A stretch of DNA of 64,000 bases. Origin: Actinomycetota bacterium. GTDB taxonomy: Bacteria > Actinomycetota > Actinomycetes > Streptosporangiales > Streptosporangiaceae. The stretch's first letter is position 1; each line of letters starts with the position of its first letter. The stretch covers positions 1-64,000 of the forward strand of contig DAHVAR010000036.1 in NCBI GenBank assembly GCA_027314515.1, in the 5' to 3' direction. This document shows, in pieces, positions 1 through 64,000 of this stretch. The position numbers were made by a program, and so were the translations under genes. Below the pieces are notes generated by a model. That model ran no database searches. It saw only the letters and a program-made list of their open reading frames with translations, and was not told the origin of the DNA.

Positions 1-229
1 GGCGGTTCGGGATGGCTTCGACACCTCCCCGCTACCAGGGGTCCCTTCAATATCCACGCCACCACGCCGCCGGTGACCAGATCGATACGATTTATGCCTT
101 ACGCCATGCCTGCCGCCCGCCCTTTATCAACAGGCTCTAAGAGGGCGCCGCGCTGAATCAGATCAGCGCTCTCGATTTGCCCGCCGCTCGCGCACTCTGT
201 CAGCACGGGCGGGAGCGGGGACCCTGGCT

Positions 230-1577
230 ATGACGACGTGGCAGCCCGGGCTGACCGAGGGATTTGACGTACCGACCCGTCGCGCATCGCGCTGAGGTGG
301 AACGACGGGTGCTGGACGTATGGCGAACTGGACGAGCGGGTTGACCGGTATGTCCAAGGCCTGAAACGCGCCGGTGTGGCACCGCACACCGTGGTCGGTC
401 TGCGACCCGAGCGCGGACCCGAGTTAGTGGCCGCCCTGCTCGGCGTGGCGCGGGCCGGGGCTGTGTACCTGCCGGTCGACCCGGATTGGGCGCAGCAGCA
501 CGTTGAGTTCATACTCAGGGATTCCAGATGCGCTGTGGCGCTGACCGATTCCCCCAGCCGTCGTGCAGAGCCGAGCCTGGGGCCGGGGGGCCGCACGCTG
601 GATCGCCCTCGATGAGCTATGCACGGGTCTGTTACATCGGCCGCCCGCCCAGCGCCCCAATCGGGTCCCGGAACCCGACGGATCTTGTCTATGTCCTCTA
701 CACCTCGGGCTCGACCGGTCGGCCGAAGGGAGTCTGGGTGGAGCATCGGAACCTCGCCCACTACCTGGCCTGGTACCGCGAAGCCTATGCCGCGGGCAGC
801 CCAGCGTCGTCGTTGCTGCTCAATTCGCAGACCTTTGACCTGACCGTCACCGCGCTGTGGACACCCCTCGTAACCTGCGGCGAACTGCACCTTGCGCCGC
901 CTTCCCCGGGGCTGCCGAAACTGGCCGCATTACGCGCAGTCAGCCTAGTCAAGATCACGCCAGCGCACGTGCGTGCGCTGGCTGCGGGTCTTGCACATCC
1001 CGCCCCTGCCGACGCGGTAGATACGGAACAGAGCGATTCATGCCAGGTGATTGTGGTCGGCGACGAGGAGTTGCGCCCCGAGGACGTCGCCGCCATGCGC
1101 AGGCTTTTCCCAGGTGCTCGTGTGGTCAACGAGTATGGGCCCACTGAGGCGACCGTCGGCTGCGCTGGCTGGGAGGTTGGTAGGGTCGCGGGCTTGGCGC
1201 GCATCCCCATCGGGCTGGCGATCCGCGGCGCCACGATCAGCATCGTGACCCCCGATCTGCATGCAGAGCCGATAGGCGTCGTCGGAGAGATTTGTGTGGG
1301 CGGCGCCGGCGTGGCGCGTGGACATGTCGGCGATCCCTCGCGGACAGCAGAGCAGTTCATCCCAGATCCTGACGATCCCGCGGGCGGGCTGCGCTACCGG
1401 ACCGGCGACCTCGGACGCCTGCGGGCCGACGGCGTGCTGGAGTTCCTGGGCCGTCGGGATGACCAGGTGAAGGTGGACGGCTACCGCATCGAACTAGGAG
1501 AGATCGAAGCGGCAGTTGCCGCCTGCCCTGCCCGTGCGCGTGCCGTCATTCTAGATCTAGCTAGCGGCAGGCACTAA
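230..1577 (+). pseudogene. Decayed NRPS adenylation domain
   Basis: Remnant of an AMP-forming adenylation domain that would activate an amino acid for nonribosomal peptide synthesis. The motifs occur in order but in different frames: LTEGFD near 255, TYGELDERV near 320 and GAVYLPVDP near 460, then YTSGSTGRPKG near 700, NEYGPTEATV near 1130, YRTGDLGR near 1395 and DGYRIELGEIEAAV near 1480. Reading the whole domain needs shifts near 285, 560 and 630. It stops just after the last core motif, with no carrier or condensation domain. Bases 1-229 contain no gene I can support. The ATG at 230 is only a possible original start. A sequencing error is less likely than decay because there are several shifts and mobile debris lies alongside. 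Confidence 0.75.
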
Positions 1578-1646
1578 CAGCTGGCCGAGCTTGACCTGGC
1601 GCAGCAGCGAACGCAGCCCAGGGAGTGATGGCGGGTGCGAGCGGGT

Positions 1647-1931
1647 TCATGCGCCACCACCGAGTCCGCCGCGCCGGACGGCGAAGTGGGCCGGATCGCG
1701 GGCGAGCCTGGGCTGGCCGGCCGGGAACGGCAGGGCCTGCTGCCGGGCGGCGTTCTCGGTGCCGGCCTGCAGGATCCGGCTGACCAGCGGGACGCTGACG
1801 GCTCCGGCTTCCAGCGCGCGCCGACAGGCGGCGTCGACGCGGCCGGGTCCCCATCTGCGGACCAAGCCGAGCAGCGCGCAGACCTGGCGCATCCGGGTTC
1901 GCGGCAGCGGACGGTCTAGACCGCCTCAGCT
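1647..1931 (-). pseudogene. IS21-type transposase C-terminal fragment
   Basis: The open stretch resembles the C-terminal end of IstA-type transposases: an RMRQVCALLGLVRRWGPGRV helix followed by an Arg/Ala-rich helix and a terminal RLARDPAHFAV-like segment. The DDE catalytic core and N-terminal HTH are missing, and a stop lies just upstream near 1932. No partner istB ATPase is present. The match is from memory of the family and the fragment is short, so the family is moderately supported and the lack of function is well supported. Confidence 0.45.
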
Positions 1932-1948
1932 ATAGCCAGCCGATCCGG

Positions 1949-2428
1949 TCAGCTTTCGCTTTTGTGGATTGCGGCAAGGCCGCTGGCGGCCAGGCTCTGG
2001 GCTCGGTGGACCAGGACGGCTACCTGGCTGACGGACTCTCCGTTCTGGATGGCGCCGGGCAGGGTGGCGGCGAGCAGCGAGTCGATCTGGCGCTCGACGG
2101 CGGGGTCGATGCTGGAGACGATGCCTTCGGTGGTGCCTTCGTACAGGTTGGCGCTGACCGATTTTGCCAGGGTGTGGGCCCGGGCCTTCTGGCCGACTTG
2201 GTAGTCAGCCAGGACAGCGCCGAGCTGGGCGCCGATCTGCGCGAGCCTGGTCTCGGCGGTCTCGCGTGCGCTGCCGCTATTCTGGGCCGACGTGGAGTTG
2301 TTGCCGCCGCTGCTGTGGCTCGGGCTGGAGCTGCATCCCGCTGCGAGCATGGATGCCGCGGCGAGTGCCGCGAATGTCAGCATTAGCTTGCGTCTGCGGT
2401 ACGAGCCGGGTGTTGGGGCGGGATTCAT
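1949..2428 (-). CDS. Secreted lipoprotein, function unknown
   Basis: A 159-residue protein with a basic N-terminus (RRRK, 11-14), a hydrophobic stretch and a lipobox MLAAGC with Cys32, so it should be lipid-anchored outside the membrane. A Ser/Asn/Gly-rich linker (33-50) leads to a helical domain of about 100 residues with no motif I recognise. The ATG at 2428 is chosen because GGAGAA precedes it and the signal peptide starts there; the open frame runs further upstream without signal features. It lies 23 bp downstream of the CcdA-like gene on the same strand and is probably co-transcribed, which suggests an extracytoplasmic redox or metal role. That role is inference only. Confidence 0.75.
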   Translation of the reverse strand: MNPAPTPGSYRRRKLMLTFAALAAASMLAAGCSSSPSHSSGGNNSTSAQNSGSARETAETRLAQIGAQLGAVLADYQVGQKARAHTLAKSVSANLYEGTTEGIVSSIDPAVERQIDSLLAATLPGAIQNGESVSQVAVLVHRAQSLAASGLAAIHKSES

Positions 2429-2451
2429 CTGGGCTTCTCCTAATTTCCTAA

Positions 2452-3318
2452 TCAGATGGGGGGCCAGCCATGGTTGTTCAGCCATCCCGTGGCGGGGCCG
2501 AGCCAGCTCTGCCACCCGCCGAGCAGGATCAAGACTCCGACTGCGAGCATGAGGACGCCGCCCGCGATTTCCAGCGGGCGGGCATGCCGCTGCTGGAAGT
2601 CGACGAGGCGGCGCGCCTTGGTCAGGGCGATGGTCATGAGCGCGAACGGCACGGCGAGCCCGACGGAGTACAGCAGCAGCAGAGCCGAGCCTGTCCAGAC
2701 GGTTCCGCTCGCGGCCGAAAGCGCCAGGATGCCGCCGAGGGTGGGCCCGGTACAGGGCGTCCACGTGATCGCTATGGCGAAGCCCATGCCGAACGCGCCC
2801 AGGGGGTTATTCCGCAGCCGCTGGACATTGACGCAGGCGTCGCCGCCGGGAAGCTTGATGCGCAGCCTGGCAATCATGACGACGCCGAGCACGATGATGA
2901 AACCGCCGGCAATTCGTTCGAGTGCCGGGAGCTGACTGAGCAGCGCGCCCCCGATCGTGCTGGCGCTCGCGCCGAGCAGCACGAAGAACAGGCAGAACCC
3001 AGTGAGGAATACCACGAAACTGCGCAGGGCGCGGGCCCGTGTCACCGGCCGCGGCAGGAGTTCCGGCACGCGGGTCCCGCAGGTATCGCAGGTATCGCAG
3101 GTATCGGCTGCGGTGCCCGCTGTCTCGGTTGCGGTGGTCCCGCCGGCCTGGTTGAGCAGGACCAGCTGCCGCCGGGATCTGGCGGATGCCGGTGATGGCG
3201 CGGTGTTGAGGGCGAACGGCAGGTAGACCGGGATAAGCAGGCTGCAGCACGGAGCCGCGACAAACCCGATCACCCCAGCAGGGAAGGCCAGTAAGGCTAA
3301 GCGCAGCAACTCGGGCAT
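2452..3318 (-). CDS. CcdA/DsbD-like membrane protein
   Basis: A 288-residue membrane protein of the CcdA/DsbD transmembrane family, which passes electrons from cytoplasmic thioredoxin across the membrane. About six hydrophobic segments are visible. The paired Cys motifs are APCC (23-25) in the first segment and TPCTGP (Cys189) in the fourth, where the family normally has PCV and TPC. Odd features: an insertion of roughly 50 residues between segments 1 and 2 contains three consecutive Asp-Thr-Cys units (72-80). These could bind metal or exchange disulfides. GGAGA precedes the ATG at 3318. It heads a two-gene operon with the lipoprotein at 1949-2428. Confidence 0.8.
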   Translation of the reverse strand: MPELLRLALLAFPAGVIGFVAAPCCSLLIPVYLPFALNTAPSPASARSRRQLVLLNQAGGTTATETAGTAADTCDTCDTCGTRVPELLPRPVTRARALRSFVVFLTGFCLFFVLLGASASTIGGALLSQLPALERIAGGFIIVLGVVMIARLRIKLPGGDACVNVQRLRNNPLGAFGMGFAIAITWTPCTGPTLGGILALSAASGTVWTGSALLLLYSVGLAVPFALMTIALTKARRLVDFQQRHARPLEIAGGVLMLAVGVLILLGGWQSWLGPATGWLNNHGWPPI

Positions 3319-3428
3319 GCGGTCTCCATGCTCCTGGAGGCAGTGAACAGCGTGGAGGGGGATTTATCCAACACTGAACCATGTATCAAGTTAACTGTGT
3401 ATCAGATGAAAACCAGATACGCAATAAA

Positions 3429-3449
3429 TAGCCCGACCTTCCAATGATC
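3429..3449 (+). repeat. Left terminal inverted repeat
   Basis: Begins TAGCCCGACC and ends CCAATGATC. It matches the reverse complement of 4317-4337 at 20 of 21 positions. Confidence 0.75.
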
Positions 3450-3519
3450 ATGGATTCTGACGGCCTAGCCGCGGCCGAGCCGTGACGCGTTTCTCCTGCT
3501 GACACGCCGATCGTGGTGC

Positions 3520-4253
3520 TTGATCAGCGGCACGCGATGGGGCGCCGGGCGGCGGACCATCCTGACCCACTCACCGCAGCTGCACGACAAGCAGGCCGCC
3601 GGGTTCGACGGCACCACCCTGGCCAAAGCCGGGAAGAAACTCGACGAGCTGACTGCCACCCTGGCCCGCGGCAAGACCCGAAGGTCGCGGGACAAGGTCG
3701 AGGCCGAGATCGCCGCCATCACCCGCAAGCACTGGGTCCGCCGCGTCGTCACCTGGCAGCTATCCGGCGAGCAGCCCGGGGACCTGCGCCTGTCCTGGAA
3801 CATCGACACCGGCGCCCGCGCCGCCCTCGGAGAAGAACTGTTCGGCAAGCACGTCCTGATCACCGATCACGACGACTGGCCCGTTGCCGAGGTAGTGGCC
3901 GGCTACCGGTCCCAGTCCGAGGCCGAGTTCTCCTTCGGCAGCTCAAAGACACCCGCGTCGTCTCCTTCAGCCCGATGTTCCACTGGACCGAGCACAACAT
4001 CCGCGTCCACGTCTTCACCTGCGTCCTCGCCCTGCAGGCCGCCCACCTGATGCGGCTCAAGGCCGAGCGCGCCGGGCTTGACCTGTCCGTCCGCGCACTG
4101 CTGGACCAGCTCGCCGGGATCCAGGAAACCGTTCTGCTCTACCAGGGCGAGCGCGGCCGGCCCAAAGCCCGGCGCATGCTCACCGAGCAAACACCCGACC
4201 AGCAGCAACTGCGCCAGATCTTCGGCCTGGACAGATACGCCCCGCGCAGTTAG
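3520..4253 (+). pseudogene. IS1634-type transposase, truncated and frameshifted
   Basis: Similar to the C-terminal half of IS1634/IS4-group DDE transposases. The first part reads LAKAGKKLDELTATLARGKT and later VAEVVAGYRSQSEAEFSF. The reading then moves by one base near 3935 to continue RQLKDTRVVSFSPMFHWTEH and later GIQETVLLYQGERGRPKARR, ending DRYAPRS. The shift is explained by one missing C before GGCAGCTC. The N-terminal half with the first catalytic Asp is absent. The gene is dead but still enclosed by the element's ends. Confidence 0.8.
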
Positions 4254-4316
4254 GTCATATGCCGGCAAACGCACTCACGCCCAGGCTGAGCTGCCAGAAC
4301 ATCAGGCGAGACACAA

Positions 4317-4337
4317 GATCATTGGAAAGTCGGGCTA
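4317..4337 (-). repeat. Right terminal inverted repeat
   Basis: Partner of the repeat at 3429-3449, reading GATCATTGG ... GTCGGGCTA on the plus strand. Confidence 0.75.
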
Positions 4338-4485
4338 GCAGTAATTAGGACCGTATTTCAGCCCCAGCCGATACGGACAGTCCGGAAAGACGGGCGTGCA
4401 GCCGTCCGTAAATTGCATCATTGTTACATGATATAGTTGTGAAATTGGAATGGAGTAATTGCGTGAAGGGTGCGATGATCAGGCG

Positions 4486-4851
4486 ATGACTACCGCCGCG
4501 CTAACCAGTCCGGGCCGGCCCAGGCCCCCGCTGGATAAGATCCCGCTGCTGAGCCCGGACAAGGCGACAGGCCTTGCCGGACTCTTCAAGATCCTTGCGA
4601 GCGAGACGCGGCTGCGGCTGCTGCATGCCCTGTACAACGCTGGCGAGATACGGGTGAGCGATCTTGCGGCGGAGGTCGGCGTGACTCAGCAGACGCTGTC
4701 GAATCAGCTGCAGCGACTGCTCGACCGGGGCATCCTGGCCACCCGGAGATCGGGTACCAGCGTCTACTACCGCATAGCTGACCCGTGCGTCCCGGTCCTG
4801 CTGGAGGCCGGTATCTGCCTCGTCGAGGGCACTCAGCCGGGCCGTCAGTAG
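4486..4851 (+). CDS. ArsR-family metal-sensing regulator (first copy)
   Basis: A 121-residue winged-helix repressor. The fold signature LFKILASETRLRLLHAL (33-49) leads to the recognition helix VTQQTLSNQLQRLLDRG and a wing ATRRSGTSVYYRI. The C-terminal helix has Cys101 and Cys111 in DPCVPVLLEAGICL. The second ArsR gene at 7130 keeps this layout, so these are probable metal or metalloid ligands. The ATG at 4486 is preceded by AGG; a TTG at 4459 behind GGAG is an alternative in the same frame. It converges on the P1B ATPase and is likely autoregulated. The inducer cannot be read from the sequence; thiol-binding ions such as As(III), Cd, Pb or Zn are candidates. Confidence 0.85.
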   Translation: MTTAALTSPGRPRPPLDKIPLLSPDKATGLAGLFKILASETRLRLLHALYNAGEIRVSDLAAEVGVTQQTLSNQLQRLLDRGILATRRSGTSVYYRIADPCVPVLLEAGICLVEGTQPGRQ

Positions 4852-4865
4852 CCGTTCCTGTCAGC

Positions 4866-7127
4866 TCAGCGCTGGGTATGGCTGGCCGCCGATTTGGACC
4901 GCGGCGCCTCGGCAGGATCGGCTGAGCAGCATTCTGCCTGGTCCGAATTAGCGCGGTCAGCTGCGATCGCCGCCCTTTCCGTGTCGTGCTGGGCGGCCGC
5001 AGCCGGGCGCCGGGAAAGGCGCAGCGCGTTCGCGATGATGAACAGGGCCGTGCCCTCATTGAGCAGCAAGCCCTCGGTCAGGGACAGCGAGCCCGTTAGC
5101 GCCGCGCTCACCAGGACTGCCACGCCCACGACTGACATCGTGATGTTCTGCCGGATGACCGTCCGCGCACGGTGCGACAGCGCGACGGCGTCCGGCAGCT
5201 TGGTCAGGTCATCGGCCATCAGCGCGACGTCGGCGGTTTCGATGGCCACATCGGTGCCGATGGCGCCCATGGCGATCCCGACGTCAGCGGTCGCGAGCGC
5301 TGGCGCGTCATTGACGCCATCTCCCACCATCGCGATTGCGCCGTACTCGGCCCGCAGATCGCTGACTGCCTTGGTCTTGTCATGCGGCAGCAGACCGGCC
5401 CGCCAGTCATCGAGGCCGGCGTGAGCCGCCACGGCGGCAGCCACACGGTTGTTGTCGCCAGTCAGCATGAGCACGCGGCGGATGCCTGCGCGCCGAAGGG
5501 CCGTGACGGTCTCCGCCGCCTCGGGGCGCACCTGATCGGCCACGGCAAGCACGGCGGCGGGCTCCCCGTCGACGCTGAGCACGACCACCGTCTTCGCGTC
5601 ATCTTCAATGCGATCGACGAGCGCGGCCGCGCCGACCGGGAGTTGCGATACCTCAGGCTTGCCGACCTGGACGAGCCGGCCCCCGACGGTGCCTTCGACG
5701 CCCCGGCCGGGCGAGACATGCAGACCCTCCGCGGCGTCCCAGCGGATCTGCCCGCGCCGGGCAGCGGACGTGATCGCCTCGGCGAGCGGGTGGCCGCTGG
5801 CGTCCTCAACGCTCGCCGCCAGGCTGAGCAAGTAGCTAGGGTCACTGTCGCCAAGTGGGATGACGTCGAGGAGTTCCGGAACTCCCCGCGTCAGGGTTCC
5901 GGTCTTGTCCATTGCAATGACGCGCAGCCCGCCGAGAGCCTCAAGGTGGGCACCGCCCTTGATCAGGACGCCGTCGCGGGCCGCCCGGGCGATCGCGGTC
6001 ACTACCGCGACCGGGACGGAGATCAGGAGCGCGCATGAGCAGGAGACGACCAGCACGACAAGTGCCCTGTAGAACCAGAGCTTCCAGTCGCCGGCGATCA
6101 GCGGCGGCACCAGTGCAACGAGGATGGCCAGGCCCAGCATGACCGGTGCGTAGATCGCGCCGAACGCGTCGGCGAATCGCTGGGAGTGGCCTTTGCGAGC
6201 CTGCGCCTCCTCGACCTCGCGGATGATCCTGGCCAGCGTGGTATCGGCATACGGTTTCGTGACCGTGATGGTCAGGGCCCCAGAGCCATTCACGGTGCCG
6301 GCGAACACGCTGCTGCCGGTGCTGACCTCGACCGGGATCGGCTCTCCGGTCACCGGGCTCTGATCCACCGCGGAAGCGCCGGAGCAGACCACGCCGTCTG
6401 TGGGCAGCCGCTCGCCCGGCCGGACCAGAATGCTGTCACCGGGGATGAGGTCCTCCACCGGGACAGCCGTGAATGCCCCGCCATCAGCTATGAGGTTCGC
6501 CGACGGAGGCGCGAGGTCCATGAGGCCGCGCAGGGAAGTGCGAACCCGCCCCGCAGCGAACTCCTCCAGGATCTGCCCTAGGGAAAACACCACGGCAAGC
6601 ACCGCGGCCTGCTCATAGAGCCCGATAGCGACGGCACCGACGGCGGCGATCAGCAGCGTAGAGATGGTGATCCGCCGGGCGAGCAGCGAGATGACGACCA
6701 ACCTCGCGGTGTAGAAGCCGCCCACTACCAGGGCCGCCAAGTAAATCGCGTTTGCAGCTACCTCCGCGCGCGTGAGGTTGCCGACCGTGAGCCCGGCTGC
6801 CAGCAGCAGCACCGCCGAGGTCAGGGCGTAGAGCTTTGGCTGCCGCCACCACCGGCTGCCCGCCCCGGCGGTGCGCAGCTGCACGGGGATGAGCCCGATT
6901 CCAGCCCGGGCGGCCTGCCGGCGCAATGAATCGACAGTGACCTCGCCGTCATGCTCCAGCACGACGGTGTTCGTTGCGGGCAGCAGCTGAACCTCGGTGA
7001 CACCGGCAACCGCTGCCAGTGCCGCGCTGACGTCCGCAGAGCATGCCGAGCAGGAACTGTCAGCAAGCCGGAACCTGGTCTGGCGGACGCCGACGGCTCC
7101 GCTGTCAACGCCCGATCCCGCTGCCAT
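4866..7127 (-). CDS. P1B-type heavy-metal-translocating ATPase
   Basis: A 753-residue metal pump. An N-terminal heavy-metal domain has CSAC (Cys26/Cys29). The actuator motif SPVTGEP (257-263), a membrane metal-site segment with SCSC (362-365), the phosphorylation site DKTGT (Asp407), SGHPLAEA and the hinge GDGVNDAP follow in order. The usual CPC of the transport site is CSC here, an unusual substitution. The C-terminus adds a CC pair in a hydrophilic tail, perhaps a second metal site. The ATG at 7127 lies 2 bp after the stop of the upstream ArsR gene, so the two are translationally coupled. It should export a soft metal and be derepressed by it. The ion specificity is open. Confidence 0.9.
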   Translation of the reverse strand: MAAGSGVDSGAVGVRQTRFRLADSSCSACSADVSAALAAVAGVTEVQLLPATNTVVLEHDGEVTVDSLRRQAARAGIGLIPVQLRTAGAGSRWWRQPKLYALTSAVLLLAAGLTVGNLTRAEVAANAIYLAALVVGGFYTARLVVISLLARRITISTLLIAAVGAVAIGLYEQAAVLAVVFSLGQILEEFAAGRVRTSLRGLMDLAPPSANLIADGGAFTAVPVEDLIPGDSILVRPGERLPTDGVVCSGASAVDQSPVTGEPIPVEVSTGSSVFAGTVNGSGALTITVTKPYADTTLARIIREVEEAQARKGHSQRFADAFGAIYAPVMLGLAILVALVPPLIAGDWKLWFYRALVVLVVSCSCALLISVPVAVVTAIARAARDGVLIKGGAHLEALGGLRVIAMDKTGTLTRGVPELLDVIPLGDSDPSYLLSLAASVEDASGHPLAEAITSAARRGQIRWDAAEGLHVSPGRGVEGTVGGRLVQVGKPEVSQLPVGAAALVDRIEDDAKTVVVLSVDGEPAAVLAVADQVRPEAAETVTALRRAGIRRVLMLTGDNNRVAAAVAAHAGLDDWRAGLLPHDKTKAVSDLRAEYGAIAMVGDGVNDAPALATADVGIAMGAIGTDVAIETADVALMADDLTKLPDAVALSHRARTVIRQNITMSVVGVAVLVSAALTGSLSLTEGLLLNEGTALFIIANALRLSRRPAAAAQHDTERAAIAADRANSDQAECCSADPAEAPRSKSAASHTQR

Positions 7128-7129
7128 CG

Positions 7130-7402
7130 CTACATACCCTCGATCCGGCAGGGCGGTTCGGCGAGGCAGACACCGTAGTTCAGCAGCGTCGCCACGCACG
7201 GATCGACGATGCGGTACATGATGGCCGCACCGACCCGCCGGTTGGCGCAGATCCGGCGGTCCACCAGGCGCTGCAGGTGGTTGGACGCAGCCTGCTGGGT
7301 CATCCCGGCCGCGAGCGCTAGTTCTCCGGCTCGCACCTCACCGCCGATGGCCATCGCATGCAGCAACCGCAGCCGTGCGTCGCTGGCGAGCACCTTGAAC
7401 AA
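7130..7402 (-). CDS. ArsR-family metal-sensing regulator (second copy)
   Basis: Winged-helix protein parallel to the ArsR at 4486: FKVLASDARLRLLHAM, MTQQAASNHLQRLVDRR, then DPCVATLLNYGVCLAEPPC with three Cys near the C-terminus. It is the first gene of a two-gene operon with the P1B ATPase and probably represses it. Start problem: the only standard start in frame is TTG at 7402, yet similarity to the first copy continues upstream (LLTAAQARDVADL) to a stop at 7535, with no ATG or GTG. The real start may be a non-standard codon such as CTG at about 7492, or the N-terminus has been damaged. Confidence 0.8.
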   Translation of the reverse strand: MFKVLASDARLRLLHAMAIGGEVRAGELALAAGMTQQAASNHLQRLVDRRICANRRVGAAIMYRIVDPCVATLLNYGVCLAEPPCRIEGM

Positions 7403-7551
7403 ATCCGCGACATCTCTGGCCTGCGCCGCGGTGAGGAGGGTCCGGTTGCTCAGCTGGGGCGCGCCCGAGCCGTACTCTGCGGCAAACGGCAGGGCGGGAA
7501 GGGATGTCTGAACGGAAATCGCGGCCTCCGGTGAGCTACGAAGCTAAGAAT

Positions 7552-7588
7552 CACACTTACATTGCACAACGGTATCGTGTAATACTAG
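7552..7588 (+). promoter_or_regulatory. Possible promoter/operator before radical SAM gene
   Basis: An AT-richer stretch in a GC-rich region between divergent genes. CTTACA and TAATAC are spaced about 18 bp apart, and a TTACA/TGTAA inverted pair frames the segment, as expected for an ArsR-controlled promoter. It could serve the radical SAM gene, with the ArsR/ATPase operon leaving in the other direction. It was judged by eye only. Confidence 0.3.
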
Positions 7589-7666
7589 CGCTGTCTTCAT
7601 TACTCTCGCAGCGCGCGGAGTGGACGCGGCAGGTTCTCAGTGCTGCGGCCTAGTTGCCGAAAGAAG

Positions 7667-8926
7667 ATGCCGATGAGCGCACCAAAGGTCGCTGTAGTGT
7701 CCGCCTTTGAGGCCAGGCTGCAGCCCATCCTGGCCGCCAGCGCTGCGGGCGCGCTCCGCAGCACGGGAGCACAGGTGACGGCCTGGGATGCCGACGTGTG
7801 CCCGAACGACTATCCCGGCGCGGACTTTGACTTGGTGCTGATCTCGATCCCGTCCTACGAGGGCATCGAGCCTGGTGCGGATCTTGTCAGCCGGTTCCGG
7901 GCAGACGGCGCGCAGCGGGTTCTGGTGTGCGGCCAGTATGCCTGGCTCAACGCCGGGGCGCTGTCCTCGATCGCCGACGGGGTCGTGGTCGATGAGCCCG
8001 AGGGCATGACGGCCCATCTGCTCGCCTTCGCCCGCGGACAAGTCACCGCCCGGGATGTCGACGGCATCTTCACCGGCGAGGGTGTTCGTACCACGCCGAA
8101 GCGCCGCGTTGAACGGAACTGGCAGCTACCAGCGCGCGACCTGTTCCCGCCGATCGCCAGCTACCCAGAGCACTGCACGAAGTTCGGCTTGCTGGGCAAC
8201 ATCGAGGCCACCCGGGGCTGCCATCACAAGTGCAGTTACTGCGCCGTGTACGCGGCCTACGGCGTAACAGCGATCCCGGTCGAGACCGACAGGGTGCTGG
8301 CTGATGCTGTTCAGCTGGCCGGTCAGGGCGCCACGCACTTCGCCTTCGTTGACGCGGAGTTCTTCAACACCCGGCGGCACGCGCTGAACGTGATGCAGGC
8401 CGTCGCCGACCGGCTCGGGCCGGTGACCTTCGAGCTCACCACCCGGTTCGACCACATCCTGGAATTCGAGGCTGAGATCAACCACATGACTGAGCTGGGC
8501 CTGCGCGTCATCACCTCGGCGCTTGAGTTTCCGTCGGAGAAGCTGCTTCAGGTGTTCGACAAGGGCATCGACGTCCCGGGCATCAAGAAGGCGATCCGCG
8601 CCGCGAAGGCTGCCGGCCTTGAGCTGCGGCCGACCTTCATCACCTTCACGCCGTGGGTCACCATGGCCGAGATCCAGTCGCTGGAGGATTTCCTCGACGA
8701 AACCGGCATAGCTGACTGGGTCGATCACACCGCCCGGCAAACCCGGCTGCTGCTGTTCAAGGGTTCGCCGCTGATGGACTCGCCGTGGCTGGACGGCGTG
8801 GAGCTGATTGACCGGGGTTTCTACTACGACTGGACCCACCCAGACCCGGCCGTAGACGAGCTGTGGGCCGAGCGGCGCCGCGCGGCAGTCGAGGCCGGAT
8901 CTACCCGTTGCTGCGTGCGCTGCTGA
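7667..8926 (+). CDS. Radical SAM protein with RCCVRC tail (ArsL-like)
   Basis: A 419-residue protein. Residues 1-130 look like a Rossmann/B12-binding-type domain, followed by a radical SAM core with CHHKCSYC (Cys185, Cys189, Cys192) for the [4Fe-4S] cluster. The chain ends precisely at RCCVRC (414-419). This resembles the RCCLKC tail of a named radical SAM family that, as I recall, includes ArsL, which transfers the aminocarboxypropyl group of SAM to arsenic in arsinothricin synthesis. The tail is therefore a candidate metalloid or extra cluster ligand. Context agrees: ArsR and metal-ATPase genes lie upstream and an acyltransferase follows. ATGs at 7667 and 7673 and a GTG at 7640 are possible starts. 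The substrate is unproven. Confidence 0.8.
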   Translation: MPMSAPKVAVVSAFEARLQPILAASAAGALRSTGAQVTAWDADVCPNDYPGADFDLVLISIPSYEGIEPGADLVSRFRADGAQRVLVCGQYAWLNAGALSSIADGVVVDEPEGMTAHLLAFARGQVTARDVDGIFTGEGVRTTPKRRVERNWQLPARDLFPPIASYPEHCTKFGLLGNIEATRGCHHKCSYCAVYAAYGVTAIPVETDRVLADAVQLAGQGATHFAFVDAEFFNTRRHALNVMQAVADRLGPVTFELTTRFDHILEFEAEINHMTELGLRVITSALEFPSEKLLQVFDKGIDVPGIKKAIRAAKAAGLELRPTFITFTPWVTMAEIQSLEDFLDETGIADWVDHTARQTRLLLFKGSPLMDSPWLDGVELIDRGFYYDWTHPDPAVDELWAERRRAAVEAGSTRCCVRC

Positions 8927-8974
8927 ACCACCGGCATCGCTTAGCTGCCGACCGGACCGGGAGGGAAGGAAACT

Positions 8975-10186
8975 GTGACAGCCGTCACCCAGCAGGTCAC
9001 GGTCGAGGATGCGGAAGCCCTGGCGGAGCTGACGTACGGGTGGGAAGTCGAGTCAGCGCCGGACGCCTCGCCGTCGAGCGGACCAGCGTGGCTGCGCGCC
9101 TACGAAGGCATTGACCCTAGGCGCCCCCCGTGCCGGTACCTGCTCACCCGTCCCGGCCACGCCCAGGTCGCGGCCGTGCCCATGCACATTGCCTACGGTC
9201 CGGTCACGCCCGACGCTGACCCGCGCAGCTACTTTGGTGCGAGCGCGGAGACGTTTGCCGAGCGCGTCTGCTGCGGGTCGCAGCAAGTCTCGCCCGCGGC
9301 GGAAGTCCTGGCGTCGCTCGACCTCGACGACATATTCCCGGCGCTGATCCTGGGGTCAATGCCCGGCTATAAGACCGAGGTTCTGCACTCCTACTGGACG
9401 CCGGAACTGGCCGGTGACCTGATCGACGCTGCGATCTCCTACGCCCAGGCGGAGGGCATCGCAACCATCCTCGCGCCGTGGGTCGCCGATCACGGCAGCG
9501 GCAGGGCACTGGGCCGCGAGCTCAGTCAGCGCGGAGCCGTCAGCGTCTTCTGGGCTGTCGAGCATTACATTCCGCTGAGGCACGAGTCCCTGCAGGCACA
9601 CCTGGCGGCGGCGAGGAGCCGGGACCGTTACCGCTACCGCTGCGACATGGCCACGGCGGAGAGGATCGGCCTGACTGTGCGCCGCATCGGCACCGACGAG
9701 CTCCGCGACCGGATGCATCGCATCGGTGTCCTTGCGGCGGCAACAAGACGCAAATACGGACAGGAAATCGACGAGACAGAGATACCAACGGTACTGACGC
9801 GCCATCTCGACCTCGGCGTGCCGCTGCTGACCGTGGGCGGATTCCAGGAAGACAAGCTGGTCGCGTGCTGCGTGTCCGTCGAAAAGGGCGACCGCGTCTA
9901 CGTCAAGCACGGCGGCTTCGACTACCACGCCCTCGGCACCCGCAGCGGCGCGCACTTCGCGGTCGTGATGTACGGCACCCTCGCCGCCGCCTTCGACAGG
10001 AAAGCCCGGCTGGTCGAGTACGGGATAGGCGCCCACCAGACCAAGATCCTGCGCGGCTGCCAGTCCCGCATGGTAACCAGCTACCTGCTCACGGATCGGC
10101 CGCACGTACGGGACATCTTCAGCGCCGCGGCCGTGCTCAACGCACCATTGCGGCTGGCGGAGCAGGCTGGCATAAGCGACGTTTAG
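8975..10186 (+). CDS. GNAT/FemAB-like acyltransferase
   Basis: A 403-residue protein resembling the peptidoglycan-biosynthesis/BioF2-like branch of the GNAT superfamily (tandem acetyltransferase-like folds). Recognisable parts are a central segment with RYRYRCDMATAERIG, a conserved VYVKHGGFDYH block (about 309-319) and the late motif VEYGIGAHQTKILRGC (about 348-363). It starts at GTG 8975 behind GGAGGGAAGG, 48 bp after the radical SAM gene, so the two are likely one operon. It probably moves an acyl or aminoacyl group onto an amine, perhaps modifying the radical SAM product or conferring self-resistance. That is inference. Confidence 0.75.
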   Translation: MTAVTQQVTVEDAEALAELTYGWEVESAPDASPSSGPAWLRAYEGIDPRRPPCRYLLTRPGHAQVAAVPMHIAYGPVTPDADPRSYFGASAETFAERVCCGSQQVSPAAEVLASLDLDDIFPALILGSMPGYKTEVLHSYWTPELAGDLIDAAISYAQAEGIATILAPWVADHGSGRALGRELSQRGAVSVFWAVEHYIPLRHESLQAHLAAARSRDRYRYRCDMATAERIGLTVRRIGTDELRDRMHRIGVLAAATRRKYGQEIDETEIPTVLTRHLDLGVPLLTVGGFQEDKLVACCVSVEKGDRVYVKHGGFDYHALGTRSGAHFAVVMYGTLAAAFDRKARLVEYGIGAHQTKILRGCQSRMVTSYLLTDRPHVRDIFSAAAVLNAPLRLAEQAGISDV

Positions 10187-10324
10187 GCTTGCGCTCCTAC
10201 GGAATCACGGGTCCTGTCGCGTCTTTCTTCTTGGGTTTGCCAGGGACGCCGCACGCTTGTCGTGCATCCACCGGCGATCCATGCCGCATAGGCTAATCGG
10301 AACCAACTGGTCAGGTCGCGTGGC

Positions 10325-10715
10325 GTGTCGCCCGGCGCCCATACCGCAGGGTGACGGTCCCGGTGATGCCCGGCCCGCCAGGTTGCCTTCAGCTAGGCGA
10401 CCAGGCCGCGGAAGTTCCGCGCCGACCCTGCATACCCCGCCGCCCGCGCAGTCGGCAACAGCCGTTTCGCCGGCATTCGGCCCTGACTCTTGCGCACCTT
10501 CTCGGCAACCAGGCCGCGGACGTGCTCATGGTTATGACCACGGTCCATGCGCCGCGGGGCCGCGCCGCCGGCATTATGCCGTTCCACCATCCGCTTCACG
10601 GTCTTGTGCGTCGTACCGCACAACGCGGCAGCTCCCCGGTAGCTGCCCACCTCCCGGCAGGCGGCCAGTATGTCCATCCGTTCCCTCGCATTCTTCAATA
10701 GAAGCCCAGCCCCCG
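10325..10715 (-). pseudogene. IS21-type transposase N-terminal fragment
   Basis: Reads NARERMDILAACREVGSYRG, then an HTH with CGTTHKTVKRMVERH, then GRMPAKRLLPTARAAGYAGS, as at the N-terminus of actinobacterial IS21-like transposases. An in-frame TAG at 10393-10395 interrupts it, and similarity continues beyond (WRAGHHRDRHPAVWAPGD) before ending near 10325. The catalytic core is missing. It marks the right-hand side of the metal island. Confidence 0.65.
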
Positions 10716-10910
10716 TGCGGTTGACCGGTGTCTGGCTGACACCGACACCGTCAACGCACAGGGCCCGCCGGCCCTGACACGACACGCGAGGAGCGGAGAC
10801 TTCTAACTAACTGGAAGGAGTAATTGTCAAGACCTGTGGATCAAGATCGATAAATTGTCTGCTGGGCGCTGGGATTCGTGCCGGCCTCGCTTCGTTCTGG
10901 CGGCCGGGCG

Positions 10911-11306
10911 TCAGGTTGCGGTCGGCGAGCGGGTGCCGCGTGTTTGGTGCTGGTTGCCGTGCGGCGAGCTGAACCGCTGCTGGGCAGCCTGCCGGGTGGT
11001 GCCCAGGCGGTCGGCGATGGCGGCCCGGGAGTGGCCATGCTGGCGGGCTCGGGCCACCGCGGCGGCCTGCTCGGCCTCGGCGCTGGTCAGCCGGGCGTGT
11101 GCCTGGCTGATCCAGTCCAGCAGGCTGACCGGGGACAGGGCGGGGACTGGCGTGGCCGCCTGTCCTTTGCCTACGGTCGATCGCAGGGCATCGCAGGCGG
11201 TGCACAGGGCCACGGTGCCCCGGCGCACGACCGCGCTGACCTCGCAGCCGGTGTGGCTGTCGAGGTGGGTGGCGTAGTGGCACAGCTGTCCGGTCATGTC
11301 AACCAT
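10911..11306 (-). CDS. Small HTH-like hypothetical protein
   Basis: About 131 residues. The N-terminal half has H and C residues (HYATHLDSHTGCE, LCTACD) that could form a small zinc knuckle. The second half is a predicted HTH: LLDWISQAHARLTSAEAEQ, HSRAAIADRLGTTRQAAQQRF. I know similar uncharacterised proteins from actinomycetes, often near mobile DNA. The start is uncertain: ATGs at 11306 and 11297 and a TTG at 11315 are in frame, none with a strong ribosome site. A TGTCAA/TTGACA inverted repeat overlaps the start region and could be its own operator. Confidence 0.6.
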   Translation of the reverse strand: MVDMTGQLCHYATHLDSHTGCEVSAVVRRGTVALCTACDALRSTVGKGQAATPVPALSPVSLLDWISQAHARLTSAEAEQAAAVARARQHGHSRAAIADRLGTTRQAAQQRFSSPHGNQHQTRGTRSPTAT

Positions 11307-11534
11307 TCTTGACAACGGATCGGCCGGGGCGGCGGTCTTGGACCCGTGGCCCTTGGTGGCCTTCGTCCGCAGTCTGACAGTAGCGAACGTCGACTCGATG
11401 GTTATCTCCAGGACCTTCGCTGCAGTCGTGCGCTAGCAGGCGCTCTGTGTCGTGGACATGTCGCCATGACAGCCCGTCGGCCGGAAGTCAAATTCGAAAA
11501 ACAGCACCGATAAGGGGTTGGTGGCACGCGCTAT

Positions 11535-11568
11535 GTCGTGGACAGCATTCACGTCCCGTGTCCACGAC
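11535..11568. repeat. 10-bp inverted repeat (hairpin)
   Basis: GTCGTGGACA at 11535-11544 and TGTCCACGAC at 11559-11568 form a perfect 10-bp stem with a 14-nt loop. Further copies of GTGGACA-like sequence lie near 11449 and 11609. It may be the end of a lost insertion element or a terminator in this debris region. Confidence 0.45.
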
Positions 11569-11599
11569 GCTCCTTGAACCCGGCAAATCACCTTCTCGT

Positions 11600-11760
11600 T
11601 GACGTCATGGACACGTGCCTGCCGGCCGCCAGGTACCGCTTCCGGCCGCCGTGCCTGCGGACCTCCCGGCACAGCACGCTCGGGTCACGGCCGATCCGGG
11701 CCGCGATTTGCTTCTGCTCCTGACATGCTGCGGTGCTACGGAGTCTCGTGAGGAGCTGTT
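11600..11760 (-). pseudogene. IS30-type transposase N-terminal scrap
   Basis: A short stretch reads EQKQIAARIGRDPSVLCREV then RRHGGRKRYLAAG, close to the HTH region of IS30-family transposases. No start, catalytic core or second end is visible. Together with 10187-11940 it indicates repeated insertion and loss at this site. Confidence 0.5.
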
Positions 11761-11942
11761 GCCGCCGGCGAGCCTCCTCAGGTGGCCATGCGGCGCCATC
11801 TGCTGCCGCATGTGCGCTGGCTGTTGACCAGGGCGCTCGCAGGGGCCCTGATCGAGAGCGGTCTGACAGATGGTGCATGCAGCAGAATGAGCATGCGCTG
11901 CGCCAGGGCACGGCGTGCCCTGGTCCGGCTCTCGGCAGTGGC

Positions 11943-12911
11943 TCAGAACCGGCCGCCGCCCAGCCCGATGACGACGAACGCGCCAAGGACGAGCGCGGCT
12001 CCCGCGGCCACCGCCGCCCGGTCGGCGCGGGTCCAGCTCACCTGGCGGTAGGTGGTCCTGCGCTTGTTCACGCCGAACGCCCTGGAGTCGGCGACCAGCG
12101 CCATCTGGCCGCAGCCGCGCAACGACCCGACCAGGATCGGCACCGTGAGCAGCGGCAGCGCCCGGACCATCCGGCGCCCGTAGTCCCACAGCTGCCCGAG
12201 CTTCCACCACTTCTCCGGTCGGCTGAAGTCGTAACCACGCACTTCAGCGGCCCGCATGACGGTGTTGAGACGCTCGAAGACCTGCGGCAGGAAGCGGACG
12301 CCGACGGAAATGGCCAGGCCGAGCCGCTGCGGCGCGAGCAGTCTCGTCGTTCCCCAGACAACGTCGGAGGGGCCTGTGGTGAACACCAGGACCAGGGCAG
12401 CCGAGGCGGTGACGAGCACCCGGCCGGCCTGGTGCACGCCGTAAACGAGGCCAGCGGTAGACAGGCCGGCGGTTCCGACCCAGGCCATCGTGACGGGGTA
12501 AGCGAAGATCAGGTGATCGTTCGGGGTGGTGTAGTAGAGCCCCTGTGACCAGACCGACAGCAGCGCGGGAAGGCCGATGATCACCGCCAGGACCCGCACC
12601 CGGATGGCCGACGGCCGCAGCAGCACCCAGGGCACGAGGGTCAGGCCGAACAAGACATCAGTCCACTCCCAGTTCAGCAAGACCGACAGCGCGGTGATCA
12701 CGATCGGGTACAGCAGCTTCAGCCGCGGATCGAGCCGATGGATCGGGGTGTCGGCGGCCTCGTAGGACAAGACGTTGCGCAGGCCCTTGAGGCCGACGAA
12801 GCGCAGGAACAGTATCGGGCCCACCAGCGGCACCAGAAAGGTGATCGCGTAGGCCACCACGGTCTGGCCGGCCAGGGTGGCGAACAGCAGGTGGTCGAGG
12901 GTGTGCAGCAC
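11943..12911 (-). CDS. ecfT: ECF transporter T component (EcfT/CbiQ-like)
   Basis: A 322-residue membrane protein that couples the ATPases to the substrate-binding S component in energy-coupling-factor vitamin or metal uptake. Seven or so hydrophobic segments are visible. The conserved coupling-helix motifs fit the family: AAEVRGYD (about 222-229) and a later LVADSRAFG (about 273-281), corresponding to the two Ala-Arg-Gly-type motifs. It is the last gene of a five-gene minus-strand operon (HAD phosphatase, S component, small membrane protein, double ATPase, EcfT), 12 bp after the ATPase. Its 3' end abuts the mobile debris region. Confidence 0.88.
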   Translation of the reverse strand: MLHTLDHLLFATLAGQTVVAYAITFLVPLVGPILFLRFVGLKGLRNVLSYEAADTPIHRLDPRLKLLYPIVITALSVLLNWEWTDVLFGLTLVPWVLLRPSAIRVRVLAVIIGLPALLSVWSQGLYYTTPNDHLIFAYPVTMAWVGTAGLSTAGLVYGVHQAGRVLVTASAALVLVFTTGPSDVVWGTTRLLAPQRLGLAISVGVRFLPQVFERLNTVMRAAEVRGYDFSRPEKWWKLGQLWDYGRRMVRALPLLTVPILVGSLRGCGQMALVADSRAFGVNKRRTTYRQVSWTRADRAAVAAGAALVLGAFVVIGLGGGRF

Positions 12912-12923
12912 AGCGGCCCTCCG

Positions 12924-14765
12924 CTAGCGCAGGCTCGGAGCGAGGAGCCGGATGAGTTCCGGCACGCTGATGGCCACCTCGGCGGGCTGGCCGGCGAGCC
13001 GGCTGTGCAGGGCTGAGACTGCGGGAGCGCGGACGCCGCAGCCGTACAAGACGTCCGGTTTCGCGAACGCTCTCCGCGGCACGGTATCCAGCATTATCTC
13101 TCCCTCTCGCATCGCTACCACCCGGTCGGCGAAGCGCGCGACCAGGCGCATGTCGTGGGTAATGAGCAGGCAGGTAAGTGAGCCCAGCGAGGTGCGGACC
13201 CTGGTGAGCAGGTCGAACAACGCGGTGGCGTGGGCTTCATCGAGGCCAGTGGTCGGCTCGTCGAGGATCAGCGCTCGCGGGGCGCGGGTCAGCAGGGCGC
13301 CGAGCGCAAGCCGCTGACGCTCGCCGCCGCTGAGCGCGTAGGGGTGCGCGTCCATCCGCTCAGCCAGGCCTATCAAGGCGGCCACTTCGCCGGGCTCTGG
13401 GGCGTCCGGGCCGGTCGGCACGTGGTGCCGGCGGGTGAACTCGAGTTCGGCCGCCACGCTGTCGTTGAAGATCATGTCGTCGACGTTCTGGAACAGGTAG
13501 CCGACGCGATCGGCCTGCCGCGGGATGCGCCCGGCCTCGACCGGCCGCCCGAAGCAGGTGGCCGTCCCGGAGTCGGGGGCGACAAAGCCCATGAGCACGG
13601 AGCCCAGCGTGGTCTTGCCCGAGCCGTTCGCGCCGATGACCGCGACCCACTCGCCGTCCGCGACGCGCAGCGACACGTCGCGAAGCGCTCGTTTGCCCTT
13701 GAATGAGACGCTGACGCCGACGGCTTCCAGCGCCGCTCGCCCCGCGCTGGCTGCGCCCTGGCCGACTGCGCCGACTGCGCCGACTGCGCCCTGGCCGACT
13801 GCCTCCGCTGCGCCTTCGGCGGCGACATGGACGCCGGTGAGCCGGGCCGCTGCCTCGTCGATGGTCAGCGGGGGCCCGTCGTCGAAGTAGTCCGGCAGCC
13901 GCTCGCTGAGCGTGACAAGCTCGGGCGGCCGGACTCCGGCCTCCCGCCAGCGCGAGGTCGGCAGGAAGGCACGGCGCGGGTGGTCGTCGACGACGATCCG
14001 GCCTCCGGTCATCAGCACCACACGGTCGGCGTACGGGGCGACCTCGTCGAGCTTGTGCTCAATGATCACCACGCCGCGGCCGCGGACATGGCACAACTCA
14101 TGCAGGACCTTGAGCACCTCGTCGGTGCCGACCGGGTCCAGATCGGAGGTGGGCTCGTCGAGCACGAGCAGGGGTGGCGCCATCGCCAGCGCCGCCGCGA
14201 TCGCCACGCGCTGCTTCTGGCCGCCCGACAGCGAGCTGATCGCAGATCCGGCCAGTGCCTGCGCACCCACCATGGCCAGCGAGTCGTTCACCCGCGCGAC
14301 GACCTCGGCATGCGGCAGCGCCAGGTTTTCCGGGCCGAACGCTACCTCCGCGTCTACCTGGTACTGGATGAGCTGGTACTCGGGGTTCTGGAAGGTGATG
14401 CCCACATGCTGGGCCGTCTCGTGGAGCGGCAGTTCCGTCAGGTCGACTGGCTCGCAGCCGGCGGCCTGCCAGGTGACGTCGCCGCGGAAGTCGCCGGCGA
14501 TGCGGTGCGGGATGAGCCCGGCCATCGCCAGCGCTAGCGTCGACTTGCCGCTGCCTGACTGCCCGGCCACTACCACTAGCTCGCCGGTTCTGATCGTCAG
14601 GTCGATCCCGCTCAGTACCGGCCGGCCGCCAGGCTCGTAGGCAAACTCCTCGACGACCGCTCGCAGGGTGGCGGAAGGCTGCGCGCCGGCCGTGGTGCGG
14701 GTGTCAATCCCGCCCACGAGCCCGGCATGCAGGTCCCGAATTGCGCTCTCCTCCTCAGCGATCAT
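12924..14765 (-). CDS. ecfA: ECF transporter double ATPase (EcfA1-EcfA2 fusion)
   Basis: A 613-residue protein with two ABC ATPase domains in one chain. Domain 1 has GQSGSGKST, LSGGQKQR and LLVLDEPTSDLD. Domain 2 has GANGSGKTT, LSGGERQR and LILDEPTTGLDEA, followed by a short C-terminal extension. The linker contains repeated Gly-Ala-Val units (AVGQGAVGAVGAVGQGA) encoded by a short tandem repeat near 13745-13805. The start ATG 14765 overlaps the end of the upstream membrane-protein gene by 11 bp; the open frame extends to 14828 without support. It powers the transporter formed with the neighbouring S and T proteins, as in YkoEDC-type systems. Confidence 0.9.
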   Translation of the reverse strand: MIAEEESAIRDLHAGLVGGIDTRTTAGAQPSATLRAVVEEFAYEPGGRPVLSGIDLTIRTGELVVVAGQSGSGKSTLALAMAGLIPHRIAGDFRGDVTWQAAGCEPVDLTELPLHETAQHVGITFQNPEYQLIQYQVDAEVAFGPENLALPHAEVVARVNDSLAMVGAQALAGSAISSLSGGQKQRVAIAAALAMAPPLLVLDEPTSDLDPVGTDEVLKVLHELCHVRGRGVVIIEHKLDEVAPYADRVVLMTGGRIVVDDHPRRAFLPTSRWREAGVRPPELVTLSERLPDYFDDGPPLTIDEAAARLTGVHVAAEGAAEAVGQGAVGAVGAVGQGAASAGRAALEAVGVSVSFKGKRALRDVSLRVADGEWVAVIGANGSGKTTLGSVLMGFVAPDSGTATCFGRPVEAGRIPRQADRVGYLFQNVDDMIFNDSVAAELEFTRRHHVPTGPDAPEPGEVAALIGLAERMDAHPYALSGGERQRLALGALLTRAPRALILDEPTTGLDEAHATALFDLLTRVRTSLGSLTCLLITHDMRLVARFADRVVAMREGEIMLDTVPRRAFAKPDVLYGCGVRAPAVSALHSRLAGQPAEVAISVPELIRLLAPSLR

Positions 14766-15123
14766 GCCGCGGCACGGTCGCTGAGTTCGGCGTCGCGGCC
14801 TGGCTGGTCGCGACGGGATCCGCTGCACCAGCCGCCGTACCGCGCTCCGCCGCGCGCAGCGGGCGAGCCAGGCGCCACCAGCCGGCGAAAGTGACGACGG
14901 CCATCATGACGCCGATGATCAGCAGCGAAGTGCCCGACGACCTGTTGTCGTTGGCCCAGCTGCCCCCGAAGACCGGGAACACGGGCGTGGCGTCGCCGTT
15001 GAGGCCCCCGGTGAGGAACAGCACAAGGCCGTCGATGAGCAGGAAGGCGGAAATCACGGCGCCGATCATGGTCATCCGGAACGCGGTCTTGTAACTGCCC
15101 TTCGGCTGTCGCTGGGCGGTCAT
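14755..15123 (-). CDS. Small membrane protein in ECF operon
   Basis: A 122-residue protein with two transmembrane segments (about 17-40 and 64-83) separated by a polar loop that faces one side (GGSWANDNRSSG). I do not recognise the family. It overlaps the S-component gene by 4 bp at its start and the ATPase gene by 11 bp at its end, so it is translated as part of the ECF transporter operon. It is probably an accessory subunit of that transporter. Confidence 0.75.
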   Translation of the reverse strand: MTAQRQPKGSYKTAFRMTMIGAVISAFLLIDGLVLFLTGGLNGDATPVFPVFGGSWANDNRSSGTSLLIIGVMMAVVTFAGWWRLARPLRAAERGTAAGAADPVATSQAATPNSATVPRHDR

Positions 15124-16139
15124 AGCGACTCCTCCCCTCGGGAATCCGACGTGTCACTGGTTCTCGGTGAGTCCGGCGCGGTGGCGCTTGCGACCTGTCC
15201 GCCGGGAGTACCGCCGGGCCCGTTACGGGGTGGTGCGAGCGATGACCTGATGGCGCTGCCGAGTCCTCCGCCGGCCGGGCCGCTGATCACGCTGCCCGGT
15301 GGGCTGCCGCTGCCTGCTCCGGCCGGAGCGAGCGCGGGAGCAGGCAGCTTCGCCGCCCGGCGTCCGGACAGGATGCCGACGGAGCTGGCGACCTGGACTG
15401 CCAGGCCGGCCGTGATGGCCGCCTCGATGCCGTTGCCGATGCCGTTGCCGAGTATGCCGCCGCCGCCCGCGATGTTCGTACCGATGAAGCTGGCCCAGGT
15501 GTGGATCTGGCCGTTCAGGAAGGGGTCGAGCACGGCGTCGCCGATGATGACATTGGGCACGGCCCGCAGGAACCCGATCACGAAGCCGTCGAACGCCATC
15601 GTCCTGGCGCTCGACAGCAGTGCCTCGCCACGCCACATGATGAACAGGTCGGTGAAGATTCCCTCGTCGAGCGCGTCTGGCCAGTTGGGTAGGTTGAGCC
15701 CGTGGGTGGCGTACATGATCTCGCCGAGCACCCGCTTGACGAAGATCAGGGCCGTGACGGTGCCGGGCTTCCTGATCATCGCCACGGCGACCATGACGAT
15801 GAACATGTAGGGCAGGTCAGGAAGCTGGATCCAGTTAAGGAAGTTGCCTGCTACCGGAATGGCCGAGACGAGCGGGCCGAACAGCTGGTCGTTTAGGAAG
15901 GTATCCCAGGCCAGCAGCAGCACGGAGAGGATGGCCAGGACGAAGATGTCCTGCGTGGTCCACCGTCGCGCCTTCTTGCGGCGTGACCAGACGAACAAGA
16001 CGAAGACGCCGGCCACCATGATGAGCCAGGTGATGACGTACAGCATCGCCCTGACCCAGTCGGGCGGGTTGAAGGTGCCGTAGAGCCAGCCGTGGAGCAC
16101 GGCCGGCGCGGCGAGCACGTGCGATGAGGCGGTGAGCAT
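15120..16139 (-). CDS. Putative ECF S component
   Basis: A 339-residue membrane protein with about six hydrophobic segments in residues 25-255 and a long Pro/Gly/Ser-rich C-terminal tail. Its place between the HAD gene and EcfA/EcfT, and its helical layout, resemble substrate-specific S components of the YkoE (thiamine precursor) kind. I see no family motif that fixes the ligand, nor a riboswitch upstream. Length is larger than the usual 180-220 because of the tail. The substrate is unknown; a vitamin or vitamin precursor is the default expectation. Confidence 0.65.
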   Translation of the reverse strand: MLTASSHVLAAPAVLHGWLYGTFNPPDWVRAMLYVITWLIMVAGVFVLFVWSRRKKARRWTTQDIFVLAILSVLLLAWDTFLNDQLFGPLVSAIPVAGNFLNWIQLPDLPYMFIVMVAVAMIRKPGTVTALIFVKRVLGEIMYATHGLNLPNWPDALDEGIFTDLFIMWRGEALLSSARTMAFDGFVIGFLRAVPNVIIGDAVLDPFLNGQIHTWASFIGTNIAGGGGILGNGIGNGIEAAITAGLAVQVASSVGILSGRRAAKLPAPALAPAGAGSGSPPGSVISGPAGGGLGSAIRSSLAPPRNGPGGTPGGQVASATAPDSPRTSDTSDSRGEESL

Positions 16140-16165
16140 GCTGATCCTTTCCGGATGTGAGCGGC

Positions 16166-16945
16166 TCAGGATGTGAGCGTCGCGGTATCGGGCAGCGGGT
16201 AGCCGGGATCGTCGGCTGGGCAGTCCAGCCCGGCCAGGGCAAGGACGTGACCGAGCCCGCGCGCGGCGCCGGCCGGAGCAGGCGGGAGTATCAGGCAGGG
16301 GCAGCCGACCCGGCTGGCCGCGCCCCCGTCAGCGGGCGCGTCGTTGCCGACCATGAGCGTCTCCGCGGGCTGGACGCCGAGCTGGTCGCAGGCGTGCCGG
16401 ATGAGGGCCGGGTCCGGCTTGGCCCTGCCGTGCTCGTGCGACAGCACGAACACCCCGATCAGCTGCGCCAGGCCCGCGTGCTGGTAGCCCTGCCTGATGT
16501 TCCAGCCTGTGTTCGAGACGATGCCGATCGCCACTCCGGCCGCGTGCAGGCGCTGCAGGGTGCCGCGAGTGTCCGCGTACGGGACCATGGTGTCCGGGCT
16601 GGTCTTGTAGCGCTCGTACATGGCGACGGCCAGGCCGTCGCAGATGGTGTCGAGCGGCCGGTAGTAGGCGAGGTAGGAGGCACGGTGCGCTGCGGCCGAG
16701 CGGTTGCGCGCCAGCCGGGCGGCGGGTGACTTGGACTTCGCCGCCTTCACCGCGCTCCACCGCGCCCGGGCGTCTGCGGGCGAGACGCGGATGCCCCGCT
16801 CGGCAGCCAGCGCGACGATTGCCTCGGCTGCCGGGCTCCGCTCGAACAGCGTGCCGCCGTTGTCGAACAGCACGGCCCGGAACCGCGGCCGCCGCGGCGG
16901 GTGCGCCGCCGGTCGGCTGTCTGCGTCGTACAGATCGTGTGTCAC
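16166..16945 (-). CDS. HAD-family hydrolase
   Basis: A 259-residue haloacid-dehalogenase-type phosphatase. Motif I is LFDNGGTLFE (about 26-35), of the DxGGT subtype in which the second Asp is replaced by Gly. Motif II is GIVSNTGWN and motif III/IV is KPDPALIRHACDQLG followed by MVGNDAPAD. It is the first gene of the ECF transporter operon, 26 bp before the S component. A phosphatase beside a vitamin transporter may dephosphorylate the ligand before or after uptake, but this is inference. Confidence 0.85.
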   Translation of the reverse strand: MTHDLYDADSRPAAHPPRRPRFRAVLFDNGGTLFERSPAAEAIVALAAERGIRVSPADARARWSAVKAAKSKSPAARLARNRSAAAHRASYLAYYRPLDTICDGLAVAMYERYKTSPDTMVPYADTRGTLQRLHAAGVAIGIVSNTGWNIRQGYQHAGLAQLIGVFVLSHEHGRAKPDPALIRHACDQLGVQPAETLMVGNDAPADGGAASRVGCPCLILPPAPAGAARGLGHVLALAGLDCPADDPGYPLPDTATLTS

Positions 16946-17042
16946 GTGGACAGCAAAACCCGCGCAGGTTACGGCCAGTCCCTGAGTAAGTCAGCCAGCA
17001 GGGAAACCCTGAAGGCATCCGCTGGCCGGACGGGCTGCGGAT

Positions 17043-18305
17043 TTACGAAGGAAACGAATCAATTGACGGCGCCCGGCTCAGCCGTGAAACTTTGGCCGGC
17101 CGCCCGCGCCCGCGCAGGGCTGCCCTCGTCACCGTCTCGATCGTGCCTCGCTCTTCGAGCGCATCACGGGCGGCGGCAATCCGGGCCGCGGGCACGTTGC
17201 GGCCGAAGGCGGCCGACTGCCCGGTCAGGGAGATACCGGTGGGGCCGGCTTCGCTGATGACTTCGAGCAGCCGGCGCTCGATGGTTTCGTCGCCGCGGCC
17301 GAGCAGTGCCCACGCGGCGGACTCACGGCAGTACCGCCACAGCGACAGGGCCGAATCCAGGTGGCGTGGGCGGATCTCGTCGTCGCCGTCGGCCACCGCG
17401 TAAACCAGGCTCAGCCGGGTCACGAACCACGCGGCCCTGGCCACGGCTATGCCGAGCAGCCCGCCCGGGTCGTCCGCGGCGATCTCCTGGTACGCGCGGA
17501 ACCAGAACGACGTGCAGTCCACCCCGCGGCGCATCGGGCCCGCATCCCTGGCACGCTCCAGCCGCGGCGCGAGCAAGGCGCCGATGCGCTGGGTGACGCG
17601 GGCCGGTACCGATCCCTCGTCCGGAACCGGCCGGGGCCGCCGCACCCGCACGAACAGGAACCTGCCGAGGAAGCTCGCCGACGCGTCGGTGAGCGAGGTC
17701 TGCGTCCGAAGCTGCTCCAGCGTCACGTGCGCGACCAGGCCGACATGGTGCCGCGTCGCCGGACGGTGCACCGGATCCAGAGGCAGCCCGTCCCAGGCGT
17801 TGCGCAGCAGCCAGGGTAGCGGCGACGAGGGCTTGCGGGCCAGGGCCAGGCTGCGGGCGAACATCGGCTCGTGCACCAGCAAGCCGAGGGCGTCGCGCTG
17901 GCCGCGCGTCCGGCGGGTCCGGGCGCCGACCGCTCCGGCGAGTCCCGCCGGACTGGACAGTCCCTGCACGACCTGGCCCCAGCCCGGCGGCGCGGCGGAG
18001 TCGAGCAGTTGCCGCGCGAGCCGCCAGCTGATCCCGCGATTGGCCTTCGGCGTCTCCGCTACGAGCAGGGCGAACAGCACCGGCGGCTGGACGGTGTCGC
18101 CGGCCCGCAGCTGTGATCCCTGGCCGATGACCGTTGCGACGCAGACCAGCGCGGTCACCAGCACGGCGTACGGGTCAGCCTCGGTGAGCGTGGCCGCGAT
18201 CTGGGCGTACTCGCCAATCGGCCCGGCGAAGGCCAGATCGGCCGCGAGTAGGCCGCTGCCAGCGGCAGCAGGCCCTGACAGCGCGCCGGCGCTCGGTTCG
18301 CTCAC
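17043..18305 (-). CDS. DUF3987-like protein, orphan
   Basis: About 420 residues. Similar to DUF3987/YfjI proteins, helicase-like ATPase relatives found with phage or plasmid primases. Recognisable segments are YAQIAATLTEADPYAVLVTA, then LFALLVAETPKANRGISW (a degenerate Walker A position), HVGLVAHVTLEQLR and LSLVYAVADG. The classical GKS/T Lys is not clear at the Walker position, where Lys-Ala-Asn-Arg-Gly is found, so ATP use is uncertain. GTG 18305 is chosen because similarity begins there; the frame stays open far upstream through low-complexity DNA. No primase or integrase is alongside, so it may be a mobile-element leftover. Confidence 0.65.
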   Translation of the reverse strand: MSEPSAGALSGPAAAGSGLLAADLAFAGPIGEYAQIAATLTEADPYAVLVTALVCVATVIGQGSQLRAGDTVQPPVLFALLVAETPKANRGISWRLARQLLDSAAPPGWGQVVQGLSSPAGLAGAVGARTRRTRGQRDALGLLVHEPMFARSLALARKPSSPLPWLLRNAWDGLPLDPVHRPATRHHVGLVAHVTLEQLRTQTSLTDASASFLGRFLFVRVRRPRPVPDEGSVPARVTQRIGALLAPRLERARDAGPMRRGVDCTSFWFRAYQEIAADDPGGLLGIAVARAAWFVTRLSLVYAVADGDDEIRPRHLDSALSLWRYCRESAAWALLGRGDETIERRLLEVISEAGPTGISLTGQSAAFGRNVPAARIAAARDALEERGTIETVTRAALRGRGRPAKVSRLSRAPSIDSFPS

Positions 18306-18506
18306 CCGCGCACCGGTCCCCGCAGGCAGTGGCCCGCCGGGACGGCCGGGGCGGGCATGGAGACGGGACGGCTGGGCTGGACGACGCCGGCCGTGGTCCT
18401 CACGCTGGCTCCCTGTATCACGGTGCTTGGAGCGGCCTGGCTTCCTCGCGCCAGCGTTGCACAGGGGCGCGGGGTAGTTCTGCGACGGAACTTTACTCTT
18501 GCGAGG

Positions 18507-18579
18507 CGGGCGCAGGGCAGTGCGGGCGCGGGGCAGTGCGGGCGCGGGGCAGTGCGGGCGCGGGGCAGTGCGGGCGCGG
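18507..18579 (+). repeat. 16-bp tandem repeat, 4.5 copies
   Basis: Unit CGGGCGCGGGGCAGTG. The first copy differs by one base (CGCAGGG), the next three are identical and the fifth is partial. It lies between the ends of the DUF3987 and luciferase-like genes. Bases 18306-18606 contain nothing else I can support. Confidence 0.85.
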
Positions 18580-18610
18580 GCTCGCCGCCGCTGGCTGCCC
18601 GGCTGCGTGC

Positions 18611-19471
18611 CTACTTGCTGCGCGGGGGGCCGGCCGCGATGCGTTCGCTCATGGCGTCCCTGGCCTCCCAGCGCGTCTCCAGCCACCAGGTACACCCGGC
18701 AGCGCCCCAGCCAGCGGCCGTGGCCGCGGCGGCAGCCGGATCGTCGCCCGGAGTCTCGCCGTCGGCGATGACGTCGAAGCTGCCGGGCAGGCCCTGCTGG
18801 GCCAGCCAGCCGCGAACCGCCGCGGCGTCCTCGGGTCGCGGGCTGGCGTCAGTGCCGGCGTATTGCGGGATGATGCCGTCGCAGCGCAGCACCCGCCGCA
18901 TCGACCGGGGCGCTGGCCAGACGCCTACCACCCAGATCGGGATGCGCTGCTGCACCGGCTTCGCGGCGGCGCCGAGGTCCAGCCGCCCGGTTTCGTAGTC
19001 GTAGAACTGGCCGTGATAGCTGCGGCCGCCCTCCCATAGCGTGCGGATCAGATCGATGCCCTCGCCCATCCGGTCAGCCCGGTCCCGCAGGCCGGTGACC
19101 TCGCCGGTGCCGGGCAAGTCGGTCTCGAGCGCGCCGACTCCGGCCGCAAGGATGGCCCGGCCTTCGGACAGCTGATCCAGCGTGGCAACCTGGCTGGCCA
19201 CCTTCCATGGCCGGCGCCAGGGCAGTGGCGTCAGCATCGTGCCGAGCCGCACCCGGCGGGTCCGTTCCGCCATCGCCGCCAGCATGCACCAGGCATCCGG
19301 CCCGTACGCGGCTTCCCAGACGAAGACGCCGTCCCAGCCAGACTGCTCGGCTAGCACGGCTAGCTTGACCTGCTCGGGCGCCGTCCCGCCGGGCAGGACC
19401 GCGCCGTACCGCATCCGCCTGCCATCATCCAGGCTCGCAACCGACTCGCTGGTCATGCCTGCTTCTGTCAT
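18611..19471 (-). CDS. Luciferase-like (LLM) flavin-dependent oxidoreductase
   Basis: A 286-residue TIM-barrel oxidoreductase of the bacterial luciferase class, using FMN or F420. Family segments visible are the N-terminal strand MRYGAVLPGG, EQSGWDGVFVWE, RTRRVRLGTMLTPLPWRRPW, LDQLSEGRAILAAGVG and IPIWVVGVWPAP. The substrate cannot be inferred. ATGs at 19471 and 19456 are both possible starts. It is transcribed divergently from the leuA leader and is separated from it by about 147 bp. Confidence 0.85.
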   Translation of the reverse strand: MTEAGMTSESVASLDDGRRMRYGAVLPGGTAPEQVKLAVLAEQSGWDGVFVWEAAYGPDAWCMLAAMAERTRRVRLGTMLTPLPWRRPWKVASQVATLDQLSEGRAILAAGVGALETDLPGTGEVTGLRDRADRMGEGIDLIRTLWEGGRSYHGQFYDYETGRLDLGAAAKPVQQRIPIWVVGVWPAPRSMRRVLRCDGIIPQYAGTDASPRPEDAAAVRGWLAQQGLPGSFDVIADGETPGDDPAAAAATAAGWGAAGCTWWLETRWEARDAMSERIAAGPPRSK

Positions 19472-19618
19472 GCCTGCTTCCTAGCACCGACCCCTGACAG
19501 CGCAGTCCTCGCCGCCGTCCCGGACCAGGGAGCCGCGGGCGGCAGAGAAAGGTCCGTGACAGCTAGCCGGCCCGGCTGGCACCAGGCGTGGCGGCCCGTG
19601 CGATACACTCGGCCCGTC

Positions 19619-21545
<1,927 letters not shown>

Positions 21546-21572
21546 AGAACTTACGCGTTAACGCGGTCGCGG

Positions 21573-22460
21573 CTAACCGCGCCGGTAGAACGGCGTGGCG
21601 CAGGCGGAGATCCACTCGTCGATGTGGTCGGGCTCCCGCTCGCCCGGGAAGGTCACATCGATCGGGAACGCGGTGTCCTGCGCTGGCGCCTGCCACGCCG
21701 CGCGCTCGATGGCCCCGGCAGCGAGGTCGCGCGCGGCGGCCTCGGCTGGGTCGTCCAGCGTCACCGAGATGAGCAGGCCCTCGCCGGCGTACCGCACGGA
21801 CAACCAGGCGGCGCTGGCATCACGCACGGGCCCGATCTGCATGAACCCCGCAGCGATGTCCGCCAGCAGCCCGTCCGGCCGGACGGGCAGCGGCCCGACG
21901 CTGATGTAGTCCAGCTCGCTCGCGGCGTCATGGGCAGCGAGGTACGAGACGCCAGGCGGGTAGACCGGCACGCTCTCGCTGGCCCCCGCGTTGAGCGCGA
22001 TGCCGACGTTCGGCGGCAGCAGCCTGGCGAGGTCGGCCGCGCGGACCACGGCGTGCGGCAGGTCCCCGGCCGCCTGAGGCGTGTCAGCGCCGGGGGCTAG
22101 CTGCTGCAGTAACCGCGCCGAGGAGTAGGCGGGCACGAAGTCGCAGCCGAGATAGCAGACGGTCGGCAGCGTTACCGCGCCGCCATGGACGGGCACAGTG
22201 CTGCCAGCAGGCAGCGGCAGCCAGAGCCGCGCCCTTCGCAGCACGTCCAGCAGGTCGCCGATGCGGCTCGCGTCCTTGATCGCGGCCGCGAGCGCGCGCT
22301 CCACCGCGTACTCAGGCGCGATCTCGGCCGCCACCTCGGCTGCGTTCGCCGGGCGTCCGGCCGGGCGACCGGCCGGGCGACCGGCAGCTGGGCTGGCGGC
22401 TGCGGACCCGGGCACAGCAGGGTCCGGCGTGGCGGTGTTGCTGTCGGTGGCGATGCTCAT
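21573..22460 (-). CDS. SseB-family protein
   Basis: A 295-residue protein resembling SseB (enhanced serine sensitivity) family members, with an N-terminal SseB domain (LWLPLPAGSTVPV, VCYLGCDFVPAYSSARLLQQ) and a C-terminal domain of similar type (FPGEREPDHIDEWI). The first 40 residues are an Ala/Pro/Gly-rich tail with a repeated GRPA unit, encoded near 22350-22390. ATG 22460 is preceded by GGAGGACACGAT and is preferred over longer frames. The molecular function of the family is not established. It converges on leuA and diverges from the VLRF1 gene. Confidence 0.75.
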   Translation of the reverse strand: MSIATDSNTATPDPAVPGSAAASPAAGRPAGRPAGRPANAAEVAAEIAPEYAVERALAAAIKDASRIGDLLDVLRRARLWLPLPAGSTVPVHGGAVTLPTVCYLGCDFVPAYSSARLLQQLAPGADTPQAAGDLPHAVVRAADLARLLPPNVGIALNAGASESVPVYPPGVSYLAAHDAASELDYISVGPLPVRPDGLLADIAAGFMQIGPVRDASAAWLSVRYAGEGLLISVTLDDPAEAAARDLAAGAIERAAWQAPAQDTAFPIDVTFPGEREPDHIDEWISACATPFYRRG

Positions 22461-22586
22461 ATCGTGTCCTCCAGGAGGGCCAGGACGTTGCGTGCTCGCT
22501 AGCAACCTGGTGCTTCCGCGCGGCGGTTGGCATACGCTCGCGGCCAGTTCACCTGACGGATAGTAGGCGCTTGGGGGCAGTGCGTG

Positions 22587-23252
22587 ATGGAAAACGGCCG
22601 GCCTGCAACTCAGCGCTGGCTTGATGTCGGCCCTGAGCGCATCGAACGCTGGCTCGATGAATTCGCCCAGCGGCATGGCCCGGTGCAGCGTGACGTCGGC
22701 AACGACCGCGAGATCATCACCGTCCGGGCAGCCGACGGCTGCATCGCCGAATGCCACGTCCCGTTCCCGCCGCTGCCTCCGGGGATGACCGGGACTGGCG
22801 CGGAGCTGGCCGGGCACGCCAGCGCCGACCGCACCGTCGCGGTGCTGTTGGTCCGCCTCGGCGGTTATGCGGCGGGCGTGTTCAGCGGCAGCCGGCCGCA
22901 GCTCGTCGCCTCGAAGGTGGGCAGTCGGCTCGTGCACGGGCGCAGTGCGGCCGGCGGGACCTCCCAGCATCGCTTCGCCCGCCGACGGGAGAAGCAGGCG
23001 CGTGAGGCGCTGCAGGCCGCGGCCGACACCGCGGCGGCGGTGTTCGGCCATTTCGACGGCAAGCTCGACGCGCTGGTGCTGGGCGGCGACCGGCGGTCAG
23101 TGTCGGCCCTGCGCGAGGACCCCCGGCTGCGCCCCTACTTCGAGATCGCGGTGAGCCGGTTCCTTACCGTGCCGGATCCGCGACTGGTGGTGCTGCAGGG
23201 CACGCCGCGCCTGTTCCGGGCGGTGCGGATCAGGCTAACCGGCGACGGATAA
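22587..23252 (+). CDS. VLRF1-type peptidyl-tRNA hydrolase (acVLRF1)
   Basis: A 221-residue protein of the eRF1-like VLRF1 family (relatives of yeast Vms1 and human ANKZF1), which release nascent chains from stalled ribosomes. The active-loop motif GGTSQHRF contains Gln127 at the position of the eRF1 GGQ glutamine, followed by the basic stretch ARRREKQAREAL. Preceding strands (TVAVLLVRLGGYAAGVFSG) fit the core. It lacks the ankyrin and zinc-finger parts of the eukaryotic proteins, as expected in actinobacteria. A GTG at 22584 directly precedes the chosen ATG. It reads towards the ABC-F gene, another ribosome-acting protein. Confidence 0.8.
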   Translation: MENGRPATQRWLDVGPERIERWLDEFAQRHGPVQRDVGNDREIITVRAADGCIAECHVPFPPLPPGMTGTGAELAGHASADRTVAVLLVRLGGYAAGVFSGSRPQLVASKVGSRLVHGRSAAGGTSQHRFARRREKQAREALQAAADTAAAVFGHFDGKLDALVLGGDRRSVSALREDPRLRPYFEIAVSRFLTVPDPRLVVLQGTPRLFRAVRIRLTGDG

Positions 23253-23294
23253 ACCGTTTCGCCTGCCGTGCGGGCCTCGGGTAAGCTCGCAGCC

Positions 23295-23348
23295 ATGCAA
23301 CCGCTCCTGTCGTGACGCCGTGCCCCGGTTCAGGGGCGGAGCTTGCCC
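23295..23348 (+). promoter_or_regulatory. Possible attenuator leader of the ABC-F gene
   Basis: A six-codon ORF (MQPLLS, 23295-23315) is followed by two mutually exclusive hairpins. GCCCC (23322-23326) pairs with GGGGC (23333-23337), and GGGC within that arm can instead pair with GCCC (23345-23348). ABC-F resistance genes are often controlled by ribosome stalling on such leaders. The stems are short, so this is suggestive only. Confidence 0.35.
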
Positions 23349-23407
23349 GCTGACAGGTTCCTGACTGGCGTCCGACCCGATTCCGGTTATCTGGAGCGAG
23401 TTTTCTG

Positions 23408-25006
23408 ATGATCTCCGCACGCGATGTTGAACTTCGCGCTGGCGCGCGACTGCTGCTCGGCGGTGCCACCTTCCAGGTCGCGGCCGGCGACAAGGTGGGC
23501 CTGGTCGGCCGCAACGGCGCGGGCAAGACGACGCTTGTCCGGGTGCTGGCAGGGGAGGGCCAGCCAGCAGCCGGCCAGGTCGCGACCGGCGGCTCGGTGG
23601 GCTACCTGCCACAGGACACCATGGTTGGTGACCTGACAGCACTGGCGCTCGACCGGATCCTGTCCGCCCGCGGACTTGACTCCCTGCTGGCCGGCCTGCG
23701 TGACGCGGAGCTGCAGATGGCGGATCCCGACCCGGCCCGGCGCGACGCCGGCGTCCGCCGGTACGGGCACCTGGAAGAGCGGCTGACCGTGCTCGGCGGC
23801 TACGCGGCCGAGTCCGAGGCGGCCTCGCTCGCGGCCAGCCTGGGACTGCCGCAGAAGGTGCTCAGGCAGCCGCTGCGCACGCTGTCGGGCGGGCAGCGGC
23901 GGCGGATAGAGCTCGCCAGGATCTTGTTCGGCGGATCCGACACGCTCCTGCTGGACGAGCCCACCAACCACCTGGACGCTGACTCGGTGAGCTGGCTGCG
24001 CGACCACCTGCGGAGCTTCCGCGGCGGGCTGGTGGTCATCAGCCACGACACCAGCCTGCTCGACGCTGTCGTCAACCGGGTGCTTCACCTGGACGCCGAT
24101 CGCAGTGCCCTGGATGTCTACAACCTCGGCTGGCGGGCCTACGTCGAGCAGCGCGAGACCGATGCCCGGCGGCGCCGCAGGGAGCGGGTCAATGCCGAGC
24201 GGCAAGCCCTCGCGCTGCAGTCGCAGGCCGACAAGATGCGGGCCAAGGCAACCAAGGCCAGGGCAGCGCACAGCATGCAGAAGCGAGCCGAGCGGCTGCT
24301 CGCCGGAGTGAGCGCTGACCGCGCCCCCGAGCGCGTCGCCAAGCTCCGGTTCCCGGTCCCGGAGCACTGCGGCAAGACGCCCCTGAGCGCGCAGCGGCTG
24401 TCGAAGTCCTACGGCTCGCTCGAGGTCTTCACCGACGTGGATGTCGCGGTCGACCGGGGGGCGCGGGTGGTGGTGCTCGGCCTGAACGGGGCCGGGAAGA
24501 CGACGCTGCTGCGGCTGCTCGCCGGAGTCGAGGACCCCGATACCGGCGACGTGCTGGCCGGACATGGCCTGCGGCTCGGCTACTACGCGCAGGAGCACGA
24601 GACGCTGGACAACGCGCGCACTGTCTTGGAGAACATGCGCTCGGCCGCCCCGGACCTGGCTGAGAGCGAGCACCGGCGCATTCTCGGCTCGTTCCTGTTC
24701 AGCGGCGACGACGTGAGCAAGCCGACCGGCGTGCTGTCCGGCGGGGAGAAGACCCGGCTCGCACTGGCGCTGCTGGTGGTGTCCGGCGCCAACGTGCTGC
24801 TGCTGGACGAGCCGACCAACAACCTCGACCCCGGCAGCCGGGCCGAGATCCTGGCCGCGCTGCGCACCTACCAGGGCGCGATAGTGCTCGTGACGCACGA
24901 CGAGGGCGCGGTCGACGCGCTCCAGCCGGAGCGCGTGGTGCTGCTGCCGGACGGGGTCGAGGACGCGTGGAGCGAGGAGCTAGCCGACCTGGTGGCGCTG
25001 GCCTGA
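23408..25006 (+). CDS. ABC-F family ATPase
   Basis: A 532-residue soluble protein with two ABC domains and no membrane segments. Domain 1 has GRNGAGKTT (about 38-46), LSGGQRRRIELARIL and LLLDEPTNHLD. Domain 2 has GLNGAGKTT (about 360-368), LSGGEKTRLALALL and LLLDEPTNNLD. Between them is a charged linker (about 230-305) rich in Arg/Lys/Glu that would reach into the ribosome. ABC-F proteins bind the ribosomal E site and either protect it from antibiotics or help stalled translation. I cannot tell which from the sequence. Start ATG 23408 follows GGAG at 11 bp. Confidence 0.9.
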   Translation: MISARDVELRAGARLLLGGATFQVAAGDKVGLVGRNGAGKTTLVRVLAGEGQPAAGQVATGGSVGYLPQDTMVGDLTALALDRILSARGLDSLLAGLRDAELQMADPDPARRDAGVRRYGHLEERLTVLGGYAAESEAASLAASLGLPQKVLRQPLRTLSGGQRRRIELARILFGGSDTLLLDEPTNHLDADSVSWLRDHLRSFRGGLVVISHDTSLLDAVVNRVLHLDADRSALDVYNLGWRAYVEQRETDARRRRRERVNAERQALALQSQADKMRAKATKARAAHSMQKRAERLLAGVSADRAPERVAKLRFPVPEHCGKTPLSAQRLSKSYGSLEVFTDVDVAVDRGARVVVLGLNGAGKTTLLRLLAGVEDPDTGDVLAGHGLRLGYYAQEHETLDNARTVLENMRSAAPDLAESEHRRILGSFLFSGDDVSKPTGVLSGGEKTRLALALLVVSGANVLLLDEPTNNLDPGSRAEILAALRTYQGAIVLVTHDEGAVDALQPERVVLLPDGVEDAWSEELADLVALA

Positions 25007-25139
25007 GCGGGTGCCGGTCAGCCGGCCAGGAAAAAAAAGTTGATCTCTCAGCGCTTGTCTAGGTAGCCGATCACGAGCGAATGAGTGATCATGGCGGGAT
25101 ACGGCAACTCAGCGGTCACTTCAGTTCCGGGAGGTTCGC

Positions 25140-25361
25140 GTGACCGAGACTCTAAAAAAGGGCACGCGGGTCACCGGTGCCGACCGCACCAAGCTTGCGT
25201 CCGACCTCAAGAAGCGGTACGGCGCCGGGGAGAGCATCCGGTCGCTCGCGGCGTCGACCGGCCGGTCGTACGGGTTCATCCACCGGATCCTGAGCGAGAG
25301 CGGCGTGGCCCTGCGCGGCCGCGGCGGCGCGACCAGGGGCAAGACGAGGGCTAAGGCTTGA
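25140..25361 (+). CDS. Small conserved HTH protein
   Basis: A 73-residue basic protein. The centre (about 34-60) reads SIRSLAASTGRSYGFIHRIL, a helix-turn-helix, and the C-terminus is a basic GRGGATRGKTRAK tail. Nearly identical small proteins are widespread in Streptomyces and relatives under the name helix-turn-helix domain protein; their role is not known to me. GTG 25140 follows GGAGG. It lies between the ABC-F gene and an enoyl-CoA hydratase and may be transcribed alone. Confidence 0.8.
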   Translation: MTETLKKGTRVTGADRTKLASDLKKRYGAGESIRSLAASTGRSYGFIHRILSESGVALRGRGGATRGKTRAKA

Positions 25362-25385
25362 CCCGGCACTCAGGCGTGACAAGCG

Positions 25386-26171
25386 GTGCCTGCTGACCTG
25401 GCCGGCCCGGCCGATCTGGCGGGCACCGGGCTCGAGCTGAGCATCTGCGCGGACGTCGCGACGATCACGCTGGCCAGGCCCGAGCGCCGGAACGCGATGA
25501 CGCCCGGCATGTGGCGCGGCCTGGCGCGGATCGGCAGTTCGCTCGCCGGAGCCGTCAGGGTGGTGGTCGTCCGCGGTGCCGGGCCGTCGTTCTGCGCCGG
25601 GATCGACCTGCGCATGTTCAGTGCCGAGGGCGTGCCCGGCGAGGAAGCGAACCCGGACCCGGCCGATGCGGCGTTTGATGAGTCCGTCGCCGGCTTCCAG
25701 GCTGGCTACACCTGGCTTCGCGATCCTTCGCTGGTGTCGATCGCCGCGGTGCAGGGTCACGCCATCGGCGCGGGCTTCCAGCTCGCGCTGGCCTGCGATC
25801 TGCGGGTGATCGCAGACGACGCGACATTCTGCATGAAGGAGCCGGCGCTCGGACTGGTCCCCGACCTCACCGGAACCAAGCCGCTGGTCGAGATCGTCGG
25901 GCTGCCGCGTGCTCTGGAGATGTGCCTGACCGCGAGGACGGTGGACGCCGCGGAGGCCGCGCAGCTCCGGCTGGCCGAGCTGGTGGTACCGCGCGCCGAT
26001 CTCGACGCGGCGGTGAGTGACCTGGTCGCCGCGCTGCTGTCGACCGACGCCGCGGCCGCCCGCGCTACCAAGGCCCTGCTGGTCCAGGCGCGCGCGAACA
26101 CGCTGGAGCAGCAGGCGGCCGCCGAGCGAGCGGCCCAGGCCGTGCTGCTGACGGCCAGGCGGGGACGCTGA
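25386..26171 (+). CDS. Enoyl-CoA hydratase/isomerase family protein
   Basis: A 261-residue crotonase-fold enzyme acting on acyl-CoA thioesters. The CoA-binding and oxyanion-hole segments are RPERRNAMTPGMW, SFCAGIDLRMF and QGHAIGAGFQLALACDLRVI. Glu in MKEPALGLVPDLTG corresponds to one catalytic position. The exact reaction cannot be assigned. The start is GTG 25386 with no strong ribosome site, 24 bp after the small HTH gene, so coupling is possible. Confidence 0.85.
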   Translation: MPADLAGPADLAGTGLELSICADVATITLARPERRNAMTPGMWRGLARIGSSLAGAVRVVVVRGAGPSFCAGIDLRMFSAEGVPGEEANPDPADAAFDESVAGFQAGYTWLRDPSLVSIAAVQGHAIGAGFQLALACDLRVIADDATFCMKEPALGLVPDLTGTKPLVEIVGLPRALEMCLTARTVDAAEAAQLRLAELVVPRADLDAAVSDLVAALLSTDAAAARATKALLVQARANTLEQQAAAERAAQAVLLTARRGR

Positions 26172-26269
26172 CGGCCAGGCGGGACGCCGCGGTCGCGAGT
26201 TTTCCGTAGGCTGCGCTACGCCGTCAGCGGAGCGGGGATGATCCGCCGCGGGTGCTAGGTTCACCGGTC

Positions 26270-28216
26270 ATGACCATGCAGCACCAGTGGCACTCCATGC
26301 GCGGATTCACCCGCGACCCATCGGTGACGAAGCAGCGGCTCACGCCCGGCACGGTCCGCAGAATCGCCCGGTACGCCCGGCCCTACCGTCGCGAACTGGC
26401 GATCTTCCTGCTGGCCGCCGCACTCGACGCCGTGGTCACGGTCCTGTACCCGGTGCTGCTCGGCATCGTCATCGACAAGGGCATCCTGCCAGGGCGCACG
26501 TCGGTCGTGCTAACCGTGGCCGGCGTCGTCGGCGGGCTGGCGATCCTGGACGGCGCACTCGGCGTCGTGCAGCGCTACTTCACCGCGCGAGTAGGCGAGG
26601 GGCTCATCTACGACTTGCGCAGCCAGGTGTTCGACCACGTGCAGCGGCAGCCGATCGCGTTCTTCACCAGAGCACAGACCGGGTCGCTGGTCAGCCGGCT
26701 GAACAGCGACGTGATCGGCGCCCAGCAGGCGCTCACCTCGACACTGTCCTCGGTCGTCTCCAGCGTGCTGCAGCTGGCGCTGGTGCTGGCCGCGATGTTC
26801 TTCTACTCCTGGCTCGTCACGGTCGTCGCGCTGGTGCTCATCCCGGTTTTCTTGTACCCGGCGCGCCGGGTCGGCCGCAGGCTGCAACGGCTCACCAGGG
26901 AATCCATGCAGCTCGACGCCCAGATGGGCTCGACCATGACCGAGCGCTTCAACGTGGCCGGGGCGATGCTGGCCAAGCTGTACGGACGGCCAGCGGACGA
27001 GCTCAGCTTGTTCTCCGGCCGGGCGGCCAGAGTCCGGGACATCGGCGTTCTCACCGCGCTGTGGGGCAGCGCGCTTGTCACCGGCCTCGGCTTGCTGGCG
27101 ACGCTGTCGACGTCGGTGGTCTACGGGCTGGGCGGCGAGCTTGTGATCCGCGGCGTCTTGCAGATCGGCGGCATGGTCGCGCTGGCCACGCTGCTGAGCC
27201 GGCTGTACGGGCCGATCACCGCGCTGTCGAACGTACAGGTCAACGTGATGACGGCGCTGGTCAGCTTCGACCGCGTCTTCGAGGTGCTCGACCTCAAGCC
27301 GCTGATCGACGAGCGCGAGGGCGCGGTGCCGCTGGCCGCCGCACCCGGTGCCAGCGGCTGGCTGGCCGGGCCCAGCCCAGCCCCGGCGGTGGAGTTCGAT
27401 CACGTCAGCTTCCGCTACCCGGCTGCTGCCGAAGTCTCGCTCGCCTCGCTCGAGTCGATCGCGCTGCCTGGGCCAGAACGAGCCGCGACGGTGCAGCAGG
27501 CGCTCACCGACGTGAGCTTCGTCGCGCCTGCCGGGAAGCTCACGGCGCTCGTCGGGCCGTCCGGCGCCGGCAAGACCACCATCACCCACCTGGTGTCCCG
27601 GATGTACGACCCGGCCAGCGGCATCGTCCGGATCGGCGGCGCCGACATCAGGAACGCCACCCTGGCCTCGCTGCACGACGTGGTCGGCGTGGTCACCCAG
27701 GATGCGCACCTGTACCACGACACCATCCGGGCCAACCTGCTGTACGCCCGGCCCGAGGCGACCGAGCCGGAGCTCATCCTGGCGTGCCAGGCGGCGCAAA
27801 TCTGGGGGCTGGTGGCCGCGCTGCCCGATGGCCTGGACACCGTCGTCGGGGACCGCGGCTACCGGCTGTCCGGCGGTGAGAAGCAGCGGATCGCCATCGC
27901 CAGGCTGCTCCTGAAGGCGCCGTCGGTCGTCGTGCTCGACGAGGCGACCGCGCACCTCGACTCGGAATCCGAGGCTGCCGTGCAGCGCGCGCTGAAGACG
28001 GCGCTGGCCGGGCGGACGTCACTGGTGATCGCGCACCGGCTGTCCACGATCAGGGAAGCCGACCAGATCCTGGTCATCGACGGCGGCCAGGTCATCGAGC
28101 AGGGGGTGCATGCCGGCCTGCTGGCGGCCGGCGGCTTGTATGCCGACCTGTACCAGACGCAGTTCGCCCGGCAGGAAGACAGCCAGCCGGCGCCAGCCGA
28201 CGCGGCCTCACGGTAA
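26270..28216 (+). CDS. ABC exporter, fused membrane and ATPase domains
   Basis: A 648-residue type IV ABC half-transporter of the MsbA/LmrA kind. Residues about 20-340 hold six transmembrane helices (for example IFLLAAALDAVVTVLYPVLL). The ATPase has GPSGAGKTT (about 429-437), LSGGEKQRIAIARLLL, VVLDEATAHLD and the switch His in VIAHRLSTI. It functions as a dimer to export lipids, drugs or peptides; the substrate is not inferable. Its end overlaps the convergent sulfotransferase gene by 9 bp. The ATG at 26270 is preferred over a GTG 18 bp upstream. Confidence 0.92.
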   Translation: MTMQHQWHSMRGFTRDPSVTKQRLTPGTVRRIARYARPYRRELAIFLLAAALDAVVTVLYPVLLGIVIDKGILPGRTSVVLTVAGVVGGLAILDGALGVVQRYFTARVGEGLIYDLRSQVFDHVQRQPIAFFTRAQTGSLVSRLNSDVIGAQQALTSTLSSVVSSVLQLALVLAAMFFYSWLVTVVALVLIPVFLYPARRVGRRLQRLTRESMQLDAQMGSTMTERFNVAGAMLAKLYGRPADELSLFSGRAARVRDIGVLTALWGSALVTGLGLLATLSTSVVYGLGGELVIRGVLQIGGMVALATLLSRLYGPITALSNVQVNVMTALVSFDRVFEVLDLKPLIDEREGAVPLAAAPGASGWLAGPSPAPAVEFDHVSFRYPAAAEVSLASLESIALPGPERAATVQQALTDVSFVAPAGKLTALVGPSGAGKTTITHLVSRMYDPASGIVRIGGADIRNATLASLHDVVGVVTQDAHLYHDTIRANLLYARPEATEPELILACQAAQIWGLVAALPDGLDTVVGDRGYRLSGGEKQRIAIARLLLKAPSVVVLDEATAHLDSESEAAVQRALKTALAGRTSLVIAHRLSTIREADQILVIDGGQVIEQGVHAGLLAAGGLYADLYQTQFARQEDSQPAPADAASR

Positions 28217-29110
28217 GTAGCCGACCCGGCGCAGGTCAGCGCCCGCCACCGACTCGATCTCGGTCAGCTGCGCGGGGGTGAGCTGCCGTCGCCAGGTGCC
28301 CGGCTCGGCAGCCGACGGGCCGTCACGCCGTACCGCCGGGACTGCCACCGGTCCGACCTTGTCACCGACGAAGCCGGACATGGCCGCCGCGGTGGCGGCC
28401 GGCTGCTGCACCATGGTCTCGTACCTGAGCGTGGCGAGCTGCTGCGCCGACAACGAGGTCCGCAGCCTGGCCATCGCGCGAACCGCGCCGCGCCAGCGCA
28501 TGGCGCATTTCCCGGCCGCCGACAGCTCCGGCCAGATTTCCAGGTCATGCTCGGTCTCGATACCGAAGAACGGGTTGGGGAACTCGGTTTCCACATTCGC
28601 CCTGCCGGGCTTGAACCAGGCCAGCGCCCGCGGGTCGGTGAGCATCGCCGCCACCACGTCCCTGCCGTCCCGGACGATCTGCACGAGCCGGGCGTCGGGG
28701 AACGCGCCGACCAGCGCATCGGCGCAGTACATCAGGTCAGGGCTGGCGTCACCGTAGCGGACGATGTCCCGGTCTTTCACGCAGCACGAGGGGCCGGTGA
28801 CCCGGCCTGCCTCCCGGCAGAACGGCGAGCAGGTCAGGCAGCAGTGCGCGGTCACCTGCCAGGACTGGGCGAAGGCATCCCGCAGCACGGTGGCTGCCGC
28901 GTCGCTGCGGCCGCGCTGGATCGAGGGGCTGCGGGCGAAGGCGTAGACAACGCCCTGCACGGCTTCCTGGCCGATCGTGACATGGAAGCCCGCGGACTGT
29001 TTGAGCGCACGGCCGAACAGGTCCGCGCCGGAATGCGGAGCACCGATGACGAAGACCGGCTGGCGGACCTTGCGGCCGTTGACTACCAGGATGTGCGTGC
29101 GGGGTGGCAT
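28208..29110 (-). CDS. Sulfotransferase family protein
   Basis: A 300-residue protein of the PAPS-dependent sulfotransferase superfamily. The 5'-phosphosulfate loop lies at VFVIGAPHSGADLFGRAL (about 19-36) and the 3'-phosphate motif at RLVQIVRDGRDVVAAML (about 139-155). A cluster of Cys (HCCLTCSPFC, SCCVKD) in the middle is unusual and might bind zinc or form disulfides. The acceptor is unknown. It stands alone, converging with the ABC exporter. Confidence 0.8.
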   Translation of the reverse strand: MPPRTHILVVNGRKVRQPVFVIGAPHSGADLFGRALKQSAGFHVTIGQEAVQGVVYAFARSPSIQRGRSDAAATVLRDAFAQSWQVTAHCCLTCSPFCREAGRVTGPSCCVKDRDIVRYGDASPDLMYCADALVGAFPDARLVQIVRDGRDVVAAMLTDPRALAWFKPGRANVETEFPNPFFGIETEHDLEIWPELSAAGKCAMRWRGAVRAMARLRTSLSAQQLATLRYETMVQQPAATAAAMSGFVGDKVGPVAVPAVRRDGPSAAEPGTWRRQLTPAQLTEIESVAGADLRRVGYLP

Positions 29111-29179
29111 GGCTACCCATCAGTGTGGCACCGGCCGCGCGGTGCCCGGTCCGGCTCCGCTGATCATGCTTGGCCCTGG

Positions 29180-29250
29180 CGGCCGGATGGGCCGGGGCCG
29201 GATGCGCCGGGGCCGGGGCCGGATGCGCCGGGGCCGGGGCCGGATGCCGC
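29180..29250 (+). repeat. GC-rich tandem repeat
   Basis: Repeats of a unit built from GGCCGGATGCGCC and GGGGCCGG. It lies between the sulfotransferase start and the GH15 gene end, overlapping the last codons of the latter. Probably replication-slippage DNA with no evident function. Confidence 0.75.
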
Positions 29251-29252
29251 CG

Positions 29253-31115
29253 TCACGACGGGCGCGCGGCCGGGCGCTTGCGTCCGCCGGTGCGGCGGCA
29301 GTGTCCCGCGGCGTGGCCCTCCAGGTTCAGCGCCGACTGGATGAGCGGAACGTGACTGAACGCCTGCGGTGTGTTACCAACCTGGCGGCCGTACCGCGGG
29401 TCATACTCCTCGCTCAGCAAGCCGAGATCGCTGCGAAGGCTCAGCAGCCGCTCGAATATCGCTACTGCCTCGTCGTACTCGCCGATCAGGTGCAGCGCGT
29501 TCACAAGCCAGAAGCTGCAGGCCAGGAACGCCCCTTCGGCGCCGGGCAGGCCGTCCACGTCCGCCTGGGCGCCGGAGTTGATCACCTTGGCCGGCTGGGT
29601 ATAGCGCAGCACCAGGCCGTCGCGCATCAGCTCGCGCTTGATCACCTTGACCGTCGAGACGACCCGCGGATCATCTGGCGGCAGGAAACCCACCTCGGGG
29701 ATCAGCAGTACCGAGGCGTCGAGTTCCTTGCTGCCGTAGTACTGGGTGAAGACACCCCGATCGGCGTCGTATCCCTGGTCGAGCACCTGGGCGTGAATCT
29801 CGTCCCTGATGGCGGTCCACCGCTCCAGCGGGCCGGGGCTGCCCTGCTGCACCAGGTGGATCGCACGGTCGAAGGCGACCCAGGCCATCATCTTGGAATG
29901 CACGAAGTGCCGCCGCGGGCCGCGCACCTCCCAGATTCCCTCGTCCGGCTCATGCCAGTGCTTTTCCAGGAAGTTCAGCAGCTGCCGCTGCAGGCTCCAG
30001 GTGTGCTTGTCGAACTCCAGCCCGGCCTGCCTGCCCAGCGTGAGCGCGTCAATGACCTCGCCGTAGACATCCAGCTGGCGCTGGTCGACAGCGGCGTTGC
30101 CGATCCGGACCGGTGCGGACCGCTCGTAACCGGGCAGCCAGCTGACTTCCCACTCGGCAAGTCTGCGCTCGCCGGCTACCCCGTACATGATCTGCACGTC
30201 ATTCGGGTCGCCGGCGATCGCCCTGCCGAGCCACTGGCGCCAGCTGTCAGCCTCGGCCGTGTAACCGGTTCGCAGCAGTGCCTCCAGCGTGATCGTGGCA
30301 TCGCGCAGCCAGCAGTACCGGTAGTCCCAGTTCCGCACGCCGCCGATGTCCTCCGGCAGCGAGGTCGTTGGCGCCGCGACGATGCCGCCGGTGGGCGCGT
30401 AGGTGAGCGCTTTGAGGGTGATCAGGGACCGCATCACCGCGTCCCGGTACGGGCCGGAGTAGGTGCACTGAGACGACCAGTCCGCCCAGAAGGCCCTGGT
30501 CGACTCCAGCGCGGCCGCGCCGACGACGCACGGGTCAGGGGGGAGCTGTGACTGCTTCCAGGCCAGCGAGAACTCCACCCGCTCGCCGGCCCTGACGTCG
30601 AAAGTCGCCTGGTGGGCCATGTTCTGGCCGACGCTGCGGACGGTGCCGTGGAAGCAGACCGAGTCTGGCCCGGCGATGGCCCTGATGTCGGTCCCGTGCC
30701 GCATGACCCACGGCACCACCTTGCCGTAGCCGAACCTGATCCGCAGCACGGACTCCATCTCCACGGTCCCGCTGATGCCCTCGATCATCCGGATCAGCAC
30801 CGGGTAACCGTGGTCCCGCGGCGGCATGAAATCGGTCACGCGCACTTCGCCGCTGAACGTCTTCCAGGTGGTTTCCAGGATCAGCGAGTCACCCTGATAC
30901 TGCCGGCGTACTTCGCCGCGCCGGCTAACCGGCCCGTCGGTGACCGTCGGACAGACTCGCCAATGCCCGTTCCGTTCGTCCCCGAGCAGTGCCGCGAAGC
31001 ATGCATCGGAGTCGAATCGGGGCAGGCAGAGCCAGTCGACGGAGCCATCCCGGCTGATCAGCGCAGCGGTCTGCATGTCTCCGATCAGTGCGTAGTCCTC
31101 GATCAGGCCCGTCAT
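29253..31115 (-). CDS. Glycoside hydrolase family 15 (glucoamylase/trehalase-like)
   Basis: A 620-residue protein matching GH15 enzymes, which hydrolyse alpha-glucosidic bonds including trehalose in actinobacteria. The N-terminal beta domain begins IEDYALIGDMQTAALISRDG and SVDWLCLPRFDSDACF. The (alpha/alpha)6 barrel contains NWDYRYCWLRDATITLEALL, WEVRGPRRHFVHSKMMAW with a likely catalytic Glu, and later GAEGAFLACSFWLVNALHL. ATG 31115 follows GGGAGG. No signal peptide, so cytoplasmic, which favours trehalose or maltooligosaccharide turnover. The C-terminus ends in a basic tail encoded by repeat DNA. Confidence 0.88.
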   Translation of the reverse strand: MTGLIEDYALIGDMQTAALISRDGSVDWLCLPRFDSDACFAALLGDERNGHWRVCPTVTDGPVSRRGEVRRQYQGDSLILETTWKTFSGEVRVTDFMPPRDHGYPVLIRMIEGISGTVEMESVLRIRFGYGKVVPWVMRHGTDIRAIAGPDSVCFHGTVRSVGQNMAHQATFDVRAGERVEFSLAWKQSQLPPDPCVVGAAALESTRAFWADWSSQCTYSGPYRDAVMRSLITLKALTYAPTGGIVAAPTTSLPEDIGGVRNWDYRYCWLRDATITLEALLRTGYTAEADSWRQWLGRAIAGDPNDVQIMYGVAGERRLAEWEVSWLPGYERSAPVRIGNAAVDQRQLDVYGEVIDALTLGRQAGLEFDKHTWSLQRQLLNFLEKHWHEPDEGIWEVRGPRRHFVHSKMMAWVAFDRAIHLVQQGSPGPLERWTAIRDEIHAQVLDQGYDADRGVFTQYYGSKELDASVLLIPEVGFLPPDDPRVVSTVKVIKRELMRDGLVLRYTQPAKVINSGAQADVDGLPGAEGAFLACSFWLVNALHLIGEYDEAVAIFERLLSLRSDLGLLSEEYDPRYGRQVGNTPQAFSHVPLIQSALNLEGHAAGHCRRTGGRKRPAARPS

Positions 31116-31233
31116 CGAAGCCTCCCGTCGCCGGCGCAGAGCGGCCGCCAGCGTGGCAGCCGCGGCACGCATTCTTCGACACTAAGGGTGACACGGGACC
31201 AGCGCGCACGGCGGCAGGTCGTAGAGTGGCGGC

Positions 31234-31650
31234 GTGCGCGCGGAATGGCCTGGCGGTCGGAGCCAGCAGCCCGAGACGGGCCGGCAGCGGCGGGGCAGCG
31301 CCCGCCGCCCGGTGATCGCGGCGGCCGCGGCCGGTGCCATCACGCTGATCGGGATCAGCGGCTGCGCGCAGATGACCGCGGCGATGGATAAGCAGTGGAT
31401 GACAGTGCAGTTCAGCCCGAACACGTCGGTGGCCACCGCGCTGCACGTCAGGGCCGCGTGCTCGCACATTCAGAACACGCCGCCGATGGCGCTGCCAGCC
31501 CAGCACTCGGAGATCAACACGATGTACGGGGTGCGGTACGACACCACGAACTCCTCTCCGGCTAACCTGGCCCAGCTCCAGACCTGCCTGCAGAAGTTCA
31601 AGTCGGTTCAGGGCGTGAACCCCGACAGCGCCGCCAACGAGGGCAGCTGA
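31234..31650 (+). CDS. Small putative lipoprotein
   Basis: A 138-residue protein with an Arg-rich N-terminus, a hydrophobic stretch (27-40) and a lipobox ISGC with Cys44. The mature part is about 95 residues with two further Cys (AACSHI and QTCLQKF) that could pair outside the cell. No family recognised. The GTG at 31234 gives an unusually long N-terminal region but no shorter start fits the signal. It ends 24 bp from the convergent fdhD stop. Confidence 0.65.
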   Translation: MRAEWPGGRSQQPETGRQRRGSARRPVIAAAAAGAITLIGISGCAQMTAAMDKQWMTVQFSPNTSVATALHVRAACSHIQNTPPMALPAQHSEINTMYGVRYDTTNSSPANLAQLQTCLQKFKSVQGVNPDSAANEGS

Positions 31651-31674
31651 CACAGGGGCCGGTCGGCCTCACCG

Positions 31675-32511
31675 CTACCAGGTGACCCGCTGCGGACCGG
31701 TGTAGATGTTCATCGACTCGCCGCGCACGAATCCCGCCAGCGTCAGGCCCGCGTCGTCGGCGAGCTCGGCGGCCAGCGATGACGGGGCGGAGACGGCCGC
31801 CAGCACCGGGATGCCGGCCAGCACAGCCTTCTGCACCAGCTCGAACGAGGCCCGCCCGCTCACCATCAGCACCGTGCGCCGCAACGGCAGCAGCCCGGCT
31901 TGCAGCGCCCAGCCGACGATCTTGTCGACGGCGTTGTGCCTGCCGACGTCCTCCCGCGCCGCCAGCAACTCGCCCGCGCTGCTGAAGAGCCCGGCCGCAT
32001 GCAGCCCGCCGGTCCGGTCGAACACCCGCTGCGCGCCGCGGAGCGCGCCGGGCAGCCCCGCCAGCACGGCCGCGGGCACCCGGAACTGGTCCTCGTCGAG
32101 CCTGTAACGGCCGGGAACGCGCAGTTCGGCGATGCTGGATTTGCCACACACACCGCAGGCGCTGCTGGTCAGGAAGTTGCGGCGCGGGCCGGACGCCAGG
32201 TGAGGCCGCAGCGCCACGTCGGCAATGTTGCCGATCGCGTCGCCGGCCTCGTGGTCGTGGCCGCACTGGCTGCCGTCGCAGATCCTGATCGACTGGATGT
32301 CCCCAGCCGAGCTGATAATGCCCTCGCTGAACAGGAAGCCGGCTGTCAGCTCGATGTCGTCGCCGGGCGTCCGCATGGTCAGGCTGATCGCCTGGCCGGC
32401 GATCCTGATGCCGAGCGGCTCCTCGGCGGCCAGCAGGTCAGCGCGCTCGCTCGCGCCGGGGCCGCCGATGCAGATCCGGGTCACCCGCCTGCGCGCCGTC
32501 CGTCCGGCCAC
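31675..32511 (-). CDS. fdhD: Formate dehydrogenase sulfurtransferase
   Basis: A 278-residue FdhD protein, which passes sulfur from a cysteine desulfurase to the bis-MGD cofactor and is needed for active formate dehydrogenase. Family segments: EEPLGIRIAGQAISLTMRTP, then ELTAGFLFSEGII, the sulfur-carrying TSSACGVCGKSS loop (CxxC), and EDVGRHNAVDKIVG. The GTG at 32511 is chosen because GGAGGAG lies just upstream; the ORF could extend to 32610 but that would run into the fdhA start. It diverges from fdhA across about 90 bp, so both probably share control. Confidence 0.95.
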   Translation of the reverse strand: MAGRTARRRVTRICIGGPGASERADLLAAEEPLGIRIAGQAISLTMRTPGDDIELTAGFLFSEGIISSAGDIQSIRICDGSQCGHDHEAGDAIGNIADVALRPHLASGPRRNFLTSSACGVCGKSSIAELRVPGRYRLDEDQFRVPAAVLAGLPGALRGAQRVFDRTGGLHAAGLFSSAGELLAAREDVGRHNAVDKIVGWALQAGLLPLRRTVLMVSGRASFELVQKAVLAGIPVLAAVSAPSSLAAELADDAGLTLAGFVRGESMNIYTGPQRVTW

Positions 32512-32601
32512 GACTCCTCCGACCTGGTTCCTGTGCTTCTGATCCCAGCCAATACCCTCCCCCCGCTTGCCCTTGCAGGCTATGTCCGTTTGGATAGGAC
32601 G

Positions 32602-35600
32602 GTGCCCCATCCACGTGGCTGGATCGCGAACTGGCCTGCCTACCGGCAGCTGACCGGACGTGACCGGCTGGGCCGGGGTGAGGCGGTCCGGTCACCGCAT
32701 ACCGAGGCGGCGGCCCCGCGCACCCAGGCCGCCGATCGCGTCGTGAGCTCCATCTGCCCGTACTGCGCGGTGGGCTGCGGCCAGCGTGTTTACGTGGCCA
32801 GCGAAGGCGGCCGGGATGCGGTCATCCAGATCGAGGGCGACCCGGACTCGCCGGTGTCGCGCGGCCGCCTGTGCCCGAAGGGCGCCGCGACCAAGCAACT
32901 GGTCACCCAGCCCGGCCGGCTGACGAAGGTGGCCTACCGGCGGCCCTACGGCACCGCCTGGGAGCAGCTGAGCCTGGACCAGGCGATGGACATGATCGCC
33001 GACCGGGTGATCGCCACCAGGAAGGACACCTGGCAGGAGCACCACGGCGGCCAGCGGGTAGCCAGGACCCTCGGCATCGCCAGCCTTGGCGGCGCGACCC
33101 TGGACAATGAGGAGAACTACCTCATCAAGAAGCTGTGGACCGCGCTCGGCGCGATCCAGATCGAGAACCAGGCGCGGATATGACACTCCGCCACCGTTCC
33201 CGGTCTGGGGACTAGCTTCGGCCGCGGCGGCGCCACCACCTTCCCGCGCGACCTCGTCAACTCGGACTGCATCGTCATCTGCGGTTCGAACATGGCCGAG
33301 TGCCATCCGGTCGCGTTCCAGTGGGTCGTGGAGGCCAAGGCCGGCGGCGCCACGGTGATCCACGTCGACCCGCGGTTTACCCGCACCAGCGCGCTGGCGG
33401 ACCTGCACGTGCCCACCAGGGCCGGCGGCGACATCGTGTTCCTCGGCGCGCTGATCAATCACGTGCTGTCCGGCGGGCACGAGTTCACCGAGTACGTCCG
33501 CGCCTACACCAACGCCGCCGACATCCTGCCAGCGGAGTTCACCGACGCGGAGGACGGCGGCGGGCTGTTCTCCGGCTACGACCCGGACACCAGGACCTAC
33601 GACAACTCCAGCTGGCAGCCGACCGGGGAGCGGGACGAGACCCTGCAGCACCCGCGGTGCGTCTTCCAGGTGCTCAAGCGGCATTTCTCCCGGTACACGC
33701 CGGATCTGGTGGAACAGGTCTGCGGGATCGGGCCAGCGGAGTTCGGCAGGGTCGCGGATGCCGTCGTCGCGGCCAGCGGGCGGGAGAAGACGACCGCCTG
33801 GGTGTATGCGGTGGGCTGGACCCAGCACAGCACCGGGGTCCAGCACATCAGGACCGCGTCGATCCTGCAGATGCTGCTCGGCAACATGGGCAGGCCCGGC
33901 GGCGGCATCCTGGCGCTCCGCGGGCACGCGAACATCCAGGGCGCGACCGATGTGCCGACCTTGTTCCACCTGCTCGGCGGCTACCTGCCGATGCCGGGGC
34001 CGGGCGAGGACATGGACACCTACCTGACCCGGATCCCGGATGGCGGTTTCTGGGGCAACAAGCGCAAGTACCTGGTCAGCATGCTGAAGGCCTGGTTCGG
34101 GGACGCGGCGACGGCAGGCAACGACTTCTGCTTCGGCTACCTGCCCAGGATCAGCGGTGATCACGGCACTTACCGCACGACGCTGGACATGATCGACGGC
34201 ACGGTCAAGGGGTTCTTCCTGCTCGGCGAGAACCCAGCCGTCGGGTCGGCGGGCGGCCGGCTGCAGCGGCTGGCGCTGGCCAACCTGGACTGGCTGGTGG
34301 TCAAGGACCTGACCATGATCGAGAGCGCCTCGTTCTGGCGGGACTCACCAGAAGTGGCCGGCGGCGAGCTGGTCACCGAGCGGATCGGGACCGAGGTATT
34401 TCTGCTGCCGGCGGCCGCGCACGTGGAGAAGGCCGGCAGCTTCACCAACACCCAGCGGCTGCTGCAATGGCACGCTAAGGCGCTGGACCCGCCCGGCGAC
34501 GCGCGCAGCGACCTGGCGTTCATCTACGACCTCGGCAACCGGATCCGCGCCCGGCTGGCTGGCTCTGATGACCCGGCCGACCGGCCGGTGCTGGACCTGA
34601 CCTGGGACTACCCGGAAGAGCCCGGCGGCGACCCGTCGGCCGAGGCGGTGCTGGCGGAGCTGAACGGATACGCGGCCGACGGGTCGCCGCTGGCCTCGTT
34701 CGCCCAGCTTGCCGACGACGGCTCGACCAGGTGCGGCAGCTGGATCCACGCGGGCTGCTTCGCCGGCGGGGTGAACCAGACGGCCCGCCGCACGCCGTGG
34801 CAGGAGCAGGACCACGTGGCCCTGGAGTGGGGCTGGGCGTGGCCGGCCAACCGGCGCATCTTGTACAACCGGGCATCGGCCGATCCGGACGGCCGGCCGT
34901 GGAGCGAGGCGAAGGCTTACGTCTGGTGGGACGAGCAGGCGCGCGAGTGGACCGGCCTGGACGTGCCGGACTTCGAGAAGGCCAAACCGCCGGACTACTT
35001 GCCGCCGCCCGGCGCCACCGGCCCGGCGGCGCTGAGCGGCCGCGATCCGTTCATCATGCAGGCAGACGGCAAGGCGGCGATCTTCGTGCCGCGCGGACTG
35101 CAGGACGGGCCGCTTCCCGCGCACTTCGAGGCCGCCGAGTCGCCGCTGCGCAACCGGGTGTACCAGCAGGACAGCAGCCCGGCGTCGATCCAGTACGCTG
35201 GCCGGCGGTCAACCCGCGACCAGGTAGCCGGGCATGACGCCACCTACCCTTACGTGGTGACGACTTACCGGCTGACCGAGCACCATACGGCCGGCGGGAT
35301 GAGCCGGACGCTGTCCAGGCTCGCCGAGCTGCAGCCCGAGCTGTTCTGCGAGGTGTCGCCTGAGCTCGCGGCGGAGCGCGGGCTGGAGAACGGCGGCTGG
35401 GCGACCATCATCACCGCGCGCGCGGCGATCGAGGCCAGGGTGCTGGTGACGCGCAGGCTGCGGCCGGTGCGGATACCTGGCGAGGGCGTCATCCACCAGG
35501 TCGGGCTGCCGTACCACTTCGGCAGCGAGGGCCTGGTGACGGGTGACTCGGTCAACGACCTGCTGCCGCTGGTACTCGACCCGAACGTATTCATCCAGGA

Positions 35601-35727
35601 GAGCAAGGTGGCTACCTGCGACATCAGAGCAGGGCGGCGGCCGACGGGAGCTGCCAGGATGCAGCTGGTGACCTCCTACCGGCACCGGGCAGGGCTGGCT
35701 GACGAAGAACCGCGGCCGGGCACATGA
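32602..35727 (+). CDS. fdhA: Formate dehydrogenase alpha subunit, selenocysteine-containing
   Basis: A 1041-residue molybdopterin (bis-MGD) oxidoreductase oxidising formate to CO2. The N-terminal [4Fe-4S] motif uses Cys52, Cys55, Cys59 and Cys91 (CPYCAVGCG, RLCPKG). Codon 194 is UGA (33181-33183), in the context NQARI-Sec-HSATVPGL, matching the Mo-ligating Sec of FDH-H and FDH-N. A SECIS hairpin follows. Downstream are SNMAECHPVAFQW, NMGRPGGGILALRGHANIQG and a C-terminal MGD-binding domain (YVVTTYRLTEHH). No twin-arginine signal is visible, so it faces the cytoplasm. GTG 32602 follows AGGAC and fits the family N-terminus. The stop overlaps the fdhB start. Automatic annotation is likely to split it at the UGA. 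Confidence 0.96.
33181..33220 (+). promoter_or_regulatory. UGA-Sec codon and SECIS hairpin in fdhA
   Basis: UGA at 33181-33183. Exactly 18 nt later lies a GGTCT apical loop (33202-33206) closed by a 6-bp stem, GTTCCC (33196-33201) with GGGGAC (33207-33212), one pair being U-G. E. coli fdhF has the same GGUCU loop at the same distance, where SelB binds. Confidence 0.93.
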
Positions 35728-36671
35728 CCAGCGACAGCGTGACCAGGGACAGCGTGACCAGCGACAGCGTGACCAGTGCCGGTGGCCCGCGCAACTCGCT
35801 GTACGGGCCGCTCGCCGACGTCGCTGCCGACGCCGGCTACCCCGGCAGTCATCCAGAACGCGTCGGGTTCTTCACCGACACCAGCGTCTGCATCGGCTGC
35901 AAGGCATGCGAGGTGGCCTGCAAGGAGTGGAACGGGCTGCCGGACCCCGAGGCGGGCGCCCTGACGCTGACCGGCATGTCCTATGACAACACCGGTGCGC
36001 TCGGCTCGAACAGCTGGCGTCATGTCGCGTTCATCGAGCAGGCTGTGCCGTCCCCGGCCGATCCGGGAGAACCGGCGCTGATATCCGCGGTCGCCGACGG
36101 TGGCACCACCCGCTGGCTGATGGCGTCCGACGTGTGCAAGCACTGCACGCACGCGGCCTGCCTCGATGTCTGCCCGACGGGCGCCCTGGTGCGCACCGAG
36201 TTCGGCACCGTGATCGTCCAGCCCGACGTGTGCAACGGCTGCGCCTACTGCGTGTCCGCGTGCCCGTTCGGCGTCATCGACCGGCGCGATGGCGACGGGC
36301 GGGCGTGGAAATGCACGATGTGCTACGACCGGCTCCGCGGCGGCCTGGAGCCGGCCTGCGCGAAGGCGTGCCCGACCGATTCCATCCAGTTCGGGCCGCT
36401 CGCCGAGCTGCGCGAGATTGCCAGCGCCCGGCTCGCCGACGTTCAGGCGTCGGGGCATCCGGAGGCCCGCCTGTACGGGGCCGATCCGGCGGACGGCATC
36501 GGCGGCGCCGGGGCGTTCTTCCTGCTGCTCGATGCGCCGGAGGTATACGGCCTGCCGCCGGACCCGGTGGTCACGACCAGGGACCTGCCGGCGATGTGGC
36601 GCTGGGCCGGCACCGCGGCCGCAGTCCTGGCGGCCGGCGTCGCGGTAGCGTTCGCGGGACGGCGCCGATGA
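35724..36671 (+). CDS. fdhB: Formate dehydrogenase iron-sulfur subunit
   Basis: A 315-residue electron-transfer subunit with four Cys clusters: CIGCKACEVACKEW (about 53-66), CKHCTHAACLDVCPTGAL, CNGCAYCVSACPFG and CTMCYDRLRGGLEPACAKACP, for four [4Fe-4S] centres. A single C-terminal transmembrane helix (about 292-311) anchors it. The start overlaps the fdhA stop (ATGA). Residues 2-18 consist of a repeated DSVTS/R unit from three 15-bp DNA repeats (35727-35771), absent from homologues I know. It carries electrons from fdhA to the NrfD-like subunit. Confidence 0.93.
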   Translation: MTSDSVTRDSVTSDSVTSAGGPRNSLYGPLADVAADAGYPGSHPERVGFFTDTSVCIGCKACEVACKEWNGLPDPEAGALTLTGMSYDNTGALGSNSWRHVAFIEQAVPSPADPGEPALISAVADGGTTRWLMASDVCKHCTHAACLDVCPTGALVRTEFGTVIVQPDVCNGCAYCVSACPFGVIDRRDGDGRAWKCTMCYDRLRGGLEPACAKACPTDSIQFGPLAELREIASARLADVQASGHPEARLYGADPADGIGGAGAFFLLLDAPEVYGLPPDPVVTTRDLPAMWRWAGTAAAVLAAGVAVAFAGRRR

Positions 36672-36738
36672 CCGGCGGAGAGACCGTGACCCCGGCGAGA
36701 GACCGTGACCGGGGCGGCCGCGTGACCGGGGAGGCCGC

Positions 36739-37665
36739 GTGACCGAACAGCCGCAGGTGCCGCCGGCCGACTTCCAGTCCTACTACGGCAAGCCCATCCT
36801 GAAGGTCAGCCGGTGGCAGGAGCCGCACCTGCCCGCCTACCTTTTCCTCGGGGAGCTGTCCGGCGCGCTGGCGATGGTCGGTGCCGCCGCGGACGTGACC
36901 GGGCGCCCGTCGCTGGCCCGCGCCGCGCGGCTCGGGGCTGCCGCCGGGGCCTTCGCCGGCGGCGCTTTCCTGACGGCGGAGCTCGGCCGCCCGGAGCGCT
37001 TCCTGAATATGCTGCGGGTGGCGAAGCCGACCTCGCCGATGAGCATGGGGTCGTGGATTCTGGCGACGCACTCTGGCCTGGTGTCGGCGACCGCGGCGAG
37101 TGAGCTGACCGGCCGGCTGGCCAGCCTCGGCAGCGTGGCGGGAGTCGGCTCCGCGCTGACCGGGCCGCTGCTGGCGGCTTATCCGGGCGTGCTGCTGGCG
37201 AACACCGCGGTGCCCGCATGGCACGAGGCGTACCGTCAGCTGCCGCTGCTGTTCACCGGCGGCGCGATGACCGCGGCCGGCGCCGCCGGGCTGGCGGTGA
37301 GCGCGCTGAGCCGCGACCGGGCTGAGTTTGCCGCTGCCGGCCGGCTCGCGTTCATCGGTGCCGCGGTGGAAAGCCTGGCAGGGTACGGGCTGGAGACGAT
37401 GCCGGGCCTGGCGGGCGAGCCGTACCGGACCGGGCCGGGCGGCCGGATGCTGACCGCCGCCAGGTACCTGACGATGGGCGGGGGAGTCGCAGCACTGGCC
37501 GCGCGGCGCAGCAGGACGGCCGCTGCCGTTTCGGCCGCGCTGCTCACCGGCGGAGGCTTGTGCGCCAAGTTCGCGGTCTTGCGAGCGGGGAAGGCCTCCG
37601 CTGCCGATCCGAAGTACGTGGTCGCCAGCCAGCGCGCTGCCCGGCCGGGCAGCCAGGGAGAGTGA
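36739..37665 (+). CDS. NrfD/PsrC-type membrane subunit of formate dehydrogenase
   Basis: A 308-residue integral membrane protein, with about eight hydrophobic segments, of the NrfD/PsrC (polysulfide reductase membrane subunit) family. Landmarks are the N-terminal YYGKPILKVSRWQEPHLPAY, LTAELGRPERFLNMLRVAKP, TSPMSMGSWIL and AVPAWHEAYRQLPLLF. Such subunits hand electrons to menaquinone without haem, unlike FdnI. It lies 67 bp after fdhB, in a GTGACCGGGG-repeat-rich gap (36675-36738), and completes a three-subunit membrane complex. Confidence 0.9.
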   Translation: MTEQPQVPPADFQSYYGKPILKVSRWQEPHLPAYLFLGELSGALAMVGAAADVTGRPSLARAARLGAAAGAFAGGAFLTAELGRPERFLNMLRVAKPTSPMSMGSWILATHSGLVSATAASELTGRLASLGSVAGVGSALTGPLLAAYPGVLLANTAVPAWHEAYRQLPLLFTGGAMTAAGAAGLAVSALSRDRAEFAAAGRLAFIGAAVESLAGYGLETMPGLAGEPYRTGPGGRMLTAARYLTMGGGVAALAARRSRTAAAVSAALLTGGGLCAKFAVLRAGKASAADPKYVVASQRAARPGSQGE

Positions 37666-37737
37666 CGGGACCTGGCTGTTACCGCGGCGCTGTTACCCCG
37701 GCGCCAGCCGGGGAGCGCGCTGTCGGAGGCTGCGGCG

Positions 37738-38052
37738 TCAGCCGCCGAGCACCTTGGCCTTTGCCGCGGCGAACTCGTCGTCGGTCAGCGCGCCCTGCTG
37801 ATGGAGCATGCTGAGCCGGCTGAGCTGATCCATCATCAGCGCTTCCGAGCTAGCCAGATCTCCGTGCGCCGATCCGGGCCGGCTCGCCCGCACGTCGCCT
37901 GCGGTGCTGCCCTGGTGCTCCTGAGCTGCCTGAGCGCTCGCTTGCTGTTCCGCGCGGCGGCCCATCGTCCGGCCGGCCGCGTACGTCCCGCCCACCGCTG
38001 CCGCTCGCAGCAGCGGGCGCCGCCGCCGCACGACTACTCCTCGGCCCATCAT
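37738..38052 (-). CDS. SHOCT-domain protein
   Basis: A 104-residue protein. The C-terminal SHOCT motif LSRLSMLHQQGALTDDEFAA then KAKVLGG (about 76-104) is a short oligomerisation module. The N-terminus is basic with a weak hydrophobic stretch (RPLLRAAAVGGTYAAG) that might attach to the membrane. Function unknown. It follows the fdh operon on the opposite strand. Confidence 0.75.
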   Translation of the reverse strand: MMGRGVVVRRRRPLLRAAAVGGTYAAGRTMGRRAEQQASAQAAQEHQGSTAGDVRASRPGSAHGDLASSEALMMDQLSRLSMLHQQGALTDDEFAAAKAKVLGG

Positions 38053-38096
38053 GTGCAGTACCCTCCCCGTCTCCGGCCGGTCACTGGCCGGCCTCG

Positions 38097-38501
38097 TTAC
38101 CTGCTGCGCTTCCCGCCGTTGCTGGTGCCAGTGTCAGTGTCCGGCCCGGTCGGCAGCTCCAGGCCGAGAGCGATCATGATCTCGGGGGCTGCCGACACCA
38201 CCCGTGCCATGCCTGCCTGCGGCGCCACGGCGGTCAGGACGCCGAGAATCTCCCGCGGTGCTGCTCCGGCGGTCAGGGCGGCCTGGACCTGGAACAGGTA
38301 GGACGCCGGTGCCGCGTCCAGCGCCACTAGCGCCGCGATCTTGACGAGCGCGAACGTCTTGGCATCCAGGCTGCTGTCCGCCCGGAGCTGCTCGCGCATT
38401 TCCATGGCCTCGCCCATCACGCCGGACTCGCCCATGGCGAGCGCGAGCAGCATGTCGCTCGTCGCCTGGTCGACCGTCACATCCATATCGGGAACGCCCA
38501 C
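38097..38501 (-). CDS. Carboxymuconolactone decarboxylase-family protein
   Basis: A 134-residue protein of the CMD/AhpD-like helical family. The segment LDAKTFALVKIAALVALDAA then PASYLFQVQAALTAGAAPRE fits the core, but the CxxC of peroxidase-type AhpD is absent, so a thiol redox role is unlikely. GTG 38501 follows GGAGGACAA, and an ATG at 38486 is an alternative. It lies upstream of the SHOCT gene on the same strand (44 bp gap). Confidence 0.75.
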   Translation of the reverse strand: MGVPDMDVTVDQATSDMLLALAMGESGVMGEAMEMREQLRADSSLDAKTFALVKIAALVALDAAPASYLFQVQAALTAGAAPREILGVLTAVAPQAGMARVVSAAPEIMIALGLELPTGPDTDTGTSNGGKRSR

Positions 38502-38707
38502 TTGTCCTCCAGGATCGGGATCGGCATCGCCGTGCGGCGCGGGCCCGATTGCATGATGGGCCGACCGGACACGGCTTCTCGCACACGATGCGCCCGCCGG
38601 CCCGGTCCCGTCATCACCCGGCCAGAGTGAATACGCGCAGCGGCGGCCATGCGATGGTGGTGGTGCGGCCCGGTAGCGGGCGGGCCAGGACTCCTGCTGG
38701 GGGGCAG

Positions 38708-39097
38708 ATGCTCGACGCGATCCTGAATGTCATCTGGCTCGTGCTCGAAGGCCTGTGGATGGCCATCGCGTACGTGATCGTCGGCCTTATCTGTTTTGTT
38801 CTGATCATTACGATCCCGTTCGGGATCGCGGCCTTCCGTATCGCTGGGTACGTGCTCTGGCCATTCGGCCGGACGATCGAGCGGCGGCCGGGAGCCGGGG
38901 CTGCCTCGCTGATCGGCAACGTGGCGTGGATCATCTTGTTCGGCTGGTGGCTGGCGCTCGGGCATCTCGCCGCGGGGCTGCTGCTCTGCCTGACCGTCAT
39001 CGGCATCCCGCTCGGCCTGGCCAGCTTCAAGATCATCCCGATTACCCTGGTGCCGCTCGGGGTGCAGGTAGTTCCGGCCGGCCGGGTGCGCTCTTAG
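38708..39097 (+). CDS. YccF-domain membrane protein
   Basis: A 129-residue inner-membrane protein with two YccF repeats, each a pair of hydrophobic helices around a conserved PFGIAAFRIA/ P(L)GLASFKI motif (FVLIITIPFGIAAFRIAGYV, then LTVIGIPLGLASFKIIPITL). Function of the family is unknown. ATG 38708 follows GGGGGG and fits homologues; the frame is open 159 bp upstream without support. It converges on selD. Confidence 0.85.
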   Translation: MLDAILNVIWLVLEGLWMAIAYVIVGLICFVLIITIPFGIAAFRIAGYVLWPFGRTIERRPGAGAASLIGNVAWIILFGWWLALGHLAAGLLLCLTVIGIPLGLASFKIIPITLVPLGVQVVPAGRVRS

Positions 39098-39134
39098 CGG
39101 TGGTGCCGGAGCTCTGGCGGCGACTCGCGACCGG

Positions 39135-40130
39135 CTAGCGCAGTACCAGCGCGTGCGGCCCCGGCTCGATCAGCTCGCCGATCACCGGCGCGCCGGGAAT
39201 CTCGCCGGCCAGCAGCAGCCCACCGGACGTCTGCGCGTCGGCAAGCAGCAGCAGTGCCTCCTCGCTGAGCCGGCCGAAGTCGCTGTGCGGGGCCACCCAG
39301 GCCAGGTTCCGGCGGCTGCCGCCGGGCACGTAACCGGCCCGGATGGCGTCGGCAGCGCCCTCGATCAGCGGCACCGCGGCACTGTCCACGACGGCGGTGA
39401 CGCCGCTCGCCCTGGCCAGCTTGAACAGGTGACCAAGCAGCCCGAAGCCAGTGACGTCGGTAGCGCACCGGATCCCGGCGGTCAGCGCCGCGCGGCTGGC
39501 CGCATCGTTCAGCGTGGTCATCACCTCGATCGCGGCCGGGAACAGCTCGCCGGTGGCCTTGTGCCGCGAGTTCAGCGCGCCACTGCCGATCGGCTTGGTC
39601 AGCGAGAGCGGCAGGCCTGGCCGCCCGGCATCGATGCGCAGCAGCCGGGCCGGGTCGGCCAGACCGGTGACCGCCATGCCGTACTTCGGCTCTGGGTCGT
39701 CAATGCTGTGGCCGCCCGCCACGTGGCAGCCCGCGGCGCTCGCCACGGCAAGGCCGCCGCTCAGGACCTCCGCCGCCAGCTCTGGGCTGAGCACGTCCCG
39801 CGGCCAGCCGAGCAAGTTGAGCGCGACCAGCGGCTCGCCGCCGACCGCGTAGACATCCGAGAGCGCGTTCGCGGCCGCGATCCGGCCGAACGTGTAAGCG
39901 TCGTCGACCACCGGGGTGAAGAAGTCAGCGGTGGCGACTATCGCGCGGTCTCCGGCGATCCGGACGACGGCCGCGTCATCGCCGTGCTCCACGCCGATGA
40001 GCATGTCGGCGGGCTTGCGCGCCGGGATGAGCCTGGCTACCGCCGCCTCCAGCTCGCCCGGCGGGATCTTGCAGGCGCAGCCGCCGCCGCGGGCGTACTG
40101 GGTGAGCCGGACCGGAGCCAGGGTCGTCAT
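39135..40130 (-). CDS. selD: Selenophosphate synthetase
   Basis: A 331-residue enzyme forming selenophosphate from selenide and ATP, the selenium donor for tRNA-Sec charging. The N-terminal active segment GGGCACKIPPGEL has Cys18/Cys20 and Lys21, so the active residue here is Cys rather than Sec. ATP-grasp-like features follow: EHGDDAAVVRI, GRIAAANALSDVYAVGGEPL, GGHSIDDPEPKYGMAVTGL and CATDVTGFGLLGHL. ATG 40130 is the family start; the ORF extension to 40346 is antisense to the ligase. It lies within the formate dehydrogenase/selenium region. Confidence 0.96.
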   Translation of the reverse strand: MTTLAPVRLTQYARGGGCACKIPPGELEAAVARLIPARKPADMLIGVEHGDDAAVVRIAGDRAIVATADFFTPVVDDAYTFGRIAAANALSDVYAVGGEPLVALNLLGWPRDVLSPELAAEVLSGGLAVASAAGCHVAGGHSIDDPEPKYGMAVTGLADPARLLRIDAGRPGLPLSLTKPIGSGALNSRHKATGELFPAAIEVMTTLNDAASRAALTAGIRCATDVTGFGLLGHLFKLARASGVTAVVDSAAVPLIEGAADAIRAGYVPGGSRRNLAWVAPHSDFGRLSEEALLLLADAQTSGGLLLAGEIPGAPVIGELIEPGPHALVLR

Positions 40131-40248
40131 GCCAAGAACTGTAATCGCTGGCTGGGTTGCGAACGGGGCGCATGCATGGTGCCATGCGGTAGGAGTCCGC
40201 GCCGGGCCGATGCTGGCAGGCGGGCCACGAGGAGCGATGGAGGCTGCA

Positions 40249-42118
<1,870 letters not shown>

Positions 42119-42132
<14 letters not shown>

Positions 42133-42931
42133 CCGGCGCTGGCTTCACCGCCCTGGTGGCGAAGTAGCCGGGCAGGTACCTCGCGGTCAGCCCGTCGTGG
42201 TGCGGGCGCTCGCGGAACCCGGTAATGATGAACCCGGCGGCTAGCTGGCCGCCGATCTGCGCGGTGAGCGTGTGGCTGTACTCGACCGGGGCATCCGGGC
42301 CCCACAGTCGCGCGCGCTCCTCCGCGCTCAGGTGGGTGAGGTCGCAGTAGGGCAGCGCATGCCGGACGATGAGCTCGCCGCGGTTCTCGCTGGCCTCGGC
42401 GTCGAAGATGAAGACGTCGGGGTTCATGAATCCGGCGAGCAGGCGTCCGCCGGGCCGCAGCACCCGGTAGCACTCGCGCCAGACCGGCTCGATATCCGGG
42501 CAGAACACGTTGGACACCGGGTGGAAGACCAGATCGAAGCTGGCGTCAGCGAAGTCGCTGAGGTCGCGCATGTCGCCGAGCACGGTTCGCAGGTCCAGGC
42601 CGTCGCGGTCGGCGACCATCGCGTCCTGGGCTAGCTGGCGGGGCGAGTTGTCCAGCACGGTCACCCGCGCGCCGGCCGCCGCCAGGACCGGGCCCTGCTG
42701 GCCACCGCCGCTGGCCAGGCACAGCACGTCGGCGCCTGCCAGCACGTCAGGAAACCAGTCAGGTGGCACGGGGTCGTAGCCGATCAGCACGACCGACCAG
42801 GTCCCGGCCCGCGCGGCGGCGGTAATCTCGGGCCCGACCGGCACGGTCCACTCGCTGCCGGTCTCGACCTGGCGGTCCCAGGCAGTCCGGTTGTGCGCTA
42901 CTACTGCGTCGAGTTCACTAGTCACGCTCAC
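42119..42931 (-). CDS. Class I SAM-dependent methyltransferase
   Basis: A 270-residue methyltransferase of the Rossmann type. The SAM-binding strand and loop are ADVLCLASGGGQQGPVLAAA (motif I), then VTVLDNSPRQLAQD (acidic residue binding the ribose), LDLRTVLGDMRDLSDFADAS and FDLVFHPVSNVF. The C-terminal part would define the substrate and has no motif I know. GTG 42931 is chosen; an ATG at 42952 is in frame. It overlaps the ligase gene tail to tail. Confidence 0.85.
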
Positions 42932-42958
42932 ACGGTAGCCTGCCGGGGGCATAGACCA

Positions 42959-43007
42959 TGATCACGTAATCAATCTGTCGCCGGCGACCGAAGAGTCTTC
43001 GTGATCA
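42959..43007. repeat. 8-bp inverted repeat between genes
   Basis: TGATCACG (42959-42966) and CGTGATCA (43000-43007) with 33 bp between. Each arm contains the palindrome TGATCA. It could be a two-site operator for the downstream methyltransferase gene or a weak terminator of the GNAT gene. Confidence 0.4.
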
Positions 43008-43021
43008 CGGTAGGCGGCGGG

Positions 43022-43618
43022 TCAGGCGGCAGTGCGGCCTGGCGCAGCCAGCCCTGGCTGGCTGGCCGGGCGGTCGCGTCCCAGCTTGATCAGCCCGGGC
43101 ACGGCCTGCCCGCCTGCCGCCTGCCATGGGGTGATCGCGGGCCTGATGACGACGGCGTCCGGCGTCAGCTGCCGTGGCGCGTCCGGCCACCAGCGGCTGA
43201 CGATGCCGAGCATCCGGTCGTTGGCCGGCAGCACGTCCAGGACGAGCGAGCCGATGCCGCGCCGCGAGGCGCGGCCGATCAGCGTGCGGAGCAGTAGCGT
43301 GCCGAGGCCCTGCTGCTGCCACCGGTCGGCGACGACCAGTCCGACGTTGCTGGCCAGCTCGCCGGTAACCGGCGTGTCCGCGGCCATCCCGTGCGCGATC
43401 ACGGCCCCGTTGCGGTCAGCGATCAGCAGGATGTCAGCACCGGTCCGGCCGCACAGCACGCGCATCAGCCCGGAGCTAGGCGGTGCGGCAGCGGCGAAGA
43501 AGCGCAGGTACTGCGAGCGGGGCGACAGGCCACAGATGAACTCGCGAATGCTGGCCGCGTCGTGCTCGCCGCCCGGCCAGATCAGGCCCACATTGGCATC
43601 CGACGGGGTTCGTTGCAT
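43022..43618 (-). CDS. GNAT-family acetyltransferase
   Basis: A 198-residue GNAT protein. The acetyl-CoA loop is the DRWQQQGLGTLLLRTLIGRA segment (V/I-x-x-x-x-Q/R-x-x-G-x-G type), preceded by NVGLVV on strand 4 and followed by IGSLVLDVLPANDRML. The N-terminus (RSQYLRFFA) resembles domains fused to acetate-CoA ligases and protein lysine acetyltransferases of actinobacteria. The acceptor is unknown. ATG 43618 lies 54 bp from the divergent HxlR gene, so the two may share regulation. Confidence 0.85.
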   Translation of the reverse strand: MQRTPSDANVGLIWPGGEHDAASIREFICGLSPRSQYLRFFAAAAPPSSGLMRVLCGRTGADILLIADRNGAVIAHGMAADTPVTGELASNVGLVVADRWQQQGLGTLLLRTLIGRASRRGIGSLVLDVLPANDRMLGIVSRWWPDAPRQLTPDAVVIRPAITPWQAAGGQAVPGLIKLGRDRPASQPGLAAPGRTAA

Positions 43619-43672
43619 AGACCCAGCTTGTGCTGCCTTGCTAAGTCTGTCAAGTGGACCTAGCCTTCGGGT

Positions 43673-44149
43673 ATGGCAAAGTCCTGGGCGCTGGATTACG
43701 ATCCGGCGACGTGCACTATCGCGGCTGCGCTGGCCGTCGTCGGGGAGAAGTGGACCTTCCTGGTGCTGCGGGAGGCCTTTAACGGCATCCGGAGGTTCGA
43801 CGACATGCAGCGGCGGACCGGCGCGCCCAGGCAGGTGCTGAGCAGCCGGCTCTCCCGGCTGGTAGCCGAGGGCATCCTGGGCAAGGCACCCTACCAGGAG
43901 GCCGGTCAGCGGCTGCGGCACGAATACCGGCTGACCGAGAAGGGGATCGAGCTGTTCCCGGTGATCGCGGCGCTGCTCGCCTGGGGGGACAAGTATGCTG
44001 CCGCGCCTGGCGGCCCGCCCATCGAGCTCACCCACCGTGACTGCGGTGCGCCGGTATTCCTGCAGCTCACCTGCTCTCAGGGTCATGTGCTCGGCACGGC
44101 TCGGGACGTCACGCCGACACCCGGCCCGGGCGCCCGGCGAGTGGCGTGA
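43673..44149 (+). CDS. HxlR-family transcriptional regulator
   Basis: A 158-residue winged-helix regulator of the HxlR type. The N-terminal Cys typical of the family is in PATCTIAAALAVVGEKWTFL (Cys14). Recognition helix and wing: FDDMQRRTGAPRQVLSSRLS, then HEYRLTEKGIELFPVIAALL. The C-terminus has extra Cys residues (HRDCGAPVFLQLTCSQGH) that might sense redox or metal. It diverges from the GNAT gene and is its likely target. Confidence 0.85.
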   Translation: MAKSWALDYDPATCTIAAALAVVGEKWTFLVLREAFNGIRRFDDMQRRTGAPRQVLSSRLSRLVAEGILGKAPYQEAGQRLRHEYRLTEKGIELFPVIAALLAWGDKYAAAPGGPPIELTHRDCGAPVFLQLTCSQGHVLGTARDVTPTPGPGARRVA

Positions 44150-44206
44150 GCACCAGAGTGCGTGACTGACCGCGCACTGCCGGTGCGCCCGGTAGGGTCT
44201 GGTCCC

Positions 44207-44299
44207 GGAGGCGTCAGGGTGCCTGGTGGCCCCCATGGTCTTCAAAACCAGTGGGCGGCGCTCCGCGTCGCCGGCGGGTTCGATTCCCGTCCGCCTCCG
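44207..44299 (+). tRNA. selC: tRNA-Sec (anticodon TCA)
   Basis: A 93-nt tRNA. GGAGGCG (44207-44213) pairs with CGCCTCC (44292-44298); the eighth acceptor pair used in bacterial tRNA-Sec is a T-C mismatch here. The anticodon loop CTTCAAA (44240-44246) has TCA at 44242-44244, reading UGA. The variable arm is very long (about 44252-44273) and the T loop is TTCGATT. No CCA is encoded. It delivers selenocysteine to fdhA with SelA and SelB. Confidence 0.95.
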
Positions 44300-44364
44300 C
44301 TAAGAGCCGCGCGAACTGCCGGGATCGCCGCTGGCCGCAGGCATGACCCGGCGTCCCGTGGCGC

Positions 44365-44985
44365 TCAGCCGCCGGGCGGCGGGTACTGCGCCGTTGTCGT
44401 GTCTGGCGCCGACGGGAACTGCCCGGCTGTCGTGGGGTAATTGGCAGCCGCAACGAACTGCTCCGGCTGGCTCGAGTAGGGGTAGGCGTCCGCTTCCACG
44501 GCTGCGACGTCACGCGCCGCCAGCAACGAGAACCTGCCGATGGCGAGCGCGGCCACGAACACGATCAGCGCGCCGAGCCCGAAGAACAGGGCTGCCCGCG
44601 CCAGGTAGTCCTGCAGGGCGGCCGTCATGTTCGCGCTCTCCAGCGGCTTGCCGATGCTGACCGAGGTGTTCTTCAGCACCGCCTTGACGAACCCGCTGCC
44701 GGCGATGAACCACGCGCCGCCGAGCACGCCGAGTACCGCGCCGGCTATGCCCACCGCGCGGCTTCGCGTGACGAGCATCATGAGCCCGCCGAGCAGCGCT
44801 GCCGCGCCGGGCACAACCGACAAGTACAGCCGGCCGGAGGTGTAGGCCCAGGCCTTATCGGGCGTGAAGCCGAAGTGGTAGTAAGGGCCGGCGAGCGGCG
44901 CCAGGCCGCCCCACAGGCCGAGCAGGATCAGCAACAGGCCGCAGACCGCGCCCCTGCTCCGCGGAATGCTTGCTAGGTCGTTCAT
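44365..44985 (-). CDS. Hypothetical membrane protein
   Basis: A 206-residue protein with four hydrophobic segments (about 13-33, 54-74, 77-97 and 127-150) and a Pro/Tyr/Gln-rich C-terminal tail that should face the cytoplasm. I do not recognise the family. ATG 44985 follows GGAGGGTGAG. It sits between tRNA-Sec and selA, facing away from selA, so the selenium genes are not one transcript here. Confidence 0.75.
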   Translation of the reverse strand: MNDLASIPRSRGAVCGLLLILLGLWGGLAPLAGPYYHFGFTPDKAWAYTSGRLYLSVVPGAAALLGGLMMLVTRSRAVGIAGAVLGVLGGAWFIAGSGFVKAVLKNTSVSIGKPLESANMTAALQDYLARAALFFGLGALIVFVAALAIGRFSLLAARDVAAVEADAYPYSSQPEQFVAAANYPTTAGQFPSAPDTTTAQYPPPGG

Positions 44986-45125
44986 GTCTGCTCACCCTCC
45001 GCGTTATCGGATGCTTAAAGACTTGCACATGCACTGTGCTCTCCGGCGGGCGGCTTGGGCAAAGTGCTGGTAAATCACCCCGTAAGAGCTGTACAGCCCC
45101 TGCCGGCAAGGGCTGGCGGCCAGGT

Positions 45126-46469
45126 ATGGTCGCGCTCGTGGACGTGCGCAGGCTGACCCCGCGTACCGATGCAGTGCTGGCAGATCCGCGACTGGCCGCG
45201 GCGGAGCACCGGCTCGGCCGCGCGATCGTGCTGTCTGCCGTGCGGCGCGCGCAGGATCGCGCCCGGGCCGGCGAGATCGAGCCAGCCGCCGTGCCGGACG
45301 CCGCAGTGGAGAGCTTGCCGTCGCATGCCGCCACGCTGACGCCGGTGATCAACGCGACCGGGGTGCTGCTGCACACCAATCTCGGCCGGGCGCCGCTGTC
45401 GGCAGCTGCCAGAGACGCTCTTCAGGCCGCCGCCGGGAGCACTGACCTGGAGTTCGACCTGGCCTCGGGGCAGCGCGGGCGGCGCGGTCGCGGCATGCTC
45501 AGCGCGCTGTCGGCTGCCGTGCCCGCCGCCGAGGCCGTCCATGTCGTCAACAACAACGCCGCGGCGCTGGTGCTAGCCGCCACGGCGCTGGCGGCCGGCC
45601 GCGAAGTGGTCGTGAGCCGCGGTGAGCTGATCGAGATCGGTGACGGGTTCCGGCTGCCCGATCTGCTGGAATCAACCGGGGCACGGATCCGCGAGGTTGG
45701 CACGACCAACCGGACGACCGCTGCCGACTACGCTGCGGCGATTGGCCCGCAGACCGCCTTCGTGCTCAAGGTGCACCCGTCGAATTACCGGATCGAGGGA
45801 TTCACGGCCAGCGCTTCCATCGCGGAGCTGGCCGCGCTGAGCGTGCCGGTCATCGGCGACATCGGCTCGGGCTTGCTGACTCCGCACCCGCTGCTGCCGG
45901 CGGAGCCGGACGCCAGCAGCTGGCTCACGGCCGGGGCGGCGGTTGTCACCGCCAGCGGCGACAAGCTGCTCGGCGGCCCGCAGGCTGGCCTGCTGGCCGG
46001 CCGGGCTGACCTGATCGCCCGGCTCGCCCGGCACCCGCTGGCCAGGGCGCTGCGCGTCGACAAGCTGACGGCCGCGGCCCTGGAGGCAACGCTGACCGGG
46101 CCGCGGTCGCCGGTGGCCGAGCAGCTCGCCGCGCCGCAGGCAGAGCTAGCCGGGCGGGCTGACCTGATCGCCGACGCGCTCGCTGCCGTGGGCATCGATG
46201 CGCGCGCTCAGGGCTGCGAGGCTGCGGTTGGCGGCGGCGGCGCACCCGGAGTCAGCCTGCCGAGCGCGGCCGTCAGCTTGCCGGCCGAGCTTGCGGCAGA
46301 GCTGCGGTCTGGCCTGGCGGTGCGCCGGGGCGCGATGCCGGCCGTCGTCGGCCGGATCGAGGACGGGCGGTTGCTGCTCGATCTGCGCGCGATCAGCCCG
46401 GCTGACGACCAGCGCCTCACTGCGGCGGTACGGTCGGCCGCCGCGGCGGACCCGGCTGCGGCGGGCTGA
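45126..46469 (+). CDS. selA: L-seryl-tRNA(Sec) selenium transferase
   Basis: A 447-residue PLP enzyme converting seryl-tRNA-Sec to selenocysteyl-tRNA-Sec with selenophosphate. Landmarks: INATGVLLHTNLGRAPL, NNNAAALVLAATALA, SRGELIEIGDGFRLPDLL, VGTTNRTTAADY and the PLP lysine in SGDKLLGGPQAG (Lys280). ATG 45126 has only a weak ribosome site; a GTG at 45138 is an alternative. It is 26 bp before the SelB start (5 bp to an earlier ATG), so the two form an operon. The 140-bp upstream gap holds its promoter. Confidence 0.95.
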   Translation: MVALVDVRRLTPRTDAVLADPRLAAAEHRLGRAIVLSAVRRAQDRARAGEIEPAAVPDAAVESLPSHAATLTPVINATGVLLHTNLGRAPLSAAARDALQAAAGSTDLEFDLASGQRGRRGRGMLSALSAAVPAAEAVHVVNNNAAALVLAATALAAGREVVVSRGELIEIGDGFRLPDLLESTGARIREVGTTNRTTAADYAAAIGPQTAFVLKVHPSNYRIEGFTASASIAELAALSVPVIGDIGSGLLTPHPLLPAEPDASSWLTAGAAVVTASGDKLLGGPQAGLLAGRADLIARLARHPLARALRVDKLTAAALEATLTGPRSPVAEQLAAPQAELAGRADLIADALAAVGIDARAQGCEAAVGGGGAPGVSLPSAAVSLPAELAAELRSGLAVRRGAMPAVVGRIEDGRLLLDLRAISPADDQRLTAAVRSAAAADPAAAG

Positions 46470-46495
46470 TCGCGATGGAATCCAGGGCCCGCGCC

Positions 46496-48583
46496 ATGCA
46501 TGTCGTCGTCACTGCCGGACACGTCGACCACGGAAAGTCTGCGCTGATCCGCGCCCTCACCGGGATGGAGCCGGATCGGTGGGCCGAGGAACAGCGCCGC
46601 GGCATGACGATCGACCTCGGTTTCGGCTGGCTGACGCTGCCCTCCGGCGACCGGCTGGCTTTCGTCGACGTCCCCGGCCACGAGCGGTTCGTGACCAACA
46701 TGCTGGCTGGCGCGGGCCCGGTGCCGGCCGTGATGTTCGTGGTGGCGGCCGACGAGGGCTGGATGCCGCAGTCCGCCGAGCATCTGGCCGTGGTGGCCGC
46801 GCTCGGCATCAGGCGCGGCGTGCTAGCCGTCACCAAGAGCGATCTGGCCGACCCGGGGCCTGCGATCAGCCAGGCGACCGCTCAGATCGCGCAGACGGCC
46901 CTCGGCAAGCTGCCGGCGATCGCGGTCAGCTCGGTAACCGGGGCAGGACTTGCCGAACTGGCCGAGGCGCTGTGCGAGCTGTGCCGCAGCCTGCCCGAGC
47001 CCGATCCCGGCGCGCCGGTGCGGATCTGGATCGACCGCGTCTTCAGCATGACCGGCAGCGGGACGGTCGTGACTGGCACCCTTCCGGCCGGCTCCGTGCA
47101 CCGGGGTGACGAGCTGGTGATCACGCCGTCGATGCGCCCAGTACGGGTGCGAGACCTGCAGTCACTCGGGGAGACGGCACAGGCCGCCGAGGGAGTGGCG
47201 CGCGTGGCGCTCAACTTGCGCGGCATCGGGCGGGACTCGCTGCATCGCGGCATGGCGCTCGTGCAGGCCGGCCGCTGGACCCTTACCGACCTGATCGACG
47301 TCCGGCTGAGCGTGCCGGCTGGCAGTTCCGTGCCGGCTGGCAGTTCCGTGCCGCCGGGCAGCCCCGTGCCGCCGGGCAGCCCGGTGCCGCCGGGCAGCCC
47401 CGCCGGGCCTGGCCAGCTGGCGAGATCGGTGGCCGTGCACGTAGGCTCCGCCCGCGTCGTTGCCCGGGTGCGGCCGCTTGGCGCGGGATTGGCCAGGCTC
47501 AGCCTGGCGGACGCATTGCCACTGCACGTCGGCGACCGGATCCTGCTGCGCGATCCTGGCAGTCGCCGTACCGGCTCGTTTCCGGCGGTGGCCGGCGCGG
47601 TCGTCCTCGATGTGGCGCCGCCGTCGCTCGGTCGCCGTGGTGCCGCCGCCGCTGCGGCGCGGATGCTGTCGGGCTGGCCCGACCGGCCGGGAGCCGCCGA
47701 GTTGCTCGCCCGGCACGGGATCATGCGGGCCAGCACGCTGCTTGCCATGGGCGTGTCGGATCACCCGGTGCCGGTGGCGGGCGAGTGGCTTGCCGATCCC
47801 GGCCACTGGCGTGCACTCGGTCACCAGCTCGGCGAAGTGCTCGCGAACCATGCGGCCGCCGAGCCGCTGGCCGCGGGAATGCCGGTCGACGCCGCCAGGG
47901 CAGCGCTGGAACTGCCCGACCGAAAGCTGGTGCTCGCGCTTGCCAAGCCGCCGTTCCGGGTCACTGGCGGAGCCCTGCACATAGGACGGCCGGCCGGCCA
48001 GGATGCCGGCCCGGAACTCCCCGAGGCGGTTCGCGCGGCGGTGCGGGTGCTTCGCGCCGACCTGGCCGCGGCCCCGTTCCTGTCACCGGACGCGGACCGG
48101 CTGCGCAAGCTCGGGCTCGACGCGCGCAGCATCGCCGCCGCAGTGCGGGCCGGGGAGCTGATGCGCGTCAGCGACCAGGTCGTGCTCGCCCCTGGCGCTG
48201 ACGTGCTCGCCAGCGAGCTGCTGGCCCGGCTGCCGCAGCCGTTCACGGCGGCAGAGGCCAGGCAGGCGCTCGATAGCACCAGGCGCACCGCCATCCCGCT
48301 GCTGGAGTACCTGGACTCGGCGGGAATCACGCAGCGACTGCCAGACGACCGGCGAGTGCTGGTCAGCAGGCCCGCGCATGCCGGAGATCCGGCCGTCAGC
48401 GGTGCGGCTGCCAGCCCGGTCGCCGCCAGCCTGACCGGCGGAGCTGGCACCGGCGCGAGTCGCACCAGCATTACCACGGCAGACCTGACGGTCAGCGGCG
48501 GGCACGGCCCCAGCAGGCCCGCGGCCGGGGTGGCCGCCGGCCGGACAGACACCGGCACGGCCGGTTCCGCGTCCGGCCCGTGA
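46496..48583 (+). CDS. selB: Selenocysteine-specific elongation factor
   Basis: A 695-residue GTPase that carries Sec-tRNA to UGA codons marked by a SECIS hairpin. The G domain has TAGHVDHGKS (P loop), RGMTIDLGF (switch I), DVPGHE and TKSDL. Beta-barrel domains follow, and the C-terminal half holds the winged-helix repeats that bind the SECIS (PFLSPDADRLRKLGLDARSI and PFTAAEARQALDSTRRTAIP). Odd features: residues 273-302 are five copies of VPxGSx, and about 70 Ala/Gly/Thr-rich residues are added at the C-terminus. The ATG at 46475 is an alternative start; homologues begin at MHVVVTAGHVDHGKS. Confidence 0.95.
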   Translation: MHVVVTAGHVDHGKSALIRALTGMEPDRWAEEQRRGMTIDLGFGWLTLPSGDRLAFVDVPGHERFVTNMLAGAGPVPAVMFVVAADEGWMPQSAEHLAVVAALGIRRGVLAVTKSDLADPGPAISQATAQIAQTALGKLPAIAVSSVTGAGLAELAEALCELCRSLPEPDPGAPVRIWIDRVFSMTGSGTVVTGTLPAGSVHRGDELVITPSMRPVRVRDLQSLGETAQAAEGVARVALNLRGIGRDSLHRGMALVQAGRWTLTDLIDVRLSVPAGSSVPAGSSVPPGSPVPPGSPVPPGSPAGPGQLARSVAVHVGSARVVARVRPLGAGLARLSLADALPLHVGDRILLRDPGSRRTGSFPAVAGAVVLDVAPPSLGRRGAAAAAARMLSGWPDRPGAAELLARHGIMRASTLLAMGVSDHPVPVAGEWLADPGHWRALGHQLGEVLANHAAAEPLAAGMPVDAARAALELPDRKLVLALAKPPFRVTGGALHIGRPAGQDAGPELPEAVRAAVRVLRADLAAAPFLSPDADRLRKLGLDARSIAAAVRAGELMRVSDQVVLAPGADVLASELLARLPQPFTAAEARQALDSTRRTAIPLLEYLDSAGITQRLPDDRRVLVSRPAHAGDPAVSGAAASPVAASLTGGAGTGASRTSITTADLTVSGGHGPSRPAAGVAAGRTDTGTAGSASGP
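47312..47401 (+). repeat. 18-bp tandem repeat inside selB
   Basis: Five in-frame 18-bp units starting GTGCCGGCTGGC or GTGCCGCCGGGC, encoding VPAGSS twice and VPPGSP three times. The change from AGSS to PGSP between units 2 and 3 shows stepwise duplication. It lies in the barrel region of SelB, in a loop. Confidence 0.95.
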
Positions 48584-48599
48584 CGGCGGGCAGTTCTGG

Positions 48600-49736
48600 C
48601 TAGCGGTCGCCGAACCGGGTCGCCGACCAGGTGTGCGCCTGTGCTGGCGGTAGCCCGGCGGCGATCCAGCGGGACAGCACCGCAGCCGTGACCGGAGCAT
48701 TGAGTATGCCGGTACGAAAATGCCCGGACGTCAGCCAGGCATTAGCCAGGCCAGGCACCCGGTCGATGACGGGACGACGGTCGGGATGCCGCGGGCGGAA
48801 GCAGCACCACTGATAGGCGATCCCGACGCCGTGCAGGCTCGGCAGCACGGCGGCGAGGCCGCCAGCGATCCCGTCTATGACGTCCTGCTGCACCGCCGGG
48901 CTCTCGTCGCCGAGATCGAACGTGCCGCCGGCGAGCAACTGACCATTCTCGATCTGAGTCGCCAGCGGCGCGACGATCCCGGGCAGCGTGATGTCGGTGC
49001 GCTCGGTCACGATCAGGTGGCCTTTCACCCGGTCGGACGGGATCCGCAGCGGCAGGCCGTCGAGCACCGGCGGCCGCCCGGTAGCGAAGACCACCGCACC
49101 CGGCATGATCTCGCCAGCGGAGGTGCCGATGCTGACCACACGGTCGCCGCTGACCTCGGCAGACATAGCAGCGACACCGGTCGCGACGGCCGGAAGCCCC
49201 GCGGCTAGCCGCGCGACCGCCCGCAGCGGGTTGACCCTGGCCTGCCGGCGGATCAGCGCACCTTCCATCGGCCGGGCCAGGCCCGGAATCAGCTCCGCGA
49301 CCTGCCCCGGGTTCAGCCACTGCACGTCTTTGGGCTGGTGCGCGGCATAGCCGCTGTCGTGCGGGGCCAGTCCCAGCCAGTCCAGCTCCACCAGGCCGAC
49401 GCCGCCGGGAACGGACTCCTGGAGGTCCCGCCAGCGCTCCAGCCCGGCACGCTCGAGATCGACAAACGGCTCGGGGTCGCTCCACTGATGGGGCTCAGGG
49501 ATCAGCAATCCGGTCGCCCCGCCGGTGGCGCCGGCCCCTAGCCGCCCGGTCTCGATGAGCAGGACGTCGCCGACGCCAGCCTCGGCACAGGCTGCCGCAG
49601 TGGTCACGCCCAGGATGCCACCGCCGATGACGAGCACGTCCGGGGTCGCGCCCGCGATGTCGCCGTCCGCCCGGCCCAGCACGGCCCGCTCCTGCGGGGT
49701 GAGCTGATCATGCCAGATAGCGCGGTTCACGGTCAT
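48600..49736 (-). CDS. FAD-dependent oxidoreductase (DAO/glycine-oxidase-like)
   Basis: A 378-residue DAO-family flavoprotein. The dinucleotide motif VLVIGGGILGVTTAAACAEA lies at about 34-53 rather than the very N-terminus, after a 30-residue lead. Further segments: RLGAGATGGATGLL, an FAD-contact PGAVVFATGRPPV and the C-terminal WCCFRPRHPDRRPVID then SGHFRTGILNAPVTA. It probably oxidises an amine or amino acid; relatives include glycine oxidase and sarcosine oxidase. It converges on selB (16 bp gap). Confidence 0.85.
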   Translation of the reverse strand: MTVNRAIWHDQLTPQERAVLGRADGDIAGATPDVLVIGGGILGVTTAAACAEAGVGDVLLIETGRLGAGATGGATGLLIPEPHQWSDPEPFVDLERAGLERWRDLQESVPGGVGLVELDWLGLAPHDSGYAAHQPKDVQWLNPGQVAELIPGLARPMEGALIRRQARVNPLRAVARLAAGLPAVATGVAAMSAEVSGDRVVSIGTSAGEIMPGAVVFATGRPPVLDGLPLRIPSDRVKGHLIVTERTDITLPGIVAPLATQIENGQLLAGGTFDLGDESPAVQQDVIDGIAGGLAAVLPSLHGVGIAYQWCCFRPRHPDRRPVIDRVPGLANAWLTSGHFRTGILNAPVTAAVLSRWIAAGLPPAQAHTWSATRFGDR

Positions 49737-50157
49737 GGGCTCATCCTGGTGATCCGGTCCTGAGCGACCCGGCCGGCTGGCCGGCCTGCTGATGTTCCGC
49801 AGGCGCCCGCGCGCAGGAGCCAGCGAGTGAATCGTAGGCGAACACCCGGCCCTGCCGCGATCTCCGCCGCGCGGCGTGGCCAGGGTGGCCGGGCAGCTGG
49901 CCTGAGTGAGGCCGCGCGCCGGCGCCTCCGGTGGCCGGCATCGGCCTGGTACGACCGCGGCCGGCCGGCCGGACTGGCGCCGGATACCCCGTTCCCGTCA
50001 TGATCTTCCCTGGACGGGAAGTTACGGCGCTCCGCCGTTGCTGCAGTAGCCAGCGCGCCTGCCGCGCCCCGGGCGGCGCTTATGGTGGAGCTCGCTGCCG
50101 CGGCCGGGACGGCGGCGACGCAGGCTGGATCAGGCGGAGATGCAAGGAGGTGCAGGG
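49737..50157. other. 421-bp gap upstream of moaA without a gene
   Basis: Very GC-rich with several GGCCGGCC-type inverted repeats and a 6-bp hairpin CTTCCC/GGGAAG at 50005-50021. A strong ribosome site AGGAGG lies at the right end. It must contain the moaA promoter, and a molybdenum-cofactor riboswitch would be expected in such a place, but I cannot fit one by eye. Confidence 0.6.
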
Positions 50158-51147
50158 ATGCTGATCGACTCGTACGGGCGGACAGCCACCGACCTCCGGG
50201 TGTCGCTCACGGACCGGTGCAACCTGCGGTGCGCGTACTGCATGCCCGCCGAGGGCCTGGATTGGCTGCCCAAGCCGGAACTGCTGACCGATGACGAGCT
50301 AGTCCGGCTGATCGCGCTAGCGGTGACCCGGCTGGGCATTACCGCGGTCCGGTTCACCGGGGGCGAGCCGCTGCTGCGCCGCGGCCTGCCGGTCGTCATC
50401 GAGCAGGTGGCTGCCCTGCGGCCGCGGCCCGAGATCTCGCTGACTACGAACGGCATCGGACTCGAGCGGCTTGCCGGGCCGCTGCACGCAGCCGGGCTTG
50501 ATCGTGTCAACGTCTCGCTCGACACGCTGTCGGCCGAGGTGTTCCTGCAGCTCACCCGCCGTGACCGGCTCGCTGACGTGCTGGCCGGACTGGCCGGGGC
50601 GGCCGAGGCCGGACTCGCGCCGGTAAAGGTCAACGCGGTGCTGATGCGCGGCGTCAACGACAGCGAAGCGCCGGCGTTGCTGCGGTTCTGCCTGGCCAGG
50701 GGCTATCAGCTGAGGTTCATCGAGCAGATGCCGCTGGACGCCCAGCACGGCTGGCGGCGCGAGCAGATGGTGACCGCCGATGAGATCCTTGCCGCGTTGC
50801 GTGCGGAGTTCTGCCTGACACCGGCCGACCCGGCGGAGCGCGGATCCGCTCCGGCGGAGAAGTTCCTGGTGGACGGCGGCCCCGAGATAGTCGGCGTGAT
50901 CGGGTCGGTGACCCGCCCGTTCTGCGGAGCCTGCGACCGGGTCCGGCTGACGGCCGACGGGCAGCTGCGGAATTGCCTGTTCGCAAAGGACGAGAGCGAC
51001 CTGCGGAGCCCGTTGCGAGCCGGTGCGTCCGATGACGAGCTCGCGGCTCGGTGGGAGCGCTGCGTCGCGGCTAAACTGCCAGGTCACGGCATCAATGAGA
51101 TCGGCTTCCTGCAGCCTGCGAGGCCGATGTCCGCTATTGGCGGCTGA
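50158..51147 (+). CDS. moaA: GTP 3',8-cyclase (MoaA)
   Basis: A 329-residue radical SAM enzyme making 3',8-cyclo-GTP, the first step of molybdenum cofactor synthesis. The N-terminal cluster is TDRCNLRCAYCMP (CxxxCxxC, about 19-31), RFTGGEPLLRR binds SAM, and the C-terminal cluster is FCGACDRVRLTADGQLRNCL. The usual terminal Gly-Gly occurs (SAIGG). ATG 50158 follows AGGAGG at 8 bp. The cofactor is needed by the FDH encoded 14 kb upstream. It is followed 16 bp later by mobA. Confidence 0.95.
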   Translation: MLIDSYGRTATDLRVSLTDRCNLRCAYCMPAEGLDWLPKPELLTDDELVRLIALAVTRLGITAVRFTGGEPLLRRGLPVVIEQVAALRPRPEISLTTNGIGLERLAGPLHAAGLDRVNVSLDTLSAEVFLQLTRRDRLADVLAGLAGAAEAGLAPVKVNAVLMRGVNDSEAPALLRFCLARGYQLRFIEQMPLDAQHGWRREQMVTADEILAALRAEFCLTPADPAERGSAPAEKFLVDGGPEIVGVIGSVTRPFCGACDRVRLTADGQLRNCLFAKDESDLRSPLRAGASDDELAARWERCVAAKLPGHGINEIGFLQPARPMSAIGG

Positions 51148-51163
51148 CCCGCAGCGGCCGCCC

Positions 51164-51817
51164 GTGGATACGCCCGAGTTCGACACGGTAATCCTGGCCG
51201 GCGGCCGGGCTGCCCGGATGGGCGGAGCCGATAAGCCCGCCCTGATAGTGGGCGCTGAGCCGATGGTGGTCTCGGTGGCGCGCGCTGCGGCGACGGCCGG
51301 GTCCAGCCGACTGATCATCGTCGGGCCGCGGCGCCCTGGATTCGTGCTGGACGCGCTGCAGGCTGCCGCCGCCAGCGGGCCGGCCGAGCTGCGGTTCGCC
51401 CGTGAGGAGCCGCCGGGCTGCGGGCCAGTCGCAGCGCTGCGCTGCGGCCTGGCCGAAGTTGCCGCGCCGTGGCTGACGCTGCTTGCCGCTGACCTGCCGT
51501 TCCTGCGTGACAGGCAGCTCGGCGAACTGCTCGGCCGGGCGATGGCCGCTGGCCGTCCGGGCGCGGTGCTGGCCGACGCCGGGGCCAGGCCGCAATGGCT
51601 GGCAGGCGCCTGGCAGGCCGGTGCGCTGCGGTCGGCGCTACGTGACTATGCAGGCAGTTCGCTGCACGGTCTGCTGGCACCGCTGCAACCAGTCTCGGTG
51701 CAGGCGGCCGGGAATGCAGCCGGGCTCATGTCATGGCTTGATTGCGACACTCCGGCCGACCTGGCCGCGGCGCGGCAGTCGTGGCAGCTCCGCGACACCG
51801 GGACTGAGCCGTGCTGA
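51164..51817 (+). CDS. mobA: Molybdenum cofactor guanylyltransferase (MobA-like)
   Basis: A 217-residue nucleotidyltransferase of the MobA/MocA type. The GTP-binding loop is LAGGRAARMGGADKPAL (about 10-26), and the metal site is AADLPFLRD. It would attach GMP to molybdopterin to form bis-MGD, the cofactor form used by formate dehydrogenase. Starts at GTG 51164, 16 bp after moaA, so likely in its operon. A CTP-using MocA role is less likely given the FDH nearby. Confidence 0.85.
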   Translation: MDTPEFDTVILAGGRAARMGGADKPALIVGAEPMVVSVARAAATAGSSRLIIVGPRRPGFVLDALQAAAASGPAELRFAREEPPGCGPVAALRCGLAEVAAPWLTLLAADLPFLRDRQLGELLGRAMAAGRPGAVLADAGARPQWLAGAWQAGALRSALRDYAGSSLHGLLAPLQPVSVQAAGNAAGLMSWLDCDTPADLAAARQSWQLRDTGTEPC

Positions 51818-51894
51818 GGGAAGTGCACCGGGACTGAGCGGCGCCACAGCGACTAGGGGTAGGCGCCAGCGAGCGAGGCAATGAGATCGGAGGC

Positions 51895-52137
51895 ATGACA
51901 GGCATGACCACACTCGACAACTGGACCGCCGCAGTCTGCGAGCAGCTGGGCATCGAGACCGGGCTAGTCGACGTCCGGCAGATCCTCGACCTGGCGAAGG
52001 TGGCCGCGCATCACGTCGATCGGCCGGCCGCGCCGATCACCGCTTTCCTGCTCGGCGTTGCCGTGGGCGCCGGGCAGCCGGCCGACCAGGTGGCGGCGCG
52101 GCTGAGTGAGCTGGCGGCGGCCTGGCCGACGGACTAG
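51895..52137 (+). CDS. DUF6457 small protein
   Basis: An 80-residue helical protein (LDNWTAAVCEQLGIETGLVD, then ILDLAKVAAHHVDRPAAPIT, AFLLGVAVGAG). It matches the DUF6457 family, which in actinobacteria lies beside or is fused to mobA. Its role is unknown but the recurrent pairing suggests molybdenum cofactor work. ATGs at 51895 and 51904 are both possible. It ends the moaA-mobA group. Confidence 0.8.
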   Translation: MTGMTTLDNWTAAVCEQLGIETGLVDVRQILDLAKVAAHHVDRPAAPITAFLLGVAVGAGQPADQVAARLSELAAAWPTD

Positions 52138-52165
52138 GTCGTAGCCGGCTGCCAGCCAGCCAGCG

Positions 52166-52220
52166 CCCGCGAGTGGGCCGGCGCCCGCGAGTCGGCTGCG
52201 CCCGCGAGTCGGCGGCGCCG
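52166..52220 (+). repeat. Short imperfect GC repeats
   Basis: Three to four copies of a GCGCCCGCGAGTSGGC-like unit directly downstream of the DUF6457 gene. They form part of the 314-bp gap 52138-52451, which also holds the PadR operator and no gene. Confidence 0.7.
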
Positions 52221-52339
52221 GTGCGGCGCGGGCTGGCTTGACGCGCTGGCTTCCGGGCGCTGGCTGCTGCGGGCTCGTCCGTGCACGCGCGCCGACGGCG
52301 GGATCTAAATGCGTCAGCAGCGTTTGCGGACTGGCAGAT

Positions 52340-52353
52340 AACGATATATCGTT
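52340..52353. promoter_or_regulatory. Palindromic operator of the PadR regulator
   Basis: AACGATATATCGTT is a perfect 14-bp palindrome, AT-rich in a GC-rich region and followed by GACGTATCAAA. It lies 99 bp before the PadR gene. PadR-type regulators of this clade bind ATAT-centred palindromes, so it is the probable autoregulatory site. Confidence 0.65.
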
Positions 52354-52451
52354 GACGTATCAAAGAGCTACGACGACAGGTCGAATGTCCGCTGCGGGGC
52401 AAGACTGGCGCCCTGCAGCTGGACCGTGGCTAACGTCCGCAAGGGGTAACG

Positions 52452-53225
52452 ATGATGCGATACGACGAGGAACGCGGCAGGCGCCGCGGCCCTGGCCGGT
52501 GGGAACCGGCCGATGACGGCGAAGGGCTCCGCTGGCATGGTGAGGACGGGGAGCGCCACGGTGGGCGGGGCCGGGCCCGCCATGTGCGAGAGCGTTTCGG
52601 CGGGCCGGCCTTCGGACCCGCGTTCGGAGCGGCTGGCTTCGCTGGCGGGCCGGGCGGGCCGGAGGGCTTCGGACCGCACTGGCGCGAGCCGAGGGGGATG
52701 CGCGGGCCGAGGGCGCGGCGTGGCGATGTCCGGGCCGCGGCGCTGGCTCTCCTGGCCGAGCGGCCCATGAACGGCTATCAGATCATCCAGGAGATCGGCG
52801 AGCGCAGCGGGGGAGTCTGGCGACCTAGCCCCGGCTCGATCTACCCGGCACTGCAGCAACTCGAGGACGAGGGCCTGATCAGGGCCGAGGCCGGGGATGG
52901 TGGCCGGCGCGCGTACCAGTTGACTGACGACGGGCGCGCCTACGCGACGGCACACGCTACTGAACTGAAGGCACCCTGGGACCTTGCGGCCGGCGGTGCG
53001 TTCGGTGCGGCGATCGAGATGCGCAAGCTCATCGGGCAGGTCGCGATGGCGGCATTCCAGGTGCTCAGCGCTGGTACCGACGCACAGGCCGGCCAGGCTC
53101 GGCAGGTGCTGACCAATACGCGGAAGGCCCTGTACCGGATCCTTGCGGCTGACGAGGACGAGGACGAAAACGCCGAGCGGTCCGAGCCGTCCGAGCCGTC
53201 CGAGCCCGTTGCCGACGGCGGCTGA
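52452..53225 (+). CDS. PadR-family transcriptional regulator
   Basis: A 257-residue regulator. Residues 1-90 are a Gly/Arg/Phe-rich, probably disordered region. The PadR winged helix spans about 92-175: RAAALALLAERPMNGYQIIQ, then GSIYPALQQLEDEGLI and the wing GGRRAYQLTDDG. The C-terminal helices dimerise, and the end is an acidic Glu/Asp and SEPSEPSEP repeat tail. It lies 91 bp upstream of a DrrAB-like exporter pair and likely represses it until a ligand binds. ATG 52452 follows AAGGGG. Confidence 0.9.
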   Translation: MMRYDEERGRRRGPGRWEPADDGEGLRWHGEDGERHGGRGRARHVRERFGGPAFGPAFGAAGFAGGPGGPEGFGPHWREPRGMRGPRARRGDVRAAALALLAERPMNGYQIIQEIGERSGGVWRPSPGSIYPALQQLEDEGLIRAEAGDGGRRAYQLTDDGRAYATAHATELKAPWDLAAGGAFGAAIEMRKLIGQVAMAAFQVLSAGTDAQAGQARQVLTNTRKALYRILAADEDEDENAERSEPSEPSEPVADGG

Positions 53226-53316
53226 CTGCGTTCCGCAGCCAAACCGGCCAGGAGATTACTCTCGTAACTGGCCGGTCGGAGGACCAGGACGAACGAGTGC
53301 CCCGGAGGCAGCAGCG

Positions 53317-54360
53317 ATGGCAGCGCAGGCAGGCACTAAGCCGAGCCCGGAGCAAGTGAGCGACGACGCCGGGCCGGAGACCGTGATATCGGTTTCAGGC
53401 CTGGTCAAGCGGTATGGCGCTGTGGAGGCGGTGCGAGGCATCGACTTCACCGTCAACCGCGGTGAGACGTTCGGCTTCCTCGGCCCCAATGGGGCCGGCA
53501 AGTCGACCACGATCAAGATCTTGTGCACGCTGGCGGATGCGACTGCGGGTACCGCGCGAGTGGCCGGCCACGACTCGGCCACTGAGCGCGATGCGGTACG
53601 CCGCAACATCGGCCTGGTGTTCCAGGACACCACGCTGGACAGTTACCTGACCGCGGAGCAGAACCTGCGGTTCCACGCCGAACTGTACGGGGTGCCGAAG
53701 GCCGCGGTGGTGCCCAGAATGCGCCAGGTCATGGACATGGTCGGGCTCTGGGACCGCAAGGACAGCCTGGTCAGCACCTACTCCGGCGGCATGCAGCGGA
53801 GGCTTGAGATAGCCAGGGGGCTGCTGCACGCGCCGCACGTGCTCTTCCTGGACGAGCCGACGGTCGGGCTCGACCCGCAGACCAGGTCGTCGATCTGGAC
53901 GTACATCAACGACCTGAAGACACGCGAGGACATCACCATCTTCCTCACCACTCACTACATGGACGAGGCGGAGCACTGCGACCGGATCGCGATCATCGAC
54001 CACGGCAAGATCGTGGCGATCGATACGCCGGAGGCGCTCAAGGCCAGCATCGGCAAGGACCGGGTGCAGATCCAGACGGCCGACGACCAGGCCGCCATCA
54101 GTGAACTCGCGGCGAAATTCGGGCTCGAGGCGGCCATGCACGAGGGCGCCGTCACATTCTCGGTCGCCTCGGGCGAGCAGTTCGTACCGCGGCTGTTCAG
54201 TGAGTTCGCCGTTCCGATCAGGTCTGTGAGCGTGTCCAGGCCGTCGCTGGACGACGTCTTCATGTCCTACACCGGGACGACGATCCGCGACGCCGAGGGC
54301 GGTGCGGGCAACGAGTTCATGCGCAATATGCACAGGATGCGGTCGGGAGGCAGGCGGTAA
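53317..54360 (+). CDS. DrrA-like ABC transporter ATPase
   Basis: A 347-residue ATPase of the daunorubicin-resistance DrrA type. Walker A is GPNGAGKST (about 58-66), signature YSGGMQRRLEIARGL, Walker B VLFLDEPTVGLDP and switch His in TTHYMDEAEHCDRI. The C-terminal 100 residues are the regulatory extension typical of this clade. ATG 53317 follows GGAGG. The permease gene starts 2 bp after its stop, so they are translationally coupled. The pair exports a hydrophobic drug-like molecule or lipid. Confidence 0.92.
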   Translation: MAAQAGTKPSPEQVSDDAGPETVISVSGLVKRYGAVEAVRGIDFTVNRGETFGFLGPNGAGKSTTIKILCTLADATAGTARVAGHDSATERDAVRRNIGLVFQDTTLDSYLTAEQNLRFHAELYGVPKAAVVPRMRQVMDMVGLWDRKDSLVSTYSGGMQRRLEIARGLLHAPHVLFLDEPTVGLDPQTRSSIWTYINDLKTREDITIFLTTHYMDEAEHCDRIAIIDHGKIVAIDTPEALKASIGKDRVQIQTADDQAAISELAAKFGLEAAMHEGAVTFSVASGEQFVPRLFSEFAVPIRSVSVSRPSLDDVFMSYTGTTIRDAEGGAGNEFMRNMHRMRSGGRR

Positions 54361-54362
54361 CG

Positions 54363-55283
54363 ATGGCTATGGAGACCACTGGCCCGGTTGAGGTCAGCAG
54401 CGCCGGCACCGTCATCGACCGGATCAGGGTCTCGACGCCCGACCGGGGATTGCGGCACGACCTGCGGGCGGTCAGCATCGTGTGGCGGCGCGAGCTCATC
54501 AGGTTCCGCACCGACCGCCTGCGGGCCATTACCTCGCTGGTGCAGCCGTTCCTGTTTTTGTTCATTCTCGGCACCGGACTGTCCACGCTGGCCGGCGGCA
54601 ACCTGCCGCAATCCACCACTTTCGACTTCAAGACGTTCATCTATCCAGGCGTACTTGCGATGTCTGTGCTGTTCACGGCCATCTTCTCGGCCGGGTCGAT
54701 TGTCTGGGACCGGGAGTTCGGCTTCCTGCGGGAGATCCTGGTGGCTCCAGTCAGCCGCGGCGCGATAGTCGTCGGCAAGTGCCTTGGCGGTGCGACCATC
54801 GCCACCTTCCAGGGCGTGATCTTCCTCTGCCTGGCCTGGTTCGCGCACGTGCCGTACAACCCGGTGCTGATCATGAGCCTGATCGGCATGCTGCTATTGC
54901 TGTCGTTCACGCTGACCGCGTTCGGCGTGATGATGGCCGCCAGGATCAGGCAGTTCCAGGCATTCATGGCGCTGACCCAGATGCTGGTCATGCCGCTGTT
55001 CTTCCTGTCCGGCGCGCTGTACCCGCTTACTGGCCTGCCTGCCTGGCTGACCGTGCTGACCAGGCTCGACCCGCTGACCTACGTGGTCGGCCCGATGCGG
55101 CACCTGGTCTTCAGCCATCTGAACGTCTCGGCGCAGATCTCGGCGATCCTGAACACTCACCTGGCGCCCGCCATCACCTGGGACGGCTGGGCAGTGCCGC
55201 TTTGGCTGTCACTCGGCATCGTGGCGGTCATGGGACTGGGCATGATGTCCGTGGCCATCGCCGAGTTCAGCAAGACCGAGTAA
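54363..55283 (+). CDS. DrrB-like ABC-2 transporter permease
   Basis: A 306-residue membrane protein of the ABC-2 family. Six hydrophobic segments are visible, from LVQPFLFLFILGTGLSTLAG (about 60) to LWLSLGIVAVMGLGMMSVAI near the end. The conserved pre-helix MLVMPLFFLSGALYPLTGLP and RLDPLTYVVGPMRHLV are characteristic. Works with the DrrA-like ATPase immediately upstream. PadR-DrrA-DrrB is a common drug-inducible efflux unit in actinomycetes. Confidence 0.92.
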   Translation: MAMETTGPVEVSSAGTVIDRIRVSTPDRGLRHDLRAVSIVWRRELIRFRTDRLRAITSLVQPFLFLFILGTGLSTLAGGNLPQSTTFDFKTFIYPGVLAMSVLFTAIFSAGSIVWDREFGFLREILVAPVSRGAIVVGKCLGGATIATFQGVIFLCLAWFAHVPYNPVLIMSLIGMLLLLSFTLTAFGVMMAARIRQFQAFMALTQMLVMPLFFLSGALYPLTGLPAWLTVLTRLDPLTYVVGPMRHLVFSHLNVSAQISAILNTHLAPAITWDGWAVPLWLSLGIVAVMGLGMMSVAIAEFSKTE

Positions 55284-55462
55284 CTTCGGCTGCCGATCGC
55301 GGGTGAGCCCGCCGGACTCCACGCCACGCTGGCTGGCCAGCCTGGGCCAGGTTTCATGGGTCCGGGGCAGCCCTTCACGGGTCAGTGGTGCCAGCGTGTC
55401 CGCTATATACCAACTTGTGGCGGATGGTTCCATGAAGAGCCCTGTCGTCAGGGTTGGCGGTC

Positions 55463-55830
55463 CTGCGAGCGTGGGTGAAGGACGCCGGAACCGTCCGGGC
55501 ATGGAGCGGCTGGGGGTTGTGGGTGCACTGCGAGCGTGGGTGAAGGACGCCGGAAACGTCCGGGCATGGAGCGGCTGGGGGTTGTGGGTGCGCTGCGAGC
55601 CTGGGTGAAGGACGCCGGAACCGTCCGGGCATGGAGCGGCTGGGGGTTGTGGGTGCACTGCGAGCGTCGGTGAAGGACGCCGGAACCGTCCGGGCATGGA
55701 GCGGCTGGGGGTTGTGGGTGCACTGCGAGCCTGGGTGAAGGACGCCGGAAACGTCCGGGCATGGAGCGGCTCGGGGTTGTGGGTGCACTGCGAGCCTGGG
55801 TGAAGGACGCCGGAAACGTCCGAACATAGA
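55463..55830 (+). repeat. 65-bp tandem repeat array
   Basis: Five complete copies begin with CTGCGAGC at 55463, 55528, 55593, 55658 and 55723, and a partial sixth starts at 55788. The period is exactly 65 bp. Copies differ at a few positions only (GTGGG, CTGGG or GTCGG; GGAACCGTC or GGAAACGTC). Each unit holds a small CCGGA/TCCGG hairpin. There are no unique spacers, so it is not CRISPR. Since 65 is not a multiple of 3 it cannot encode one repeated peptide. The region 55284-56109 has no gene I can support. Confidence 0.95.
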
Positions 55831-55871
55831 GCGACGCCGGGTGGCTACGGGGGCAAACCACCCGGCGTCGC
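55831..55871. terminator. Strong hairpin ending the repeat array
   Basis: GCGACGCCGGGTGG (55831-55844) and CCACCCGGCGTCGC (55858-55871) form a perfect 14-bp stem with a 13-nt loop. It starts right where the repeats stop. It would end transcription from the DrrAB side and possibly the opposite way; no U-run is needed in actinomycetes. Confidence 0.8.
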
Positions 55872-56109
55872 GTTCATCGGCGCTCCGACGGGGGCCCGGA
55901 ACGCCGGCAGTTGGTGCCCCAGCGGGGGACCAGAGCACCGCTACGAATGTTACACCGAAGATGCCCCTAGTGCGTCAAGACCGGATTAGAGGTAATCTCG
56001 CCATCCCGGCCGACTCGTACTATGGTCCTACTTTGGCACCATCGTGACTAGCTGGTCAGACGAAATGCCGGGACGCTCCCGGATGCATCCTGTTCTGCCC
56101 AGTTCGCGG

Positions 56110-56457
56110 CTAGTTACTGGGCGGCACCTGCTGGCTGTCCGGCCGAGTCGGCGGCCGGTAGATCGCCGGGCTGTTCGGCTCGTACTGCCGGAAGGTCCTG
56201 TTTACCGTCGGCTCCCGTCCGCCGTTGGCGAGCACCACGGCGAAATAAGGGATGACCAGCGCGCCGACGGCGGGAATGGCGGTCAGCCAGCCTAGGTGAT
56301 TGACGAACATCAGGATGGCGGCGATGAAGCAGGCCGTACGGATGCCCATCATGATCAGGTAGCGGCGCTCGCGGTGAGCGATGTCCGCAGACAGACCGGG
56401 ACGAGCCTGGGTGACCAGGTGCGCCTCGTCGCGACGGGGTCCTAGGGTTGACTTCAC
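56110..56457 (-). CDS. DUF3099 membrane protein
   Basis: A 115-residue protein with two transmembrane segments (about 38-53 and 58-77) after a motif HRERRYLIMMGIRTACFIAA typical of the actinobacterial DUF3099 family. The C-terminal tail is Pro/Arg/Asn-rich and cytoplasmic. Function unknown. Bases 56458-56751 beyond its start hold no gene I can support. Confidence 0.8.
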   Translation of the reverse strand: MKSTLGPRRDEAHLVTQARPGLSADIAHRERRYLIMMGIRTACFIAAILMFVNHLGWLTAIPAVGALVIPYFAVVLANGGREPTVNRTFRQYEPNSPAIYRPPTRPDSQQVPPSN

Positions 56458-56751
56458 ACCTCCACGTTATTCCGGAGCCGGGTACTCCGCCAGGCTGGGT
56501 GCTTCAGGACGGCTGCGTTACCGCGAAAGTCCACCGGGCGCACGGGCCGCTGGCGGCTCATCGTGGCCGCGGTCCAGCTGATTTTCGCGCCGTGGGGTGC
56601 CTGCTGACCGACGCGGTCGGGAATCCTGCACCACTGGTGGCGATCTGGGTAGTACTACTGGCTGTCTAAGGGCTGGCCGCCTTCCGGCTGCGGCGGCGCT
56701 AGCCCAGCGTGCGGAAGTCCGGCCGCAGCCGCGCACCTGGAGGACAGCAGC

Positions 56752-56964
56752 ATGACCGAGCGCACCTACCGTGTCACCGAGATCGTCGGAACCTCGCCGG
56801 ACGGCATCGAGCCGGCGATCAAAGGGGCCCTCCACCGGGCTGCCCAGACGCTACGCCACCTCGACTGGTTCGAGGTAACGCAGGTCCGCGGGCAGATCGT
56901 GGACGGCGAGGTAGCGCACTATCAGGTCGGCCTGAAGGTCGGCTTCCGCCTCGAAGACGCCTAG
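56752..56964 (+). CDS. Dodecin
   Basis: A 70-residue flavin-binding storage protein that forms dodecamers. The family pattern is plain: TYRVTEIVGTSPDGIEPAIK, then LDWFEVTQVRGQIVDGEVAH and YQVGLKVGFRLED. Trp48-type flavin stacking is provided by the Trp in LDWFEV. ATG 56752 follows GGAGGACAGCAGC. Single gene with its own terminator at 57030-57077. Confidence 0.92.
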   Translation: MTERTYRVTEIVGTSPDGIEPAIKGALHRAAQTLRHLDWFEVTQVRGQIVDGEVAHYQVGLKVGFRLEDA

Positions 56965-57029
56965 CCAGTTTGCGCCGATCTGAGCGATTTATCGCGTCAG
57001 CTCCTTGATCCATAGGCCGATGATCTTGA

Positions 57030-57077
57030 ATGGATGTGAATGTACTGCGGCTATAGCAGCAGCGGATTCACATCCAT
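57030..57077. terminator. Bidirectional terminator hairpin
   Basis: ATGGATGTGAAT (57030-57041) pairs perfectly with ATTCACATCCAT (57066-57077), and CTGC/GCAG extends the stem inside. It lies between the convergent dodecin and TldE genes and should serve both. Confidence 0.8.
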
Positions 57078-57133
57078 GCTGGCCGACTCGTCGGATCGCC
57101 CGGTTCGGGCTGGCTCCGCGGTCTGTGGAACGC

Positions 57134-58597
57134 TCAGCTGGCCTGGCTCACCGACGACATGTTGAAGCCCTCCACCCGGACCGGCGGCATGGCCGCTCGG
57201 GTGAAGTAATCACTCCACTCGCGGGGCAGAGTCGGCACGGTGGCGCCGGCCTCGGTAATCCGGCTGAGCATGCCGACCGGGCTCTCGTTGAACCGGAAGT
57301 TGTTCACTGCTCCGGTCACCTCGCCGTTCTCGACCAGGTAAACACCGTCCCTGGTCAGTCCGGTGAGCAGCAGCGTCTGGGGATCAACCTCGCGGATGTA
57401 CCAGAGGCAGGTCAGCAGCAGGCCGCGACTGGTCCGGCTGACCAGGTCGGCCATCGAGCCGGTCGTGCCGGGAGCGGTCATGATCAGGTTGTCGATCGCC
57501 GGGGTCACCGGGAGCCCGGACAGGTGCGCGGTGTGCCGGGTCTGGGTCAGCGCGGCCAGCCGGCCGTCGGCGATCCAGTCGGTGCCTGCTCGCGGCAGCC
57601 CATTGTCGAACACCGACGTTTCCCGGCTGGACGCATGCGCGATCACGAACGGCGCGCACTGCAAGCCCGCCGCCGCCGGGTCACTGCGCAGCGCGAGCGG
57701 CAGACTTGCCATCCGCTCACCGACCCTGGTGCCGCCGCCTGGCTTGCTGAACACCGTCCGCCCGTCCAGCGCGTCCTTAGCACCCGCCGACCAGTACATA
57801 TAGATCATCAGGTCAGCAAGCGCGGTGGGCGGCAGCAGCGTCTCGTACCGGCCGGCCGGCAGTTCGACCGACCGTTCTGCCCAGTGGATGCGCTCGGCCA
57901 GGCCCGCCTCGAGCGCGGCGACGTCGACGTCGGCGAAGTCGGCGGTGCCGAGTCCGGCCCAGGCGGAAGAGGCCAGATCGGCCGACTTCGCGTTGAGTTC
58001 GAGCCGCCCGGTCGGCTGATCGTGGCGCAGCCGCAGGCCGCCGGAGGTCCCGAGATAGGTCGAGGTCAGCTGGTGCTCGGCAAAGCCGTACAGCTTCCGG
58101 CCGCCGGCGGCGGCCACCTCGAAAGCGCCACCGAGGTCGCGGGCGAAGGCGGCGAACACCCCGATTTCGGTGGCTGCGGGCGGGGAGTCCCAGGCGGCCG
58201 CCCGCGGGCCCGCCGCATCGGGCCTGACCAGCGGCTGAGCGTCCTCGGCGGGCGAGGCATCCGCGGCCGCGTGCTCAGCTTCGGCGACGAGATCGGCGAT
58301 CTGGTCCTCCCGCAGGCCCGCCCTGGACACCACGCCCACCCTGGCCCCGTCGCCGCTGCGGCTGATGGCGATAACGGTGAGCTGCCGGGAGCGGGATACC
58401 CCGTTAGTGGTCAGCGAGTTACCTGCCCAGCGCAGGTTGGCCGAGGAGCTCTCATCCGCGATGACGATGCACTCCTCGCACGTCGCCGCCGCCAGGGCTC
58501 GCTCGACCGCGGTCTGCGGCGCCAGCGCCGAAGCGGGCTGGCCTGGCTGGACCTGGCCTGGCTGGACCTGAGCTCGCTGGACCTGGCCGCTACTCAT
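57134..58597 (-). CDS. tldE: TldE/PmbA-type metalloprotease partner
   Basis: A 487-residue protein of the TldE/PmbA family, which with TldD forms a heterodimeric protease that trims small peptides such as microcins and antitoxins. Seen: the N-terminal VERALAAATCEECIVIADES, central RYETLLPPTALADLM, FSKPGGGTRVGERMASLPL and GTTGSMADLVSRTSRGLLLT. TldE lacks the catalytic HExxxH, as here. The first 20 residues repeat VQPGQ, encoded by short repeats near 58545-58580. ATG 58597 overlaps the tldD stop by 4 bp. Confidence 0.9.
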   Translation of the reverse strand: MSSGQVQRAQVQPGQVQPGQPASALAPQTAVERALAAATCEECIVIADESSSANLRWAGNSLTTNGVSRSRQLTVIAISRSGDGARVGVVSRAGLREDQIADLVAEAEHAAADASPAEDAQPLVRPDAAGPRAAAWDSPPAATEIGVFAAFARDLGGAFEVAAAGGRKLYGFAEHQLTSTYLGTSGGLRLRHDQPTGRLELNAKSADLASSAWAGLGTADFADVDVAALEAGLAERIHWAERSVELPAGRYETLLPPTALADLMIYMYWSAGAKDALDGRTVFSKPGGGTRVGERMASLPLALRSDPAAAGLQCAPFVIAHASSRETSVFDNGLPRAGTDWIADGRLAALTQTRHTAHLSGLPVTPAIDNLIMTAPGTTGSMADLVSRTSRGLLLTCLWYIREVDPQTLLLTGLTRDGVYLVENGEVTGAVNNFRFNESPVGMLSRITEAGATVPTLPREWSDYFTRAAMPPVRVEGFNMSSVSQAS

Positions 58598-60111
58598 GCG
58601 CCGGCCTCCTCGACCGTGTTGAGAATCCGGATGCCGCGCATGACTACCGCCGGGCAGCCGTGGCTGACCGGCGCGACCTGGCCGGGCTGGCCCTTGCCGC
58701 AGTTGAATGCGCCGCCGAGCACATAGGTCTGCGGCCCGCCGACGGCGTCCATCGCGTTCCAGAAGTCCGTGGTCGTCGCCTGGTAGGCCACATCCCGGAG
58801 CTGGCCAGCCAGCTGGCCGTTCTTGATCCGGAAGAACCGCTGGCCGGTGAACTGGAAGTTGTACCGCTGCATGTCGATCGACCAGCTCTTGTCGCCGACT
58901 ATGTAGATGCCGTCCGTGACGCCTGCGATGAGCTCGCTGGTGGACGGCCCGTCCGGAGCTGGCTGCAGGGATATGTTGGCCATCCGCTGGATCGGCATGT
59001 GGCCGGGGGAGTCGGCGAACGCGCAGCCGTTGGACCGGCCGAGCCCGGTCAGCCTGGCGATCCGGCGGTCGAGCTGATAGCCGGTCAGCACGCCGCCGGA
59101 GATCAGGTCCCACGACTGCCCGGCCACGCCCTCGTCGTCGTAGCCGATGGTGGCGAGGCCATGCTCTGCCGTGCGGTCCCCGGTGACGTGCATGATCGGC
59201 GAGCCGTACTGCAGGACGCCGAGCTTGTCGAAGGTGGCGAACGAGGTGCCGGCGTATGCCGCCTCGTATCCCAGGGCACGGTCGAGCTCGGTCGCGTGCC
59301 CGACCGACTCGTGAATGGTCAGGAACAAGTTAGATGGGTCGATGACCAGGTCATAACGGCCGGCCTGGACGGACGGCGCAGCCAGCTTCGCGGCCAGCAG
59401 TTCGGGTATCTCGGCCAATTCGGCGTCGAAGTCCCAGCCGGTGCCGGTCAGGTACTCATAACCCCGCCCGGCCGGCGGCGCGAGCGTCCGCATGGTGTCG
59501 AAGCGGCCGCCGGCGCCGACGGCCACCGCGGTCAGCTGCGGGTGCACCCTGACGCGCTGCTGCAGCGCGGTAGTGGCGCCGTCGGCGTAGAACTTGCACT
59601 CCTTGACCTGCAGCAGCGAGGCGTCGACGTGGCTGACCCCGGCCGCCCCGAGCAGCCGCGCAGTCCAGTCGGCCAGCAGCGCGATCTTGTCGCTGACGCT
59701 GACCCCGAACGGGTCGACCTGGTAGGCCGACAGCCACCTCACCTCGCCGTGGGCCGGCTCGTCGGCCAGCTCGATTGGCTCGGTGTTGATTGCCGCGGCT
59801 ACCGTGGCCACATCGACAGCCTCGGCGGCCGCGCGGGCGGCCGCCTCGGTCGTCAGGTCGACCGCTGAGGCGAAGCCCCACGTGCCGTCGACGATGACGC
59901 GGACCGCCAGGCCCAGGTCGTCGGAGTCGAACTGCGTTTCCAGGTTGCCGTCGGACAAGCCGATCTGCTGGCCCCTGATCCGCTCGGCCCGGAAGTCGGC
60001 ATGCGACGCGCCCAGTTTCCTGGCCGTTGCCAGCGCGGCATCGGCCAGCTCGGCCAGCGGGTACGCGGTGAACTCCGGGTCTATCTGACCGGCTGCCTGG
60101 CTATGTTCCAC
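58594..60111 (-). CDS. tldD: TldD-type metalloprotease
   Basis: A 505-residue zinc protease subunit. The HExxxH motif is HESVGH (His267, Glu268, His272). Further family segments are GNLETQFDSDDLGLAVRVIV, GLATIGYDDEGVAGQ, DRRIARLTGLGRSNGCAFAD and the late FNCGKGQPGQVAPVSHGCPA with the third metal-ligand Cys. It is the first gene of a two-gene operon with tldE. Substrates in actinomycetes are unknown; in other bacteria the pair matures ribosomal peptides, but no precursor gene is seen nearby. Confidence 0.93.
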   Translation of the reverse strand: MEHSQAAGQIDPEFTAYPLAELADAALATARKLGASHADFRAERIRGQQIGLSDGNLETQFDSDDLGLAVRVIVDGTWGFASAVDLTTEAAARAAAEAVDVATVAAAINTEPIELADEPAHGEVRWLSAYQVDPFGVSVSDKIALLADWTARLLGAAGVSHVDASLLQVKECKFYADGATTALQQRVRVHPQLTAVAVGAGGRFDTMRTLAPPAGRGYEYLTGTGWDFDAELAEIPELLAAKLAAPSVQAGRYDLVIDPSNLFLTIHESVGHATELDRALGYEAAYAGTSFATFDKLGVLQYGSPIMHVTGDRTAEHGLATIGYDDEGVAGQSWDLISGGVLTGYQLDRRIARLTGLGRSNGCAFADSPGHMPIQRMANISLQPAPDGPSTSELIAGVTDGIYIVGDKSWSIDMQRYNFQFTGQRFFRIKNGQLAGQLRDVAYQATTTDFWNAMDAVGGPQTYVLGGAFNCGKGQPGQVAPVSHGCPAVVMRGIRILNTVEEAGA

Positions 60112-60202
60112 GACTGGTCAACCTATCCCGGGCTGCGGCGCCGGCGCCTGACCGGTACGCTCGCTCGCGACCGTGTCCGCGCGGCCCGCCCGGTTCGCCT
60201 GA

Positions 60203-60967
<765 letters not shown>

Positions 60968-61000
60968 CCGCCCGTTCCCGGTACAGCGGAGGTAACAACC

Positions 61001-61765
61001 ATGGGCATCCTGGACGGAAAGCGGATCCTGGTGACCGGGGTCCTGACTGACGCGTCGATCGCGTTCCACGTGGCGCGCATCGCCCAGGCCGAGGGCGCGC
61101 GGATCGTGCTGACCGGCTTCGGGCGGCTCAGCCTGGTGGAACGGATCGCCAGACGGCTGCCGGAGCCGCCGCCGGTGCTCGAGCTCGACGTGACGAACTC
61201 CGACCAGCTGGCGTCGCTCGCCGAGCGGGTAGCCGGGCACCTGGACGGACTCGACGGCGTGGTGCACGGCATCGGGAACGCGCCGGCCAGCGCGCTCGGC
61301 GGCAATTTCCTGCACACGCCATGGCCGGACGTGGCTGCCGCGGTCCAGGTCTCCGCTTATTCGCTGAAGGCGCTGGCGATGGCCGCGCTGCCGTTGCTGC
61401 AACCGGGCAGCGCGATCGTCGGGATGGACTTCGACGCGAGCGTCGCCTGGCCGGCCTACGACTGGATGGGCGTGGCCAAGGCCGCGCTGGAGTCGACTGC
61501 CCGTTACCTGGCGCGTGACCTCGGACCGCGGGGCATCCGGGTCAACCTGATGTCGGCCGGGCCGATCAAGACGATGGCGGCTCGCAGCATTCCGGGCTTC
61601 GAGGTGTTCGAGGGCGTGTGGTCGCAGCGCGCTCCGCTCGGCTGGGATCTCGCCAATGCCGAGCCGGCCGCGCGTGGTTGCGTCGCGCTGCTGTCGGACT
61701 GGTTCCCGGCGACGACCGGGGAGATCGTCCACGTCGACGGCGGCGCGCACGCGATGGGCGTGTGA
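61001..61765 (+). CDS. fabI: Enoyl-ACP reductase (FabI/InhA type)
   Basis: A 254-residue NADH-dependent reductase completing each fatty acid elongation cycle. The InhA-like start is GILDGKRILVTGVLTDASIA, with the non-classical nucleotide loop of this group. The active site is Tyr in YDWMGVAKAALESTARYLAR with Lys six residues later. LMSAGPIKTMAARSIPGF forms the substrate loop. GGAGG precedes ATG 61001. It forms an operon with fabG and is the family targeted by isoniazid and triclosan in other bacteria. Confidence 0.93.
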   Translation: MGILDGKRILVTGVLTDASIAFHVARIAQAEGARIVLTGFGRLSLVERIARRLPEPPPVLELDVTNSDQLASLAERVAGHLDGLDGVVHGIGNAPASALGGNFLHTPWPDVAAAVQVSAYSLKALAMAALPLLQPGSAIVGMDFDASVAWPAYDWMGVAKAALESTARYLARDLGPRGIRVNLMSAGPIKTMAARSIPGFEVFEGVWSQRAPLGWDLANAEPAARGCVALLSDWFPATTGEIVHVDGGAHAMGV

Positions 61766-61886
61766 GCAAAGCCGTTACTGCCGGGAACGGGCCGGGCAGC
61801 GCTGGCAGCGGCCGGACCGCGCGCGGCCGGCAACCCAGGCGGCAGGCGAGCTTGTGGCCCGGTGCGGCGAGTCCGATAATCCAGGT

Positions 61887-62540
61887 GTGGCAGCCGACGA
61901 CATCGGCCCTGGCAGCGCGGCACGCGTCCGGGTGTCCGACGCTGACCGGGATCGGGCGCTCGCTGAGTTGCGTGACGGCTTCGCCGAGGGCCGGCTCACG
62001 CGGGAGACCTTCGCGCACCGGATCGACGCGGTGTTGCGCGCGCGACTGAGCGATGACCTGTATCGGCTGGTCGCGGACCTGCCCGGGCCGCAGCGGCGGG
62101 GCGGCGCGGCAGCAGACGGCGCGGCGGCAGCAGACGGCGCGGCAGCAGCAAACGGCGCGGCAGCAGGCTCTGCGGCACCGCGTCCCGGCGTGATGACCCG
62201 GCTGGACATCGCCGCCCGGCGGACTCGCCGCCGCGCCGCGCATGCCGTCGACCGCTGGCTGCGCGGGTGGCCGCCGGTACTGACCCTGCCCGCGGGCGCG
62301 CAGTCCCGCTTCACCATCGGCAGGGAGCCTGCCTGCGACATGACGCTGGCGGACGGCACAGTTTCCCGCTGGCATGCCAGCCTGCAACGCAGCGCTGGCG
62401 GCTGGCTGCTTGCCGACCTCGGTTCCACGAACGGGACCCGGCTGAACGGCTGGCGGGTGAATCACCCCACCCGGGTCCAGCCCGGTGACATGGTGTCGTT
62501 CGGCGGAATGACGTTCGTGCTCGGCGACCGGCGGGGCTAG
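61887..62540 (+). CDS. DUF1707 and FHA-domain protein
   Basis: A 217-residue protein with two parts. The N-terminal DUF1707 module reads RVSDADRDRALAELRDGFAE, then GRLTRETFAHRIDAVLRARL (about 13-52). An Ala/Gly-rich repeated linker follows (about 70-95). The C-terminal FHA domain is FTIGREPACDMTLADGTVSR, then WHASL and LADLGSTNGTRLNGWRV, with phosphothreonine-binding Arg, Ser and Asn in place. It should bind a Thr-phosphorylated partner of a Ser/Thr kinase. GTG 61887 is a reasonable but unproven start. Confidence 0.85.
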   Translation: MAADDIGPGSAARVRVSDADRDRALAELRDGFAEGRLTRETFAHRIDAVLRARLSDDLYRLVADLPGPQRRGGAAADGAAAADGAAAANGAAAGSAAPRPGVMTRLDIAARRTRRRAAHAVDRWLRGWPPVLTLPAGAQSRFTIGREPACDMTLADGTVSRWHASLQRSAGGWLLADLGSTNGTRLNGWRVNHPTRVQPGDMVSFGGMTFVLGDRRG

Positions 62541-62731
62541 CCGCGCTGCAGTCGCCGGGCGCCGCACAGCGGCGGACGCCGGCCTGGCTAGAGTCGGACT
62601 ATGGTGTGTCCTTCGAGCCGGCCCGGTCTTGGGCGGGAGAGTCTTTGGCGGGGCGGTGCGGTCCGCCGGGCCGGCCGGAGCGCCCGGCGCCTGGTGCGGG
62701 AGCCGAGTGCTGGTAGGGCGGAGGCACCACC

Positions 62732-63550
62732 GTGACGGTGGTGCTGATCGTTCGTCACGGGCTGACGGCGTCCACCGGCAAAGCGCTGACGGGCTGGCTG
62801 CCCGGGATCACGCTGGACGATCGCGGCCTGGCGCAAGCGGCCGCGATGGCGGGCAGGCTGGCCAGCCTCCCGCTGGCGGCGGTGGTCAGCAGCCCGCTGG
62901 AACGTTGCCTGCAGACCGCCGCGACGATCGCCAGCGGCCAGGCCGACTCGATGCAGGTGCTCACCGACGATCGGCTCGGCGAGTGCAAGTACGGCGACTG
63001 GACCGGCCAGCCGCTGCGCAAGCTTGCCAGGGACCCGCTCTGGCGGGTCGTCCAGGCTCACCCCAGTGCGGTGACCTTTCCCGGCCCGGACGGCGAGTCC
63101 ATGAGCGGCATGCAGCAGCGCGCCGTGACGGCGGTCAGGGACTGGAACGAGAAACTAGGCCCGGACGCGACCTACCTGATCTGCTCGCACGGCGACGTCA
63201 TCAAGGCGATCCTGGCCGATGCGCTCGGCATGCACCTGGACATGTCGCAGCGGATCCAGGTCGATCCTTGCTCGCTCAGCGTGATCAGGTACACCGCGCT
63301 GCGGCCGTTCGTGCTGCGCATGAACGACACTGGTGGCGACGCCGGGGCGCTGGCCGGGCTGGCCCGCCGGCCTGCGACCGGCCCTAAGGCCGATGCCGAC
63401 GCGCAGATCGGCGGCGGCGCGGGCACGGTCGGCGACGCATCAGGCGACGCGCCAGGCGACGCGCCAGGCGACGCGCCGGGGGACGGACCGGGCGACCCGT
63501 CCGGCGCACCGCAGGTCACTGGCGACACTCAGCCAACCCGCCGCCGGTAA
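62732..63550 (+). CDS. Histidine phosphatase (MSMEG_4193-type)
   Basis: A 272-residue phosphoglycerate-mutase-like enzyme. The catalytic LIVRHGLTAS holds the phospho-accepting His (about 8), SSPLERCLQTA the second Arg, GECKYGDWTG the conserved Glu, and CSHGDVIKAILADALG the second His. The extension after residue 215 is a Gly/Asp/Pro-rich tail with repeated APGD units (DNA repeats near 63430-63490). GTG 62732 follows GGAGG. In actinobacteria this gene sits before a DUF3090 gene, as here. The substrate is unknown. Confidence 0.9.
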   Translation: MTVVLIVRHGLTASTGKALTGWLPGITLDDRGLAQAAAMAGRLASLPLAAVVSSPLERCLQTAATIASGQADSMQVLTDDRLGECKYGDWTGQPLRKLARDPLWRVVQAHPSAVTFPGPDGESMSGMQQRAVTAVRDWNEKLGPDATYLICSHGDVIKAILADALGMHLDMSQRIQVDPCSLSVIRYTALRPFVLRMNDTGGDAGALAGLARRPATGPKADADAQIGGGAGTVGDASGDAPGDAPGDAPGDGPGDPSGAPQVTGDTQPTRRR

Positions 63551-63645
63551 CCTGGCAGTTGACCTGGCGAGCGGCAGTCAGCTTGCGGCCAGGCAGCGCG
63601 CGGGCGGCTTCGGGCGCGGGAGGATAGGCGCGGGAGGATAGGGTC

Positions 63646-64000
63646 ATGCCGGTCTACTCGTACGACCCGCCGGAGCGATTCGTCGCGGGCACCGTCGGCC
63701 AGCCTGGGGAACGGACGTTCTACCTGCAGGCGACGCTTGGCACCAGGGTCACAAGCGTCGCGCTGGAGAAGGGTCAGGTCAGCCAGCTCGCTGAGCGCCT
63801 CGATGAGCTGCTCGATGAGGTCACGCGGCGCACCGGCGCGGCGTCCGGAGCGGGCCGTGCGGTCGGCGAGACCGATGACGGCCCGCTTGACCTGCCGCTC
63901 ACCGAGGACTTCCGGGTCGGGGCGATCGCACTGGCCTGGGATCACGACGGCGAGCGCGTGATCATCGAGGCCCAGGAGGAAAGCGACGAGCCGCTTGAGC
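63646..64000 (+). CDS. DUF3090 protein, cut by window end
   Basis: The first 118 codons of a DUF3090-family protein: MPVYSYDPPERFVAGTVGQP, then RTFYLQATLGTRVTSVALEK, GQVSQLAERLDELLDEV, and AIALAWDHDGERVIIEAQEE at the edge. ATG 63646 follows GGAGG. The family is actinobacterial, about 190 residues long, and usually found beside the MSMEG_4193-type phosphatase; its function is not known. No stop is reached in the window. Confidence 0.88.
   Translation, partial: MPVYSYDPPERFVAGTVGQPGERTFYLQATLGTRVTSVALEKGQVSQLAERLDELLDEVTRRTGAASGAGRAVGETDDGPLDLPLTEDFRVGAIALAWDHDGERVIIEAQEESDEPLE

What the first reader, a model, noticed from the sequence alone, without database searches (positions are those of the whole stretch)
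7667..10186. RCCVRC-tailed radical SAM plus acyltransferase: candidate organoarsenical pathway
Seen: a radical SAM core with CHHKCSYC, a B12-binding-like N-terminal domain and a chain ending exactly at RCCVRC, followed 48 bp later by a GNAT/FemAB-like acyltransferase behind a strong ribosome site. Upstream on the other strand is an ArsR gene coupled to a metal ATPase. Known, from memory: ArsL of arsinothricin synthesis is a radical SAM enzyme with an RCCLKC C-terminal motif that attaches the SAM aminocarboxypropyl group to arsenic. Inference: this pair makes and acylates a new arsenic or other metalloid compound, with the ArsR/ATPase genes for sensing and export. No arsM-type methyltransferase or arsQ-type permease is in the window, so it would differ from the arsinothricin cluster.
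Basis: partly seen in the sequence, partly recalled or inferred. Interest (0 to 1): 0.78.

Follow-up and report, generated by a model that had tools for sequence, protein, structure and literature searches.

The report
Arsenic-amino-acid synthase with acyltransferase partner
A soil-type actinobacterium carries a two-gene unit that probably joins arsenic to an amino acid and then caps that product, and the capping enzyme recurs in two unrelated arsenic pathways of Streptomyces, which points to a little-explored family of arsenic natural products.

Summary
The radical SAM protein (7673-8926) ends in RCCVRC and lies inside the ArsL side of the family: with UBA9676 and Streptomyces proteins it forms a 100/100 clade next to annotated ArsL, apart from CUAEP proteins. 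It scores 412 bits against the ArsL model (cut-off 450); the Streptomyces sisters score 489. The acyltransferase (8975-10186) is the new point. In UBA9676 and in 10 of 10 Streptomyces genomes with ArsL it follows arsL directly. Its other close relatives sit in Streptomyces arsenic clusters of the bisenarsan type (BsnM/BsnN), which make the carbon-arsenic bond without radical SAM. All 20 arsenic-linked members form one clade and share an invariant Cys-Cys pair; eight outside homologues have no Cys-Cys. In BsnN genomes the acyltransferase goes with an aminotransferase (7 of 7 against 0 of 10), so the shared substrate is probably an arseno-amino acid. Best explanation: ArsL makes a hydroxyarsinothricin-like amino acid from As(III) and SAM, and the acyltransferase caps its amino group. 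Not shown: the product, the acyl donor, and the ATPase's role. An ArsM homologue lies elsewhere in the genome.

The parts
7673..8926 (+). ArsL-type radical SAM protein, 417 aa, GCHHKCSYC core, C-terminal RCCVRC
   Evidence: NF040542 412 bits over the full model (cut-off 450), CUAEP 236 bits; tree
8906..8923 (+). codons of the C-terminal tail RCCVRC, presumed As(III) ligands
   Evidence: sequence; invariant R-C-C-x-x-C end in 20 of 20 ArsL-side proteins
8975..10186 (+). FemAB_like/GNAT acyltransferase, 403 aa, with Cys99-Cys100
   Evidence: PF04339 in 11 of 11 members and PF13480 in 11 of 11; CC pair invariant in 20 of 20 arsenic-linked members
9269..9274 (+). codons for the invariant Cys99-Cys100 pair of the acyltransferase
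   Evidence: alignment A1, column counts
7130..7528 (-). ArsR/SmtB-type regulator 2, divergent from arsL, overlapping the ATPase gene
   Evidence: NF033788 65 bits, above cut-off 55
4866..7199 (-). P1B-type metal ATPase with HMA domain, CSC in place of CPC, Cys-Cys in the C-terminal tail
   Evidence: TIGR01525 565 bits, above cut-off; CSC also in UBA9676
4486..4851 (+). ArsR/SmtB-type regulator 1
   Evidence: NF033788 81 bits; 70-74% identical copy next to the pair in both UBA9676 loci
2455..3318 (-). DsbD_TM/CcdA-like membrane protein with a CC pair, syntenic in UBA9676
   Evidence: PF02683 1e-9; same place in L012 and L013
7561..7590 (.). conserved operator/promoter-like block between arsR2 and arsL (ATTGCACAACGGTATCGTGTAATACTAGCG)
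   Evidence: 20 of 24 bases shared with UBA9676; best of 200 shuffles 17; function not tested

Best explanation
The pair is an arseno-amino-acid unit. (1) ArsR proteins release the divergent promoter when As(III) is present (inferred). (2) The ArsL-type enzyme holds As(III) with its RCCVRC tail, cleaves SAM with its [4Fe-4S] cluster the noncanonical way, and puts the 3-amino-3-carboxypropyl group on arsenic, giving a hydroxyarsinothricin-like amino acid (chemistry inferred from the family; family placement shown). (3) The acyltransferase, which keeps the arsenical in reach with an invariant Cys-Cys pair, transfers an acyl or aminoacyl group to the amino group of that arseno-amino acid (substrate class inferred from gene neighbourhoods in two pathway types; donor unknown, aminoacyl-tRNA or acyl-CoA). 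The capped compound is either a Trojan-horse arsenopeptide-like antibiotic or a self-protected storage form. Methylation by an ArsM homologue encoded elsewhere in the genome is possible.
For: ArsL: NF040542 full-length match, second family far behind; clade 100/100 with the ArsL set against 18 CUAEP rows, tail conserved in all 20; Streptomyces sisters are over the ArsL cut-off (489 vs 450) and sit with ArsM, ArsC, ArsR and in most cases Acr3 and PstS. Acyltransferase: adjacent to arsL in the window, UBA9676 and 10 of 10 ArsL-bearing genomes among 393 Streptomyces; 17 of 17 close relatives in 296 Streptomyces are in arsenic clusters, while 0 of 4 remote ones fetched are; one clade 100/99 with CC99-100 in 20 of 20, against no Cys-Cys at all in 8 of 8 remote homologues. 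Substrate: in clusters with BsnMN (arsonopyruvate makers, PMC12159101) the acyltransferase occurs with a class I aminotransferase in 7 of 7, and neither occurs in the other 10; the phosphonate counterpart, phosphonopyruvate to phosphonoalanine, is an aspartate-aminotransferase-like step (PMC11867202). ArsL chemistry: PMC8552651.
Against: The window protein is 38 bits under the curated ArsL cut-off and only about 35% identical to ArsL of arsQLM clusters. No arsM, Acr3 or ArsC lies in the window. No product, expression or biochemical data. The acyltransferase model failed (pLDDT 32) and profile comparison with FemX was not significant, so the donor is open. The aminotransferase association may reflect few independent events, because the bsn-linked members form one clade.
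Confidence: 0.63

Rival explanations
1. The acyltransferase is a detoxification or self-resistance N-acetyltransferase, doing the job of ArsN1: it blocks the amino group with an acetyl group so that the producer is not poisoned, and plays no part in making the final product.
For: ArsN1-type resistance acetyltransferases are annotated in arsinothricin-type clusters; no ArsN1 relative was found in the window; GNAT-type domain.
Against: A Streptomyces cluster has both the acyltransferase and an ArsN1-like gene (L077); the gene is directly behind arsL rather than in the resistance part; the 400-aa FemAB_like size is unlike ArsN1 (about 165-180 aa).
Confidence: 0.2
2. The radical SAM enzyme is an ArsL relative with another chemistry or substrate (for example another SAM fragment, or antimony or another soft metal), and the P1B ATPase and ArsR genes point to Cd/Zn/Pb rather than arsenic.
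For: Below the ArsL equivalog cut-off; P1B ATPase best hits are Zn/Cd/Pb types; no inorganic arsenic genes in the window.
Against: Closest sisters (48-49% identity) are in clear arsenic clusters and over the cut-off; the acyltransferase clade is arsenic-linked throughout; a P1B ATPase with an ArsR/SmtB repressor is known to give arsenic as well as cadmium resistance (PMC5960188).
Confidence: 0.12
3. The locus is a decaying remnant: IS-like pieces on both sides, no export or methylation gene, and a fragmented second copy in UBA9676 suggest a pathway being lost.
For: Transposase-like remnants at 3513-4253 and 10393-10785 (only HTH_23 found by Pfam); UBA9676 copy L013 is split into pieces.
Against: Both genes in the window are intact, 87% and 68% identical to UBA9676 with the catalytic and tail cysteines kept, and the operator-like block is conserved.
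Confidence: 0.05

Closest known systems
Arsinothricin cluster arsQML of Burkholderia gladioli GSRB05 (PMC8552651) and relatives such as Pseudomonas amygdali arsQLM (L042)
   Same: ArsL-type radical SAM with CX3CX2C and RCC..C tail; ArsR regulators nearby
   Different: No adjacent arsM, arsQ or ArsN1; an acyltransferase directly behind arsL; tail RCCVRC instead of RCCLKC; about 35% identity
Streptomyces ArsL clusters found here (L076-L083, L143, L144)
   Same: Sister ArsL (48-49% identity, RCCVKC) followed directly by the same acyltransferase
   Different: They also carry a CobW-type GTPase, ArsM, ArsC, mostly Acr3, and an ATP-grasp ligase; their acyltransferase ends in a CC tail. No description of them was found in the papers searched
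Bisenarsan-type (bsn) clusters of Streptomyces with BsnM/BsnN (PMC12159101)
   Same: A subset (L048, L049, L084-L091) has the same acyltransferase family
   Different: C-As bond made by EPSP-synthase-like and phosphomutase-like enzymes, no radical SAM; aminotransferase and ArsP_1 permease present
tRNA-dependent GNAT/FemX-like ligases of phosphonopeptides (DhpH-C, DhpK; PMC12945691)
   Same: GNAT/FemAB-type enzyme behind a pathway that makes an amino acid analogue with a group-15 element
   Different: Homology to FemX not significant here; donor not known; arsenic instead of phosphorus
CUAEP/CCAEP-tail radical SAM (seleno)proteins (NF040546)
   Same: Next-nearest family, same domain order
   Different: Different tail, separate clade; their neighbourhoods were not surveyed for arsenic genes

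Membership tests
ArsL (NF040542) | Full-length match above the curated cut-off of 450 bits | tested here: not met
   412 bits, positions 2-423 of 423; Streptomyces sister 489
ArsL (NF040542) | Radical SAM CX3CX2C motif | tested here: met
   CHHKCSYC at residues 183-190
ArsL (NF040542) | Chain ends in RCC-x-[KR]-C | tested here: met
   RCCVRC; family RCCLKC/RCCVKC. The exact RCCLKC is not met
ArsL (NF040542) | Falls with ArsL and not with CUAEP in a tree | tested here: met
   100/100 for the split from CUAEP; sister clade, not nested within the RCCLKC set
ArsL (NF040542) | Transfers the aminocarboxypropyl group of SAM to As(III) | not testable with these tools
   needs enzyme assay
Arsinothricin cluster arsQML | arsM and arsQ next to arsL | tested here: not met
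   no relative of either in the window; ArsM homologue at G000:C252
bsn (bisenarsan-type) cluster | BsnM and BsnN near the acyltransferase | tested here: not met
   no match in the 64-kb window
FemAB_like (PF04339) | Match above Pfam gathering score | tested here: met
   29.8 bits vs 27; all 11 members match at E up to 1
FemABX (PF02388) aminoacyl-tRNA transferases | Sequence homology to FemX and its catalytic Lys | tested here: inconclusive
   profile alignment colinear over 281 columns but E 0.14, and it ends before Lys357
Arsenic-linked acyltransferase clade (defined here) | DPR-x-[YL]-x-G, Cys-Cys pair, K-x-x-GFDY, RSG, K-x-x-RG invariant | tested here: met
   20 of 20; remote homologues have no Cys-Cys
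CUAEP/CCAEP radical SAM (NF040546) | Score above 500 and CUAEP/CCAEP tail | tested here: not met
   236 bits, no such tail

The most novel reading that the evidence does not exclude
A single family of acyltransferases with an arsenic-gripping Cys-Cys pair makes arsenopeptides or N-acyl arseno-amino acids, and has been shared between two unrelated ways of making a carbon-arsenic bond (radical SAM ArsL and the arsonopyruvate route with transamination to arsonoalanine). That would be an arsenic counterpart of the phosphonopeptide antibiotics.
Probability: 0.4. Interest if true: 0.88.

Novelty: new variant of a known kind. Interest (0 to 1): 0.73.

Why it matters
Few bacterial organoarsenic natural products are known. 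A gene that marks arseno-amino-acid pathways of both kinds gives a direct handle for genome mining, predicts arsonoalanine- and hydroxyarsinothricin-based conjugates, and suggests that arsenic chemistry parallels phosphonate peptide antibiotics. The prediction is testable in laboratory Streptomyces with two genes, arsenite and HPLC-ICP-MS.

Tried and rejected
AlphaFold of the acyltransferase with the two sequences allowed gave pLDDT 32 and was not used. ArsL model pLDDT 56, used only for overall fold. Sequence and profile of the acyltransferase family against PDB chains: no meaningful hit. Profile against Streptomyces FemX proteins: not significant; PF02388 is absent from the 13 near genomes. 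Viral contigs: no relative. CUAEP family considered for the radical SAM protein and rejected. A plain radical SAM methyltransferase was considered and rejected on score order. Cys-Cys enrichment in the window proteins was counted (5 in 2,321 aa at the locus against 8 in 14,112 aa elsewhere, 5 of those 8 in one doubtful ORF) and judged too small to lean on. Cruz-Morales 2016 is not held and Hoshino 2023 was seen only as a citation, so prior mention of the acyltransferase-bearing bsn clusters cannot be excluded.

Full report
OBSERVATION. The window is the start of a contig of a 5.86-Mb actinobacterial draft genome. The radical SAM gene runs from ATG 7673 (an ATG at 7667 is also possible) to 8926, has GCHHKCSYC and ends exactly in RCCVRC; the next gene starts 48 bp later behind GGGAGGGAAGGA. 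An ArsR (7130-7528) and a P1B ATPase (4866-7199) lie upstream on the other strand, overlapping. The degenerate DNA pattern for CHHKC[ST]YC occurs once in the genome and no second ArsL is present.

WHAT THE RADICAL SAM PROTEIN IS. Best curated family is ArsL (NF040542): 412 bits over the whole model against a cut-off of 450; the next, CUAEP, gives 236. A maximum-likelihood tree of 38 proteins groups the window protein with UBA9676 (87% identity) and eight Streptomyces proteins (48-49%) at 100/100; this clade is sister to annotated ArsL from Pseudomonas, Alicyclobacillus, Priestia and Pantoea, and the two together are split from 18 CUAEP proteins at 100/100. The tool warns of long branches between these groups. 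R-C-C-[LV]-[KR]-C ends all 20. The one Streptomyces sister scored passes the ArsL cut-off (489). The fold, from a low-confidence model, is that of B12-type radical SAM enzymes. ArsL's reaction, transfer of the 3-amino-3-carboxypropyl group of SAM to As(III), is published for Burkholderia (PMC8552651); for this protein it is inferred.

WHAT THE ACYLTRANSFERASE IS. It belongs to PF04339/PF13480. Within 296 Streptomyces genomes it has 17 close relatives and eight remote ones. Neighbourhoods: eight of the 17 have arsL directly in front, followed by a CobW-type GTPase and ArsM, with ArsR, ArsC and an ATP-grasp ligase in all eight and Acr3 and PstS in most; the other nine, plus a plasmid copy, are in clusters with AroA-like BsnM and phosphomutase-like BsnN, ArsR, an ArsP_1 permease and a class I aminotransferase. 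None of four remote homologues fetched has an arsenic gene nearby. The reverse search found arsL in 10 of 393 Streptomyces, each with the acyltransferase behind it. In a tree the 20 arsenic-linked acyltransferases are one clade (100/99); the window and UBA9676 branch first and the bsn-linked ones form a single derived group, which suggests, subject to rooting, that the enzyme was first an ArsL partner. All 20 keep Cys99-Cys100 and several other motifs; eight remote homologues have no Cys-Cys at all. Streptomyces members also end in CC and the bsn-linked ones have five to seven further CC pairs, mostly in an N-terminal extension.

SUBSTRATE INFERENCE. Of 17 genomes with BsnN in 247 Streptomyces, seven have the acyltransferase and all seven the aminotransferase; the other ten have neither (Fisher p 5e-5 without correction for relatedness). 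BsnMN make arsonopyruvate (PMC12159101). In phosphonates the matching ketoacid is transaminated to phosphonoalanine by an aspartate-aminotransferase-like enzyme, and phosphonopeptides are closed by ATP-grasp ligases, NRPS or tRNA-dependent GNAT enzymes (PMC11867202; PMC12945691). By analogy the bsn-acyltransferase clusters would make arsonoalanine. ArsL makes hydroxyarsinothricin, also an amino acid. The common denominator is an arsenic-bearing alpha-amino acid, so N-acylation or N-aminoacylation is the simplest role. This is inference; the donor is not settled, since no model or significant FemX homology could be obtained.

CONTEXT IN THIS GENOME. The gene order DsbD-like, ArsR1, ATPase, ArsR2, arsL, acyltransferase is shared with UBA9676 locus L012; a second, broken UBA9676 copy (L013) lacks the ATPase. 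The ATPase carries CSC where CPC is usual, in both genomes. A P1B ATPase under an ArsR/SmtB regulator is known to give arsenic and cadmium resistance in Thermus (PMC5960188), so a role in arsenic efflux is possible but untested. A 30-bp block between arsR2 and arsL is conserved (20 of 24 bases in its best stretch, shuffles at most 17) and may be an operator. ArsM and Acr3 homologues are elsewhere in the genome.

COMPARISON AND NOVELTY. It works like an ArsL unit and is on the ArsL side of the tree, but misses the curated cut-off and the arsQ/arsM neighbours that define the published arsinothricin cluster. The published report said that ArsL orthologues outside the arsQML group are of unclear role (PMC8552651). 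No paper in the searched library was found to describe the acyltransferase partner, though the two key bsn papers were not readable here. I rate it a new variant of a known kind; the shared acyltransferase across two unrelated C-As pathways is the surprising part.

Noticed in passing
L136 (G748:C1:6203300-6223200): A BsnMN cluster without the acyltransferase that has three ATP-grasp ligase-like ORFs instead, reminiscent of phosphonoalamide ligases; a possible arsonopeptide cluster.
   Followed up: no
L076-L083; L041, L043, L044: A CobW-type GTPase is conserved in ArsL clusters of Streptomyces (8 of 8) and its counterpart in RCCLKC clusters of Alicyclobacillus, Priestia and Pantoea; its role for ArsL is unexplained.
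   Followed up: partly
L041, L043, L044 and L082:18630-19889: ATP-grasp amino-acid-ligase-like genes recur in ArsL clusters (the Streptomyces one resembles BacD/DdaF), suggesting arsinothricin peptides there too.
   Followed up: partly
4866-7199: P1B ATPase with CSC in place of the usual CPC motif and a Cys-Cys pair in its tail (three pairs in UBA9676).
   Followed up: partly
528-1574: Truncated AMP-binding (NRPS adenylation-like) fragment at the contig start.
   Followed up: no
3513-4253 and 10393-10785: Transposase-like remnants flanking the locus (by eye; Pfam finds only HTH_23 in the second).
   Followed up: partly
31936-36668 and 45036-48580: By eye, a formate-dehydrogenase-like gene set split between two ORFs, and SelA- and SelB-like genes; the split may be a selenocysteine UGA.
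   Followed up: no
L013 (UBA9676 DPMS01000174.1): Second copy of ArsR-arsL-acyltransferase in the same MAG, arsL broken into three frames; pseudogene or assembly error.
   Followed up: partly

Follow-up and report, generated by a model that had tools for sequence, protein, structure and literature searches.

The locus described here raises a simple question. Is fdhA, whose coding region is interrupted by an in-frame UGA, a single gene in which that UGA is read as selenocysteine (Sec), or does translation end there? The locus lies in a stretch of 64,000 nucleotides (the window) from contig DAHVAR010000036.1 of an Actinomycetota bacterium of the family Streptosporangiaceae. It is nearly certain (probability about 0.98) that fdhA is one gene in which UGA 194 is read as Sec by means of a hairpin and SelB, and that it serves formate oxidation. 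The first-pass annotation had read it as one gene with Sec at the UGA and a hairpin after it, and its reading is supported. Those of its proposed checks that sequence analysis could carry out favoured it, except that the Rfam models make no call.

Reading frame and family of fdhA

The segments 32602-33183 and 33184-35727 had been proposed to form one gene, and indeed they share a single frame joined by the UGA at codon 194.

32602..35727, + strand: fdhA, catalytic subunit of a selenocysteine formate dehydrogenase (1,041 codons from the GTG start to the terminal TGA)
33181..33183, + strand: UGA Sec codon, residue 194 of fdhA (translation, codon comparison with relatives)

Translated from 32602 to 35727, the frame meets just two stops, the TGA of codon 194 (33181-33183) and the one that ends the gene. 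The read-through protein is homologous to formate dehydrogenase alpha subunits over its whole length: it gives a full-length match to NF041513, the NCBIfam model of actinobacterial formate dehydrogenases (formate_DH_Act), with 1,761 bits (cut-off 1,400) and scores 911 bits against TIGR01553 (formate dehydrogenase-N alpha; cut-off 814). The product has Molybdop_Fe4S4, Molybdopterin and dinucleotide-binding Molydop_binding domains. The GTG start at 32602 and the TTGGAT-rGGAC-like motif preceding it are kept in several relatives.

The two halves of the gene were also compared with those of five relatives (about 75-77% identity). For the halves on either side of the UGA, dN was 0.15-0.20 and 0.17-0.19, and dS was 0.54-0.84 and 0.58-0.70. 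The likeness of these values on the two sides argues that each half is maintained as protein in a shared frame.

In the mechanical ORF list, the downstream ORF begins at ATG 33292 and not at 33184. The expectation that standard annotation would report a truncated gene plus an orphan holds only in part, since NCBI has a model made for this family, NF041513. Most of the relatives found have UGA or UAG at the Sec site of fdhA. In the genome search with NF041513 the match in the window's genus was split in two at about residue 340, with profile positions 335-375 unmatched.

The codon at residue 194 in related loci

The sequence QIENQARI precedes the UGA and HSATVPGLGT follows it, and the site aligns with that of Sec formate dehydrogenases, as the flanks had suggested on first inspection. 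The UGA of E. coli fdhF shares the alignment column of codon 194. The nearest solved structures are Sec formate dehydrogenases as well (e.g. 8cm4), with the active-site residue in this column.

Which codons occur here in relatives? In the tblastn alignment of named actinobacterial loci (the top 80 among 591 confirmed matches) the codon is TGA in 64/80, TAG in 16/80 and a sense codon in 0/80. Thirty later loci, taken as the best matches from 120 relatives' genomes, have TGA in 10 cases and Cys in 20 (18 TGC, 2 TGT); over all 51 later loci the counts are 31 TGA (one being E. coli fdhF), 18 TGC and 2 TGT. The first-pass annotation had named a sense codon other than Cys in relatives as evidence against its reading; every stop-free full-length locus sampled has Cys (20/20). 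The stop stands at an active-site position occupied by Cys in the sense homologues, as a recoded stop does. Another genome of the window's genus has a 97% identical copy (L115) with the same stop at the same residue.

A second subfamily, about 40-43% identical, is represented by L128, L129 and L130 in the relatives G073, G033 and G028. Its members have UGA at the same site, flanked as EQQARV-U-HGPTV, and their AGUUU loop stands as far from the UGA as the loop of fdhA does; the NF041513 search did not find this subfamily in the window's genome. Three genomes (G011, G013, G068) hold stop-free and UGA full-length forms of fdhA together, possibly as isoenzymes for selenium-poor and selenium-rich conditions.

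The hairpin after the UGA

33196..33212, + strand: bSECIS-like hairpin (6-bp stem, 33196-33201 with 33207-33212; loop GGUCU, 33202-33206)

Bacterial SECIS elements carry a GU-containing loop about 16-37 nt after the codon. The hairpin had been placed 18 nt past the UGA; that distance holds for the start of the GGUCU loop, while the stem begins at 12 nt. The likeness in spacing to E. coli fdhF was confirmed on the E. coli K-12 sequence, with 18 nt from UGA to GGUCU in both genes.

Evidence for the hairpin is weak from the window alone and strong across relatives. Within the window, a 42-nt stretch folds into the hairpin; the minimum-energy fold of 51 nt is a different one, no more stable than its shuffles (z 0.09). 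When synonymous codons were drawn according to the gene's own usage, the stem and loop arose by chance in 0.85% of draws. The covariance-model search for bSECIS, recommended as a check, found no Rfam family at its gathering score, the nearest being SECIS_3 with 15.9 bits against 63. Such a match is not strictly a defining feature of bacterial SECIS.

Among relatives, the stem has its six pairs and the loop reads RGUYU in 106/106 rows with a stop codon (90 TGA, 16 TAG, window included), and the hairpin is present in 0/21 Cys rows. Of the latter, 20 are true Cys homologues; the other is L003, a paralogue of another subfamily from the window's own genome, which is excluded from the set of 20. The count leaves out L001 and L002 (own copies, one of which served as the window row), L120 (located where L004 is), L119 (the same gene as L113), L114 (E. 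coli) and L128-L130 (the other subfamily). Where two rows were identical over their 190-nt context (four pairs), both were retained for counting and one was removed for the tree.

The third stem pair links two synonymous third-codon positions. It is CG in 69 rows, TA in 14, TG in 13, GT in 9 and GC in 1, and is broken in 0/106. On the tree (FastTree, 122 rows, site columns excluded) the type of this pair changes 18 times without passing through a broken state. RNAalifold, applied to 51 sequences out of 94 distinct stop forms (93 and the window), predicts exactly this hairpin, and its covariation score in the same alignment was matched by 0/500 shuffles.

The Cys forms occupy one side of one branch of the tree. 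The Sec/Cys label changes once, so that the difference in hairpin between Sec and Cys forms is one evolutionary event and the 106 and 20 rows do not amount to 126 independent events. The structure is a covarying GU-loop hairpin shortly past the codon, with the loop at 18 nt, and we take it for a bacterial SECIS-like element with predicted SelB binding.

Constraint on the residues after the Sec site

What does the hairpin demand of the protein? After the Sec, all Sec rows have Pro (CCC only), Gly or Ser (GGT or AGT only), Leu and Gly. The Pro is encoded by CCC in 106/106 Sec rows, and in Cys rows its place is taken by Ala, Val, Ser or Thr; codon choice at the residues after the site is freer in the Cys forms. 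This contrast in loop residues also counts as one event, because there is one change on the tree. We see about even odds that in this clade several residues of the active-site loop are set by the RNA signal rather than by the enzyme, the Sec machinery of this genome being perhaps kept for one codon. So strict a constraint on codons and residues after the Sec site is not stated in the extracts of related papers considered here. The three forms of this gene, with UGA, UAG or Cys, make a tidy natural experiment on the demands of a hairpin on protein sequence.

Sec-decoding genes and neighbours in the window

The genes selA, selB, selC and selD, which together make up the Sec-decoding trait, are all present within 16 kb.

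39135..40346, - strand: selD, selenide water dikinase (TIGR00476, 369 bits; start uncertain)
44207..44300, + strand: selC, tRNA-Sec with anticodon UCA (ARAGORN; RF01852, 72.5 bits, gathering 47)
44970..46469, + strand: selA, selenocysteine synthase (TIGR00474, 434 bits; family match from near 45156)
46475..48583, + strand: selB, Sec-specific elongation factor (TIGR00475, 280 bits; SelB-wing_3, Beta-barrel_SelB)

Read by eye, selD is a Cys form (GGGCACK). The selB product has a winged-helix domain at its C-terminus. A GNAT acetyltransferase ORF (window 43022-44245, - strand) overlaps selC with its upstream end, and the real start of this ORF probably lies further inward.

Genes related to formate oxidation and the molybdenum cofactor were found as well.

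31675..32610, - strand: fdhD, sulfurtransferase on which formate dehydrogenase activity depends (NF001943, 325 bits)
35724..36671, + strand: fdhB-like iron-sulphur subunit (TIGR01582, 169 bits, under the cut-off of 334.7)
36739..37665, + strand: NrfD-type membrane subunit (PF03916)
50140..51147, + strand: moaA, molybdenum cofactor synthesis (TIGR02666, 365 bits)

The fdhB-like gene overlaps the end of fdhA in an ATGA. For fdhD the family match begins at residue 38, and the true start is probably further in.

Codon, anticodon and tRNA-Sec in relatives

With ARAGORN, tRNA-Sec was found near 31/80 of the named loci, each time with the anticodon UCA and beside a TGA form. The anticodon is CUA in 5/5 of the UAG-form genomes tested (the UAG loci number 16). 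Sec codon and tRNA-Sec anticodon thus switch together, UGA with UCA and UAG with CUA. Sequence can hardly come closer to proving decoding than by this joint change. One UAG form (L046) belongs to a MAG labelled only as Frankiales (isolate RYN_115), whose tRNA-Sec is CUA.

We also counted co-occurrence over 120 genomes, the window's own included. A tRNA-Sec above 60 bits is present in 38/39 genomes with a full-length TGA fdhA versus 4/17 with only stop-free full-length fdhA. In G097 (L127, G097:C279), which has a TGA fdhA and selB, tRNA-Sec was not found even in a more sensitive search, perhaps owing to an assembly gap. The L127 hairpin resembles those of the UAG group. Strong tRNA-Sec with no full-length fdhA match occurs in 20/120 relatives' genomes, which may be incomplete assemblies or have other selenoproteins.

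Other selenoproteins in the genome

Is fdhA the only gene served by this machinery? In the 5.86-Mb assembly the model of the FdhA hairpin found only fdhA (81.7 bits; next 20.0, E 0.55). The model is specific to this family, so that selenoproteins with other hairpins may exist. A loose UGA-plus-loop pattern gave 67 hits in the genome versus 31 in the reversed control; among the 30 of these 67 taken as loci, only fdhA has at least 4 stem pairs and is also flanked on either side by a long open frame. A search of the genome for the UGSC selenoprotein family found no member, which says little because no control genome gave a match either.

Proposed decoding and alternative readings

We propose the following scheme. 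At UGA 194 the downstream hairpin would hold SelB carrying Sec-tRNA(UCA), and Sec would be inserted instead of termination; SelD would supply selenophosphate and SelA would make Sec on the selC tRNA. The selenium of Sec194 would be a ligand of a Mo or W bis-pterin centre, where FdhA would oxidise formate to CO2, the electrons passing over iron-sulphur clusters to two partner subunits, one FdhB-like and the other an NrfD-type membrane protein, and probably on to the quinone pool. What can be read in the DNA is one frame, a conserved site, a covarying hairpin, complete sel genes and, in relatives, covariation of codon and anticodon. Actual Sec insertion, the metal, the catalytic direction and the electron acceptor we infer, insertion and chemistry from the family.

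The UGA could also be a genuine stop in a gene broken by mutation or by an assembly or sequencing error. An in-frame stop taken alone and the two pieces in the mechanical ORF list speak for this, but the same stop stands at the same residue in 64/80 relatives (best 80 of 591) and in the 97% identical copy of the same genus, and selection is purifying on both sides. Conservation refutes a pseudogene, and we give a broken gene hardly any credence. Still less probable is a general reassignment of UGA in the organism, for example to Trp or Gly. We found no support for it and rejected it on three grounds: fdhA itself ends in a TGA that overlaps the fdhB start, a UCA tRNA-Sec and all sel genes are present, and the sense replacements are Cys.

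A less remote reading accepts the recoding but makes it inefficient or regulated, so that a product of 193 residues has its own role or a second protein starts at ATG 33292. Competition with the release factor is well known in Sec recoding, and a downstream ORF with an ATG does exist. Against this, the sequence does not ask for either product, and ATG 33292 lies inside the molybdopterin domain and its product would be without the iron-sulphur domain and residue 194. We consider this unlikely and prefer read-through of the UGA as Sec to give one full-length FdhA.

Comparison with known systems

The E. coli FdhF resembles the protein studied here in the UGA-encoded Sec at the aligned residue and in the GGUCU loop at identical spacing, but differs in its low identity (about 25% over the aligned part). 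The E. coli FdnG (1kqf) is among the close solved Sec formate dehydrogenases, and its site is aligned too. FdnG is exported by Tat; no Tat signal was seen by eye in the window's FdhA.

Closer systems are known from actinobacteria. In Streptomyces incarnatus a Sec formate dehydrogenase-O was described in 2015, together with its SECIS and a selABCD cluster close by (PMC4498112, in extract). The likeness lies in the in-frame UGA followed by SECIS and in selA, selB, selC and selD near the gene; it is another organism, however, likened by the published description and not by sequence. For Geodermatophilaceae, UAG-coded Sec formate dehydrogenases with a CUA tRNA-Sec are mentioned in an extract of PMC5330540, citing Mukai et al. 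2016. These have the homologous gene with the same site and hairpin, but combine UAG with tRNA-Sec CUA where the window has UGA with UCA. According to extracts of PMC1794560 and PMC5029168, no bacterial selenoprotein is more widespread than FdhA, and fdhA lies close to sel genes.

The Sec formate dehydrogenase system is thus already known, and the finding at this locus is right but ordinary, since these sources, as far as the extracts go, have the same system in Streptomyces and UAG versions in Geodermatophilaceae. It sets right how a further actinobacterial selenoprotein gene is annotated, and the bacterium of the window is probably able to use formate by way of a selenium enzyme.
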